Shown one piece after another: positions 1-45,711 of a DNA stretch of 45,711 nucleotides. The first letter of the stretch is position 1, and every line of letters starts with the position of its first letter. The translations under genes and the position numbers were made by a program. Source of the stretch: a virus. Location of the stretch: IMG/VR virus record IMGVR_UViG_3300030098_004212, positions 1-45,711 of that record. The stretch is one strand, 5' to 3'. Below the pieces are notes generated by a model. It was not told where the DNA came from. It did no database searches and was given only the letters and a program-made list of their open reading frames with translations.

Positions 1-2
1 CA

Positions 3-100
3 AAAAAAAAACTTCAAAATCAGTTCAGTGATGTAGGTACAAAGGATACTAGTTTGTTGTTAGAATGAGTGACAAACGTTGGGCTAAACATTTTATGAAT
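3..100 (+). repeat. Terminal direct repeat, left copy
   Basis: These 98 bases are identical to the last 98 of the window. Just outside, the left copy has one more A in a homopolymer (10 against 9) before the sequences part. The repeat covers the end of radA and the first codons of the next gene, so joining the ends restores a continuous gene pair. Best read as the overlap of a circular or circularly permuted genome rather than a true terminal repeat. Confidence 0.95.
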
Positions 101-388
101 GAGAATAGAAATAATCAATTCAGAAATGAACAATTAGAACTTTACAAAGAATTAAGAACAATAAGAGCAAATTCACGCCTGTTGATGGAATACGAAATAA
201 AATACAAATATGATGATGAAGAACGCATAGCAATAGTGGATATCGCAGATTTATCAAGAAAAGAAGTCTTCAGATTAAATGGTCCTATTCATACTTCATC
301 TGCTAAGAAGGTACTTAAAGATGAAATACAGAAAGAAGGCTTAGAGCAACTAGGTTGGAAGGTTACTGATATTGATACCGTTTTCTAA
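65..388 (+). CDS. Small PD-(D/E)XK-like nuclease-fold protein, radA-linked
   Basis: 107 residues. The start ATG overlaps the radA stop codon (ATGA) once the ends are joined, so it is co-translated with RadA. A charged helical N-terminus is followed by a pattern like the DUF559/Vsr group: a hydrophobic strand ending in VDIAD, a second strand VFRLNG with a nearby H, a KDEIQ helix and a final LGWKV strand. The acidic residue expected in the second strand is replaced by R or N, so catalysis is doubtful. Nuclease fold is inference; it could be an inactive DNA-binding partner of RadA. Confidence 0.45.
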   Translation: MSDKRWAKHFMNENRNNQFRNEQLELYKELRTIRANSRLLMEYEIKYKYDDEERIAIVDIADLSRKEVFRLNGPIHTSSAKKVLKDEIQKEGLEQLGWKVTDIDTVF

Positions 389-389
389 C

Positions 390-401
390 ATTACTTTTTT
401 T
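390..401 (+). terminator. Oligo-T terminator after the radA operon
   Basis: A run of seven T follows the stop codon at once, as in archaeal intrinsic terminators. It separates the radA pair from the next promoter. Confidence 0.45.
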
Positions 402-438
402 ATACACACTATACACACATTATACACACACTACACAC
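402..438 (+). repeat. Four TACACAC repeats, candidate operator or iteron
   Basis: Four copies of (A/C)TACACAC begin at 402, 411, 422 and 431, spaced 9, 11 and 9 bases. They lie directly upstream of the TATA box of the RHH/Prim-Pol-MCM operon. Spaced short direct repeats next to a ribbon-helix-helix gene suggest an autoregulatory operator; being next to the helicase gene also allows a replication-origin iteron. Confidence 0.5.
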
Positions 439-452
439 AAAAAATCACTTGA

Positions 453-460
453 TTTATATT
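453..460 (+). promoter_or_regulatory. TATA box of the replication operon
   Basis: TTATATTT centred about 27 bases before the ATG at 483, the archaeal TATA distance for a leaderless mRNA. No Shine-Dalgarno sequence precedes this ATG. Confidence 0.6.
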
Positions 461-482
461 TGGTTTTCACGTAACTTACTGC

Positions 483-779
483 ATGAGCAGGGTTAATATC
501 TACATTAGACCACATCAGAAGAAGACTTTAAAAAAGATGGATAAACTACGTGGTACATTATCAAAGTCAGAGTTCATTCTTAAATCAGTTGAATATATGA
601 TTGATACACATGAAAAGAATAAAGATATACTATCACCAATAGACTTACCAAACCTAGCAGATGATGTTGAGATTTGGAAAATATACTTCCAAGGCATGCA
701 ATTAACTAACTTGGTAGATGCAATAACAAAGCTAGAAAAACTACAGAACTTAGCTAGAATGGAGGTTGCAGACAGATAA
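483..779 (+). CDS. Ribbon-helix-helix DNA-binding protein
   Basis: 98 residues. The first 40 fit an RHH (CopG/Arc-like) fold: short strand VNIYIRP, a helix with KKTLKKMDKL, then the turn LSKSEF and a second helix. The rest is a helical tail. The stop overlaps the next start as TAATG, so it is first gene of the primase-helicase operon. The four TACACAC repeats upstream are a plausible binding site, suggesting autoregulation of replication. Fold assignment is from pattern only. Confidence 0.65.
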   Translation: MSRVNIYIRPHQKKTLKKMDKLRGTLSKSEFILKSVEYMIDTHEKNKDILSPIDLPNLADDVEIWKIYFQGMQLTNLVDAITKLEKLQNLARMEVADR

Positions 780-3193
780 TGTTAGATAGAAGTATTTTCA
801 ATTTAATACCACTTAGAGAGAAATCCAAAATGCCTGCTATATCATGGGGTGAGTTTAAAGATAAGAAATACGATGGTGAGTTAAAGACAGTTAATTATGC
901 AGTAATATGTGGTCAAGTATCAGAATGTGTAGTTATTGATATAGATAGTCCAGAGTTGACACCAGAGATATTCCAAGGTTGGGAAGACTTGAAGAAAAAG
1001 ACTCTAGTTGTAAAAACAGGGTCAGGTGGTTATCATATCTATACTAAACCAAAGAATGGTCAGTATCCACCAAAGATGCCATTAACTAATGATAGAGGTC
1101 AGCATATAGATATCCAATCAACCGGGTCATATGTTTTAGGTCCGGGCAGCATACATCCAAATGGTAACCGCTACGAAATAATTAGTACCACTACACAAGT
1201 ATTAGAAATGGATATTACCAATTTTCTAGAACATCTTAAGAAATGGGGCTTTAACACAGAGTATGGTGGATTAAAGAGATTTGATGAAATAGCTAAAGGT
1301 AACTTAGCAAAAGGTGAAAGGAATAATAGTGCATTCAAGTATGCAATCAACTTACTAGAGAATGTAGGTATGGATGCAACAACAGCACAGGCAGAAATGG
1401 ATAGATGGAATAACACATTAAAACCACCAATGGAAGATAGAGAGTTGAAAGCAGTCTTCGAGTCAGCATTAAAGAAATACACAAGAAAGGTAGTTCCACA
1501 AGTTGAGGCAGAGGTAAAAGAACCAATTCCTATGCGAGACATATCAGCAAAAGATGAGGGTAAGTCAATATCATTTTATGCATTTGTAGCAGCTATGGAT
1601 GAACATAGAACCATTACAAAGAAACTTGTACATAATTGCCCAAAATGTGGTAATAGTAAAACTGTAAAAACAGATGGTTATGAAAATCCTAGAACTCCTC
1701 ATTGTGAGAAATGTCATAATGAAATGATACCAGATGAAGAAACCCGGGAGACTGAAGATATTAGAACTATCTTATTACAAGAGTTACCAGATAAGGTAGA
1801 AAATAACACACCAGCTAAAAAGACAGCAAGAGTAAAAGGTGACTTAGCTAGACTTATCTATATCTCTGCAAGACCAATATTAGTAATAGGTAAATTTAGA
1901 AGTGTGAAAGTAAAAGGTAAAATGGAAAACGAGATTATAATAGAGGTTCAAAACTTGAATTATATTGATGAAGATGTCCTAAGTGTGTCAAGCACAGAAG
2001 AGCTACAAAAAATACAGGAAAGAATAGATAGTAACCCAGACTTTTTTGATGATTTAACAGAATGTTTTGCACCACATATTTTTGGTTATAACGATATAAA
2101 GAAATCATGTTTATTATTCATGGTAGGAGGAGGTAACTTGAGAAGAAAGGATATCCACGTAATAGTAATTGGTAACCCGGGTAGAGGTAAAAGTGAAATA
2201 TTGAAAGAGGTAGGTTATCTAACAAAGTCATCATATGTAAACGGTAAATTAGCAAGTGGAGCAGGTCTTGCAGCAGGAATGGTAAAACTATCAACTGGTA
2301 ACAGTGTAGTACAAACAGGTCCTTTAACACTATATCCATTTGTCTTAATTGATGAGTTAGATAAAATGAGAAAAGATGACAGAGCAGCTTTACTAGAAAG
2401 CATGGAGCAAAGAACAGTATCATTACACAAAGCAGGTGTAGATTTAACAGTACCAAGTAAAGCAAGAATATTAGCTGCAGCAAACCCTAGACTAGGTAAG
2501 TGGAAAGAAGATATGGGGCTAGAACAAAACATTAACTTAGAGTCATTTCTTTTATCAAGATTTGACCTAATATGGGGGGTAATCAAACAAAGTAGTATGG
2601 AAAGAGCAAGGGTTGCACATCACATTGTTACACAATCTATGGAAGAACATGATATATTCTTAACACGAGATGAATTGAAAAGATACATCCATTACTGTGA
2701 ATCGCTAAAACCAAAGCTTAGTGAAGAGGCAGCAAGACATTTAGAGGACTTTTACGTTAGAACAGCAGAGTTCATAGAAAGAAACAACTCTGAATCATTA
2801 CCATTAGAAGAAAGACAGTTAGAAGGATTAATCAGGTTAGCAACAGCTCATGCTAAATTACACCTTAAAGATACAGTAGAGGTTATTGACATGCAAGAAG
2901 CAGTTAGATTATACGAAGAGAGCTTACATAGTTTCGGAATAGAAACAAGTGAGGGAGGCTACCAGATGGACCTTAGAAGTCCTGCAGCTAACAAAGAAGA
3001 AGCATTCTGGGGTGCCATCAATCAAATATCAGACGAAAATAAACACTTTAGACAAGACGAATTACTACTTAAACTAAAAGAATACAAATTCTTTAACAGT
3101 ATACACCAAGCTAAATCATACCTAGATGGAATGATAGCTAAATCAAGAATACTATTGAATGAAGATGGAAGCTATAGAATCAATAAACTCTAA
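779..3193 (+). CDS. Fused primase-polymerase and MCM helicase
   Basis: 804 residues. Residues 1-155 are an archaeo-eukaryotic primase-polymerase: catalytic DID at 54-56, SGGYHIY around 82-88 and the GSYVLGPGS strand. Residues 175-235 look like a PriCT helical cap. CPKC (287-290) with CEKC (309-312) forms a zinc ribbon, and 330-400 resembles the MCM OB fold. The AAA+ MCM core follows: Walker A GNPGRGKS 465-472, Walker B LIDELD 523-528, sensor N569 and arginine-finger motif SRFD 593-596. A C-terminal helical/winged-helix region ends the protein. It probably primes and unwinds viral DNA. GGAGGTTG upstream of the ATG is a Shine-Dalgarno sequence. No family-B polymerase is seen in the window, so elongation is likely done by the host. 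Confidence 0.9.
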   Translation: MLDRSIFNLIPLREKSKMPAISWGEFKDKKYDGELKTVNYAVICGQVSECVVIDIDSPELTPEIFQGWEDLKKKTLVVKTGSGGYHIYTKPKNGQYPPKMPLTNDRGQHIDIQSTGSYVLGPGSIHPNGNRYEIISTTTQVLEMDITNFLEHLKKWGFNTEYGGLKRFDEIAKGNLAKGERNNSAFKYAINLLENVGMDATTAQAEMDRWNNTLKPPMEDRELKAVFESALKKYTRKVVPQVEAEVKEPIPMRDISAKDEGKSISFYAFVAAMDEHRTITKKLVHNCPKCGNSKTVKTDGYENPRTPHCEKCHNEMIPDEETRETEDIRTILLQELPDKVENNTPAKKTARVKGDLARLIYISARPILVIGKFRSVKVKGKMENEIIIEVQNLNYIDEDVLSVSSTEELQKIQERIDSNPDFFDDLTECFAPHIFGYNDIKKSCLLFMVGGGNLRRKDIHVIVIGNPGRGKSEILKEVGYLTKSSYVNGKLASGAGLAAGMVKLSTGNSVVQTGPLTLYPFVLIDELDKMRKDDRAALLESMEQRTVSLHKAGVDLTVPSKARILAAANPRLGKWKEDMGLEQNINLESFLLSRFDLIWGVIKQSSMERARVAHHIVTQSMEEHDIFLTRDELKRYIHYCESLKPKLSEEAARHLEDFYVRTAEFIERNNSESLPLEERQLEGLIRLATAHAKLHLKDTVEVIDMQEAVRLYEESLHSFGIETSEGGYQMDLRSPAANKEEAFWGAINQISDENKHFRQDELLLKLKEYKFFNSIHQAKSYLDGMIAKSRILLNEDGSYRINKL

Positions 3194-3566
3194 CCCTAAT
3201 ACTAGGGGGAAAGGTTGGGTTCAGCTTATAAGGCAGTTACACCAATATTTTGGTATGGAATACAAAGGAAATAATTCACAAAGTAGAATAGAGAAAGGAT
3301 TTGAGATCTTTCTAAAAAATCAGGTCCACCTATTCAGCGACAATCCTTACCATGCAAGAGTCGAGGGCGATAATGGTAAAGAATACAAAGTCGTAATTAG
3401 TGCATGCACATGCACATGCCCAGACAAAGAATACAATTTGGCACCAGAAGAAAGATGTAAACACATCAGAGCAGCAGAGCTAGCAAGAGACGAACAACTA
3501 GGTCTACTACCAAAAGCAGCAATTGACCAAATCGAATACTTCAGAAGAAAGGAGGTTACAGCATGA
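3159..3566 (+). CDS. SWIM zinc-finger protein
   Basis: 135 residues from the first ATG, which overlaps the helicase gene by 35 bases; a second in-frame ATG at 3255 would give 103 residues and no overlap. The C-terminal half has the SWIM signature CxC...CxH: CTC at 85-87 and CKH at 100-102. SWIM domains bind DNA or protein; in archaea and eukaryotes some act with Rad51-family recombinases, which fits a virus with its own RadA. The upstream extension looks protein-like (GWVQLIRQLHQ), so the long start is kept with doubt. Confidence 0.7.
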   Translation: MKMEAIESINSNPNTRGKGWVQLIRQLHQYFGMEYKGNNSQSRIEKGFEIFLKNQVHLFSDNPYHARVEGDNGKEYKVVISACTCTCPDKEYNLAPEERCKHIRAAELARDEQLGLLPKAAIDQIEYFRRKEVTA

Positions 3567-3745
3567 ATAGCTGGGGCTTCAAAATAACTTCCGAAACAAC
3601 ATGGGAAGACATACTCAATTTTGTGGAAAAAACAATTCCACCAGAAGAGACAAACGAAAGAAACGCATGCTTTTGGCAACTCTCACTAGAGTGGGAAAAC
3701 CAACAGGCTATCAAAACAGGAGAAGTGGAGGACCCAACACAATGA
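3563..3745 (+). CDS. Small hypothetical protein
   Basis: 60 residues, ATGA overlap with the SWIM gene and a strong Shine-Dalgarno AGGAGGTT just upstream. Trp- and Glu-rich (three W, many E), no recognised motif. Translational coupling to both neighbours is the main support. Confidence 0.6.
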   Translation: MNSWGFKITSETTWEDILNFVEKTIPPEETNERNACFWQLSLEWENQQAIKTGEVEDPTQ

Positions 3746-3960
3746 ATAGCAGAACCAAATGCACAGCAAAGAAACCATGCAAAGAGTGCAGACAGTTGCG
3801 TGAACTAGGTGTAATACTACACAAACAGTTCAAGCATATAATCTCTCTTGAAGCACCAGAGCCAACACAACACGATGCACATCTTTGGAGAGCAAGAATT
3901 ATGTGTCCTGTAAAACATGTAGAAATACCACCAAAATTCAAGAGAGGTAAGAGAGTTTGA
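3742..3960 (+). CDS. Small basic cysteine-knuckle protein
   Basis: 72 residues starting at the ATG that overlaps the previous stop (ATGA); a longer in-frame start at 3601 would run inside the previous gene and is not used. CTAKKPCKEC near the N-terminus and a later CPVKH could bind one zinc. Basic tail FKRGKRV. Function unknown. Confidence 0.6.
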   Translation: MNSRTKCTAKKPCKECRQLRELGVILHKQFKHIISLEAPEPTQHDAHLWRARIMCPVKHVEIPPKFKRGKRV

Positions 3961-4562
3961 TACGTGTAGAGGAAGAAAAACCAAAGTGTGAATGGGGTCA
4001 CTGTGAACATCCACCAGAGGACCACGATGCAGGAACATGTTGGCATATCGTCAAACCAGAATTGGCTGATAAACCAACACTTAGAAAATACTGTGAGTGC
4101 AGCATGGATGAGCAAACTGATGAAGCATACGGTACAAAAATACAAAGTATCAAAAGCTGGGCAGACATAGAAAGACATGAAGGTAAAGGATGGATGGAAG
4201 CAACACCATGTCCTAAATGTGTTAAGAATGAGGAAAAACTACCAACTGGTTTAATCTTAACCAACATCCACCCAAGGTCCAAAATAGGTACACCTAAAGA
4301 GTGTAATTTCTGTTTTGGTAAAGGTACAGTAGACCTCATGTTAACTATGGAGTGTGAGAAATGCAAGAAAGTAGCCTTGATAAGAACAGACACAAAATTA
4401 TGTGTAGCATGTGAAGAGTATAAGGTAAAACCAAAAAACTACTTCACAGGAAAGGTAATTGAGGTTGCATTACGTGATGCAACAACATCAGCCATAGCAG
4501 CACAAAAACTCTTCGATGCAAAAGAAGAACAACGGAAAGCACAGGAAAAACGCAATATATAA
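3957..4562 (+). CDS. Multi-zinc-knuckle protein, DnaJ-like cysteine pattern
   Basis: 201 residues, TTG start overlapping the previous stop as TTGA. The N-terminal third has CEWGHCEH and CWHI; the middle has CPKC, CNFCFGKG, CEKCKK and CVAC, reminiscent of the DnaJ zinc-binding domain (CxxCxGxG type). The C-terminal 40 residues form a charged helix. Probably a zinc-folded adaptor; no catalytic site seen. Followed by a new promoter near 4554. Confidence 0.65.
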   Translation: MIRVEEEKPKCEWGHCEHPPEDHDAGTCWHIVKPELADKPTLRKYCECSMDEQTDEAYGTKIQSIKSWADIERHEGKGWMEATPCPKCVKNEEKLPTGLILTNIHPRSKIGTPKECNFCFGKGTVDLMLTMECEKCKKVALIRTDTKLCVACEEYKVKPKNYFTGKVIEVALRDATTSAIAAQKLFDAKEEQRKAQEKRNI

Positions 4563-4591
4563 ATGGGGTAACATACTATTTATATATCAGA

Positions 4592-5035
4592 ATGGCAGAG
4601 CTTGAGGATATAATCCCTAGACGAGATTATAAGCTTCTGCCTCACCTTCACAACAAATGTGTGAAGTGTGGGTCCTATCTTTTTTTATTATCACACCATA
4701 ATACAATAAGCCAATGGTGTGGTAAACATATTAATCCTATTAAAAGGTCATGTAGTTACTGTGGTAAATTGTTTAGTTATGATGAGTTAGATTGTGATGT
4801 TTGTGATTTAGAAATAGAAGCATTGGCAGATGCAGAGGTAGGTGTAGAAAGGAATGAAAAGACAATTAGGAAGATAAATAGAAAATACAAAAGGGGTGAA
4901 ATAGCAGAGATTGATTATCAGATACAAAAAGAGATATGTGAAGACGAGATTGAATTATGTACAAAAGAGGCAGAAAGAATAAGAAAACATCGAGGAATAG
5001 GGCTACATTCAGAGATTCCAACGCAAAAGCTGTAG
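4592..5035 (+). CDS. Zinc-ribbon and coiled-coil protein
   Basis: 147 residues. CVKC, a CGKH pair, CSYC and CDVC suggest two treble-clef or ribbon sites in the first 75 residues; the rest is a Glu/Lys-rich helix (ERNEKTIRKINRKYK). TATA-like ATATATAAAT lies 29-38 bases before the ATG. Function unknown. Confidence 0.6.
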   Translation: MAELEDIIPRRDYKLLPHLHNKCVKCGSYLFLLSHHNTISQWCGKHINPIKRSCSYCGKLFSYDELDCDVCDLEIEALADAEVGVERNEKTIRKINRKYKRGEIAEIDYQIQKEICEDEIELCTKEAERIRKHRGIGLHSEIPTQKL

Positions 5036-5325
5036 CGTGGTTACATGCTCATGGTTTTAAACAGGTCCTGTTAAGAACTCATTGTAGGCATAAAGATATA
5101 GTATATGCCACAAAATTTCATAAATATCTATCAACAGATTATTGGAATAAATGGGATGGTATGTGTTTTGATAGGCATGGCAGGCTATGGTTTATTCAAA
5201 TAAAGACCTCCGGGTTCCCTAAAGATGAGGGTATTTTAGAGTGGATGCAGGGTAAAAAAGGCATAAGAGGTCTATCTATACATTTTAAACCAAAGACAGC
5301 TCTACGTTTCTATTATAATCTTTAA
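4957..5325 (+). CDS. PD-(D/E)XK-like nuclease-fold protein
   Basis: 122 residues; the only in-frame ATG overlaps the previous gene by 79 bases and no later alternative start exists before the conserved part. The core resembles Hjc/VRR-NUC nucleases: helix AVAWLHAHGF, then WDGMCFD (acidic residue), strand LWFIQIKT with Q in place of the usual E of ExK, then a helix. Q is tolerated in some families of this fold. A Holliday-junction or end-processing role with RadA is inference. Confidence 0.5.
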   Translation: MYKRGRKNKKTSRNRATFRDSNAKAVAWLHAHGFKQVLLRTHCRHKDIVYATKFHKYLSTDYWNKWDGMCFDRHGRLWFIQIKTSGFPKDEGILEWMQGKKGIRGLSIHFKPKTALRFYYNL

Positions 5326-5327
5326 AT
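5321..5327 (+). promoter_or_regulatory. TATA box of the connector genes
   Basis: TTTAAAT 23-29 bases before the ATG at 5350. Confidence 0.45.
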
Positions 5328-5349
5328 GGCAGGAAAGGTTAGGTAATAC

Positions 5350-5691
5350 ATGGCATACTTCCAATTCACGAAGGTCAAGCAGATATTGGGTCAAACAGGT
5401 ACATCTAACGATGACAAGATTCAACATTACGGAGAAATGGCAGACACATACATTAACTCCTATCTAACAGATGTTAGAAATATATCAATACCTGTTACAT
5501 CAGCAGATTTCTCATCTACTCAAGAATTTAACGTTTTAATAGATATAGCTAATCAATTAACAGTAGCATATTTCTATAAATTCGAGTCAGGTGATACATC
5601 AACATCGGACCAAGCTGAAGCAGTATGGTTGAGATTCTTTACATCTAAATTCCAAAGACCAAGATTTAAAACAAGAGGAGCAGAGTTTTGA
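5350..5691 (+). CDS. Head-tail connector (adaptor) candidate
   Basis: 113 residues, mostly helical, with a stretch FNVLIDIANQLTVAYFY and a C-terminal RFFTSKFQRPRFKTR, the general look of gp6/gp15-type adaptors that sit under the portal. The stop overlaps the TTG start of the next gene. The two genes stand apart from the portal by 8 kb, which is unusual. Moderate confidence, from size, helix pattern and pairing with a stopper-sized protein. Confidence 0.45.
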   Translation: MAYFQFTKVKQILGQTGTSNDDKIQHYGEMADTYINSYLTDVRNISIPVTSADFSSTQEFNVLIDIANQLTVAYFYKFESGDTSTSDQAEAVWLRFFTSKFQRPRFKTRGAEF

Positions 5692-5945
5692 ATTACGAGT
5701 TTTGGTTAGCAGGTGACGGTGGAAACCTAGCAGATGTGTTATTGTTTTCTACATTTTTAGAGGAATGGAGCAGACCAACAAAGGGTCAACAATTAACAAT
5801 TAAAAATAAATTATTTGATGTTGTTAGAGTAGAACCATCAAGCAATCCAGATAACCAATTAGTCAAATATTTTGTAGCACCACACAACCCGGTTAAACCT
5901 TTCAAACATGATTTGGTTAACGTAGGCAAATTAGATGTCATTTAG
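5688..5945 (+). CDS. Possible head-closure (stopper) protein
   Basis: 85 residues, TTG start in a TTGA overlap. Beta-rich, with LTIKNKLFDVVRVEP, typical in size and texture of gp16-like stoppers, but no family signature. Coupled to the adaptor candidate. Confidence 0.35.
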   Translation: MNYEFWLAGDGGNLADVLLFSTFLEEWSRPTKGQQLTIKNKLFDVVRVEPSSNPDNQLVKYFVAPHNPVKPFKHDLVNVGKLDVI

Positions 5946-5950
5946 TATAG

Positions 5951-5958
5951 TTTATATG
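5951..5958 (+). promoter_or_regulatory. TATA box of the exonuclease gene
   Basis: TTTATATG about 27 bases before the ATG at 5981. The same octamer precedes the tail-tube gene. Confidence 0.5.
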
Positions 5959-5980
5959 TAACAAACACAAATGATAATAG

Positions 5981-6745
5981 ATGGTAAAACCAAATCAATT
6001 TGGCAACTACAAGCGTTTGCTAAGCCTTGATAAAATAAAATTAAGATTCGGGCTGCATCAGAAACTACATGATTTTGAAGTGGACCAATTATTTTCAGAT
6101 GTTAAACACAAGAAATTCACAGAAATACAGTACAGATACCTAGAGAAAGGCATCAGATATCAGGGTATAATTGATATAGAAACATCAGATTTTAATCCAT
6201 ATAAGAACTTCATTATTGGATACGTTATGGTCATCCGGGATATAGTAACAGGTAAGGAAGAACTAATAGCAGATAACATACAAAAGAGAGATATAGCAGA
6301 AGCTGTAAAGAATGATTCATTTGATTTTGATTCAAGATTATTAGAAGGTCTAGGGGTTAACATGGCAAGATGTGACCATTTAGTAGGGCATTACAGCTCT
6401 AAATTTGATATTCCATATATTAGGTCCAGATTATTATTAACCAATCAAGAACAATACATACCACCTTATGGACAGCTAAGATTTGGTGACACATGGAGAA
6501 TGATGAAAAATAGCATCAAAGCACCTAGAAACACCCTAAAGAACCTAGCTATCTACACTAATACTAAGGACCAAAAGACACACGTTGATTTTGAACACTG
6601 GCAAAGAATCTGGTTTAAGGATTCACCACAGTGGGATAAATCTATGAAATATATCATGGACCATTGTATTAAAGATGTAAAAATGACAGTAAGAGCATTA
6701 AAGAAAATAGAAAAGTTCAACAATATTCCAATGGCGATGGTATGA
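5981..6745 (+). CDS. DnaQ-like 3'-5' exonuclease (RNase H fold)
   Basis: 254 residues. Exo I motif GIIDIET with D65 and E67, Exo II HYSSKFDIPYI with D143, and Exo III around YIMDHCIKD with D232. The fourth position is H228 (H-x3-D), between the DEDDh and DEDDy patterns. An N-terminal 55-residue extension is unassigned. Likely proofreading or end-trimming in replication or recombination. Stop overlaps the next start (ATGA). Confidence 0.75.
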   Translation: MVKPNQFGNYKRLLSLDKIKLRFGLHQKLHDFEVDQLFSDVKHKKFTEIQYRYLEKGIRYQGIIDIETSDFNPYKNFIIGYVMVIRDIVTGKEELIADNIQKRDIAEAVKNDSFDFDSRLLEGLGVNMARCDHLVGHYSSKFDIPYIRSRLLLTNQEQYIPPYGQLRFGDTWRMMKNSIKAPRNTLKNLAIYTNTKDQKTHVDFEHWQRIWFKDSPQWDKSMKYIMDHCIKDVKMTVRALKKIEKFNNIPMAMV

Positions 6746-6939
6746 CAGAAGAAACTAAACCACAACAAGCAATACCAAATGAAGTACAGATTGATGTTAA
6801 TGATAATACAACAGCATATAACCGTAATGTTTCAGTAAGAATAACAGATGGGGGAGGGGTAATTAACCCAGAAGAGCTATCAAAAATAGCATTACAACGA
6901 ATAAAAGAGGTAAGAAAAGAAATTGGCATTAACGAGTAG
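6742..6939 (+). CDS. Small hypothetical protein
   Basis: 65 residues, ATGA overlap with the exonuclease gene. Beta strand NVSVRITDGGG then a helix PEELSKIALQRIKEVRKE. Unrecognised. Confidence 0.5.
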   Translation: MTEETKPQQAIPNEVQIDVNDNTTAYNRNVSVRITDGGGVINPEELSKIALQRIKEVRKEIGINE

Positions 6940-7192
6940 AGAGGGATTTGCAAGTTGGTATGCAGCATTTGTTATGGCACATACTGTTATGGATGTTGAT
7001 ATTACTGATATGAGTGAGGAATTTCAAATGATGTATAATGATATAATTAATACCGTTTGGCAGTCAAGATACCCAGATTTAACCAAAGAGGATTTAGATG
7101 AATTAAAAGATGATTTAAACATAGAACTTATGGCTATACAAACAATATTAGATGAAGCAGTTAAATCAGATAGAATGGGGGAAAGAGTATAA
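6923..7192 (+). CDS. Small acidic helical protein
   Basis: 89 residues from a TTG at 6923 (17-base overlap); a shorter start at an internal ATG is possible. Acidic, helical, with DLTKEDLDELKDDL. Unrecognised. Confidence 0.5.
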   Translation: MALTSREGFASWYAAFVMAHTVMDVDITDMSEEFQMMYNDIINTVWQSRYPDLTKEDLDELKDDLNIELMAIQTILDEAVKSDRMGERV

Positions 7193-7326
7193 TGAAAGGT
7201 AAAAGATATGCTAGAGATAATGGTAGAATAATAACAGCAAAAGAGATAGCAGATGCTGCAGGGATAAACACCATAACATTGTTTTATAATGTAAAGATGC
7301 TTAAAGAAATTATAAAATCCTTATAA
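7192..7326 (+). CDS. 44-residue helix-turn-helix protein
   Basis: ATG overlaps the preceding stop (TAATG). Residues 15-43 read as an HTH: TAKEIADAAGIN then TITLFYNVKMLKEI. Probably a tiny DNA-binding protein; it sits directly before the small terminase, whose own N-terminus is also HTH. Confidence 0.55.
   Translation: MKGKRYARDNGRIITAKEIADAAGINTITLFYNVKMLKEIIKSL
7319..7326 (+). promoter_or_regulatory. TATA box of the terminase genes
   Basis: CCTTATAA 24-31 bases before the ATG at 7350; it overlaps the end of the preceding small gene. Confidence 0.5.
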
Positions 7327-7349
7327 ACTATAATACCCTAGTATTATTT

Positions 7350-7850
7350 ATGCCTAAAAAACTAGGGAAAACTAGGGCAAAAGGTGGCAGACCCACAAAA
7401 GCTAAACAGGTTGAAATTAGAAAGAAATGTGAGCAAGAATATCTTGAATATCATTCAGCAGCCTATGCAGCAAGAGTTTTGGACCTTAACGTTAACACAG
7501 TGGAGAAATACTTTAGAGAGTTTGCAGAAGCAGAATTGGAAGAGACTAACCGGGATTTTGTAACTAAACAACGTTCTGTAAAATACAAAGTTATTGCAAG
7601 ATTAGATGATATATTAACTAAATTAGATGAACAATACAGGGATATTACTACTGAATTAAAAGAAAAGAGTCAAGAAGAGCTTGATAAAGGTAGGTATGAA
7701 GCCATGAAAACATCAGTATTGAAGGCTATGTCTGATATATTACAACAGAAAGCAAGCATTGAAACAACACCAACATTAGATATTTCTATTGATAAATACA
7801 TAGAGGAAACATATGGACAGCATCTTAGCGAAAAAGTGGCAAACTCTTAA
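7350..7850 (+). CDS. terS: Terminase small subunit
   Basis: 166 residues. KGGRPTKAKQ start, then an HTH (AAYAARVLDLNVNTVEKYFRE), a long coiled-coil centre with KLDEQYRDITTELKEK, and a C-terminal tail. This is the usual TerS order: DNA-binding, oligomerisation and TerL-binding. It lies immediately upstream of the terminase ATPase, overlapping it by 38 bases. Confidence 0.75.
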   Translation: MPKKLGKTRAKGGRPTKAKQVEIRKKCEQEYLEYHSAAYAARVLDLNVNTVEKYFREFAEAELEETNRDFVTKQRSVKYKVIARLDDILTKLDEQYRDITTELKEKSQEELDKGRYEAMKTSVLKAMSDILQQKASIETTPTLDISIDKYIEETYGQHLSEKVANS

Positions 7851-8718
7851 CAGAGCAGGAGTACAAAAAGCTCAAACAACAGAGCTGGAGATGCCTACTA
7901 AGAACTTTAATGTACCAGATGATTTTGAGAAGTTTAATGAAATGATAGGAGCTCCCATACATCCCGGTACAGGAAAACCAACACCTATTTTTGACTATCA
8001 GGATGAATACTTTAAAGCATGGCAAAAACACCATAAACTCATACTAAACAAGTCTAGAAAGATAGGGGCTACAGAGACAGCATTACGCATTATTGCATAT
8101 AATTGCATAACCGGGAGCTACTCTGGACACCGGGTAATGATTGTAGCAGGTAACAAACAGGAAGTAGCTAACAGGTTTATTCAAAGGTTCAAATCATTAT
8201 TTATGAAAGGCTTTACGGACCTAGATGGTAAAAGATATGAGTATGATGATATTATTACAAAAGAGGATAGCAAGTCATGTGTTGTAAATAATACATTTGT
8301 CCAAGCATACCCGGCAAACGAATCAGTTAGAGGAGAAGAGAACGTAAAGTGTGTTTTTATGTCAGAGTGTGCATTTATAAACCTGATTGATGATACTAAA
8401 GTATACAATGCCCTTCACCCAAACGTTGCAAACATATCGGATGCAGATTTCATTATGGAGTCTACGCCTAATGGAAAGAGGGGTTTCTTTTGGACCAACT
8501 TTGATGCGAGCTCTGAATACCATAAATTAGAGCAGCCATATACTGTATCGTTAAACAAACTATTAGATGAAAAATTCATTAAAACAGAGAAGAATAACCC
8601 AAGAATTGACTTTGAACAGGAGTATTGTTGTAAATTTACCACATCATTATCAGGTGCATTCAAAGAAGATGAGATTAAATTCATAGAGAAAGACATAAAT
8701 TACTATGACGATTTATGA
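7813..8718 (+). CDS. terL: Terminase large subunit, ATPase domain only
   Basis: 301 residues. Walker A-like NKSRKIGAT at 79-87, conserved SVRGEE around 171, Walker B CVFMSE at 180-185 and coupling motif ESTPNGKRGFFW at 216-227. It ends just after the linker (FEQEYCCKF, GAFKEDEI), where a normal TerL would continue into its RNase H-like nuclease. That nuclease is encoded 4.5 kb downstream at 13212. AGAGGAAAC upstream supports the ATG at 7813; 7891 is an alternative start. Powers DNA translocation into the prohead. Confidence 0.85.
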   Translation: MDSILAKKWQTLNRAGVQKAQTTELEMPTKNFNVPDDFEKFNEMIGAPIHPGTGKPTPIFDYQDEYFKAWQKHHKLILNKSRKIGATETALRIIAYNCITGSYSGHRVMIVAGNKQEVANRFIQRFKSLFMKGFTDLDGKRYEYDDIITKEDSKSCVVNNTFVQAYPANESVRGEENVKCVFMSECAFINLIDDTKVYNALHPNVANISDADFIMESTPNGKRGFFWTNFDASSEYHKLEQPYTVSLNKLLDEKFIKTEKNNPRIDFEQEYCCKFTTSLSGAFKEDEIKFIEKDINYYDDL

Positions 8719-8724
8719 TAATTG

Positions 8725-8979
8725 ATGGGAATAGATGAATTAAATGAGAAGTTGTTTTCTGAATTAAAACTAAAAAGCCTATTAAGAGAAACAAAGAACC
8801 GAGAACAATATTGGATTAATTTAGCACAAACACTTAGAGCACACATAGAAAAAAAAGAAAAGAGTGGAGAACCTATTGTAGACAGGTTAAGTGATTTAGC
8901 AGATATTTCAGTTCAACAGGCACATTTCTACAACGCTTTAATAGAAGACCTTACTAATATTAAACATGGTGGAAGTTGA
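8725..8979 (+). CDS. Small helical protein
   Basis: 84 residues, ATG directly after the ATPase stop (a TTG one codon upstream is possible). Helical and charged throughout; unrecognised. Confidence 0.5.
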   Translation: MGIDELNEKLFSELKLKSLLRETKNREQYWINLAQTLRAHIEKKEKSGEPIVDRLSDLADISVQQAHFYNALIEDLTNIKHGGS

Positions 8980-9136
8980 ATTGGATGAGAAAGACTATAA
9001 AACCATTCTCTCATGGTATGAATTAGCTTTTGCAGGTAAAGATATGAAAGCAAATCATCCAGCAGATATTGACACATTACATAAAATAGGAGTTATGTGT
9101 AAAGCTCACATTAGGGAGAAAGAAGAAACAACATGA
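8966..9136 (+). CDS. Small hypothetical protein
   Basis: 56 residues, overlapping neighbours on both sides (14 and 4 bases). One predicted helix-rich fold, residues such as WYELAFAGKDM. Unrecognised. Confidence 0.45.
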   Translation: MVEVELDEKDYKTILSWYELAFAGKDMKANHPADIDTLHKIGVMCKAHIREKEETT

Positions 9137-9258
9137 TAGGTGATTTAGGCTTTACATTAATCTGTTTAGCGTACTTCTTTGGTGGTGTTACAATGGGGTA
9201 TTACATACCAAAGTGGCGTAAATCAAGAAAACCAAAAGGTGACGGTAGATGGGATTAG
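9133..9258 (+). CDS. Small single-pass membrane protein
   Basis: 41 residues, ATGA overlap. One transmembrane helix (LGFTLICLAYFFGGVTMGYY) followed by a strongly basic tail KWRKSRKPKG, so N-out, C-in by the positive-inside rule. Confidence 0.5.
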   Translation: MIGDLGFTLICLAYFFGGVTMGYYIPKWRKSRKPKGDGRWD

Positions 9259-9530
9259 GTAGGTCATTTTTTCAGAATGTATTTGGTAAACCAGAATGGA
9301 CCTTACCAACAGAAGAAGAGGTAACAAACAAAATAATAGAGTTAAAAAAAGAGATAGACGATATGCCAAACTCACCGATTAAAACAGCAAAGATATACAC
9401 ATTAGCAAATCAAATGCAGATATTAAGACTTGTATTACATGATAAGAAGAAACAAAAATACAGACCAGATGCTAAAGGTAAATGGGTCTGGATAGACGAA
9501 GAAGAGTATGAGGGTAGGAAATATGAGTGA
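9249..9530 (+). CDS. Small hypothetical protein
   Basis: 93 residues. Charged helix EEEVTNKIIELKKEIDDM and a C-terminal region ending in WVWIDEEEYEG. Unrecognised; overlaps on both sides indicate an operon. Confidence 0.5.
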   Translation: MGLGRSFFQNVFGKPEWTLPTEEEVTNKIIELKKEIDDMPNSPIKTAKIYTLANQMQILRLVLHDKKKQKYRPDAKGKWVWIDEEEYEGRKYE

Positions 9531-9657
9531 ATTAAAAGATAAATATGGTTTTGAGTTAGAAAATGAAATAGAATGTCAACATCCTAACTTTTTCTTTAAA
9601 GAGTTCAAATTCTATTGTAGGACCTGTGGGAAAGAACAAAATGAACGATGTGTATAA
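9523..9657 (+). CDS. Tiny zinc-ribbon protein
   Basis: 44 residues. IECQH and CRTC provide three cysteines and a histidine for one zinc. Overlaps the genes before and after. Confidence 0.45.
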   Translation: MSELKDKYGFELENEIECQHPNFFFKEFKFYCRTCGKEQNERCV

Positions 9658-9787
9658 TATCAAGCATTGTATTCATTGTGGACAAAAAGGTTTTGAAACA
9701 ACTGAAGCAGTAATCAAACACATAAAGGCAACACATACAAAATTACAACCGGGTGAAAACTTAGAAGAGCTCGATGGTTACGATTAA
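9641..9787 (+). CDS. Tiny C2H2-type zinc-finger protein
   Basis: 48 residues. CIHC followed by a helix with H-x5-H spacing (VIKHIKATH) matches a single classical C2H2 finger, likely nucleic-acid or protein binding. Confidence 0.5.
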   Translation: MNDVYNIKHCIHCGQKGFETTEAVIKHIKATHTKLQPGENLEELDGYD

Positions 9788-9792
9788 ATAAG
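9783..9792 (+). promoter_or_regulatory. TATA-like box inside the small-gene cluster
   Basis: GATTAAATAA 21-30 bases before the ATG at 9813, in one of the few gaps between these genes. Confidence 0.35.
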
Positions 9793-9812
9793 GGTCAAAC
9801 ATAATTCACTAT

Positions 9813-10160
9813 ATGGGAGAAACATACAAACTAGAATCCAAGAGAGGAGGGTCACACGCTTACAGAAAACAAAAAACTGTAATAACAACAGCAGGCGAAA
9901 TGCCAGCAGCACCAAAACTCAATCTATTAAAAGGTATAAAAGCAATAGGCGGTCAATGTAATAATACATGTATTCACTTTCCTAAAGGTTTAGCATGGTC
10001 ACAAGGTCAACAAACATATGATGAGTATAATTATTGTAGGAGATGTAGAGTATATATACCAAAGACAGATTTGGCAGCAACAAAGCAAGGGGCTAAAATA
10101 TTATGCCCATGTTGTCATGCCTACACAAGAAGGAAAAGAAACAGGAGACCAAATAGATGA
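9813..10160 (+). CDS. Basic zinc-binding protein
   Basis: 115 residues. Residues 49-100 hold CNNTC, CRRC and CPCC, then a very basic tail RRKRNRRPNR. Likely a zinc-folded nucleic-acid-binding protein. ATGA overlap with the next gene. Confidence 0.55.
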   Translation: MGETYKLESKRGGSHAYRKQKTVITTAGEMPAAPKLNLLKGIKAIGGQCNNTCIHFPKGLAWSQGQQTYDEYNYCRRCRVYIPKTDLAATKQGAKILCPCCHAYTRRKRNRRPNR

Positions 10161-10270
10161 ATAAATGTTGTAAAAAGAAATGGGGAGATGAAGTTCTACG
10201 GTGCCTAATTTGTGACAAACACCTAAAACCTAATGGGAAAAGTAGGTCACATCTTATATATCAGAAATGA
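10157..10270 (+). CDS. Tiny zinc-knuckle protein
   Basis: 37 residues between two ATGA overlaps. NKCCKKK and CLIC can hold a zinc. Basic. Confidence 0.45.
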   Translation: MNKCCKKKWGDEVLRCLICDKHLKPNGKSRSHLIYQK

Positions 10271-10605
10271 GTAAAAGAAGCATGAGTCAAACAAATTCTC
10301 AAAGCACCCAAGCAGAAGAATGTGGTGTGTCAAAAATCTCTGCAGAATGGTCCGAAATAGTGAGATTTACAAAAGTCGAAACACCTGTACAATCCCACAA
10401 TGTTTTCAAAGAAAAACGAAGTGAAACTACAAGTGGTGTTTCTGTTAACACAAGTGATTGTAAAGGTACACTCACAATAACAGATGGAAAACGTTATTTG
10501 ACAGCCACAATAACATCTGCTCAATTAAGAGAATTAGCAGATGCACAAGATGCAGCAGTAGAATACGAAAAGAAAGTTTATGCAAAACATGGGTGGGTCT
10601 TCTAA
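10267..10605 (+). CDS. Hypothetical protein
   Basis: 112 residues. Ser/Thr-rich N-terminus, a beta strand pair GTLTITDGKRYLTATI and a helix LRELADAQDAAVEYEKK. Unrecognised. Codon use is more GC-ending than in most neighbours. Confidence 0.5.
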   Translation: MSKRSMSQTNSQSTQAEECGVSKISAEWSEIVRFTKVETPVQSHNVFKEKRSETTSGVSVNTSDCKGTLTITDGKRYLTATITSAQLRELADAQDAAVEYEKKVYAKHGWVF

Positions 10606-10792
10606 ATTGGCTTACCCAACAATAGAGTTCTGCTCCTTGGATGCATGTTATGTAACCATTAAAGGCAGAGTCTTTTACATAGACATGTCACTCGATGAAC
10701 CAATCGTCACCACATGGACCGAAGATGGTGTTTTATCAGATGGTCCAACCGATGAAGAAACCCTAATGGGTGGAGGCGGTCCAAATGACTGA
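10580..10792 (+). CDS. Small beta-rich acidic protein
   Basis: 70 residues from the ATG at 10580 (26-base overlap) or 67 from the ATG at 10589. Beta strands CYVTIKGRVFYIDM; acidic Gly-rich end. Unrecognised. Confidence 0.45.
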   Translation: MQNMGGSSKLAYPTIEFCSLDACYVTIKGRVFYIDMSLDEPIVTTWTEDGVLSDGPTDEETLMGGGGPND

Positions 10793-10931
10793 TATAGAAG
10801 AACTGGATGAACGTCTTACACGACTTGAGAGATTAGTTGTGAAGATATGTGCTGTGGTATTTGAAGGCAAAGGTTTCAGGATAGACCAAAGTGCTTTCGA
10901 TAGAGTCAGGGATTGGGATGATTGGAAATGA
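10785..10931 (+). CDS. Small coiled-coil protein
   Basis: 48 residues; heptad-like LDERLTRLERLVVKI then GKGFRIDQ. Probably oligomeric. ATGA overlap with the next gene. Confidence 0.45.
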   Translation: MTDIEELDERLTRLERLVVKICAVVFEGKGFRIDQSAFDRVRDWDDWK

Positions 10932-11194
10932 TTTGGTTCACTCCTATATCCCAATGTAAGCATGATATTGTACATGACCAAGATGGTCGTTTAATGTGCT
11001 CTAAGTGCTTGACATATAGTATAACACAATCAAAACTAAAATGTTCTTTGTGTAATGCAGAGTTCCCGGTGGATGATGATATTCATATTAGAACAAAAAG
11101 ACATGAGGAATTTACACATCCCGAGTCAAAAACTAATCGAAACGTAATACCTAAATATGGTAGAAAAGTAATATGGACACAGGTGTTCGAATGA
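10928..11194 (+). CDS. Zinc-ribbon protein
   Basis: 88 residues; the ATG in the ATGA overlap is preferred over the TTG at 10922. CKHD, CSKC and CSLC, then an H-rich segment HIRTKRHEEFTHPE. One or two zinc sites; function unknown. Confidence 0.5.
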   Translation: MIWFTPISQCKHDIVHDQDGRLMCSKCLTYSITQSKLKCSLCNAEFPVDDDIHIRTKRHEEFTHPESKTNRNVIPKYGRKVIWTQVFE

Positions 11195-11319
11195 GTAAAC
11201 AATGTAAAACATGTGGAGAATGGAAATCATACTCTGATTATTTTGATGATAGATTTAGGACCTGTAGAGATTGTTATACGATAGCAACTTTTATTACAAA
11301 AGGTGAAATAATTGGGTGA
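11191..11319 (+). CDS. Tiny zinc-ribbon protein
   Basis: 42 residues with CKTC and CRDC 18 residues apart, a compact four-cysteine ribbon. ATGA overlap upstream. Confidence 0.5.
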   Translation: MSKQCKTCGEWKSYSDYFDDRFRTCRDCYTIATFITKGEIIG

Positions 11320-11455
11320 TTGGGGAAGTGGAGATTATCCTATTGAACCATGCCCTAAATGCAAAAAGAAAGCAGGTTATACATGGACATGGGGTAAAAA
11401 TGATGGACATAGTAAAGGTTATTCAACATGTAAGGGGTGTAAAGCAAAGTTTTGA
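11312..11455 (+). CDS. Tiny zinc-ribbon protein, TTG start
   Basis: 47 residues. TTG start inside the previous gene. CPKC and CKGC with an aromatic middle (YTWTWG). A four-cysteine ribbon. Confidence 0.5.
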   Translation: MGDWGSGDYPIEPCPKCKKKAGYTWTWGKNDGHSKGYSTCKGCKAKF

Positions 11456-11541
11456 ATGAAATAGATTGGTTTATAATAGGTTACCACACTAAGAAAGGTA
11501 ATGGATACAAACACTATAAGAAACGAGAGTGGTATGAATAA
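11452..11541 (+). CDS. Very small basic peptide, TTG start
   Basis: 29 residues between a TTGA overlap and the next gene's ATG. Basic-aromatic: KKGNGYKHYKKREWYE. Supported only by overlap on both sides. Confidence 0.3.
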   Translation: MNEIDWFIIGYHTKKGNGYKHYKKREWYE

Positions 11542-11803
11542 AACATGCACAGTCTGCTGGAAATTAAAAGCAGCACATGAAGTAGCAGATTTGAATGGTG
11601 AAGACATTTGTACCAGATGTGCAGCAAAATATATCAAATATCATCATAATAAAAAACTAAAGATTTGTACAGAATGCGGTAATAAACTATCATTGGTAGA
11701 GACAGGCTCACATATTCTATGGACCTGCACACAATGCCCAGTGGAGTTTAATGACATTCACGAATTAACTAAAGACTGGGTAGATAAGCTAGGTGAATGG
11801 TAA
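11534..11803 (+). CDS. Double zinc-ribbon protein
   Basis: 89 residues from the ATG that overlaps the previous stop. CTVC, CTRC, CTEC and CTQC make two ribbons in tandem. Probably the most complete of the local zinc proteins. Overlaps the nuclease gene start. Confidence 0.55.
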   Translation: MNKTCTVCWKLKAAHEVADLNGEDICTRCAAKYIKYHHNKKLKICTECGNKLSLVETGSHILWTCTQCPVEFNDIHELTKDWVDKLGEW

Positions 11804-12471
11804 TGTTTGTTCATACTCCAAATACAAAACCTCTACCACAATTAAAGAGGAAGAATGAGGATGGAAGAAGGGTATATTATGATACTGAAGGTAATAGATA
11901 TCACAGTGTTACAAACGTTGTAGGCAGCATTGATGAGAAAGGATTAGAAGAATGGAGAAATGCTGTAGGGGAAGATGTAGCTAATTATGTATCAAGAAGA
12001 GCTATGAACCTAGGTACCAAACTACATACAATGGTTGAAACATATCTTTACAATAAAAAGAATACTGAAAAGAATATATTTGCTAAAGCACATTTTGACA
12101 ATATCAAACCATTATTACAGCCTATTGCTAATATCCGGGGGCTAGAAGAAAAGATGTGTAGTAAGGAATTAGGGCTAGCAGGAACAGCAGATTGTATAGC
12201 AGAATATAACGGTGAATTATCTATTATTGATTTCAAAACCTCAAGCAAGAAGAAACAGGAAGACTGGATACTCAAATATTTCCTTCAGACAACAGCCTAT
12301 GCCATCATGTGGGAGGAGATAACAGGTGATAAAATTGACCAAATTGTTGTATTAATTACAGGTGAAGATGGCTCAAGGGAGGAGTATATTAGAAATAAGC
12401 AAGATTATATAGAAGAATTACATAGAGTAATAGAGAGGTTTAACGAATGCCACAATACAAAGACTGGTTAG
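11797..12471 (+). CDS. RecB/Cas4-like PD-(D/E)XK exonuclease
   Basis: 224 residues (ATG at 11797 or 11803). Motifs in order: LGTKLHTMVE with H77 and E81, GLAGTADC with D132, IIDFKTSS with D145 and K147, and LQTTAYA with Q164 and Y168, the RecB-family nuclease set. No four-cysteine cluster is present, so it is not a true Cas4. Likely processes DNA ends in recombination or attacks host DNA. Lies inside the small-gene cluster. Confidence 0.8.
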   Translation: MVMFVHTPNTKPLPQLKRKNEDGRRVYYDTEGNRYHSVTNVVGSIDEKGLEEWRNAVGEDVANYVSRRAMNLGTKLHTMVETYLYNKKNTEKNIFAKAHFDNIKPLLQPIANIRGLEEKMCSKELGLAGTADCIAEYNGELSIIDFKTSSKKKQEDWILKYFLQTTAYAIMWEEITGDKIDQIVVLITGEDGSREEYIRNKQDYIEELHRVIERFNECHNTKTG

Positions 12472-12629
12472 TAGAACACCCAAAGAAGGGAAAAATCAAG
12501 ATAGGTAAACTATCACATAATGAGTTGTGTAGATATGCATTTAATTTATTATTAGAATGTTCTAGGTTAAGGTTTGAGTTGGACCAGATTAATAATAAAA
12601 AGGAGGTTAAAAATGAACCAGAGGTATGA
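12447..12629 (+). CDS. Small hypothetical protein
   Basis: 60 residues overlapping the nuclease gene by 25 bases. Basic N-terminus HPKKGKIKIGKL, helix LCRYAFNLLLECSRLRFEL. Unrecognised. Confidence 0.45.
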   Translation: MPQYKDWLVEHPKKGKIKIGKLSHNELCRYAFNLLLECSRLRFELDQINNKKEVKNEPEV

Positions 12630-12729
12630 CGAAATAGTATGTATAACATGCGGTGAGGTTATGTTTAAGTTACAAGAATGTCATTTAAGATGTCCAAACT
12701 GTGGTGGGGAGATTGACTGTAGCGATTGA
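12613..12729 (+). CDS. Tiny zinc-ribbon protein
   Basis: 38 residues with CITC and CPNC, a rubredoxin-like ribbon. A strong Shine-Dalgarno AAGGAGGTT sits before the ATG. TTGA overlap with the next gene. Confidence 0.5.
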   Translation: MNQRYDEIVCITCGEVMFKLQECHLRCPNCGGEIDCSD

Positions 12730-12992
12730 CTTGGAGTAGTTTTTGGAATTGGTATGAGAGACATACCACAGAGTCATTAGGTGTAACAGCACTAATCCTT
12801 TATATGCAAATTCCACACATGCTATGGGCAGGAGATGCCATTCTCCAAACAGGCGTAGTATGGGGGGCTAACCCGGTCCTAGACTTCTTTTTATATGGAA
12901 TAGACCTAGTTGAAGTATTACCCATGATTAATATAGGTTTAATCATTTATAGTCGAGTTCGTTCTAAGAATAAACATGTCTCTAAGAGTTGA
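12726..12992 (+). CDS. Two-helix membrane protein, TTG start
   Basis: 88 residues. Hydrophobic segments around 19-42 (GVTALILYMQIPHMLW) and 50-75 (LDFFLYGIDLVEVLPMINIG), basic tail RVRSKNKH. Size and shape allow a holin, but a better candidate lies at 17425. TTGA overlap upstream. Confidence 0.5.
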   Translation: MTWSSFWNWYERHTTESLGVTALILYMQIPHMLWAGDAILQTGVVWGANPVLDFFLYGIDLVEVLPMINIGLIIYSRVRSKNKHVSKS

Positions 12993-13215
12993 GCTAAGGA
13001 CCAGAAAAGACGATAACCGGGGGATTTATTACTCCGAGACAAAAAGGGCTGTTATATATTTAGCCATGCATGAGACTATAGAAGATGTGTATAAAACCAT
13101 TAACCATGAAACATACCACCATTGTTTTGCTGAAGCAGGTGAGGCAGATGAAATGGATGAGGACCAAGAAGAACGGTTAATATTTTGCTTACAGTGGGCG
13201 GAAATAGCACTATGA
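12976..13215 (+). CDS. Minimal HExxH metallopeptidase-like protein
   Basis: 79 residues. NHETYHH contains HExxH at 44-48 on a predicted helix, followed by an acidic loop and a helix ERLIFCLQWAEIAL that could carry a third ligand. Small proteins of this kind are frequent in phages and their substrates are unknown. ATGA overlap with the terminase nuclease gene. Confidence 0.55.
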   Translation: MSLRVELRTRKDDNRGIYYSETKRAVIYLAMHETIEDVYKTINHETYHHCFAEAGEADEMDEDQEERLIFCLQWAEIAL

Positions 13216-13799
13216 CAAATGTAAAGTTTGGAGGTCTTGACCTAGCACAGAGGGTAGATAATTCAGCATTTGTGAGTTTAGAATTAACTGATGGTGTGTT
13301 AGAACAGATAGGTCAAAAGACATGGGCACATATAGATTATGAGATTGTTTTCAATGATATGTCAAAGATTAACGAAAAAGAGGGGGGTTTCCATAAGATA
13401 TCCTATGATAGAACAGGGGTAGGTGATGCAGTATCAAAGTTAATCAACCCGGATATTAAAAATATATTCAGACCTGTTGTGTTATCAGCACCTAAAAAAT
13501 TCGAGTTAATATCACTAATGAAAGGTCTATTCAATAAAAATAAATTAATAATACACGATAGGGATTTATACAGAGAGGTAACAGAACAAGAAATAGTAAA
13601 ATCTGATGCAGGTAATATTTTATACAGACATCCACAAGGTTTTCACGATGATAGATTCTGGGGGCTAGCCTTAGCCTGTGATGCAGCATCTAATTATATC
13701 AATGGGGTTCCAAGAGTAGCAGCAGCAGCAGCCACACCTAGACCTAAAAATCTTGATAGTTTAGTGACAAAAGAGCTAAATAAATTGATGAAATCATAA
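13212..13799 (+). CDS. Terminase large subunit, nuclease domain only
   Basis: 195 residues. RNase H-fold terminase nuclease: FGGLDLAQ with D10, SYDRTGVGDAV with D66, and GFHDDRFWGLALA with D146/D147, the three-acid metal site in canonical order. There is no ATPase part; that is the gene at 7813. The ATG overlaps the previous stop (ATGA) and is preferred over an upstream TTG at 13185. It cuts concatemers during packaging, presumably bound to the ATPase protein. The portal follows, as expected for a terL C-terminus. Confidence 0.85.
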   Translation: MTNVKFGGLDLAQRVDNSAFVSLELTDGVLEQIGQKTWAHIDYEIVFNDMSKINEKEGGFHKISYDRTGVGDAVSKLINPDIKNIFRPVVLSAPKKFELISLMKGLFNKNKLIIHDRDLYREVTEQEIVKSDAGNILYRHPQGFHDDRFWGLALACDAASNYINGVPRVAAAAATPRPKNLDSLVTKELNKLMKS

Positions 13800-13831
13800 C
13801 TTTAATAAGAGGTAATGAGTAAATAAGAACA

Positions 13832-15520
13832 ATGGCAGCTAAGAAATCTAGAGTCAAAAAAGCCAGCATAGATAAAAAGGCAGCATCAAGAGTAGCCTCA
13901 ACATCAAACGAACCAGCTAGAAATTTTGATAGAAGTCTATGGAGAAGAATGAATGGTCAAGAAGGTAACTTCCAAGGTCTTCAAGTATGGCACCCAATGG
14001 ACCCATATTCAGGTCAACAAAGAAAAGAGTTTAGAAGTGCCATGACAAACCCTTATGTTTATAGGGCATCTAGAATCCACACAACATTCACAGCAGGTCA
14101 GGGGTATACAACTGAAATCGTACCAAGAAAAGAAGAAGAGGTACCAGAAGAACAACTAGATGAATGGCAACGTACAACAACATATCATGTACCATATTTT
14201 GACAAAGAAATGACAGCAGAGCAGATTTTAGATAAAGTAGATAAATTAGCATTAAACTTAGATTTAGCAACAAACCTATTCAATGGATATTTTACAGCAT
14301 TAGAGCAGGGTAGATGTGTTTTAGCATTAACACCATTGGACCCAGACAAAAATGGAAATTGGCAATTACCAGAACAGATTAGATTAATTAGGTCCGAATT
14401 TACTGAAAGACCTGTACTAGATGACAACACCGGGGAACTCATCGGTGTTAGAATCATAGGTGCAAGAAGTCAAATCAGAGATAACATTATTCCATCAGAA
14501 CGTATGTTGTATATCATGCATGGTTTTAACAATGAACTATTTTCAGATTATTATGGTGACTCTAAAGTAGCTAGAGTATCAGATGAAGCAAACACATTAA
14601 ATATTGTATTAAATCAAGATTATGAAAGAGCAGCAGAATCAGCATGGTACAAACCACCAGTCTTTAGTGTACCAATTAGCCCACAAGAAGCAGGTAATGA
14701 GGAAAATGTATTAGCATCATTTATCAATAAGATTAACGATTCAAAAGGTCAGGCTATTGCAGTAACAGGTCCAAGTAACCCAGAAGAAACAGGGGTAACA
14801 GTTCTATCAACACCAGTTAATGCAGATATAGGCGGGTTAGAAATAATTAGAATGGGATTAATTAAATCAATTATCACAGCATTTGGTCTCCCGGGATTTA
14901 TGTTAGCAGAAGGAGATATAGGTAAACTGGGTGGAAATGCAAACATAGAAGAGGTAGATGCATACATCAACCAAGAGATTAGACCAGAGAGAATCATATT
15001 AGAAGATGCAGTAGAGAAACAGTTCTATGATAGAATATTGGCTATACTGTTCCAAACAGATGATGCATTAAACGTTCCATGTAAGATTAAATTCAAATTC
15101 AATAAACCTAAACTACTCACATTAGTAACACCAGACATGTTCCAAGTATTAATGGGTATGAACCAAATGGGCTTAATTGATGCAGCAGGTATCAGAGACA
15201 TGTTAGGAATAGAAGAGTTAGACAAAGATACATTAAGCAAAGGTGCACAAGGAGGAGGAGACCCAACACAGAACAAACTAAACAACTTCAGACAACCTGT
15301 ACAGATTAACCTATGGCAGGATGCATTAGGAAGACCACACGTAACTGCAGCAGATTGGGTTAATAAAGACCAATGGGATAAGATTGATGCCCAGAATAGA
15401 ATGAATGAAATAGACAGGGAAAACAAGAAACATGAGTGGGAAGTAGCTGAAAAGAAGGCTGAATGGTCGAACAGTAATATATCAAAAGATAAAAAGAATA
15501 ATAAGGAGAAAAATGAATAA
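13832..15520 (+). CDS. Portal protein
   Basis: 562 residues. Basic N-terminus, then MTNPYVYRASRIHTTF, the FNGYFTALEQGRCVLAL wing and SERMLYIMHG, and IIRMGLIKSIITAFGLPGFML in the stem/crown region, with a charged coiled C-terminus. This is the usual portal texture and it follows the terminase nuclease. Forms the dodecameric DNA gate at one capsid vertex. The tail after residue 470 is hydrophilic and probably extends into the capsid or binds scaffold. Confidence 0.8.
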   Translation: MAAKKSRVKKASIDKKAASRVASTSNEPARNFDRSLWRRMNGQEGNFQGLQVWHPMDPYSGQQRKEFRSAMTNPYVYRASRIHTTFTAGQGYTTEIVPRKEEEVPEEQLDEWQRTTTYHVPYFDKEMTAEQILDKVDKLALNLDLATNLFNGYFTALEQGRCVLALTPLDPDKNGNWQLPEQIRLIRSEFTERPVLDDNTGELIGVRIIGARSQIRDNIIPSERMLYIMHGFNNELFSDYYGDSKVARVSDEANTLNIVLNQDYERAAESAWYKPPVFSVPISPQEAGNEENVLASFINKINDSKGQAIAVTGPSNPEETGVTVLSTPVNADIGGLEIIRMGLIKSIITAFGLPGFMLAEGDIGKLGGNANIEEVDAYINQEIRPERIILEDAVEKQFYDRILAILFQTDDALNVPCKIKFKFNKPKLLTLVTPDMFQVLMGMNQMGLIDAAGIRDMLGIEELDKDTLSKGAQGGGDPTQNKLNNFRQPVQINLWQDALGRPHVTAADWVNKDQWDKIDAQNRMNEIDRENKKHEWEVAEKKAEWSNSNISKDKKNNKEKNE

Positions 15521-15526
15521 TGAGTA

Positions 15527-15742
15527 ATGACAGTATTAAAAGCAATAGCGAGGGTTATAGGCAACTCTGGTATGTTCTTCGTAACGCCTTACCTTGGTTC
15601 CACCATAGCTGGTCTTCCATCTTTGGAGATAGCACTTTACACAACGTTAATAGGATTAATATTATCCACTTCGAGAGAGCTGATTGAGTATGGTAAAGGT
15701 CTCAAAACAATATATTGTGACAAATGTGGGAGACCGTTATGA
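15527..15742 (+). CDS. Small membrane protein with C-terminal CxxC
   Basis: 71 residues. Two hydrophobic stretches (IGNSGMFFVTPYLGSTIAG and LEIALYTTLIGLIL) and a CDKC near the end. ATGA overlap with the next gene. Possibly involved in lysis or membrane docking; unknown. Confidence 0.5.
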   Translation: MTVLKAIARVIGNSGMFFVTPYLGSTIAGLPSLEIALYTTLIGLILSTSRELIEYGKGLKTIYCDKCGRPL

Positions 15743-15828
15743 CTGAAGAAATAGACTGTGAAAAATGTTGGTGGTCCAAACTAGGAGATTGCCTAGACCA
15801 TATATTATTATTCTGTCCTAAGAAATAA
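15739..15828 (+). CDS. Very small cysteine-rich peptide
   Basis: 29 residues, four cysteines (CEKC, GDC, FC). ATGA overlap with the membrane protein gene. Followed by AT-rich DNA with the next promoter. Confidence 0.4.
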   Translation: MTEEIDCEKCWWSKLGDCLDHILLFCPKK

Positions 15829-15835
15829 TATTTCA

Positions 15836-15846
15836 AAATATAAAAG
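15836..15846 (+). promoter_or_regulatory. TATA box before 15877, with Shine-Dalgarno
   Basis: AAATATAAAAG 31-41 bases upstream. The larger distance leaves a short leader that contains AAGAGGTGAT at 15867-15876, so this mRNA is probably not leaderless. Confidence 0.4.
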
Positions 15847-15876
15847 TTCATATGGTGTTATCACGTAAGAGGTGAT

Positions 15877-16068
15877 ATGTCTCAATTAATTCAAACAACA
15901 AGAGAAAACGTAGCTTGGTTGGGGCTAGCAAACAAATATTTGGAAAATCAATATGAGATAAAAGATTCATGGGGAACAGGACAAATACACAAAAAAGAGA
16001 GTTATGATGAAGATTTTATGAAAGAATTTGATATAATCACCCAGATTATTAAACAAAACAAAGATTAA
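15877..16068 (+). CDS. Small hypothetical protein
   Basis: 63 residues, helical and charged. Own promoter and Shine-Dalgarno sequence. Unrecognised. Confidence 0.5.
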   Translation: MSQLIQTTRENVAWLGLANKYLENQYEIKDSWGTGQIHKKESYDEDFMKEFDIITQIIKQNKD

Positions 16069-16096
16069 TAAGGCGGTAAAACCTACAAATATTACA

Positions 16097-16225
16097 ATGA
16101 ATGCAGCAATAACCGAAGCAGAAAGAAACGCAAAAGTGAGCAGAAAGCACATCACTATCTTTTCAGCCCCTAAAAGAGGCATCTATGAAAAGAGAGTTGA
16201 AGATTGTGATACATGCCACAACTAA
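16097..16225 (+). CDS. Small basic protein
   Basis: 42 residues: helix NAAITEAERNAKVSRK, a short strand HITIFSA and a C-terminal CDTC. Last gene of the rightward block; an oligo-T terminator follows its stop. Confidence 0.45.
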   Translation: MNAAITEAERNAKVSRKHITIFSAPKRGIYEKRVEDCDTCHN

Positions 16226-16241
16226 CCTTCTTTTTTTTTAA
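16226..16241 (+). terminator. C-rich/oligo-T terminator
   Basis: CCTTC followed by eight T directly after the stop codon. Same shape as the terminator after the capsid gene. Confidence 0.6.
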
Positions 16242-16361
16242 ATTAACACCTAACGGTTGATTAGACCGCTAGATGCTAATGAAATCGTTGAATCGTTTAT
16301 ATCTCCAACGCTTTAGAATGTGTGTCTCTGACTCCACGTTAACTCTAGGAAGTATTACAAT
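16242..16361. other. Noncoding spacer between converging genes
   Basis: 120 bases with no convincing ORF. It contains a short hairpin (CGGT, seven-base loop, ACCG near 16255) and other small inverted pairs. No tRNA could be folded. It may hold the terminator of the minus-strand protease gene. Confidence 0.3.
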
Positions 16362-17207
16362 TTAACAGTTTTTGGTTGATGCAGTAGGTAATTGCTTGCA
16401 TTCCAGAAATCTATCTACAAGATAACCTACACCTATATGTTTTGGTGCTAGTCCATGTAATCCACCAAAACCATCTTTATTATATATTTCAACTGCCATT
16501 TGTAAGTCAATAGGTTCTATTATTATTTCACCATTGGCATCAAATGGGTCAAATGATGGGTACATAAGAGATGATACATTATTGTTTCTTGACTTGTCTT
16601 CTATATAATGACCAAGCCCTATAGCATGACCAAACTCATGTAACATTATCATTTTAATGGCTGGATATGGCATATATACAGGATTCAAATCTATTTCAAC
16701 ATTATATGGTACATTTCCTAATCTGTTATTATCACCATCACAGCCTATACATAATGAAACACTTGGTTTTTCTATATGTTTCAAATAGGTTGTAATAAAT
16801 ACATATTGATGAGTAGAGTTAGCAAAATTATAACTTGTAATTCCTAATGCATCACCACCCGAATATTCCTCAAACTCCATAAATATTTGACATTCAGGGA
16901 AATCATCAGCGTGTTTATCATTATGAAATTCATAAGTATAGAACTTTACATCCATGGTCCAATTACCACCAGAGTAATCAATAAGTTCATTTTGCCATTG
17001 TTTAACTGTGGAATAGGCATCAAATAATACACCACCATAAAATCTCTCATGTAAAGATGGTTCAGGCTCTGTTATACATACAGTAGGATTATCTTTATGC
17101 CATATATTATTGCCTATAGTTTTAAATGTGTCTTCACCATAAGTAGATGGTATACCCAAAAGAAGGCTAAAAATAACTATAATAGTGATTTTCTTATTAT
17201 AATCCAA
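16362..17207 (-). CDS. Secreted metzincin (matrixin-like) zinc protease
   Basis: 281 residues from a TTG at 17207. A GGGAG sequence before it and the gene just upstream favour this start; an ATG at 17294 would put 29 extra residues before the signal peptide. N-terminal KK plus ITIIVIFSLLLGIPS is a signal peptide. Zinc site HEFGHAIGLGH (HExxHxxGxxH) at 190-200, Met-turn SLMYP at 213-217. Six cysteines suggest disulfides outside the cell. Probably exported to digest the host S-layer or glycoproteins for release, or to exclude superinfection. One of three minus-strand genes and transcribed away from the second metzincin. Confidence 0.8.
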   Translation of the reverse strand: MDYNKKITIIVIFSLLLGIPSTYGEDTFKTIGNNIWHKDNPTVCITEPEPSLHERFYGGVLFDAYSTVKQWQNELIDYSGGNWTMDVKFYTYEFHNDKHADDFPECQIFMEFEEYSGGDALGITSYNFANSTHQYVFITTYLKHIEKPSVSLCIGCDGDNNRLGNVPYNVEIDLNPVYMPYPAIKMIMLHEFGHAIGLGHYIEDKSRNNNVSSLMYPSFDPFDANGEIIIEPIDLQMAVEIYNKDGFGGLHGLAPKHIGVGYLVDRFLECKQLPTASTKNC

Positions 17208-17304
17208 TATAGTCTCCCTGTGTATTTGTTCTATCAAACTCTTTTTGACATGAACCACAAACACCATATTTTGATGGCTTTCTACAATATTCACAAGGTT
17301 TCAT
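17197..17304 (-). CDS. Tiny zinc-ribbon protein, leader gene of the protease
   Basis: 35 residues with CEYC and CGSC. Its 3' end overlaps the TTG start of the secreted metzincin by 11 bases, so the two are probably co-translated. A TATA-like box lies 18-24 bases upstream on the minus strand. Confidence 0.5.
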   Translation of the reverse strand: MKPCEYCRKPSKYGVCGSCQKEFDRTNTQGDYIGL

Positions 17305-17321
17305 TTTATGCGATTTATTAT

Positions 17322-17328
17322 TTATATG
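17322..17328 (-). promoter_or_regulatory. TATA box, leftward promoter
   Basis: On the minus strand ATATAAAT lies just upstream of the tiny zinc-ribbon gene. With the rightward TATA at 17394 it makes a divergent promoter region. Confidence 0.4.
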
Positions 17329-17340
17329 AAGCACATATCT

Positions 17341-17400
17341 CTTACGCATGAGTTATTAAAAAGGTTATCTTTTACACATAAGCGGTTAAAAAGGTTTATA
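17341..17400 (+). repeat. Two tandem 30-base imperfect repeats in the divergent promoter
   Basis: Copies at 17341-17370 and 17371-17400 agree at about 20 positions; the best-kept part is TTAAAAAGGTT near the end of each. The second copy runs into the TATA box of the holin-like gene. Candidate regulator binding sites controlling lysis timing. Confidence 0.5.
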
Positions 17401-17424
17401 GGGCGGACTGAAGTTAGTAAATTA

Positions 17425-17688
17425 ATGGCAGATATACCAATTCTGATACTAGCAGGAAGCCTGTTTGGTGCAGCATTAAATATCATCAGAGGAGTCTCTG
17501 GAGATACTAGTGGTGAACTAAACTATAAAAAACTACTAGGCGGTGGAGTAACCGCAATCGTAGCAGCTCTAGGTGCTATAGTAGCTCTGGATGCAGCAGC
17601 AATAAGTGAGCCAGTCACTCAAGTAGTAGTCGGTGTTCTAGTTGGTTTCGGTGCTGATTTCACAGTCAGTAAACTAAAAAAGGACTAA
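17425..17688 (+). CDS. Holin-like membrane protein
   Basis: 87 residues from the ATG at 17425 (an upstream in-frame ATG would give an unlikely basic extension and ignore the TATA at 17394). Two transmembrane segments (IPILILAGSLFGAALNII and GVTAIVAALGAIVALDA) and a third, weaker one VVVGVLVGFGA, with a KLKKD tail: holin-like topology. It lies between two metzincin protease genes. Codons are more C-ending than nearby genes, suggesting strong expression. Holin role is inference from shape and place. Confidence 0.55.
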   Translation: MADIPILILAGSLFGAALNIIRGVSGDTSGELNYKKLLGGGVTAIVAALGAIVALDAAAISEPVTQVVVGVLVGFGADFTVSKLKKD

Positions 17689-17705
17689 GGCTTTACGGTT
17701 TCTAA

Positions 17706-17733
17706 CCTATAAATATAAGAACCGCCTTTTTTT
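17706..17733 (+). promoter_or_regulatory. TATA box within an inverted repeat, with T-run
   Basis: CCTATAAATATAAG lies 18-32 bases before the ATG at 17738. It sits between CGGTTTCT and AAGAACCG, an imperfect inverted pair, and is followed by CCTTTTTTT. The element could serve both as terminator of the holin-like gene and as regulated promoter of the metzincin. Confidence 0.45.
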
Positions 17734-17737
17734 ATAC

Positions 17738-18430
17738 ATGGCGTTATGTGTAGTTAGAGAAACACCAGACCATACTTTAGAGTTCTTAGAGGAGCAAACA
17801 GAATGGAGACACAAGTGGGATCAAAACACAGTTTATTATTCATTGGAGTATAATGACGAATTACCATTAATATCAAAAAGGAATATGAAGAAAGCATTAA
17901 CAGCAGCTATGAACACATGGAATTTTGAGATACCAATGAAGTTAAAATCAATGTACAGAAATTATGATAATGCTGATATCAAGGTAATGTTTAGAAAGAA
18001 AGAAGACGACCATATTTTTAAAGAAAGGCATGGGGTTATGGCATATGCATATTTTCCAAAAACATCAAAACAGGGAGAAATAGTATTCAATTTAGATTAT
18101 ATCTGGGCAACCCATTCAGATGGAATAAAAGCATCAGAGGCTATAGAATTAGGGATTATTGAAAATGCATCAAACCCGGATAGTAAAATTACCACCTATA
18201 ATATTATTCACACCATGATACATGAAATAGGACACAGTTTAGGTCTTAAACATGATGCAGATGATAATACCACAGATGTAATGGACCCATATTACGATGG
18301 AAAGGTATTAGACTTGTCATCTAGAGATTTATATAGAATCAGAGTTAAATATGGAACCCGGGTCTGGAGAAGTTGGGATATGTATGCTAGAGTCAAGAAA
18401 TGGCTTTATAATAGAAAGCGTAATATCTAA
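17738..18430 (+). CDS. Second metzincin (matrixin-like) zinc protease
   Basis: 230 residues, no signal peptide. TVYYSLEYN and HGVMAYAYFP with GEIVFNLD follow the M10A matrixin fold; zinc site HEIGHSLGLKH starts at H162 with ligands H162, H166 and H172; Met-turn VMDP at 181-184. The tail is basic with Trp/Arg (VWRSWDMYARVKKW). Without a leader it must reach the cell surface as part of the virion or through the holin, acting as an endolysin-like protease or in entry. It is not a close copy of the minus-strand metzincin. Confidence 0.8.
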   Translation: MALCVVRETPDHTLEFLEEQTEWRHKWDQNTVYYSLEYNDELPLISKRNMKKALTAAMNTWNFEIPMKLKSMYRNYDNADIKVMFRKKEDDHIFKERHGVMAYAYFPKTSKQGEIVFNLDYIWATHSDGIKASEAIELGIIENASNPDSKITTYNIIHTMIHEIGHSLGLKHDADDNTTDVMDPYYDGKVLDLSSRDLYRIRVKYGTRVWRSWDMYARVKKWLYNRKRNI

Positions 18431-18433
18431 ACC

Positions 18434-18442
18434 TTATATATA
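18434..18442 (+). promoter_or_regulatory. TATA box of the adhesin block
   Basis: TTATATATA 23-31 bases before the ATG at 18465. Confidence 0.5.
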
Positions 18443-18464
18443 ATAAAACCTCTTAAATATTAGT

Positions 18465-18668
18465 ATGGTATTCACAGATTACGATAATGATTTCTCATGT
18501 GACACACTTGAGGAATGGATTGAACATTTAGCAAAGACCGAATTAACTTATTCAGGAATAACAACCTGTGTTACATGTGGAGAGGAAATAGAGTTCACAT
18601 GGACAGGTAAATTAAAAAATGGAAAAACATACCCAGATGTTTTATGTAAGAGTTGTAAAGAACAATGA
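18465..18668 (+). CDS. Zinc-ribbon protein
   Basis: 67 residues. CVTCGEEIEF and CKSC make a ribbon in the C-terminal half; acidic N-terminus DYDNDFSCD. ATGA overlap with the structural gene that follows. Confidence 0.55.
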   Translation: MVFTDYDNDFSCDTLEEWIEHLAKTELTYSGITTCVTCGEEIEFTWTGKLKNGKTYPDVLCKSCKEQ

Positions 18669-19195
18669 TAGAAAACATATCAAATAAATCATCTTTAAAT
18701 ATTACAAAATGTAGTGATAAGTGTATGAAAGAAGAGCCAATAATCAAAGGATGGGTCACAGTAATTAAAAATGCTGGTAGACCAGATGAACAGGTCCTAT
18801 GTGAGAATAAACCAAATCTTCTAACTAACGCTGGAAGAGATTGGATGATAGCCCAAGTTTATACTAACACATCAGCAGGAACTAGAGGTTCAGGCTTTAT
18901 TGCATTAACAACAAATTCAGCATCACCAGCAGCAGGTGATACTACATTAGCTTCTGAAATTACAACAGGTGGTCTAGCAAGAGCAGATGCAACCACAAAG
19001 TCTCACACAGGTGGAACAAACTCTACTACTATCCAACACACTTTTACAGCTTCAGCAACACATACAAATGTTCAAAAATCAGGATTATTCAATGCAGCCT
19101 CAAGTGGCACAATGTCACATGAGAACACATTTACCGCAGTTACCCTTCAAAGTTCAGATACCCTACAGGTAACTTGGACCACAACCCTAGGCTAA
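18665..19195 (+). CDS. Virion structural protein, tail/fibre family
   Basis: 176 residues. After 35 residues, WVTVIKNAGRPDEQVL and NLLTNAGRDWMIAQV, then a Thr/Ser/Ala-rich beta region. Matches in texture a widespread phage tail protein family whose members begin with a strand and 'N-L-x-T-x-x-G-R'. Likely part of the fibre base. The DNA shows the compositional change of the adhesin block. Confidence 0.55.
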   Translation: MIENISNKSSLNITKCSDKCMKEEPIIKGWVTVIKNAGRPDEQVLCENKPNLLTNAGRDWMIAQVYTNTSAGTRGSGFIALTTNSASPAAGDTTLASEITTGGLARADATTKSHTGGTNSTTIQHTFTASATHTNVQKSGLFNAASSGTMSHENTFTAVTLQSSDTLQVTWTTTLG

Positions 19196-19200
19196 ACTTA

Positions 19201-19215
19201 AATAGTTATATAGTA
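19201..19215 (+). promoter_or_regulatory. Promoter with 15-base motif shared with 35365
   Basis: AATAGTTATATAGTA contains the TATA box 21-28 bases before the ATG at 19234. The same 15 bases occur at 35365-35379 at nearly the same distance from that gene's ATG (35 against 33 bases). Confidence 0.55.
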
Positions 19216-19233
19216 AATTAACGCATTTATATC

Positions 19234-20853
19234 ATGGCAAGAACAGGCTGGGGTAGACACGCAACTGTAGCAACTGGAAGTAACGATAACTCAAAACAGA
19301 TTTCAGTAAATGCTTGGAACGCAGATGTGAATACTGCTGGTATTTTGGGATTTACACCAGAAACAATAGCATCAGCATCATCAATCACACCAACTAACTC
19401 TTTCATTAAATTATCAGGTTCAACCAATATTGATACAATAGCATTAGGTAATTCAGCAGAAGGTGACTTGTTATATGTTATCACAACTGGTTCAGTAACA
19501 TTAGCAAATACAACAAGCCCATCATCAGACGGTCAAATTAGATTATTAGGTAATGCAAACAAGGACCTATCTACAACAACACCAACTATTTTAATTAGAG
19601 TTGGTAATTATTGGTATGAATATGGTGGTAGCCCAGTTACTGATGGTTCTATAACATTTGCAAAGATTCAAGATATTGCATCAATGAAGGTCATAGGAAG
19701 AACAGCAGGAAGTTCAGGTGTATCATCAGAAGTAGCAATATTAGATGAAGATAACATGGCATCAAATAGTGCCACATCATTAGCAACACAACAATCAATT
19801 AAATCATATGTAGATACTCAAGTAGCAACAGTACCAGTTGGTGACATTACCGCTGTTACAGCAGGTACAGCATTAACAGGTGGTGGTTCGTCAGGTGACG
19901 TAACAGTAAACGCAGATGTAGGTATAGGTGAAGATAAATTATTACAAGCAAATGCAAATGTAGTAGATGATGATTTCTTAAGAATTGATGGAACAAAAGT
20001 AGAAGGTAGAACTGCTGCAGAAGTATTATCAGATATTGGTGCTCAAGCAAGTCTAACTTTTGGTATATCATCAGGTAATGTAACAAAAGCTGGTTCAGGA
20101 ATTGTTGACAATGACTTCATTAGAGTAGATGGAACAACATTTGAAGGAAGAAGTGCAAGTGAAGTGTTATCCGATATTGGTGGACAAGCTAGTTTAACCT
20201 TTGGAATAGCAAACACTAACGCAGTAAAAATTGACGATGCAGATGCAGCAGATGATGATTATGCAAAATTTACAGCAAGTGGAATTGAAGGAAGAAGTGC
20301 TAGCGAAGTTTTATCAGATATTGGTGCAGCACCAGCAGCAGGTTCATCAAACATAGTCACAACAGGTGCATTAGACTCTGGTTCAATCACAAGTGGATTT
20401 GGTAGTATTAATAATGGTTCATCAACTATTACAACAACGGGAGCAGTATCAACAGGAACATTAACAGCAACCCAAGTAGATATTACAGCAGAGGGTGATT
20501 TAAGGTTACAAGATGCTACTGGTGGTCAATATGTAGGATTTGAAGCACCAGCAACAGTATCAGCAAGTTATACATTAGAAATGCCAGCAGCAACAGGTGC
20601 AGCAGGTAAAGTTTTAAAAATGTCATCATCAGCAAACGTCTTAGAATGGGGAGATGCAGGTGGAGCAGCAGGTAACACTATTGATACATTACTAAGAGAT
20701 GAAGCAGATTCTGATCCAAGTTATACAAGCAGAACAGAAAATAGTGCTTCTACACCAATACAGATATGGTCCAAAACTCTTGATTCAAATAACGAAAATT
20801 TGTATGTTAGGGTAAAGAAAAACGGAAGTTACACTAACGTACAGATAGCTTGA
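19234..20853 (+). CDS. Tail fibre protein with three internal repeats
   Basis: 539 residues. Three repeats of about 48 residues begin near residues 244, 292 and 338, with core (D)DFxRxDGTxxEGR(S/T)A(S)EVLSDIG. N-terminal part resembles fibre attachment regions, and the C-terminus has EMPAATGAAGKVLKM and a strand-rich end WSKTLDSNNENLYVRV. Such repeats form trimeric shaft segments in marine phage fibres. Leaderless promoter upstream. Confidence 0.65.
   Translation: MARTGWGRHATVATGSNDNSKQISVNAWNADVNTAGILGFTPETIASASSITPTNSFIKLSGSTNIDTIALGNSAEGDLLYVITTGSVTLANTTSPSSDGQIRLLGNANKDLSTTTPTILIRVGNYWYEYGGSPVTDGSITFAKIQDIASMKVIGRTAGSSGVSSEVAILDEDNMASNSATSLATQQSIKSYVDTQVATVPVGDITAVTAGTALTGGGSSGDVTVNADVGIGEDKLLQANANVVDDDFLRIDGTKVEGRTAAEVLSDIGAQASLTFGISSGNVTKAGSGIVDNDFIRVDGTTFEGRSASEVLSDIGGQASLTFGIANTNAVKIDDADAADDDYAKFTASGIEGRSASEVLSDIGAAPAAGSSNIVTTGALDSGSITSGFGSINNGSSTITTTGAVSTGTLTATQVDITAEGDLRLQDATGGQYVGFEAPATVSASYTLEMPAATGAAGKVLKMSSSANVLEWGDAGGAAGNTIDTLLRDEADSDPSYTSRTENSASTPIQIWSKTLDSNNENLYVRVKKNGSYTNVQIA
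19960..20335 (+). repeat. Three fibre-shaft repeats of 138-144 bases
   Basis: In-gene repeats starting near 19963, 20107 and 20245, best conserved where they encode EVLSDIG. The third is shorter at its end. Confidence 0.65.
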
Positions 20854-20864
20854 GGTGACCAGAG

Positions 20865-22484
20865 ATGGTCGAATATCTATCAGGTGGAAGGATTCAAGGA
20901 AGTTCTACTGCAACAGCAACAGCAACATACGAACCTGAATTAGATAATAATAGTGCTAGTAAATGGGTAATACAAGATAGTGGTGCAATTAATTTAAACA
21001 CAAGTAATAGCAGGGTTGATTTTTCAACTAAACGTGATAATTCAAATAACACTTTATCATACGATTTAGGTTCTAATCTAAGTGCAACTTGGGTTTTAAG
21101 ATACAAATTCAATGCTTCAACGTTTAGTGAATCTGAAAACAGTTGGTTGACAGTTGGATTTAGATCCGTTGATTCAGCTACTCCAGTTAATGACGGTTCT
21201 ACTAATTTTGATGCTTTTGGTTGTTTCGTAATGAATGGTTCATCATTATCATCAAAGAAAAGACTTGGTATGCACTCTGCAACTGCAAGTAATAATCTCA
21301 CAGAACATCAAAATAGGTTAGAAGGTGTGACATACTCAACTAGTACAGATTATTATGTCGAGGTTGTTAGAACTGGAACAACAACAGGCACAGTCACATT
21401 TAGAACAGGTAGTCATACTGGAACTGTATTCAAAACTTACTCATATTCAGGTGGTAATAATGCAACAAACTTACGCTATCTCACAATAAGTGATCTAGCA
21501 GATAATGTTTCAGGTGATTCAACATTAGTTGGAACAATAACTGATATTGAAATATATGATAATGCAACATCAACAACAACAGATGAAAAAACTACACTAA
21601 CAAACGTTCCTGATAATACTAGGTATGAAGAAACAGATACTCGTAAGATTTACCGTAGAGTGACAGAAACAATAGATGGTTCAGATTTGAAAGTATACAT
21701 TAAATTTGACGATTCGTCAGGTTCGCCAACTAATGACGCAGGGAATGTCACAGGTAATGATTCACTTGGCACAGCAGCAAACATAACATTAACAGGAACA
21801 GGCACAACACTATATGATCAAACAGGAACACCAAGTAAATTAGGAAATGCTATGGAATTTCCAGCTACAAGTTCAACGAGTGGTGTCTATGGCGATTTTG
21901 GAACTTCTACAAGTCAATTCAACTTCTTACATGGTGGAACACCAACATGGACAATAGCATTTTGGTATAAAACAAGTACAGCAGGTGGAACTAACCGAGC
22001 AATACTAAGATCTGCTGTTGGTGATTCAGTAGCAGGGATTACTATCTATTTTTACTCAAATAATCTTAGAGTGTATATTGCTAAGACAGGTGGTGGTAAT
22101 AATCAACCTATAAACTCTAATGATAATGGTTCAGATTTTACAAGTTTCTCATCAGATGGTAATTGGCATTTTTATGTCATAACTATGGATTTTAATCTTG
22201 CTAGTCAAACTTTGAAAATGAGTAAAGATGATGGTGCAAGAACAACTGCAGATAAATCTGCTAATGCCTGTTCATCAATATCAACTAATTCTGATTACGC
22301 ATTAGGATTTAGACATTCACCAAGTAATGGATCAGGATTTATTCCACCAACTGCCCAAATGGCAGAACTGTCAATATGGAATCGTGTCCTTACTGATGAA
22401 GAAATAACTACATTATACAATTCAGGATCAGGTTTTCAACTAGACACAGGCGATAAAGTTTGGAAAGAGAGGAATACTGCATGA
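20865..22484 (+). CDS. LamG-type adhesin (host-recognition candidate)
   Basis: 539 residues. Residues 1-230: a beta-sandwich with TYEPELDNNSASKWVIQ and RTGSHTGTVFKTY. Then the linker TRYEETDTRKIYR. Residues about 275-530 are a LamG/concanavalin-like lectin domain, ending in the typical MAELSIWNRVLTDEEITTLY. The Shine-Dalgarno GAGGTGA precedes the ATG. Likely binds host surface glycans. Ends in an ATGA overlap with the next adhesin. Confidence 0.65.
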   Translation: MVEYLSGGRIQGSSTATATATYEPELDNNSASKWVIQDSGAINLNTSNSRVDFSTKRDNSNNTLSYDLGSNLSATWVLRYKFNASTFSESENSWLTVGFRSVDSATPVNDGSTNFDAFGCFVMNGSSLSSKKRLGMHSATASNNLTEHQNRLEGVTYSTSTDYYVEVVRTGTTTGTVTFRTGSHTGTVFKTYSYSGGNNATNLRYLTISDLADNVSGDSTLVGTITDIEIYDNATSTTTDEKTTLTNVPDNTRYEETDTRKIYRRVTETIDGSDLKVYIKFDDSSGSPTNDAGNVTGNDSLGTAANITLTGTGTTLYDQTGTPSKLGNAMEFPATSSTSGVYGDFGTSTSQFNFLHGGTPTWTIAFWYKTSTAGGTNRAILRSAVGDSVAGITIYFYSNNLRVYIAKTGGGNNQPINSNDNGSDFTSFSSDGNWHFYVITMDFNLASQTLKMSKDDGARTTADKSANACSSISTNSDYALGFRHSPSNGSGFIPPTAQMAELSIWNRVLTDEEITTLYNSGSGFQLDTGDKVWKERNTA

Positions 22485-25400
22485 CCATAGAAAATCTCGG
22501 TGTCAAATTATATTCAGGAACTAAATCTGATCGTAAATCAGATTCACTAGGTAGTTCAGCAGATGGAAGTAACACAGGAATTATATTATTACCTGTAAAA
22601 GATTATGCAGTATTTGACGGAACAAATGATTACATTTCATTTTCAACAAAGTTTGACCAAATGCAACAAGCTGGAAGTTTTTCAGTTTGGCTTAAACCTG
22701 ATACAACAGATAATAGTGAAGTAATATTTGACAATGCAGGTTCTAGTAGTCTAAAAAAAGGATTTACAATTTTATTCAAAACAGGTAATGTTGTTAAATA
22801 TGGAATTTGGGACGGTGATGATTCAACAAGTGCAGGTGGTAGTATAAGTTCAACAGGTGTTTGGACAACAGGTGAATGGCAACATCTATGTGTCACTTAC
22901 AATGGAACAACAGCTAAAATTTATCGGAACGCAGTAGAAGTCGCAACAGGTTCATTAACAGCTACAAGTTCTACTGCAAGTTATAATGCAAGTTTAGGTA
23001 GAGATGGACAAGATGAAGATGATAGATATGATGGTGGTATGTATCAAGCATTAGTTTATAGTGACGCATTAACACCAACAGAAGTCACTACATTATACAA
23101 TAGTGGAACACCTGTCACAAGTCCTTCAACATCAGGTTTAGTTTCAAGATATGACTTGACAGCAAACGCAAACGATTCACAAGGTTCTAACAATGGAACA
23201 AATACAGGTGTCACATTTTCAACTGATAATTACAAACTTGGCACAGGTGCTTATGATTTTACATCAGGTCAAGTAGATATTGGTAAAACCACACAAACAG
23301 GTGACTTTTCTGTAACATTTTGGTTTAATGCAGATAGTAATTCAGGCGTACAAAGACTATGGCATAACAATAATAATTCGTCAAAATTAGAAATACAATG
23401 GTATAATAGTCAAGTAGCATATACCGTAAAAGATGCAACAGGTAATAATGGTTCATCATTAAATACTGGAACATGGTATCATGTAGCACTAACTAGAGAA
23501 GGAAGTGCTGTAAAATTATACATTGATGGTGTTTTAAAAAGTAGCACTACAGAAGATGAAGCACTATCAAACGCTGATAATGCTACCATAGGTGGAAGTG
23601 GAAGTTCAGAAAACTATAATGGAAAAATAGATGATGTTTCTAATTGGTCAAGAGCTTTAACTGCAACAGAAATTGGGAAGTTAGTAAATAATAATGGTGA
23701 AGAAAATTATCTGTCACAATCATCAACAGGACAAAAACAATTAGATGAATCTGCAAATAAATATGGAATTAATTTAGCATCAAACAATCCACTAATCGGT
23801 AAAACATTAAAATCAATAACATTCAGTATGAAGAAAAACAATTCACCAACTGGAAATGTTTCTGCAAAAATTTACAAAAATGACAGTACATCTGCCACTG
23901 CAACATCAAGTACAACATTAGATGTATCAACATTAACAACCAGTTTTGTAGATAAAACATTCGAGTTTGCAAGTGGTGTAACATTAGCAAGTGGTGATAG
24001 AATTGTAGTAGAAGGTGGTTCACATGATGGCACTAATCAAATAATGTTTGAACAAAATTCGTCAAGTTTTACTGATACGGTGACTATTGCACGTTATACA
24101 TCATCATGGGTAGATGGAATATCAGGTGATTTTCTTTACAAACTAACATCAACAAATGCAGATGCACAATCAGTTTCATCATTAACTAACAAGTCAGGTC
24201 TAAAAGCACATTATAGTATGGACACAGAAACAACAGTCACAGCAGATGGAACATCACAAACTACTGCAAATAGTCAGATACAAGTGCAGAATACAAATTC
24301 AAGTGAGGATAGAATATTGGGTTATCAAGTCACAACAGGTAGTCCATTTGTTGGTAAAACAATAACAGGATTTAAAATAAAACTAAGAAACACATTTAAT
24401 GCATCAGGAACTTTTGCCATCACAGGTGGAATTTGGTCAACAAGTGAATCTGATCCAATGACCACAATAGGTAGAGCGACAAGCCCAACATCTGTCACAT
24501 TTGACCAACTTGAAACAGGCACAACTTGGTCAGCAAATTCAGATACATCAGGTAGTGATGTTGTGACATACAATCTTTCATCACCATATACGATTCAAAG
24601 TGGTGATTTAATTGGCGTAAGACCAGCTGGTGGCACATTCAACTCATCATCAGTTGTTGTTAATGGTAATTCGTCAAGTGTTGATGGTAATGCAAAAATG
24701 AAAGGATATAGAACAAGCTGGTTTGATTATTCAGCATGGGATATGTGGTTAGTTGTAATTACAAGCACTGATAAATGTCCTAACGACTTTTCATCAACTT
24801 CTGATTTGGAAGCATTAACAGGTGTAAGGACAAATTCTATCTTCCAACAAACAGATGATACGCCTTCTTATTGGTGGTATAATGGCACAAGTTGGGTATT
24901 AGATGGAACTACACTAGCTATTGATGAAGATTTTTCAACAAATAATTTCACAAGTAATGATACAAATGTCACAAATGTTGTAGATGGTGCTTTGACTTAT
25001 TGGGGAGCTGGGCAAAATACATACGGTGATGGTGCATATTACAAAACACCTGTCACATTAGATGATAATAAATGGGTTATGAGAGCTAGGTATGAAATAG
25101 AAGCATGGGCAAGTCCATCAGGGGATTCATATCAAGTTTTCATTGGAATGATAAAATTCACAACGGCAGCAAATGCACAGGGCGTATCTTCATCTTACAA
25201 TCAAGATGGTATTTCCTTTGGTCATAGAATTGGAACAGGCACTAACGGTATTAGAATAGGTGCAAGTAATGTTGGTGGTCAATTATACAATAATATTGAA
25301 ACACTTACAGGTCTTACAGGCACAAGAACTTGTTGGATTGAATTAACACGATTATCATCAACAACATCTAAATTGGAAATATTTTCAGATGAAGGATTCA

Positions 25401-25561
25401 CAAATTCAATAGGTGTAACACCAACTCTTACTCATGGTGCTGTGACAGGTCTTGATACAATTATGATAAATAGCCAACAAGGTAATGGCACAGGTGGTGC
25501 AAATCATGGTAATATAGACAATCTACAAATACAAAACGGAACTTCGGAGTGGTTAGAATGA
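22481..25561 (+). CDS. Large multi-LamG adhesin
   Basis: 1026 residues from the ATGA start; an upstream start at 22460 is possible but lies within the previous gene. Two LamG-like domains about 35-215 and 225-410 (both with the SLGRDG or TIGGSG strand and the EVTTLYNSG or ATEIGKLVNN end), two similar beta domains about 415-550 and 590-740 (IxGKTLKSITF and FVGKTITGFKI types), the TNSIFQQTD linker, and a C-terminal beta-sandwich akin to those in the flanking genes. Probably several shuffled binding heads on the tail fibre. Confidence 0.65.
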   Translation: MTIENLGVKLYSGTKSDRKSDSLGSSADGSNTGIILLPVKDYAVFDGTNDYISFSTKFDQMQQAGSFSVWLKPDTTDNSEVIFDNAGSSSLKKGFTILFKTGNVVKYGIWDGDDSTSAGGSISSTGVWTTGEWQHLCVTYNGTTAKIYRNAVEVATGSLTATSSTASYNASLGRDGQDEDDRYDGGMYQALVYSDALTPTEVTTLYNSGTPVTSPSTSGLVSRYDLTANANDSQGSNNGTNTGVTFSTDNYKLGTGAYDFTSGQVDIGKTTQTGDFSVTFWFNADSNSGVQRLWHNNNNSSKLEIQWYNSQVAYTVKDATGNNGSSLNTGTWYHVALTREGSAVKLYIDGVLKSSTTEDEALSNADNATIGGSGSSENYNGKIDDVSNWSRALTATEIGKLVNNNGEENYLSQSSTGQKQLDESANKYGINLASNNPLIGKTLKSITFSMKKNNSPTGNVSAKIYKNDSTSATATSSTTLDVSTLTTSFVDKTFEFASGVTLASGDRIVVEGGSHDGTNQIMFEQNSSSFTDTVTIARYTSSWVDGISGDFLYKLTSTNADAQSVSSLTNKSGLKAHYSMDTETTVTADGTSQTTANSQIQVQNTNSSEDRILGYQVTTGSPFVGKTITGFKIKLRNTFNASGTFAITGGIWSTSESDPMTTIGRATSPTSVTFDQLETGTTWSANSDTSGSDVVTYNLSSPYTIQSGDLIGVRPAGGTFNSSSVVVNGNSSSVDGNAKMKGYRTSWFDYSAWDMWLVVITSTDKCPNDFSSTSDLEALTGVRTNSIFQQTDDTPSYWWYNGTSWVLDGTTLAIDEDFSTNNFTSNDTNVTNVVDGALTYWGAGQNTYGDGAYYKTPVTLDDNKWVMRARYEIEAWASPSGDSYQVFIGMIKFTTAANAQGVSSSYNQDGISFGHRIGTGTNGIRIGASNVGGQLYNNIETLTGLTGTRTCWIELTRLSSTTSKLEIFSDEGFTNSIGVTPTLTHGAVTGLDTIMINSQQGNGTGGANHGNIDNLQIQNGTSEWLE

Positions 25562-26391
25562 CAGATTACAAAGCAAGTAAAAGAATCATTGGAACGAGTG
25601 CAGAACGATTAGCAACAGTAGAAGAAACACCAACATATTCAACAGATTTTTCAAGTAATACAAATTGGACAGAAGTTGGTTCAGGTAATGTCACAATAGA
25701 CCAATCTAACAGCAGATTACAGTATAATTGTGATCATAGTGGTGACGATGATGCAGTAGTTTATGATTTACAAACAACTCTTGGTTCAGGTAATAATGCA
25801 AGTGACACAGCTTGGATTATAAGATACAAAGTAAATATGAGTGGTTCAAATGCACCATCGTGGTATGCTATGCCATATCTATCATCGGTAAGTATTCCAA
25901 TGGACACTTCTTCAACAGCAGATCAGATTGGGGTATCAGCAGGGGAAACAAGTGGTGGCACAGGTGGTGCATATTTGAATATAAGATATGGTGATGGTGT
26001 GACACCATACAATGCTACAAGTGGGGGAAATACATCTAGTGCTATGTCAAATAGCACAGATTATTACATTACAATGAAAAGATATGAAGGAACTAAATTT
26101 ACTCTTGAAGTTAGAACAGGAAGTCATACAGGTGATCATGCACTCGGTTCACCTATATCAACTACATCTATTCCAAGTACGCTTCAAGGTTTAAGATATT
26201 TGTATTTCCGTGATAATAATGGTTCGACACATACAAGATATATGAACAGCTACATTTACGATTTAGAATTTTATAATAATATCACATCAATAACAAAAAC
26301 AGCTAATATTCAAACAAACTCAATTTGGGAAGAATCAGATACTGGCAAACATTACATTTGGTCAGGTTCAGCATGGACAGAGGTGGCTTAG
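25558..26391 (+). CDS. Beta-sandwich adhesin, paralogue of neighbours
   Basis: 277 residues, ATGA overlap. FSSNTNWTEVGSGNV and RTGSHTGDHALG match the N-terminal domain of the adhesin at 20865 and the last domain of the one at 22481. It ends with TNSIWEESDTGKHYIWSG, the same linker motif seen in both. Evidence of duplication within the block. Confidence 0.6.
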   Translation: MTDYKASKRIIGTSAERLATVEETPTYSTDFSSNTNWTEVGSGNVTIDQSNSRLQYNCDHSGDDDAVVYDLQTTLGSGNNASDTAWIIRYKVNMSGSNAPSWYAMPYLSSVSIPMDTSSTADQIGVSAGETSGGTGGAYLNIRYGDGVTPYNATSGGNTSSAMSNSTDYYITMKRYEGTKFTLEVRTGSHTGDHALGSPISTTSIPSTLQGLRYLYFRDNNGSTHTRYMNSYIYDLEFYNNITSITKTANIQTNSIWEESDTGKHYIWSGSAWTEVA

Positions 26392-26394
26392 TCT

Positions 26395-27336
26395 GTGTCG
26401 GTCACAATTACATCACTATTTGATAGAACAAACAATAGGTTCGACCCAGTAGTATTTGATACTAAACTACAATATTTAGTAGAGATAGACGGTGCCAAAA
26501 CACTATTCGATACAGCATTATTTAGTGACCCACCATTTGATACATCTAGAGGTGACATTATTACATTTACTGATTCTGCAGCACAATCATTACAATCACA
26601 AAGAAGTATATCCACAAGTATATCATTATCAGATACACCAACTAGGGTATTAGCATCATTAAGGTCCATAACTGCATCTTCTATTAGTCTTTCAGATAGC
26701 CTTGCACGAGTTACGGGTGGTATTAGAAACATATCACAGTCTATATCTATTGGTGAAACATTATCCAAAATTACACCAACTGTTAACAGGTATGTATATG
26801 ATTTGGGTGCATTATTCGATAATATATTCTTCAGTAGTCCACCATTCGACACATCTATACAATCTCACCAAATAACAGATTCTGTAGCAAGAAGTGATAT
26901 TAACAAGGAAAGCATCACAGAACCAAGTATATCACTATCTGATAGTGCAGCAAGAATATACAACTCTATAAGAAATATGACAGAGAGCACAATATCGTTA
27001 TCTGATAGTGTTTCAAGGCTATTCAAGTCATTTAGAACAGTTACACAATCTGTGGCATCATCTGATAATCTTAGTGGATTAGCTACTACATTTAGGTCAA
27101 TTACAGCAGCAGCCATCACATTAGCAGACTCTGTTGTATCACCAAAGGGTAACTTTAGGTCATTAAGCCAATCAGTATCAATATCAGAGACAATAGCAGG
27201 CGGTAAATTAATACTAATTCCAATAAGAAATACAGTACAGTTTATAAAAGAATTGCGAAATACTACACAATTCGTAAAAGCAACTAGAGCAACCAGACAA
27301 TTCATACAAACGGTGAGAAAGAATGTCACACTATAA
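26395..27336 (+). CDS. Tail-associated protein with SLSD repeats
   Basis: 313 residues, GTG start just after the previous stop. From residue 65 to 270 it has eight repeats of about 20-21 residues, consensus (R)S(I)TxSxISLSDSxxR, split by a copy of FDTxLFSxPPFDTS, which also appears at the N-terminus. The last 45 residues carry four QFI(K/Q) segments. Serine/aspartate repeats of this sort occur, from memory, in large surface proteins of ammonia-oxidising archaea, which suggests binding to or imitation of the S-layer. Confidence 0.6.
   Translation: MSVTITSLFDRTNNRFDPVVFDTKLQYLVEIDGAKTLFDTALFSDPPFDTSRGDIITFTDSAAQSLQSQRSISTSISLSDTPTRVLASLRSITASSISLSDSLARVTGGIRNISQSISIGETLSKITPTVNRYVYDLGALFDNIFFSSPPFDTSIQSHQITDSVARSDINKESITEPSISLSDSAARIYNSIRNMTESTISLSDSVSRLFKSFRTVTQSVASSDNLSGLATTFRSITAAAITLADSVVSPKGNFRSLSQSVSISETIAGGKLILIPIRNTVQFIKELRNTTQFVKATRATRQFIQTVRKNVTL
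26595..27205 (+). repeat. Eight repeats of about 63 bases encoding SLSD units
   Basis: Imperfect direct repeats, most alike where they encode ISLSDS; interrupted after the third by about 100 bases. Confidence 0.6.
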
Positions 27337-27340
27337 TTCT

Positions 27341-27349
27341 TATATATAT
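27341..27349 (+). promoter_or_regulatory. TATA box before the BppU-like gene
   Basis: TATATATAT 19-27 bases before the ATG at 27368. GGGAGGC at 27351 could act as a ribosome site if transcription starts nearer. Confidence 0.4.
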
Positions 27350-27367
27350 TGGGAGGCTATGTAGAGT

Positions 27368-27697
27368 ATGTCTGGTAAAGTACACATAGGAGACACACAC
27401 ACTGATTTTCAGCTATTGGTCCAAAAAACAGGTGTTGATGGTACAAATTCAGCATTTGACCTTAATGGCTCAACTTCTGCAATACAAATGATATTCACAG
27501 ACCCAAGTGATAATGAAACCACAGTTACAGCTACAATACTAAATTCTCCCGGAACAGACGGATTAATAAGATATGTAAACAGTACACCATCCCCTAATAT
27601 CAATACAGCAGGTTTATGGAAATATAGGGCTAAACTTACACTTTCAGCAGGTGGAGTTTTCCAGTCTAATGATGCAACATTTGAGGTGCTTGGATAA
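27368..27697 (+). CDS. BppU-N-like baseplate/tail protein
   Basis: 109 residues. The order GDTHTDFQL, DLNGSTSAIQMIF, DGLIRYV and NTAGLWKYRAKLT fits the small beta domain found in BppU N-terminal and related baseplate proteins. The stop overlaps the polyprotein start as TAATG. Confidence 0.5.
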   Translation: MSGKVHIGDTHTDFQLLVQKTGVDGTNSAFDLNGSTSAIQMIFTDPSDNETTVTATILNSPGTDGLIRYVNSTPSPNINTAGLWKYRAKLTLSAGGVFQSNDATFEVLG

Positions 27698-30600
27698 TGC
27701 CGGGTGACCACGATTACAAAAAGAAGAAGAAAGAGTTAAAAGAAAAATTAGCTAAGATTGGTACAGATAATAAAAGAGGAGATGTGGATGTAGATAAGAA
27801 TGAACAGTATAAATCAGTAGAAAGTAATGAATATTATAACAAACATGATGCAGATATGGGGGGTTATAATAAAAATATATTAGATAAAGTTCAATTAAAA
27901 AACAAGAAGAAAGTAAAGAAAGCAGAATTAACAGATGTCACAAAAGAACAAAAAAAGAAAAACGGTAAAGAAAAACTAGTGCATAAAGCAAAAGGAGTTG
28001 CAACTAACTATAATAATCCATCTAAAGTCAAAAAAAGGAAATTAAAAGGTAAGGTTAGTAAATTGAAAACTCGATTAGCTGGATTGGCTTACAGTGATAA
28101 AAAGAAAAACAAATTCCCGATTCCTAAAGATAAAGCTGGAAAACCACTTTGGAATGAAGACAATGACGGTAACCCAATAACAAAAGAAGATAGAATGAAG
28201 AGATATAAACATATGGGAACAGTACATTATGATGCAGCAGGAGAAAGAGTTACAAAAAAAGAATATGAATCAGGAGCACCTAGAATTACAGATAAAGACG
28301 TAGCAACACAATTAAAAAGAACAGCACAGGAGCATGAACATTCAATTCACTTTAAAGGTTACAAAGGAGAATACTATAAACGAGCTAGTTTAGTTTCAGC
28401 AGAAGGCAGATATGCCAAATATTGGTTACTAAATGCCAAACAAACAAATGGTAATGGATGGGGTGTATCACAGCAATCTATTGCTAAAAATATACACAAG
28501 TTTGTAGGAAAGCCCCTAGTTGTTACAGCAAAATCATGGGTTCCAGATTCAGTTTATGGTGATGCATACGAACATCCATACTTACCAACTAACGATATTA
28601 ACAAGGTTTTAGACCATCAAGAGAAGTATAGGGTGGGTAGTATTGTTGATATTATAGAAAAAGATGGAGATTATTTTGCAAATATAGAGATAAACCAAAA
28701 GTTTGCACATATGATTTTACCACCTTTCTGTAGTCCAGCTATATTTCAAAATAACCCAGCAGAACCAGAAGGACAGATATCAGATTGGGAAGCATTACAT
28801 TTAGCAGCATTACATGAAGACCCAGCTTATGGCTCCCGGATAGCATTACTTAGGGGTACATGCGTGGGTACACAGGACCAATGTACTGTACAATTCAAGT
28901 CAGCAAAACAAGAAGCTAAAATAGTATGTACAAAAGACCTCAAGGGAAGACTAGCTACATTAAAAAAAAACAACAATCTTAAGCAAAGAATAGGAGCATT
29001 AACACCAAACTGGAATGAAATATTAACAAAAAATACAACTAGACCAATAATAAAAGGTGGTATGGATTATAGAGCAGGATTTGTTAGTGAAGCAGGTGAT
29101 TATTACGAAGCATATCCAGAACATGAACCTTTTTTAAAAGATATTATAACAAAACATGGTGATAAAAAGTTAATTAATACATATATGCCAAAAGGCAAAA
29201 AACTGTATGAAGGTGATATTTATAACAAATGGATGAAAGACACAGGAATGATACGGACACGTTTTGACTCGTTTTCACCTGCAATACACACAGAAACAGA
29301 CCCAACCGATGCACAAAGAAAAACAATAGGTAAATTTTTAAAAGATTCTAATATAGACAAACAAGATATTGTTTTTGAATATGGGCAAGATAATTTTACT
29401 GGTGTTGAAGATATGTTTGATTATGACGACCCAGCTTCATCATCAGGGCATGATTCAATACGAGATAGAATACGAAGCAGACATTCTAAACTAAAACAAA
29501 GAATAGCAGCAGTATCACCAACTGTAATGAACCAAAAAGATGGGGAAACAATAGCAAACGCATATGATAAGATGCTACATGACCCAAATAACCCCGTGGT
29601 AAAGGAGTCATATAGTGCTTTTATTAAAGAAACAGAGGACCAATTTAATGAGTTAAAGAAAAATGGATTAAGAATAGACCCAATTAAACCGGGTACAAAT
29701 CCATATCAAACTGCAGATGATTTACATAATGATTTAAAGAAGAATAACCACATCTATTATTATCCATCAGAAGAAGGATTTGGAAGTACCGATAATAAAT
29801 TTGGCGATCATCCATTATTAAAAGAGTCTAACGTAACATACAAGGGAAAGAAATTATTAAACAATGATGTGTTTAGAATTGTGCATGATATCAATGGACA
29901 TAATTTAGCTAATAGTGATTTCTCACCAGAAGGAGAGCATAATGCATTTTTATCACATAGAAAAATGTACAGCCCATTAGCTGGTAAAGCATTATTCACA
30001 GAAACTGCAGCACAGGCAAACTGGGGCTCATACAATAAAAAAAGTGGTGCAAGTAACAGAAAGTTAATGGAGCAAGGTAGGGTAAATGAATTAGTATTTG
30101 CAGACCAGAAAGCAGGTTTATTACCAGACGATATAATTAATACAGAATGGCATACAGGTACCTCAAGAACTGGTAAACTAAAGCAAAGGTTAGCATTAGA
30201 AGGTGGTGTAGGTGGGGTTAGAAAATATTGGTTATACCCAGATGGTAAAATAAGTGAAGATGTACGTTGGCATGATAAATTGCATTTTAATGATGAGGGT
30301 CAAATGAGAGATAAAGGTGGTGTTAAAATAACAAACGAGCAAGGAAAATATGATAATTATTTTGGTGTTGCATTACGACAGCATTTAACACCTGCTCAAA
30401 AAAGCCATATAAAACAAGAATTAAAAGATTATGGGTTTTATAGAAATAAAGGAAATGTGACGTTTGATCATGGTGATAATAAAAACAATACAGTTGATAG
30501 TACAACTAAAGATTTTGGTGATGGTTTTGCTCATAGTTATGAACATAATCAGAAACCAATAGGTTCTCAAAAAATTTCTAAACTAAAGCAAAGATTAGGT

Positions 30601-32043
30601 GTGATAGGAATGCCCGAACCATTTGAAGATAGATATGAGACTGTAAAAAATACAAAATCAAATCTTAGTAGTTTCAAAATAGAAGACCCAGAAATGGATT
30701 ATATCCTAGGTAAGACAGATAAAATAAGACCTAAAAAACAAGGATTAGATAGACTAGTAAAAAACAGATGGGCAAAACAAAAAACAGCTTCGTCTTATTC
30801 AATGCCCGGTTGGTACACATACGGACCAGATATGGATGCTATAAAGGCATTTCAAAAAAAACAAGAATATCAATCAGGTAAAGGAGTTGTGAACAGAAAA
30901 ACAGGTCTTAAAAGGTCAGATTGGAAGTTTAGAACAGATGGTAAATCATTATTTTTACACGACCATGAAATTGCTAAACATGTTAAAGGTGGTATACAAG
31001 TTTCAAACGCAGGTTACGACACGCCATTAACATATGCAACATTAAACGCATTAGGGATAAATGCAAAAGGTACTAAATATGACCCAGAGGGTGGTCTTGC
31101 AGAATTAGGGTCTAAGAAAATAGACCACAGAAGTAAAGAATGGGTTTTTATTCCACAGGATGAAATACAATCAGGTCCTATAGTTTATTCCGATAGGAGA
31201 GGAAAAGGAAAACAAACAGGTAGAACTAATGAAGAACAGTCTATATTTAGAAAAAAAGCTGTTAACAAAGAATTAAATGAACAAGGCAGACGTGGATTAC
31301 CATTATCAAAAACAAACATACAACCAGAAGACCAAAAAGTCATAGATAAAGCAACAGGAATAAAATCAAAAAAACCATATGAAACATTAGCAACTGAAGC
31401 ACATCATGTTTTAAGCTATAAAGACAATCCGGGATTAAGAAGTAATGAAGGTAATAGTATAATGCTACCCGCTGATTATCATAAATTTATATCAAATTAT
31501 GAAAAAAGTTCACCTACTAAAAATTTAAACAGATTAAAACAAATGCATAGTAAATTAGATAGGTTAATAAAGGGAAAACAACGTAAAGCAGGCATGTCTA
31601 AAAAAGTAGCACAGATAGTTAACAGTTTCAAACAGTCAGGTTTTGACCCAACAGGTATAAGCGGTATATGGGATGCACAAAACAGTAAAAATCTCAATGC
31701 ATATGAAAAACCAGATTTAGAGAGAATATGGGAGTTATATGGTAGAAGAGGTATGGGCTTTAACAGTATTACTAACACAATAGAGGGTCCTAACAATGAT
31801 ATCGGTTTAATAGCCAAACAATTAACTGAAATAGAAGAAGAAGGTGGAATACCAGCTTTAGGGTTCGATAATGGTAGTTTAGAGGCAGTTAATGTCACAT
31901 ATGGTACAAAAGACGAGGTTTTAGATAAATTATTACCTCACCAGAATAGTACAGGATACATAGATGAGGATGGTAAATTAGACATCCCGGATAACCCAAG
32001 GTATGAAGATTATTTAAAAGAAATAGAAAGAAAAATGGATTAA
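27697..32043 (+). CDS. Virion polyprotein: prohead-protease-like, polyvalent and HNH-like modules
   Basis: 1448 residues, the largest gene, before scaffold and capsid. Residues 1-125 are Lys-rich. 230-400 resemble a U9-type prohead protease: NGNGWGVSQQS, FVGKPLVV, H307, YRVGSIVDII, CSPAIF and the conserved-looking WEALHLAALHEDPAYG. 435-600 unknown. 610-815 resemble a domain of phage polyvalent proteins: NNDVFRIVHDINGH, HRKMYSPLAGKALFTET and FADQKAGLLPDD. 840-950 unknown (YFGVALRQHLTP). 1080-1125: LFLHDHEIAKH with NAGYDTPLTYATLNALG, a common phage domain. 1233-1265: EAHHVLSY...N...LPADYH, an HNH/His-Me nuclease-like site. Motifs LKTRLA (123), LKGRLA (415), LKQRIG (428), LKQRIA (599), LKQRLA (828) and LKQRLG (963) separate modules and look like cleavage sites. 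Protease and polyprotein roles are inference. Confidence 0.6.
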   Translation: MPGDHDYKKKKKELKEKLAKIGTDNKRGDVDVDKNEQYKSVESNEYYNKHDADMGGYNKNILDKVQLKNKKKVKKAELTDVTKEQKKKNGKEKLVHKAKGVATNYNNPSKVKKRKLKGKVSKLKTRLAGLAYSDKKKNKFPIPKDKAGKPLWNEDNDGNPITKEDRMKRYKHMGTVHYDAAGERVTKKEYESGAPRITDKDVATQLKRTAQEHEHSIHFKGYKGEYYKRASLVSAEGRYAKYWLLNAKQTNGNGWGVSQQSIAKNIHKFVGKPLVVTAKSWVPDSVYGDAYEHPYLPTNDINKVLDHQEKYRVGSIVDIIEKDGDYFANIEINQKFAHMILPPFCSPAIFQNNPAEPEGQISDWEALHLAALHEDPAYGSRIALLRGTCVGTQDQCTVQFKSAKQEAKIVCTKDLKGRLATLKKNNNLKQRIGALTPNWNEILTKNTTRPIIKGGMDYRAGFVSEAGDYYEAYPEHEPFLKDIITKHGDKKLINTYMPKGKKLYEGDIYNKWMKDTGMIRTRFDSFSPAIHTETDPTDAQRKTIGKFLKDSNIDKQDIVFEYGQDNFTGVEDMFDYDDPASSSGHDSIRDRIRSRHSKLKQRIAAVSPTVMNQKDGETIANAYDKMLHDPNNPVVKESYSAFIKETEDQFNELKKNGLRIDPIKPGTNPYQTADDLHNDLKKNNHIYYYPSEEGFGSTDNKFGDHPLLKESNVTYKGKKLLNNDVFRIVHDINGHNLANSDFSPEGEHNAFLSHRKMYSPLAGKALFTETAAQANWGSYNKKSGASNRKLMEQGRVNELVFADQKAGLLPDDIINTEWHTGTSRTGKLKQRLALEGGVGGVRKYWLYPDGKISEDVRWHDKLHFNDEGQMRDKGGVKITNEQGKYDNYFGVALRQHLTPAQKSHIKQELKDYGFYRNKGNVTFDHGDNKNNTVDSTTKDFGDGFAHSYEHNQKPIGSQKISKLKQRLGVIGMPEPFEDRYETVKNTKSNLSSFKIEDPEMDYILGKTDKIRPKKQGLDRLVKNRWAKQKTASSYSMPGWYTYGPDMDAIKAFQKKQEYQSGKGVVNRKTGLKRSDWKFRTDGKSLFLHDHEIAKHVKGGIQVSNAGYDTPLTYATLNALGINAKGTKYDPEGGLAELGSKKIDHRSKEWVFIPQDEIQSGPIVYSDRRGKGKQTGRTNEEQSIFRKKAVNKELNEQGRRGLPLSKTNIQPEDQKVIDKATGIKSKKPYETLATEAHHVLSYKDNPGLRSNEGNSIMLPADYHKFISNYEKSSPTKNLNRLKQMHSKLDRLIKGKQRKAGMSKKVAQIVNSFKQSGFDPTGISGIWDAQNSKNLNAYEKPDLERIWELYGRRGMGFNSITNTIEGPNNDIGLIAKQLTEIEEEGGIPALGFDNGSLEAVNVTYGTKDEVLDKLLPHQNSTGYIDEDGKLDIPDNPRYEDYLKEIERKMD

Positions 32044-32219
32044 TACCATTTTTTTGCCAATAAGGTGAACTCACGACCATCAACAAATGTTTTATCAGGG
32101 TCTCCGCCAAACTTATCGGTACATTCTGCACATCTTATCAAAAAAGCAACATTGTGTTCAGTACAAAGAAAATTACCACAAAATTGCTTTGATGTTGTGT
32201 AATATGCTATTTTTGTCAT
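32040..32219 (-). CDS. Tiny zinc protein on the minus strand
   Basis: 59 residues. FCGNFLCTEHNVAF and CAEC give C-x5-C, H and CxxC ligands. TATATATTATAC on the minus strand about 24-32 bases upstream supports a leaderless start at 32219. The stop overlaps the polyprotein stop by 3-4 bases tail to tail. It looks like a small independent gene placed in the head operon. Confidence 0.55.
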   Translation of the reverse strand: MTKIAYYTTSKQFCGNFLCTEHNVAFLIRCAECTDKFGGDPDKTFVDGREFTLLAKKWY

Positions 32220-32241
32220 TAATGGACCTACACATGTATAA

Positions 32242-32251
32242 TATATAAGCA
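32242..32251 (-). promoter_or_regulatory. TATA box of the minus-strand zinc protein
   Basis: Minus-strand TTATATATTA at the canonical distance from the ATG at 32219; no other ORF uses it. Confidence 0.45.
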
Positions 32252-32311
32252 GAATGCTACTTTTCCCACTATTTTTAGTATTATTATAGTAATATTTCAA
32301 GTATTATTACC

Positions 32312-32321
32312 TTATATATAA
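32312..32321 (+). promoter_or_regulatory. TATA box of the capsid operon
   Basis: CTTATATATA 26-35 bases before the scaffold ATG at 32347. Probably a strong late promoter, given the codon use of the genes it serves. Confidence 0.55.
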
Positions 32322-32346
32322 GTAAATACCAAAGTTAATTAATAAC

Positions 32347-32940
32347 ATGACACAACTTTCTAAAACAAACTGGAAACGTTATGCACGTAATGTTCTATCA
32401 GCTCAAAGCAAAATTGCTAATGACCTGTTAGAGGTTGCAGAGGCAGAAGGCAACGGAGCAGTTGCAGGTCCTCAAGAAGTTGTTGATGCAATCGAAGAGA
32501 TTGTTGAACAATTAGAAGAGGTCCAAGAAGCTATCCCAGCCGAGCCAGCAGCAGAAGAAGTAGAAGTAGAAGCAGAAGCCCCAGTCGAGGTAGAAGCTGA
32601 AGCAGTAGAAGCACCAGTCGAAGAAGAGGAAGAAGAATTAGTTGCAAAACTACGTTCTCAAGTTGCAGCACTAAACCGCAAGGTTGATGCTCAAGAAAGA
32701 GAAAAAGTTGCACAAGCTTATTCCGATTTATACGATGATGTTAAAGTTGCTCAAGCAAAATTCGATGAGGTAATTGCATCTAGAGATTCAGTTTCTGCAT
32801 GGCAATCTAAAATCGCAGCCATCCAAAGTTACAGAACAGAGACTAAAGGGGAATCACAATACGTTAGCCCAACTAACACTTCAGGATTTTTATCCAGAAG
32901 CAAAGTTGCAAAACTAGCTGGTGGTTATTCCCACCTTTAG
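32347..32940 (+). CDS. Capsid scaffold protein candidate
   Basis: 197 residues. Basic N-terminal helix, a long Glu/Ala/Val/Pro-rich acidic section (about 45-97), a coiled coil ELVAKLRSQVAALNRKVDAQ and a C-terminal helical capsid-binding end SRSKVAKLAGGYSHL. Texture and place directly before decoration and capsid genes fit a scaffold. No trace of a protease of its own. Confidence 0.6.
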   Translation: MTQLSKTNWKRYARNVLSAQSKIANDLLEVAEAEGNGAVAGPQEVVDAIEEIVEQLEEVQEAIPAEPAAEEVEVEAEAPVEVEAEAVEAPVEEEEEELVAKLRSQVAALNRKVDAQEREKVAQAYSDLYDDVKVAQAKFDEVIASRDSVSAWQSKIAAIQSYRTETKGESQYVSPTNTSGFLSRSKVAKLAGGYSHL

Positions 32941-32952
32941 GAGGAATCTGAA

Positions 32953-33453
32953 ATGGCATTTGGAAACACACCAGCAGGAACAATCGTCAGAGAAACAATT
33001 ATCTCTACACGAAGAATCCCTGTAAAGGCATCTACTACCATAACCAAAGGAAATGTTTGTGAATTGAGCAGCGGATATCTTATCCCTTGTGCAGCATCAG
33101 GTTCACCAACCGCAGATGTAGCACACTTTGTTGCACTAGAGACAGTGGACAATAGCAGCGGTGCAAACGGAGATGTAACAGCTCCAGTAGCAGTATCTGG
33201 TCACTACGTTACCGTAGTAGCAGATGGTGCAATTAGCCCGGGTGCAAGAGTTCAAATCTCTGCATCAACAGCAGGACAAGTTATCACAGCAGCAGGAGAT
33301 ATCGACATTCAAGTCGGAACTTACTTCGGTAAGGAAGGAGGAATTGTTGCAAAATCAGCAAGTACACCATATCTCGAATCATACACAGACGATCAAGACT
33401 TTCCACCAGTTGCAGCAGCAGACGGTGACGTAATTGAGGTGTTACTAATCTAG
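32953..33453 (+). CDS. Capsid decoration (cement) protein, DUF2190-like
   Basis: 166 residues, beta-rich with FGNTPAGTIVRETI, ITKGNVCELSSGYLIP, DGAISPGARVQISASTAG and a terminal GDVIEVLLI, the pattern of small capsid-stabilising proteins placed before the major capsid gene. Shine-Dalgarno AGGAGGAA upstream. GC-ending codons, like the capsid gene. Confidence 0.65.
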   Translation: MAFGNTPAGTIVRETIISTRRIPVKASTTITKGNVCELSSGYLIPCAASGSPTADVAHFVALETVDNSSGANGDVTAPVAVSGHYVTVVADGAISPGARVQISASTAGQVITAAGDIDIQVGTYFGKEGGIVAKSASTPYLESYTDDQDFPPVAAADGDVIEVLLI

Positions 33454-33462
33454 GTGATTATT

Positions 33463-34617
33463 ATGCAGGCTAGAATTAACACACGCAAAGAAGATTGGAA
33501 CGGAAAACAGTTATGGCGTAACCCTGTCGATAACAGAGTTTATGCTACAGACGGTGCTCCAACCTACAGCTTCGATGAAGCAAATGGATACCCAATCTAT
33601 GATTATAACGTACACTTTGATGCAATCAAAACAGCAAAAGATCAACTAGGAACATCTTACGCACATGATGCATTCTTAGACAGCGAATTTAAATCCGTTG
33701 CAGAAGATTATGTATCAGACATTAAAGCCGGTGGTCGTCAAAAACTAGCAGCTTTAAGATCAAACGTAAACTCCGCAGTCGACATTGTTAACGTATGGGA
33801 AACCGTATTAGGCAAAAGAGACAGAGTTTATGCAGGTAAGAACCTAGCAAAAGAAATTGCTGTACCAAACCTATTGATTAGCATCGACACCGTAACCAAG
33901 TTCAATGGTATGACAAGACTAGATGAGGGTCAAAGAGCTCCTCTCAAAGAATTGCCTTATACCAGAGCAAACTTCACCGCACAAAAGTACGGATTGAAGT
34001 TCATTATTCACGAGGAAGCAAGATTGAAAAACGTACACAACGTTTTGCAAGACAGCATCCAAGTTGCATCAAACAAGATTGAGCAAAAACAATCCTTCGA
34101 TGTAATCAGTGAATTAAACACAAACTTGACAGCTCAAGCAGCTACAGGAGTCTGGGATACATTTGTCGCAAGCACAGACCGTTCAACCAACGACCCAACC
34201 GTAGATATAGGAATTGCTTCCTTGAACATCGAAGGTTCAGGTGTAGGTGGTAAAATGAACAGAGTCGGTATGCACCAACTAACATACGCAAAATTCACTG
34301 GAAACACCTTTTTGCGAGGCGTGGCTTCCAACGGTCCAAGAGATTATTCTTATGAACCGGGAACAAGCGAATTGTCAGGCATTCCGGGTGTAGGTCTTGT
34401 ACTAGACAATAGTATTCAACAAGGCGAGGTTTATGCAGTAGATACAGAATTAGAACCAACATGTGCCCTATTCCAAGGACCACAAAGAGTTGGTACACAG
34501 CACGATGAGGAGACAGGAGATGACAAATACTTTGTTATTGACTATCACCTAGCAGCTATAATTCAATCTGAAACTGGTAGACAAATTACTGGATGTACAA
34601 CACCATTAGCTTGGTAG
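33463..34617 (+). CDS. Major capsid protein (HK97-fold)
   Basis: 384 residues from the ATG preceded by AGGTGA (a GTG at 33454 is an alternative). DTVTKFNGMTRLDEGQRAP, YGLKFIIHEEARLKNV, the EQKQSFDVISELN spine helix and the closing NSIQQGEVYAVDTELEP with YFVIDYHLAAIIQSETG match HK97-like archaeal and phage capsids. Rich in C-ending codons (AAC, ATC, TAC, GTC), a sign of very high expression. Followed by a terminator at 34636. Confidence 0.8.
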   Translation: MQARINTRKEDWNGKQLWRNPVDNRVYATDGAPTYSFDEANGYPIYDYNVHFDAIKTAKDQLGTSYAHDAFLDSEFKSVAEDYVSDIKAGGRQKLAALRSNVNSAVDIVNVWETVLGKRDRVYAGKNLAKEIAVPNLLISIDTVTKFNGMTRLDEGQRAPLKELPYTRANFTAQKYGLKFIIHEEARLKNVHNVLQDSIQVASNKIEQKQSFDVISELNTNLTAQAATGVWDTFVASTDRSTNDPTVDIGIASLNIEGSGVGGKMNRVGMHQLTYAKFTGNTFLRGVASNGPRDYSYEPGTSELSGIPGVGLVLDNSIQQGEVYAVDTELEPTCALFQGPQRVGTQHDEETGDDKYFVIDYHLAAIIQSETGRQITGCTTPLAW

Positions 34618-34633
34618 ATTAATATCTCCAACT

Positions 34634-34651
34634 AACCCTTCTTTTTTTTAT
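34634..34651 (+). terminator. C-rich/oligo-T terminator of the capsid operon
   Basis: AACCCTTC followed by eight T, 17 bases after the capsid stop. Confidence 0.65.
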
Positions 34652-34661
34652 TTGACGGCTT

Positions 34662-34766
34662 ATGGGCGACCATACAACACCCTGCAGATTATGTAGAGAG
34701 GAACACGCAACGATATTGGAAGGACTCTGTATAAGATGTTTTAAGAAAGAATTGGGAAGAGATTAG
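34662..34766 (+). CDS. Tiny zinc-ribbon protein
   Basis: 34 residues with CRLC and CIRC. Lies between two oligo-T terminators; possibly translated from read-through. Similar in style to the 9-13 kb zinc proteins. Confidence 0.45.
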   Translation: MGDHTTPCRLCREEHATILEGLCIRCFKKELGRD

Positions 34767-34774
34767 CCTTTTTT
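34767..34774 (+). terminator. Short oligo-T terminator
   Basis: CCTTTTTT directly after the tiny zinc-ribbon gene. Confidence 0.4.
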
Positions 34775-34777
34775 AAC

Positions 34778-34786
34778 CTTAAATAC
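34778..34786 (+). promoter_or_regulatory. TATA box before 34807
   Basis: CTTAAATAC 21-29 bases before the ATG. Confidence 0.4.
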
Positions 34787-34806
34787 TTTGAAATAGTAGG
34801 TTTTAT

Positions 34807-35358
34807 ATGGTCAAAGGAACAGGTCCGGGTGGAAATAAATTCGTAAATAGAGGTACTATTGATTCTAGAGCACCTATTACAGGACCAGCAAAAAAGCATA
34901 AAAAAGGAACAAAAGGAATATACACACAGCATACCGATGCAAGTGGAAAACCTATCAGCCAATTACAATTTGAAAGAGAAAGTGCAGGAGGACCATTAGA
35001 AAATAGAGATACACCTACAGTCAAAAACCCAAACCAGAAAATTAACAGATTAAAAGGAGGCTCACTTAAAGCAAGATTAGCAAATATTAGACTAGCAAAC
35101 GTCTATGAACCAAATTTTAAACCAAATCCAAATGTAAAGTCAAAACCAAGTGATTTTGGTACAAAGGCACAACCACCGGGAGCAGAACCAGTTAAGGTCA
35201 GAGATCCACCTAAAAAGAAACGCAGTAACCAATACATGAAAAAGAGAATTTTTGGTGCAGCTAAAAAGAAAAAGAAAGAACCAAATGTAGATGAAGAAAG
35301 AGAATTAGAAAGAGAAAGAGATTTTGAACGTATTCAAAGGTCTATTGAAACATCCTAA
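34807..35358 (+). CDS. Basic virion protein with the polyprotein cleavage motif
   Basis: 183 residues, very basic and low in hydrophobics. GTGPGGNKFVNRGTIDSRAP start, a SLKARLANI motif at 86-94 that matches the LK-x-R-L-A motifs of the 1448-residue protein, KKRSNQYMKKRIFGAAKKKKK and an E/R-rich end. Probably DNA-associated in the capsid and cut after the motif. No known family. Confidence 0.5.
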   Translation: MVKGTGPGGNKFVNRGTIDSRAPITGPAKKHKKGTKGIYTQHTDASGKPISQLQFERESAGGPLENRDTPTVKNPNQKINRLKGGSLKARLANIRLANVYEPNFKPNPNVKSKPSDFGTKAQPPGAEPVKVRDPPKKKRSNQYMKKRIFGAAKKKKKEPNVDEERELERERDFERIQRSIETS

Positions 35359-35364
35359 TTATTG

Positions 35365-35379
35365 AATAGTTATATAGTA
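35365..35379 (+). promoter_or_regulatory. Promoter with 15-base motif shared with 19201
   Basis: AATAGTTATATAGTA, identical to the copy before the fibre gene; TATA box 23-30 bases before the ATG at 35400. Confidence 0.55.
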
Positions 35380-35399
35380 GTAATACCCAAATATTATTA

Positions 35400-35912
35400 A
35401 TGCCGAAGAAAGAACTAAAACCAGAAGATTACTGGGCTCAATATATTGTTAGAACAAAGTCAGATGGCAAAGAATATATCTATGCACTTGTAAGACGAAG
35501 ATATTCTGATGATGATATTGAATCAAAAGGTCCGGGTTCATACCTAGGAGTTTCAGAAGATGATAGATTTGAAATCATTACAGATACAGACCCAGAGTCA
35601 GATACTTTTGGTAAAAGAGTTCCAAAACCAGATTCACAACCTGTTGGTAAAAAACTAAAGTTCACATTACCATTTAATCAGAAGAACATAGCTGATTTTA
35701 AGAAAATGTGTGCAGCAGTAGGTACACCATTTGGAGAAACCAAATTATATTGGAAATTCAAAGAACGTACTATTACATCAGAAGATGAAAATGACTTTTG
35801 GACAGTAGATTGGAGTGAAGCTCACAAGAGATTCATCCATGGCAAACAGGTGATAGAAATTGAGCAAAAGAATAAGCATGACGATAGACCCAGAGGTACT
35901 AGAAAAGCTTAA
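35400..35912 (+). CDS. Hypothetical protein
   Basis: 170 residues, beta then helix: YWAQYIVRTKSDGKEYIYAL, LKFTLPFNQKNIADFKKM, KLYWKFKERTITSEDENDF. Basic end KHDDRPRGTRK. Unrecognised; shares a promoter motif with the fibre gene, so probably a late gene. Confidence 0.5.
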   Translation: MPKKELKPEDYWAQYIVRTKSDGKEYIYALVRRRYSDDDIESKGPGSYLGVSEDDRFEIITDTDPESDTFGKRVPKPDSQPVGKKLKFTLPFNQKNIADFKKMCAAVGTPFGETKLYWKFKERTITSEDENDFWTVDWSEAHKRFIHGKQVIEIEQKNKHDDRPRGTRKA

Positions 35913-36015
35913 TCGATATGTCGATGAGTTTGCATTAGGTGCAGAAAGGAAAAATCGAAGCTTATTTCTGAATAACTTAATTCAGAAGCATGTGCCCGAT
36001 TCTCCACCACAATAA
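35878..36015 (+). CDS. Small ribbon-helix-helix-like regulator
   Basis: 45 residues, overlapping the previous gene by 35 bases in another frame. MTIDPEVLEKLNRYVDEF then RNRSLFLNNLIQKHV follows the CopG/ParD helix pattern with a very short N-terminal strand. Oligo-T terminator follows. Confidence 0.5.
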   Translation: MTIDPEVLEKLNRYVDEFALGAERKNRSLFLNNLIQKHVPDSPPQ

Positions 36016-36024
36016 TTTTTTTTC
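36013..36024 (+). terminator. Oligo-T terminator
   Basis: Eight T directly after the stop codon of the RHH-like gene. Confidence 0.5.
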
Positions 36025-36061
36025 ATTTCCGAAAAATAATCAGGTGAAAAGTAGGGTTCAT

Positions 36062-36069
36062 CTTAAATC
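36062..36069 (+). promoter_or_regulatory. TATA-like box before 36092
   Basis: CTTAAATC 23-30 bases before the ATG. Confidence 0.35.
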
Positions 36070-36091
36070 AGAGTATGCCGTAATTTAATCA

Positions 36092-36538
36092 ATGACATGT
36101 AATCTAAAAGAAAGGGTAACAGAAATCCTAAAGTCCGGAGACTTTGAACTAGAAGCAGATGGTTGGACCCAATACGCACCAGAATACTTCTACAAGTCAG
36201 GATTTCCAGAAGAGTTCATCGAGCCACTTGTCACCACCTTCAAAAGTGATGGTAGTTGGAAAGGTAGCCTCTGGAAGGACCAAAATAGGGCTTTAGTGGT
36301 TTTGGCAAAAATCAGGGAGTACGAAAACGTAGATGATATTCCAGACGAAATAGTCAAGGAATTTGATGAAGTCTACATTCCAGTAGCCCAAGGTGTCTAT
36401 TACCTAGACTTTCTATACGCATTGGCAGAGCTCTACGGAGTCGAGGAAGCGGGTGCTGCTTTCAATGGCAGAGGATTTAGAGCTAGTGCATACAAAGATG
36501 CTATAGAAACTGCAGTCGGATTAGAAATCCCTGCGTAA
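36092..36538 (+). CDS. Hypothetical protein, abundant by codon use
   Basis: 148 residues, acidic, helical, aromatic-rich (GWTQYAPEYFYKSGFP, VYYLDFLYALAELYG). Flanked by its own promoter and a terminator. Codons are distinctly C- and G-ending (ATC, GTC, GAG, AAG) compared with nearby tail genes, resembling only the capsid genes; a candidate unknown virion or anti-host protein made in large amounts. Confidence 0.5.
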   Translation: MTCNLKERVTEILKSGDFELEADGWTQYAPEYFYKSGFPEEFIEPLVTTFKSDGSWKGSLWKDQNRALVVLAKIREYENVDDIPDEIVKEFDEVYIPVAQGVYYLDFLYALAELYGVEEAGAAFNGRGFRASAYKDAIETAVGLEIPA

Positions 36539-36557
36539 CCTCCTTTTTTTCTTTTTT
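36536..36557 (+). terminator. C-rich/oligo-T terminator
   Basis: AACCTCC followed by seven T, C and six more T. Confidence 0.55.
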
Positions 36558-36563
36558 ATATAC
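36554..36563 (+). promoter_or_regulatory. TATA box of the tail-terminator gene
   Basis: TTTTATATAC 22-31 bases before the ATG at 36585; it overlaps the T-run of the preceding terminator. Confidence 0.45.
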
Positions 36564-36584
36564 AAGTAATTACTAATATACTGT

Positions 36585-37466
36585 ATGGCAGTAGCAACAG
36601 CAGAAACTATTAAGACCCAAATTCTAGCAGGTACGTATCCAAGTGGAACTTTAGAAACAGGTAATGTTTTTGATTATGTACAATATGAGAAAAGAAGAAT
36701 GTACCCAAGTTGTGAGATTTTAACAATACAACCAGAGTCTACAGTAGAGACAAAAAAGACTACAGAAACCACAGTTGGATTTGAGATTAGATATTTTGTT
36801 AAAAACCTAGGTATTAGGTCAGATTCTATACTAACTCAAAAATCAGTAGAAGATGAGATTAGAAGTCAAATAGAAGCCATGACATTACAGGACCATAAAG
36901 TAGTTCTAGAGTCTAAAGTTTGGCAAAGAGAACAAGTAGGTAAATTTGGAGCAGATTTTCCTCCATATATGGTATCAACATTAAGAGTTACAGTAAGACA
37001 GATTACACCATCAACAGCAACAGCAGATGGAGTCTTAAAATTTGATGTTTCAGAGTCAAGTGTAGATAATGCCCCTAGTGGTGATTATACATATACAGAA
37101 GTTTATGATGTAGACCTATCAGAAGGATACAAAAGCATTCCAGAAAAACACTCCGGGTCAAACTTTCCATTACGTTATGCAGGTGATTTTGCTGGTAATT
37201 TAATCTGTAACATACCAATAAAAGCAGCCGATTTAGGTACTACAGGGGAAAAACTAAACAAATTAATCACATTAAGAACAACCGGGGAGCACCCAGATGT
37301 CACATTTATCTACACAAACAAAACAGGTGGTGAATCACCAAGCACAATAACAGAGACCTTCACAGTAAAACCAGATACCTTACAGAGATTGTACAGATAT
37401 CAAGACACAGTTGTATACAGATTAACCGCAACCGTCACCAATCCAAGCACAATTACCGTATCGTAA
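36585..37466 (+). CDS. Tail terminator-like protein with extra C-terminal domain
   Basis: 293 residues. Residues 1-140 resemble tail-terminator proteins: helix ETIKTQILAG, a strand YPSCEILTIQPEST, FEIRYFVK, a helix SVEDEIRSQIEAM, and a last strand VSTLRVTVRQI. Residues 150-293 are a separate Thr-rich beta domain, not recognised. It would cap the tail tube below the connector. Role supported by order (next genes are tube, neck, tape measure). Confidence 0.45.
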   Translation: MAVATAETIKTQILAGTYPSGTLETGNVFDYVQYEKRRMYPSCEILTIQPESTVETKKTTETTVGFEIRYFVKNLGIRSDSILTQKSVEDEIRSQIEAMTLQDHKVVLESKVWQREQVGKFGADFPPYMVSTLRVTVRQITPSTATADGVLKFDVSESSVDNAPSGDYTYTEVYDVDLSEGYKSIPEKHSGSNFPLRYAGDFAGNLICNIPIKAADLGTTGEKLNKLITLRTTGEHPDVTFIYTNKTGGESPSTITETFTVKPDTLQRLYRYQDTVVYRLTATVTNPSTITVS

Positions 37467-37621
37467 GATTCATATATTGGAACCACGTAAAACAGTCATG
37501 TGGCTAGAATCTAGTTATAACCAAAGCTAGACAGGCATTTTGTATCCTCCTTTGAGGGTACTTTTGGGCTTCATTGATGCCACTGTTTAATCTTTATATG
37601 CTACAAAATAGAATATAATAT
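37467..37621 (+). other. Structured noncoding segment: two hairpins and a terminator-like hairpin
   Basis: No ORF. Hairpin 1: CCACGT (37483) with ATGTGG (37498). A small CTAG-AAT-CTAG follows at 37504-37514. Hairpin 3: 37542-37561, GTATCCTC, four-base loop, GAGGGTAC with one G-T pair, followed by TTTT. A TATA-like CATATATT sits at 37471. The last hairpin looks like a terminator; the whole could be a small RNA. TTTATATG at 37593-37600 is the promoter of the tube gene. Confidence 0.45.
37593..37600 (+). promoter_or_regulatory. TATA box of the tail-tube gene
   Basis: TTTATATG 22-29 bases before the ATG at 37622. Confidence 0.5.
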
Positions 37622-38068
37622 ATGGCAGATTTAGGCAATACCGCACAAGCAGTTAATGCTAAACAAATGCAAATATTCATTGGTAGTGTTTCTAATGAAT
37701 GGAAATTAATCCAAAATGCAAGAGTTATGATTTCACATCCTATTTTTAGAGAACCAACGACAGCCGGTGGTGTAGTAACATACACAGGAGCACCAGACCA
37801 CAGTATTTCAGGTTCATTATTATTCACAAGAGATGAATGGAATGATGGTTCAGCTAATGATATTAGTTCATTAATCACAATAGCAAATGGTGAAGCACCA
37901 GCTAATTCATGGCTAGTGAAATTTACTGATGTTTCAGGTGCAGCAACAAACGCAACATTGACATTTGCAAATTGTAAATTATCGGTTGTTGATATTTCAA
38001 AAAGTGCTGAAGGAGCAGTAAAAGCAGACATTACAGTAGTTTGCCCAGACGAACCAGCTACATCATAG
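37622..38068 (+). CDS. Major tail-tube protein candidate
   Basis: 148 residues. QMQIFIGSVSNEWKLIQNAR, then VTYTGAPDHSISGSLLFT and a closing NATLTFANCKLSVVDIS with VKADITVVCPD: the beta-barrel texture of small tube proteins, which often end in similar paired strands. It has its own promoter and sits ahead of neck and tape-measure genes. Confidence 0.55.
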   Translation: MADLGNTAQAVNAKQMQIFIGSVSNEWKLIQNARVMISHPIFREPTTAGGVVTYTGAPDHSISGSLLFTRDEWNDGSANDISSLITIANGEAPANSWLVKFTDVSGAATNATLTFANCKLSVVDISKSAEGAVKADITVVCPDEPATS

Positions 38069-38084
38069 TGATGTGTGATGAATA

Positions 38085-38570
38085 ATGAGCTTAAATCTCA
38101 CCAAACAGAGAATTACTTCTGCTAAAGGCAGAGTGGATAAGTATATCGACCAAAATATCTTAACATGGGCTACCGAAGAGATTCTATTACCCGGACACAC
38201 TGATATACAAAAAAGTGTATCAAGTGCAGCAGCAGAAGGTCTTAAACTAGAAAAAACAGGATTTATGAAAATTGATTTAACATGGGAATATTATGTTGAC
38301 GATAAACCAGTTCATTTTTACCTAGAACATGGTACTAGACCCCATACTATTAGAGCAAAAGGTAAGGATAATGGAGGTGCTGATGTATTACATTGGAAAG
38401 GACCAAGTGGTGGATTTGTAATTGGTGATGACCATTTTGCAACAGAAGTTAGGCACCCGGGTACACAACCAAAAAAATTAGTAGAAGGAATAAAAGAAGA
38501 AAGGTTGCCAAGGTTACAAGAACGAGTGATAAGAGAGGTAAATAATTTTATGGAGATTGATGCATTATGA
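38085..38570 (+). CDS. HK97 gp10-like neck protein
   Basis: 161 residues. WEYYVDDKPVHFYLEHGTRPHTI, then LHWKG and HPGTQPKKLVEG. EHGTxPHxI...HPGTxP is the signature arrangement of HK97 gp10/minor capsid neck proteins. Joins the head and tail. Stop overlaps the next start. Confidence 0.75.
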   Translation: MSLNLTKQRITSAKGRVDKYIDQNILTWATEEILLPGHTDIQKSVSSAAAEGLKLEKTGFMKIDLTWEYYVDDKPVHFYLEHGTRPHTIRAKGKDNGGADVLHWKGPSGGFVIGDDHFATEVRHPGTQPKKLVEGIKEERLPRLQERVIREVNNFMEIDAL

Positions 38571-39505
38571 GTGCAAGAGATGATAACGTAGTTAGAGTAC
38601 CAATAGAAATTAAAACAGAAGATATTGCAGAGATACAAGATTTAATACAAAAACTATCTGAAGCAGAAGGTGATATTACAAGAATAAAATCAACTGGAAT
38701 AACATCTGGTTCTATGCCACAAACTAGAGCAGGTCAGGCAGCAAGAACAGGAAAAGATGCAAGAATTTCATCATTAGGTGGAACTGGCAGAGGTGGTATA
38801 TTTACAGACCAAGATGATAGAGATACAACTTTCATGTCATTTAAAGATAGAACTGGTCGTCAAGCATTACAAAGAGAAAATCAATTTAAAGCATTAAAAG
38901 ACCAAGTGCAATCAATGCAAGAAGATCAACAACAAGCTTTTGGTGGAATGTTAGACCAAGTAATTGGTATGGCTGGTGGTTATGTGCCATTTTTTGCTAT
39001 GAACAAAATAACAGGTAGTCAGTTTATACAAAACAAAGTGAATAGATTAAAGCAAATGCAAGCTAACGCTGCAAACGCTGCAGGTCAAGCAGCAGGAGCA
39101 GGTGTTGGAGCAAGAATAGCAGCTGGAGGTGCAAGAGCAGCAGGTATGTTATCAAGAGTAGCAGCAGCAGCAAGTGGTGCAGGACCTGTTGGGTTAATTA
39201 TAGCTGGTGTTTTGGCAGCATTTATGGTTTCAACAGAATATCTTAAATGGTTACAAGGTCCGGGTGGATTCTTTGATATAAGATACAGACGAAACATCCA
39301 AAAAGAGATGGATCCATTTTTTGATAGAAAATATAAACAAGAAATCAACGTAGGTCAAAGAGTTGTTAGAGTCACAAGTTCTCCTGCTGTAAGAGGTAGT
39401 GACCAAATGCATTCTACATACGGTGCAGTAAAAAGGGGAATACCAATCTATAATGGAGAATTTGAGGCATATAGTAAGGGATTATACTTAGGAGGTAATC
39501 CATAA
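38567..39505 (+). CDS. Tape-measure protein candidate, short
   Basis: 312 residues. Charged coiled N-terminal half (KALKDQVQSMQEDQQQAF), then two hydrophobic sections (GGYVPFFAMNKI and a Gly/Ala-rich stretch leading to GPVGLIIAGVLAAFMV) as in tape measures. If all of it were extended helix the tail would be only about 45 nm long. Ends by overlapping the next start (TAATG). Confidence 0.55.
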   Translation: MSARDDNVVRVPIEIKTEDIAEIQDLIQKLSEAEGDITRIKSTGITSGSMPQTRAGQAARTGKDARISSLGGTGRGGIFTDQDDRDTTFMSFKDRTGRQALQRENQFKALKDQVQSMQEDQQQAFGGMLDQVIGMAGGYVPFFAMNKITGSQFIQNKVNRLKQMQANAANAAGQAAGAGVGARIAAGGARAAGMLSRVAAAASGAGPVGLIIAGVLAAFMVSTEYLKWLQGPGGFFDIRYRRNIQKEMDPFFDRKYKQEINVGQRVVRVTSSPAVRGSDQMHSTYGAVKRGIPIYNGEFEAYSKGLYLGGNP

Positions 39506-40032
39506 TGGCAGAAAGTTATATTTGGAGAGACAATGCATCTAGGGCTAATGCATCAGATAAAATTACTTTTGAGTTATTAAGTAATGGTAGTGTAGCAGAC
39601 AATACTGGTCATATACATCAATCTGAATTTAAAATTATAACTGGTATAGCAGACAATGAAAAACCAAATGCAAAATTAAACGAATTACAGGATACACAGG
39701 TAGACTCAATCACAGTAACCATTACAGGTTCAATTCTAAATAAACAAACAAGTGGTAGTGAAAATACAGTAGCCCAAAAAGTAAAACAATGGATGTGTGA
39801 CAAAAAAACATCTAGTAGTTTTACAAAAGGTAGATTTGGGTTAGAACTTGCAGATTTCACAACATTTAATGCAACACCAAAAAACACCTCTGGTCAAGAA
39901 AGAGGATATATTTTACAAGATTGGACATGGATAAGAGATGGTGATACACAAGGTAAAACAGCATTTATTGCCACATTACGATTAAACGGTTATATTGGTG
40001 CAGAGGGAAGTACATACAGTTGGACTTCGTGA
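39505..40032 (+). CDS. Distal tail or baseplate protein
   Basis: 175 residues, beta-rich: HQSEFKIITGIADNEKPN, VDSITVTITGSIL, GYILQDWTWIRDG, TAFIATLRLNGYIG. Resembles small distal tail proteins that follow the tape measure. No firm family. Confidence 0.45.
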   Translation: MAESYIWRDNASRANASDKITFELLSNGSVADNTGHIHQSEFKIITGIADNEKPNAKLNELQDTQVDSITVTITGSILNKQTSGSENTVAQKVKQWMCDKKTSSSFTKGRFGLELADFTTFNATPKNTSGQERGYILQDWTWIRDGDTQGKTAFIATLRLNGYIGAEGSTYSWTS

Positions 40033-40037
40033 TTTAG

Positions 40038-42989
40038 ATGGCAGAATGGACATACACAGTTACACATTATTATGATGTTAACGGAACAACAGGCACGCAG
40101 GATTTAACTGGTAATGTTATTTCTATACCATTATTTACAGACACAGGTTCAGGAGAAGTTAATGAAGCAAAAATACTTTTAGATGCTGATAGTGGTAATT
40201 ATATAAAAGATGATTCATCAGGAAAACGAATTATTCAACAACATGATGTAATCAAATTACTTGTTAATGATGGATTAGGAACAGGTGGCACACAGGGGGG
40301 CACATACACAAAATACTTTAATGTTGTAAAAAAAATACCGATTAAATCAAAATCAGAGGGGGTTAGATTGTTAATAGAGTTATTAGGTGTTGAACAATGG
40401 TTACAAAGAATCCAATATATTAAACCAAGTTATTTTGAAAACGCACAGGAAGTTTTTCAAGATATAGGTCAATTTTATAACTCAAACAAAGGAACTGGTA
40501 TGCCAACGTTAGATGGTCATTTAATAACAGATAATACAAATGATTTACCAAACAATACTGAAAATGTATATGATTTTGGTAATAATGAAGATAATTGTTT
40601 TGACAGAATGGGTGAAGTGATTGATAAGGTAGGAGCATCAGGTGATAATGGTGGTGTTTTAGACTTTTTTGATTTAAAATTCACATATAGTAACAACGGA
40701 AATGATCTAACAGCAAATGTATTTTCATCAGGTTCACCATCAGCAGGAAGTGAGATAACATTAACAGGTTCAACAAGTGTAAATGTTGGTGAATCAGATG
40801 GCGGTATTAATGCCGAAGAAGGAACATTAATTAATTCATGGGGTGCAAATGATAGAGGAAGTTTACCTGTTGAACATTCACAGTTCCAAGGAAGGCAACA
40901 ATGGTGGAATTTATTCTTTCCAGATTGGAAAACAGGTGCGAGTTACAAAAGTGGGGCGAAAGCCAGTGTTTTTAAAACAGGGGCTGGTAGAACTAATTAT
41001 AAAGTAAAATCAGGTCAAGACCACACAGCATCAAACTCAAACAAACCACCTAACAGTACATACTGGGATGAATTAACATCTGCAACATATTACGGTAATG
41101 TCTACAAATATTCACCTTGGACTGCACAAAGAGCAGAAGAGTGGAAAAACACAGCATGTAATCCAAGTGGTAATTATGGATTAACAAATGGTGCCCAGAA
41201 TATTTCTATGTTTGATCATAATATAGTATGTAGAGATGGAACATTCTTTAGAACATTTGTTGATCAAATAGCAACAACACAATCAGTAGGTACAACATTC
41301 GGAAGACATATTTTACAGGAATTACTTTATGATGATAATAGAAATGGAACAGGTAATGCACTTTATAGAGGTTTTAGGGTACTTTGTAAAGGTGCTCCAT
41401 ATGGGTCTGGTCCTTGGTTCGGGTATTCTAATAATATTAGTGGAACATCTGCATCAGCCGATACAGTAGTAGATGAGAATGGTAGATTGATTAAAGACAG
41501 TATTCTAGAATATACAGGAACAAAATGGCTTGTAAAATATAGACCGTATGAAAACCAGTTTACAAATAACACCACACCAACACAATTACAGGTAAATGTG
41601 ATATATGAAGGCAGATGTTACCAATTTTATGCAGATAGTACAAACCAAACATGGCAAAATGTGGCAGATGCAGATAATGGTAACGATGCATTTCATCCTG
41701 TTGTAGAGAATGGTTCTGATTATAAAATCTGGAATGTTCCCGGGTGTTTAGCCAAAAAAAATACCAATGATACATTTACAGATGTTGATTCATTGTATGG
41801 TTGGGATTCTACAAACACAAACTCTGCAATAGAAGCAGTATATAACTGGTCACCTTTTGATATATGGAATAAAGACAGAGCTGAACTTGTTGCATCATTA
41901 GACGATAGAAATACTGAAGATTATTATCAATGTGGTGCATGGTTATCATTTAGGTTTCCATTTCCAACAACAACTATCAGAGGAACTGGTACATCAAGCG
42001 GTCAATTAATTGGAGATTGGTACGGTGGTGGAACAAATACATCTAATCCACATGAACCTACTACATTAGATGCACAGAATATGCATTTTACACATGACGG
42101 AAAACGAGGATTTAATTATGGTGGGTCATCAGAAGATTATGGTCAAATATCTGCAATTTCTTTTATGAGTAAATTATGGTTTATGAGAAAACCATTATCA
42201 ACAGGTACTATGGAAAATGTAACTGGGGAAGATGGCTCTAATTTTAAAATGAGATGTGTTTTAGTTGATTCACAGGATAATGTTGTAACGCAGGATTTCG
42301 TTATACCGTTTAACAATCATTGGTTTAGTATAACATTACCATTAAGTGGTTTTGAAATATATAGAGGAAGACAACCAAGGTATCTTGCTAATATCAACTA
42401 TAGTTTTATACAACCAAAAGGTCTTGATGTTCAAGATGTTTTTATCTGGAGAGATATAAAACTAATGTCTATTTTTACTTTAGACTCATATGATGAATAT
42501 GGTAGATACCACCCGGGTGGTTCTGCAAAATGGTCTGATGAATCACTTTTGGATAGTATTTCTGGTATAATGAAAATAGGATATACCGAAAAAGAAATTC
42601 GACTTGCAATAGATGCTCTACATTTTGTTAAACCATTATTAGTTAATTCAGGACAGGTAACGTCTGAAGTTGTTGAACCAGATTTTATACAAAGACCAGA
42701 TATTGGAAATTACGAGCAATTAAAATCAGATGTAGAGTCAGAAAGACAAATTAGAAAATTTCAACATGTAGAATTTGATACAACAACAACTGGTAGATTT
42801 GATATAGGTTTTGGTGATTTTTATAATTTTCAAGATGAAGACATTGTACCTGATAGAATAGGAAGTGAAACTTTTTCAAACGATACTATAAAATTAGTAG
42901 CAAAACGAATTGAATACAGTATAACAAAACCTGTAGATGGTAAAGGTGGGTTTTTAAGAAGAATAAAAGGAGTTAAAAGATTCGTATGA
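40038..42989 (+). CDS. Large baseplate hub/tail-tip protein
   Basis: 983 residues. The first 130 residues (YTVTHYYDVNGTTGTQDLTG, KYFNVVKKIPIKSKSEGVRLLIELLG) resemble hub domains of siphovirus tail tips; the middle is Trp/Tyr- and Asn-rich beta structure with possible carbohydrate binding (QWWNLFFPDWKTGASY); the last 150 (FVKPLLVNSG, a charged helix, FDIGFGDFYNFQDED) may close the hub. Function by position and size. ATGA overlap with the next gene. Confidence 0.5.
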   Translation: MAEWTYTVTHYYDVNGTTGTQDLTGNVISIPLFTDTGSGEVNEAKILLDADSGNYIKDDSSGKRIIQQHDVIKLLVNDGLGTGGTQGGTYTKYFNVVKKIPIKSKSEGVRLLIELLGVEQWLQRIQYIKPSYFENAQEVFQDIGQFYNSNKGTGMPTLDGHLITDNTNDLPNNTENVYDFGNNEDNCFDRMGEVIDKVGASGDNGGVLDFFDLKFTYSNNGNDLTANVFSSGSPSAGSEITLTGSTSVNVGESDGGINAEEGTLINSWGANDRGSLPVEHSQFQGRQQWWNLFFPDWKTGASYKSGAKASVFKTGAGRTNYKVKSGQDHTASNSNKPPNSTYWDELTSATYYGNVYKYSPWTAQRAEEWKNTACNPSGNYGLTNGAQNISMFDHNIVCRDGTFFRTFVDQIATTQSVGTTFGRHILQELLYDDNRNGTGNALYRGFRVLCKGAPYGSGPWFGYSNNISGTSASADTVVDENGRLIKDSILEYTGTKWLVKYRPYENQFTNNTTPTQLQVNVIYEGRCYQFYADSTNQTWQNVADADNGNDAFHPVVENGSDYKIWNVPGCLAKKNTNDTFTDVDSLYGWDSTNTNSAIEAVYNWSPFDIWNKDRAELVASLDDRNTEDYYQCGAWLSFRFPFPTTTIRGTGTSSGQLIGDWYGGGTNTSNPHEPTTLDAQNMHFTHDGKRGFNYGGSSEDYGQISAISFMSKLWFMRKPLSTGTMENVTGEDGSNFKMRCVLVDSQDNVVTQDFVIPFNNHWFSITLPLSGFEIYRGRQPRYLANINYSFIQPKGLDVQDVFIWRDIKLMSIFTLDSYDEYGRYHPGGSAKWSDESLLDSISGIMKIGYTEKEIRLAIDALHFVKPLLVNSGQVTSEVVEPDFIQRPDIGNYEQLKSDVESERQIRKFQHVEFDTTTTGRFDIGFGDFYNFQDEDIVPDRIGSETFSNDTIKLVAKRIEYSITKPVDGKGGFLRRIKGVKRFV

Positions 42990-44005
42990 GCGGTAAAGCC
43001 CCACATAAAAGAGATTTAATTGATGTGATAAAAGCACAACAGAAAATAACAAAAAAAGCAGCAGGTATATCACGAGCTAATGCTAGTGGAGTTATAGATG
43101 CTAGTGCAGGTGTTTTGTCAGCAGGTAAAAACCAAGCTAGTAGTGCGGGTGCTGTAAGCATGAACGCAGGTGCAGATTTAAACATGCACACATATGATAT
43201 TGTTGATGTTGACAGATTAAAATTTTCAGTTACAAAAGGCAGTACCGATGTGCTTTTAACTACTGATACAGGAATAGAGAGTAATTCGTATTACAATCCA
43301 AGTAATTCAACATATTACAGTGTAGGTATGAAATATCAGATTCCTACTAACCAAGCCCATTTGTTTGCTGTTGGAGGTAATAGTATTTTTACTATATATG
43401 AAGCAAGTATACAGATGTCCGTACCATTTTCAACTGATTCAATGACGTTAAATTCTACAGCAACATCTGGTGTAGATGTTCCAACTGCTAATGGTAGCAT
43501 ATATTATGATGGTACAGATGTTAAAGCAAAGGTTCCAGCCGGTACTATTAATTTGACAGCCGGAGCAGGCGGTGCTAATACAGCCTTAAGTAACTTAACA
43601 ACAACTTCAATTAATCAAGATTTGATACCATCTAATGCATTTAAAGACCTAGGTGAAACAAACACCTACTGGGATAATGGCTACATATTCAATGGTAAAT
43701 TTAACAATATATCGATCTCTGGAACAGACGCAAAACTTGACATGAATAACAACCCAATTGAGGAATGTGGAGATATTGACTTTGATGCAACGGAGCATAT
43801 CAAAAGAAGTGGAGTTAATTATATGGAATTTCAAGCTAGTAAAATTTTAATAGAGAAACCAATAGATATTGAGGCTGATTTAGAAATAACTAGTGCTTAT
43901 CTTAATGTAAATCAGTCAGGCTCTGGTGCTCCAAGCGGAACAGCAAAGTGGTTTTGGGTGAAATTAGACTCTACAACCTTTGCTAAAGTTCCATGTTACA
44001 CATAG
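42986..44005 (+). CDS. Tail fibre protein
   Basis: 339 residues. Basic helical start, then DLNMHTYDIVDVDRLKF and the repeat-like LSNLTTTSINQDLIP, KDLGETNTYWDNGYI and KLDMNNNPIEECGDIDF, the style of marine phage fibres in which chains of such units fold as trimers. A last domain ends in AKWFWVKLDS. A second, separate fibre beside the 18.7-26 kb adhesin block. Confidence 0.6.
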   Translation: MSGKAPHKRDLIDVIKAQQKITKKAAGISRANASGVIDASAGVLSAGKNQASSAGAVSMNAGADLNMHTYDIVDVDRLKFSVTKGSTDVLLTTDTGIESNSYYNPSNSTYYSVGMKYQIPTNQAHLFAVGGNSIFTIYEASIQMSVPFSTDSMTLNSTATSGVDVPTANGSIYYDGTDVKAKVPAGTINLTAGAGGANTALSNLTTTSINQDLIPSNAFKDLGETNTYWDNGYIFNGKFNNISISGTDAKLDMNNNPIEECGDIDFDATEHIKRSGVNYMEFQASKILIEKPIDIEADLEITSAYLNVNQSGSGAPSGTAKWFWVKLDSTTFAKVPCYT

Positions 44006-44039
44006 ATACATTTTTATGTGATAATAATAATCAGATATT

Positions 44040-44201
44040 ATGGGATTACTAACATATCTAGAAAATCTTGTTTCTAATTATGAATTAAAAATCCAGCAAT
44101 TAGAACAACAGCTTCAAATCCAGCAACAAAGAATAGCACAGTTAGAAGAAGAGTTGCAAAACAACACTGTTAAAGAAGTTGTAGAGTTAGAAGACAAATA
44201 G
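44040..44201 (+). CDS. Small coiled-coil protein
   Basis: 53 residues, one continuous coiled coil from residue 14 to 41 (KIQQLEQQLQIQQQRIAQLE), Gln-rich, with an acidic end. Could be a leucine-zipper-type regulator or oligomer. Confidence 0.5.
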   Translation: MGLLTYLENLVSNYELKIQQLEQQLQIQQQRIAQLEEELQNNTVKEVVELEDK

Positions 44202-44206
44202 TATGA

Positions 44207-44215
44207 TTTATAAGA
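44207..44215 (+). promoter_or_regulatory. TATA box before 44238
   Basis: ATTTATAAG 23-31 bases before the ATG. Confidence 0.45.
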
Positions 44216-44237
44216 GGAAAAGTATTACTGTATTACA

Positions 44238-44618
44238 ATGAGTGCACAACAAGAAGTACCACCTTCAGAAAAACAAATTAACTATCTGAAAAGATTAGGT
44301 TATACAGGCGATACACCTACTTCTATTAAAGAAGCAAGCCAGTTAATTGAAAAGCTAGCAGGTAATAACACAGGGAAGAGCACAAACAAAACATTTGTAG
44401 CATCAGTACCTGTTAAAACAATCGATACGACAAAAATAGACTTACATGCTTCCGAACTAGAAGTAATACGAAAAGAGACACACGAGATTGTTCAAGTTAT
44501 ATTAGCACAAGCTGCACAGGTCCACATAGACTGTGCTGCGGTTGGTTACGACAACCCAGCTTTTGAGGGATTGGTACTGAAAGAAGTACGTGAACGCATT
44601 TACCACAATTCGTGTTAA
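44238..44618 (+). CDS. Protein with DUF3072-like motif
   Basis: 126 residues. The N-terminal PPSEKQINYLKRLGYTG, then TSIKEASQLIEKL, matches a short helical unit seen next to many phage and mobile-element DNA proteins. The rest is helical, with ETHEIVQVILAQAAQ. Precedes radA; may be an ssDNA or recombination accessory protein. Confidence 0.5.
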   Translation: MSAQQEVPPSEKQINYLKRLGYTGDTPTSIKEASQLIEKLAGNNTGKSTNKTFVASVPVKTIDTTKIDLHASELEVIRKETHEIVQVILAQAAQVHIDCAAVGYDNPAFEGLVLKEVRERIYHNSC

Positions 44619-44626
44619 TGCTAATC

Positions 44627-44647
44627 GTTAGGTTTTTATAACCTAAC
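44627..44647 (+). promoter_or_regulatory. Perfect palindromic operator over the radA TATA box
   Basis: GTTAGGTT and AACCTAAC, eight-base perfect inverted repeats separated by TTTAT, include the TATA element (TTTTTATA) 23-30 bases before the radA ATG. A dimeric repressor bound here would block TBP. Confidence 0.6.
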
Positions 44648-44662
44648 CACCCTATTTATTTT

Positions 44663-45679
44663 ATGGATTTTAATTTAGAAGACCTACCGGGAATTGGACC
44701 AACTAAAGCAAAACGTCTAAAAGAAAATGGTGTTACAAGTCCACTAGATTTTATTATTAGAGGAGCAAGAGAAATTTCAAGATTAACAGATATCACACCT
44801 GCTACAACTGCAAAGATGATTAAACAAATCAGAGAGACATTAGCAGAAAGTGGAACACCTATACAAGTTGATAGTATTGGAACATTAAGAGAATTAAAGA
44901 AAACACAGAAACGTTATTCTGTTGAAGTAGATGAAATAGATAAAGCAACCAGAGGTGGATTTGAAACACAATCATTGTATGAGATATATGGTGCAGAAGG
45001 AGCAGGTAAAACACAGTTATCATTTTCAATAACATCAAGTGTTATGAAACAAGATGAATCAGTATGGTTTATAGATTGTGAAGGTACATTTGATGAGGAA
45101 CGTTTAGAAGAGATTTGTCTTAGTAGAGAAGTAGAGTATAACCCAGACTTGGTTAAATATAACATGGTTACTGATTCTGAAGACTTACTACAAATCATCA
45201 ATACACAAGCTTTAGAATATGTGGTCGATGGTAGTGTTAGAGTCATTATTATTGATGGTCTAGTAGGGTTGTTCAGAATGCTCTATCATGGTCGTGGGGA
45301 ATTGGCTGAACGTCAAGACGTGTTAGAGCAAATTTTAGTTAAACTACGTAATCTATCAGTATATGGTAACTGCTGTGTGATATTAACTAACCAAGTTATG
45401 TCTAACCCGGACCCATTTGGTGCTAAAGAGAAAGCTGTGGGTGGACATGTTTTAGGTCATTCTGTAAAGTACATCTATGCTATAAAAAAAGGCTTGAAGA
45501 ATAATAGAGTATTATCACGAGTTAAATCACCAAAGGACCCACAGGGAGACTTTACATTTTTCTTAAATGAAGAAGGTGTCTCATCAGAGGAGACTTTGAA
45601 AAAAAGCCAAGCCAAAAAAAAACTTCAAAATCAGTTCAGTGATGTAGGTACAAAGGATACTAGTTTGTTGTTAGAATGA
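44663..45679 (+). CDS. radA: RadA recombinase (archaeal Rad51)
   Basis: 338 residues. N-terminal helix-hairpin-helix domain (LPGIGPTKAKRLKENG, 1-65), the linker with RYSVEVDEID, and the RecA core: Walker A GAEGAGKT, Walker B VRVIIIDGL, DNA-binding loops near GRGELAERQDVL and GAKEKAVGGHVLGHS, and the QVMSNP motif. Close in length to cellular archaeal RadA (about 320-350). Drives strand exchange and perhaps replication by recombination, with the nuclease-like genes nearby. A leaderless promoter with a palindrome lies upstream. The gene runs across the join of the circular map into the next gene. Confidence 0.9.
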   Translation: MDFNLEDLPGIGPTKAKRLKENGVTSPLDFIIRGAREISRLTDITPATTAKMIKQIRETLAESGTPIQVDSIGTLRELKKTQKRYSVEVDEIDKATRGGFETQSLYEIYGAEGAGKTQLSFSITSSVMKQDESVWFIDCEGTFDEERLEEICLSREVEYNPDLVKYNMVTDSEDLLQIINTQALEYVVDGSVRVIIIDGLVGLFRMLYHGRGELAERQDVLEQILVKLRNLSVYGNCCVILTNQVMSNPDPFGAKEKAVGGHVLGHSVKYIYAIKKGLKNNRVLSRVKSPKDPQGDFTFFLNEEGVSSEETLKKSQAKKKLQNQFSDVGTKDTSLLLE

Positions 45680-45711
45680 GTGACAAACGTTGGGCTAAAC
45701 ATTTTATGAAT
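45614..45711 (+). repeat. Terminal direct repeat, right copy
   Basis: 98 bases identical to 3-100. See the left copy. Confidence 0.95.
45676..45711 (+). CDS. Partial copy of the gene at 65 (cut by the window end)
   Basis: First 12 codons of the radA-linked nuclease-like protein, repeated because the map is circular. The ATGA overlap with radA is visible here. Confidence 0.9.
   Translation, partial: MSDKRWAKHFMN

Follow-up and report, generated by a model that had tools for sequence, protein, structure and literature searches.

The locus at positions 16362 to 18430 of the IMG/VR virus record IMGVR_UViG_3300030098_004212 is probably a lysis cassette, used for egress by a tailed virus that infects archaea with an S-layer and no murein, most likely ammonia-oxidizing Nitrososphaeria. 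It encodes a secreted metzincin protease (ProtA), a small holin-like membrane protein (P0005), and a leaderless matrixin (ProtB), and would represent a proteolytic variant of holin-endolysin lysis. Cutting of a protein coat is suggested as the lysis route because related viruses keep pairing the leaderless ProtB with unrelated transmembrane (TM) proteins. The preliminary description of this DNA had placed two metzincin proteases around a holin-like gene, and all three genes were recovered at that location, with the zinc motifs and Met-turns of both enzymes present.

The window, i.e., the whole stretch of 45,711 bases that was analyzed and that makes up the record, carries a tailed-virus gene set, including a terminase (phrog_2 match, 1.4e-18) and a major head protein (match at 1.8e-8), and also codes for a RadA/Rad51-like recombinase and a PrimPol-MCM helicase. 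A single 804-residue protein (779 to 3193) fuses primase-polymerase, PriCT, and MCM helicase domains. In contrast to the single 480-residue TerL of other virus groups, the large terminase of the window is apparently in two parts, an ATPase (7813 to 8718) and a possible nuclease whose identity is weakly supported (13185 to 13799), which are separated by 4.5 kb containing other genes; L009 and L139 look similar. Positions 12726 to 13215 encode a protein with two TM segments followed by a 79-residue protein with an HETYHH motif (zincin-like, weak DUF3920 match), and the same two-TM family comes after a ProtB-ProtA tandem in L139 to L141. A large protein with laminin-G/concanavalin-like domains (22460 to 25561, 6.4e-44) is related to its neighbors at 20865 to 22484 and 25549 to 26391, and the three are likely tail fibers with lectin domains. 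The 1,448-residue protein at 27697 to 32043 had no Pfam match; its residues 421 to 616 form a separate ORF in L009 (799 to 1386, 86% identical) upstream of the second terminase part, hinting that this segment is mobile. Among the window proteins scanned, Pfam recognized no lysin besides the two proteases. Querying the INPHARED phages with ProtA, ProtB, P0005, the portal, and the capsid returned zero matches, and RadA found distant matches only. A RadA scan of the genome contigs gave no match, with patterns that were probably ill chosen.

ProtB (17738 to 18430, plus strand) is a 230-residue protein that we propose as a proteolytic endolysin. It contains the stretch HEIGHSLGLKHD and belongs to the M10 peptidases according to Pfam (Peptidase_M10, 87.3 bits, 1.3e-24, cut-off 24). 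The three zinc-ligand histidines and the catalytic glutamate of its zinc motif HEIGHSLGLKH (18221 to 18253) are invariant in 68/68 sequences, as is the methionine (M182, 18281 to 18283) of its Met-turn DVMDP. The AlphaFold model (pLDDT 84.6, with low confidence at the N terminus) matched karilysin, its top PDB match, and the catalytic domains of matrix metalloproteases (MMPs) (E value 5.6e-13, TM-score 0.86 by target length), and the ProtB profile matched MMP-1 at 6.8e-26. A secretion signal and a PRCGxPD propeptide are usual for MMPs, if not for every M10 member; both were looked for in ProtB and were absent, and 30 of the 31 ProtB representatives have no signal peptide. Animal matrixins are held latent by a propeptide cysteine bound to the zinc. 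We therefore propose a shortened cysteine switch for ProtB, whose N terminus is short and in which Cys4 (codon 17747 to 17749), the sole cysteine of the ProtB encoded in the window, is invariant in all 66 homologues covering the N terminus, a pattern suggesting, by analogy, such a switch. The protein ends in a cationic tail of about 24 residues (18356 to 18427) that includes a modeled helix (residues 213 to 229); the net charge of this tail is positive in 33/33 representatives, with a mean of +6.6. When a muralytic domain was sought, the proteases displayed metzincin domains only. ProtB is endolysin-like as a cytoplasmic-type enzyme without export signal that adjoins a holin-like gene. A relative in a cellular setting (L149, 3256 to 4883 of contig C8 of the Nitrososphaeria genome G220) stands directly after a CdvB/ESCRT-III gene (Snf7, 1.2e-14) and was possibly co-opted by the host.

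P0005 (17425 to 17688, plus strand), directly upstream of ProtB, encodes 87 residues with three hydrophobic segments, in agreement with the two or three membrane helices ascribed to it at the outset. Membrane helices were called by hydropathy and genes by a mechanical rule. Judging from hydropathy and neighborhood, P0005 resembles a holin in being small, in carrying membrane helices, and in being encoded beside a lytic-type enzyme. Comparison with curated holin families yielded none (PF16083 reached 12.1 bits, under the cut-off of 28.4), and the other TM partners of ProtB did not match these families either. Since no curated family matches, we call the P0005 system holin-like rather than assigning it to the holins. 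Its gene is under strong purifying selection (pN/pS 0.03 to 0.22 between relatives), as part of a strong synonymous excess in all genes (0.03 to 0.30). A second small membrane protein, TM15527 (15527 to 15742, plus strand), adjoins the portal gene, is conserved across the virus group of the window, and is possibly an additional lysis or membrane protein.

The pairing of ProtB with a small membrane protein was then evaluated by comparison. Gathering the relatives of ProtB gave 68 loci, which clustered at 85% identity into 35. A partner was defined as a protein of at most 150 residues with a predicted membrane helix, encoded directly upstream on the same strand. Such a partner was found in 19 of 29 dereplicated viral ProtB loci, compared to 13 of 145 other genes (9%) in the same loci. 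The binomial p value of this excess is about 1e-13, which overstates its significance because the ProtB loci are related and hence nonindependent. Six further viral loci carry such a TM gene two to three genes upstream, and ProtB representatives without a small TM protein close upstream include viral L202, L204, and L206 and cellular L149 and L155. The partners fall into families with no detectable mutual similarity, i.e., P0005-like, LRYYGLG-like, L210, L211, L214, and a one-TM type. Mapping these types on a maximum-likelihood ProtB tree required 13 changes, and the LRYYGLG type occurs in ProtB clades separated by branches with 100/100 support. The remaining neighbors of ProtB vary by virus, being portal and fiber genes in some, the terminase in others, or the last genes of the tail cluster. 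Phage holins are likewise swapped between families, and by analogy ProtB with its interchangeable small membrane protein has the look of a holin-endolysin pair.

In contigs related to the window, the gene order is portal, small TM protein, in some cases ProtA, a short gene, P0005, ProtB, two short genes, and fiber, and the gene set of the locus recurs across them. The pairing of a holin-like gene with a protease is supported by the frequency and the swapping of the partners, whereas the divergent orientation of the two proteases finds no support as a defining trait of the locus. In L010, L011, L139, and L195 to L201, the two proteases share a strand; ProtA occupies the plus strand in the first two, and in another virus group it stands behind ProtB in tandem. 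Because ProtA switches side and strand among viruses, the divergent layout is incidental.

ProtA (16362 to 17207, minus strand) encodes 281 residues from a TTG start and begins with a signal peptide predicted by hydropathy (17136 to 17207; MDYNKKITIIVIFSLLLGIPSTYG). It has both hallmarks of metzincins, namely, the HExxHxxGxxH motif (HEFGHAIGLGH, 16608 to 16640), whose histidines and glutamate are invariant in the 11/11 aligned viral ProtA sequences, and a Met-turn (SLMYPS); cysteines C44 and C106 are also invariant. As its score against Pfam M10 (21.4 bits) is under the curated cut-off of 24, we classify it merely as a metzincin and not formally as M10. Each of the 11 aligned members gave an M10 match with an E value of 0.01 or lower (best, 3.6e-8). 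The structure model is poor (pLDDT 65.8), and its best fold matches are MMP catalytic domains. A longer frame starting at GTG 17294 was considered unlikely, since the signal peptide starts at TTG 17207 and relatives start nearby. The start of ProtA is overlapped by a 35-residue ORF with a zinc-ribbon-like CxxC...CxxC pattern (17197 to 17304, minus strand), which is a lineage-specific gene or chance because it is matched solely in near-identical contigs.

A wider search for ProtA retrieved 56 loci in 29 clusters, and an N-terminal signal or TM segment was present by hydropathy in 29/29. Together with the leaderless ProtB representatives, this agrees with the initial view that one protease is secreted and the other is not. 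ProtA and ProtB are separate families rather than recent duplicates, a possibility we rejected because their profile comparison aligned just the 59-column catalytic core. The two occur jointly in two virus groups. Many ProtA records have no separate ProtB, and dependence of ProtA on ProtB in every case was rejected, as ProtA is frequently by itself. In one record without ProtB (L244), a two-TM protein resembling those near ProtB in L196 to L201 lies directly upstream of ProtA. In many viruses ProtA is distant from ProtB or any TM gene, and it may therefore have another purpose.

The host is very probably an ammonia-oxidizing archaeon. Relatives of ProtA were detected in 79 of 400 Nitrososphaeria genomes, with some matches spanning the catalytic core alone; among the best ten, nine begin with a hydrophobic signal, and most are extended at the C terminus. 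Since these secreted relatives are found in many Nitrososphaeria genomes, they support the earlier guess of such a host, and by sequence likeness the virus may have acquired ProtA from secreted host enzymes of this type. In addition, a Nitrososphaeria contig of 1.92 Mb with an amoA primer site carries ProtB and a directly upstream one-TM gene next to tail genes, one of which is homologous to window positions 40038 to 42986. The window portal gave one weak match only in the 400 Nitrososphaeria genomes. Scanning 34 related virus records for AmoC detected none, and the control was silent as well. In L150 (genome G085, 3619 to 19901), tail genes, a fiber gene, a one-TM protein, and ProtB come after an apparent exosome operon of an archaeal chromosome, and ProtB is followed by a series of large secreted proteins of one recurring type; the region may be what is left of a provirus or a tail particle that has been domesticated.

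Under the proposed lysis mechanism, ProtB, which has no export signal, would be synthesized in the cytoplasm and retained there, possibly latent through coordination of the active-site zinc by its invariant N-terminal cysteine. Late in infection, P0005 would open the membrane as a holin would. Once ProtB has passed to the exterior, its cationic C-terminal helix may bind the acidic envelope and its matrixin domain would cut S-layer or anchor proteins, so that the cell, deprived of its only wall, would burst. ProtA, presumably exported via Sec, may attack this envelope from the exterior in an accessory role and might be a substitute in viruses without ProtB. Cleavage of the S-layer by either protease and the holin action of P0005 are inferred. 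We more tentatively put forward that ProtB is a zymogen lysin, a reading with somewhat less than an even chance, in which the cysteine on the zinc would keep the enzyme harmless until holin release into the oxidized, calcium-rich outside activates dismantling of the S-layer. If true, the genes of a lysis system that degrades the S-layer would be defined here for the first time, according to a literature check of open-licence papers, and this system would have spread across several archaeal tailed-virus groups.

Other functions of the proteases have to be weighed against egress. ProtB or ProtA might be virion borne and open the S-layer at entry, like the tail-associated lysins of phages, and the position of ProtB between portal and tail-fiber genes in the window, as well as right behind a fiber gene in the archaeal chromosome, would be compatible with this. 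However, ProtB is a stand-alone protein of 230 residues without fusion to tail proteins, it adjoins terminase genes in other viruses, and its most frequent neighbor is a small membrane protein; a signal peptide such as that of ProtA would also be unusual in a virion part. We consider an entry role unlikely, and the earlier suggestion that the two proteases divide release and entry between them found no backing, there being no sign of either as a virion part.

It is quite improbable, in our view, that the role of the secreted ProtA, and perhaps of ProtB, is to remodel the host surface without lysis, e.g., for superinfection exclusion or receptor shedding. ProtA is exported by itself, is kin to secreted host enzymes, and is found in many viruses apart from holin-like genes, all of which would suit such a role, but the persistent small-TM neighbors of the leaderless ProtB and the presence of both proteases in two virus groups would be left unexplained. 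Those same neighbors, and the cationic tail, are equally unaccounted for if ProtB is an intracellular processing protease for capsid maturation or host-protein destruction with an unrelated membrane protein next to it. The missing signal peptide, and the fact that Pfam recognized no prohead protease domain among the window proteins scanned, speak for an intracellular enzyme; nonetheless, the neighborhood of ProtB differs from the capsid gene set, and matrixins as a rule act outside cells. This last explanation seems very improbable to us.

Should the locus indeed be an egress cassette, it makes the question of archaeal egress directly testable, because it points to specific genes and residues and to a host whose envelope structure is known. 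Profiles of ProtA and ProtB are also a means to detect archaeal-virus lysis genes overlooked by standard annotation. Ammonia-oxidizing archaea are abundant in the ocean, and their lysis therefore bears on the nitrogen cycle; marine thaumarchaeal viruses are reportedly the subject of Ahlgren 2019 and Lopez-Perez 2019.

Among known systems, the holin-endolysin pairs of tailed bacteriophages share with the ProtB locus a small membrane gene directly before a leaderless lytic enzyme and partners swapped along the enzyme tree. They differ in that ProtB is a zinc protease and not muralytic, in that its inferred target is a protein S-layer, and in the lack of a match to any curated holin family. ProtB resembles the M10 matrixins, i.e., karilysin and vertebrate MMPs, in sequence, zinc motif, Met-turn, and fold, and is set apart from them by the missing signal peptide and PRCGxPD motif and by the added cationic C-terminal helix. 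Matrixins are also encoded by granuloviruses, ascoviruses, and entomopoxviruses, whose matrix metalloproteases were the best structural matches among viral proteins; these are mostly larger proteins of unrelated insect viruses, and we know of no holin-like partner for them.

The pseudomurein endoisopeptidases PeiP and PeiW of psiM1 and psiM100 are likewise viral enzymes directed against an archaeal wall and produced with no recognized export route, and no holin gene has been identified in these methanogen viruses (PMC4456609); compared to ProtB, they belong to another enzyme class and act on another wall. The PVAP pyramids of SIRV2 and STIV also provide virus-coded egress through an archaeal S-layer, but these are built from a membrane protein and push through the S-layer with no protease involved (PMC4456609). 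A protease is a fitting lysin for the presumed host, since the S-layer of Nitrosopumilus maritimus is a protein lattice and treatment with EGTA yields rounded cells with exposed membrane (PMC11153153). Lytic proteins were found in only 10.9% of 129 archaeal double-stranded DNA viruses in a 2025 survey (PMC12596118). According to a 2015 review, no holin gene was known from isolated archaeal viruses and S-layer-degrading enzymes were unknown, and holins plus S-layer proteases were hypothesized for archaeal virus lysis without known genes (PMC4456609). The ProtB cassette fits this proposal of a holin acting with an S-layer protease.
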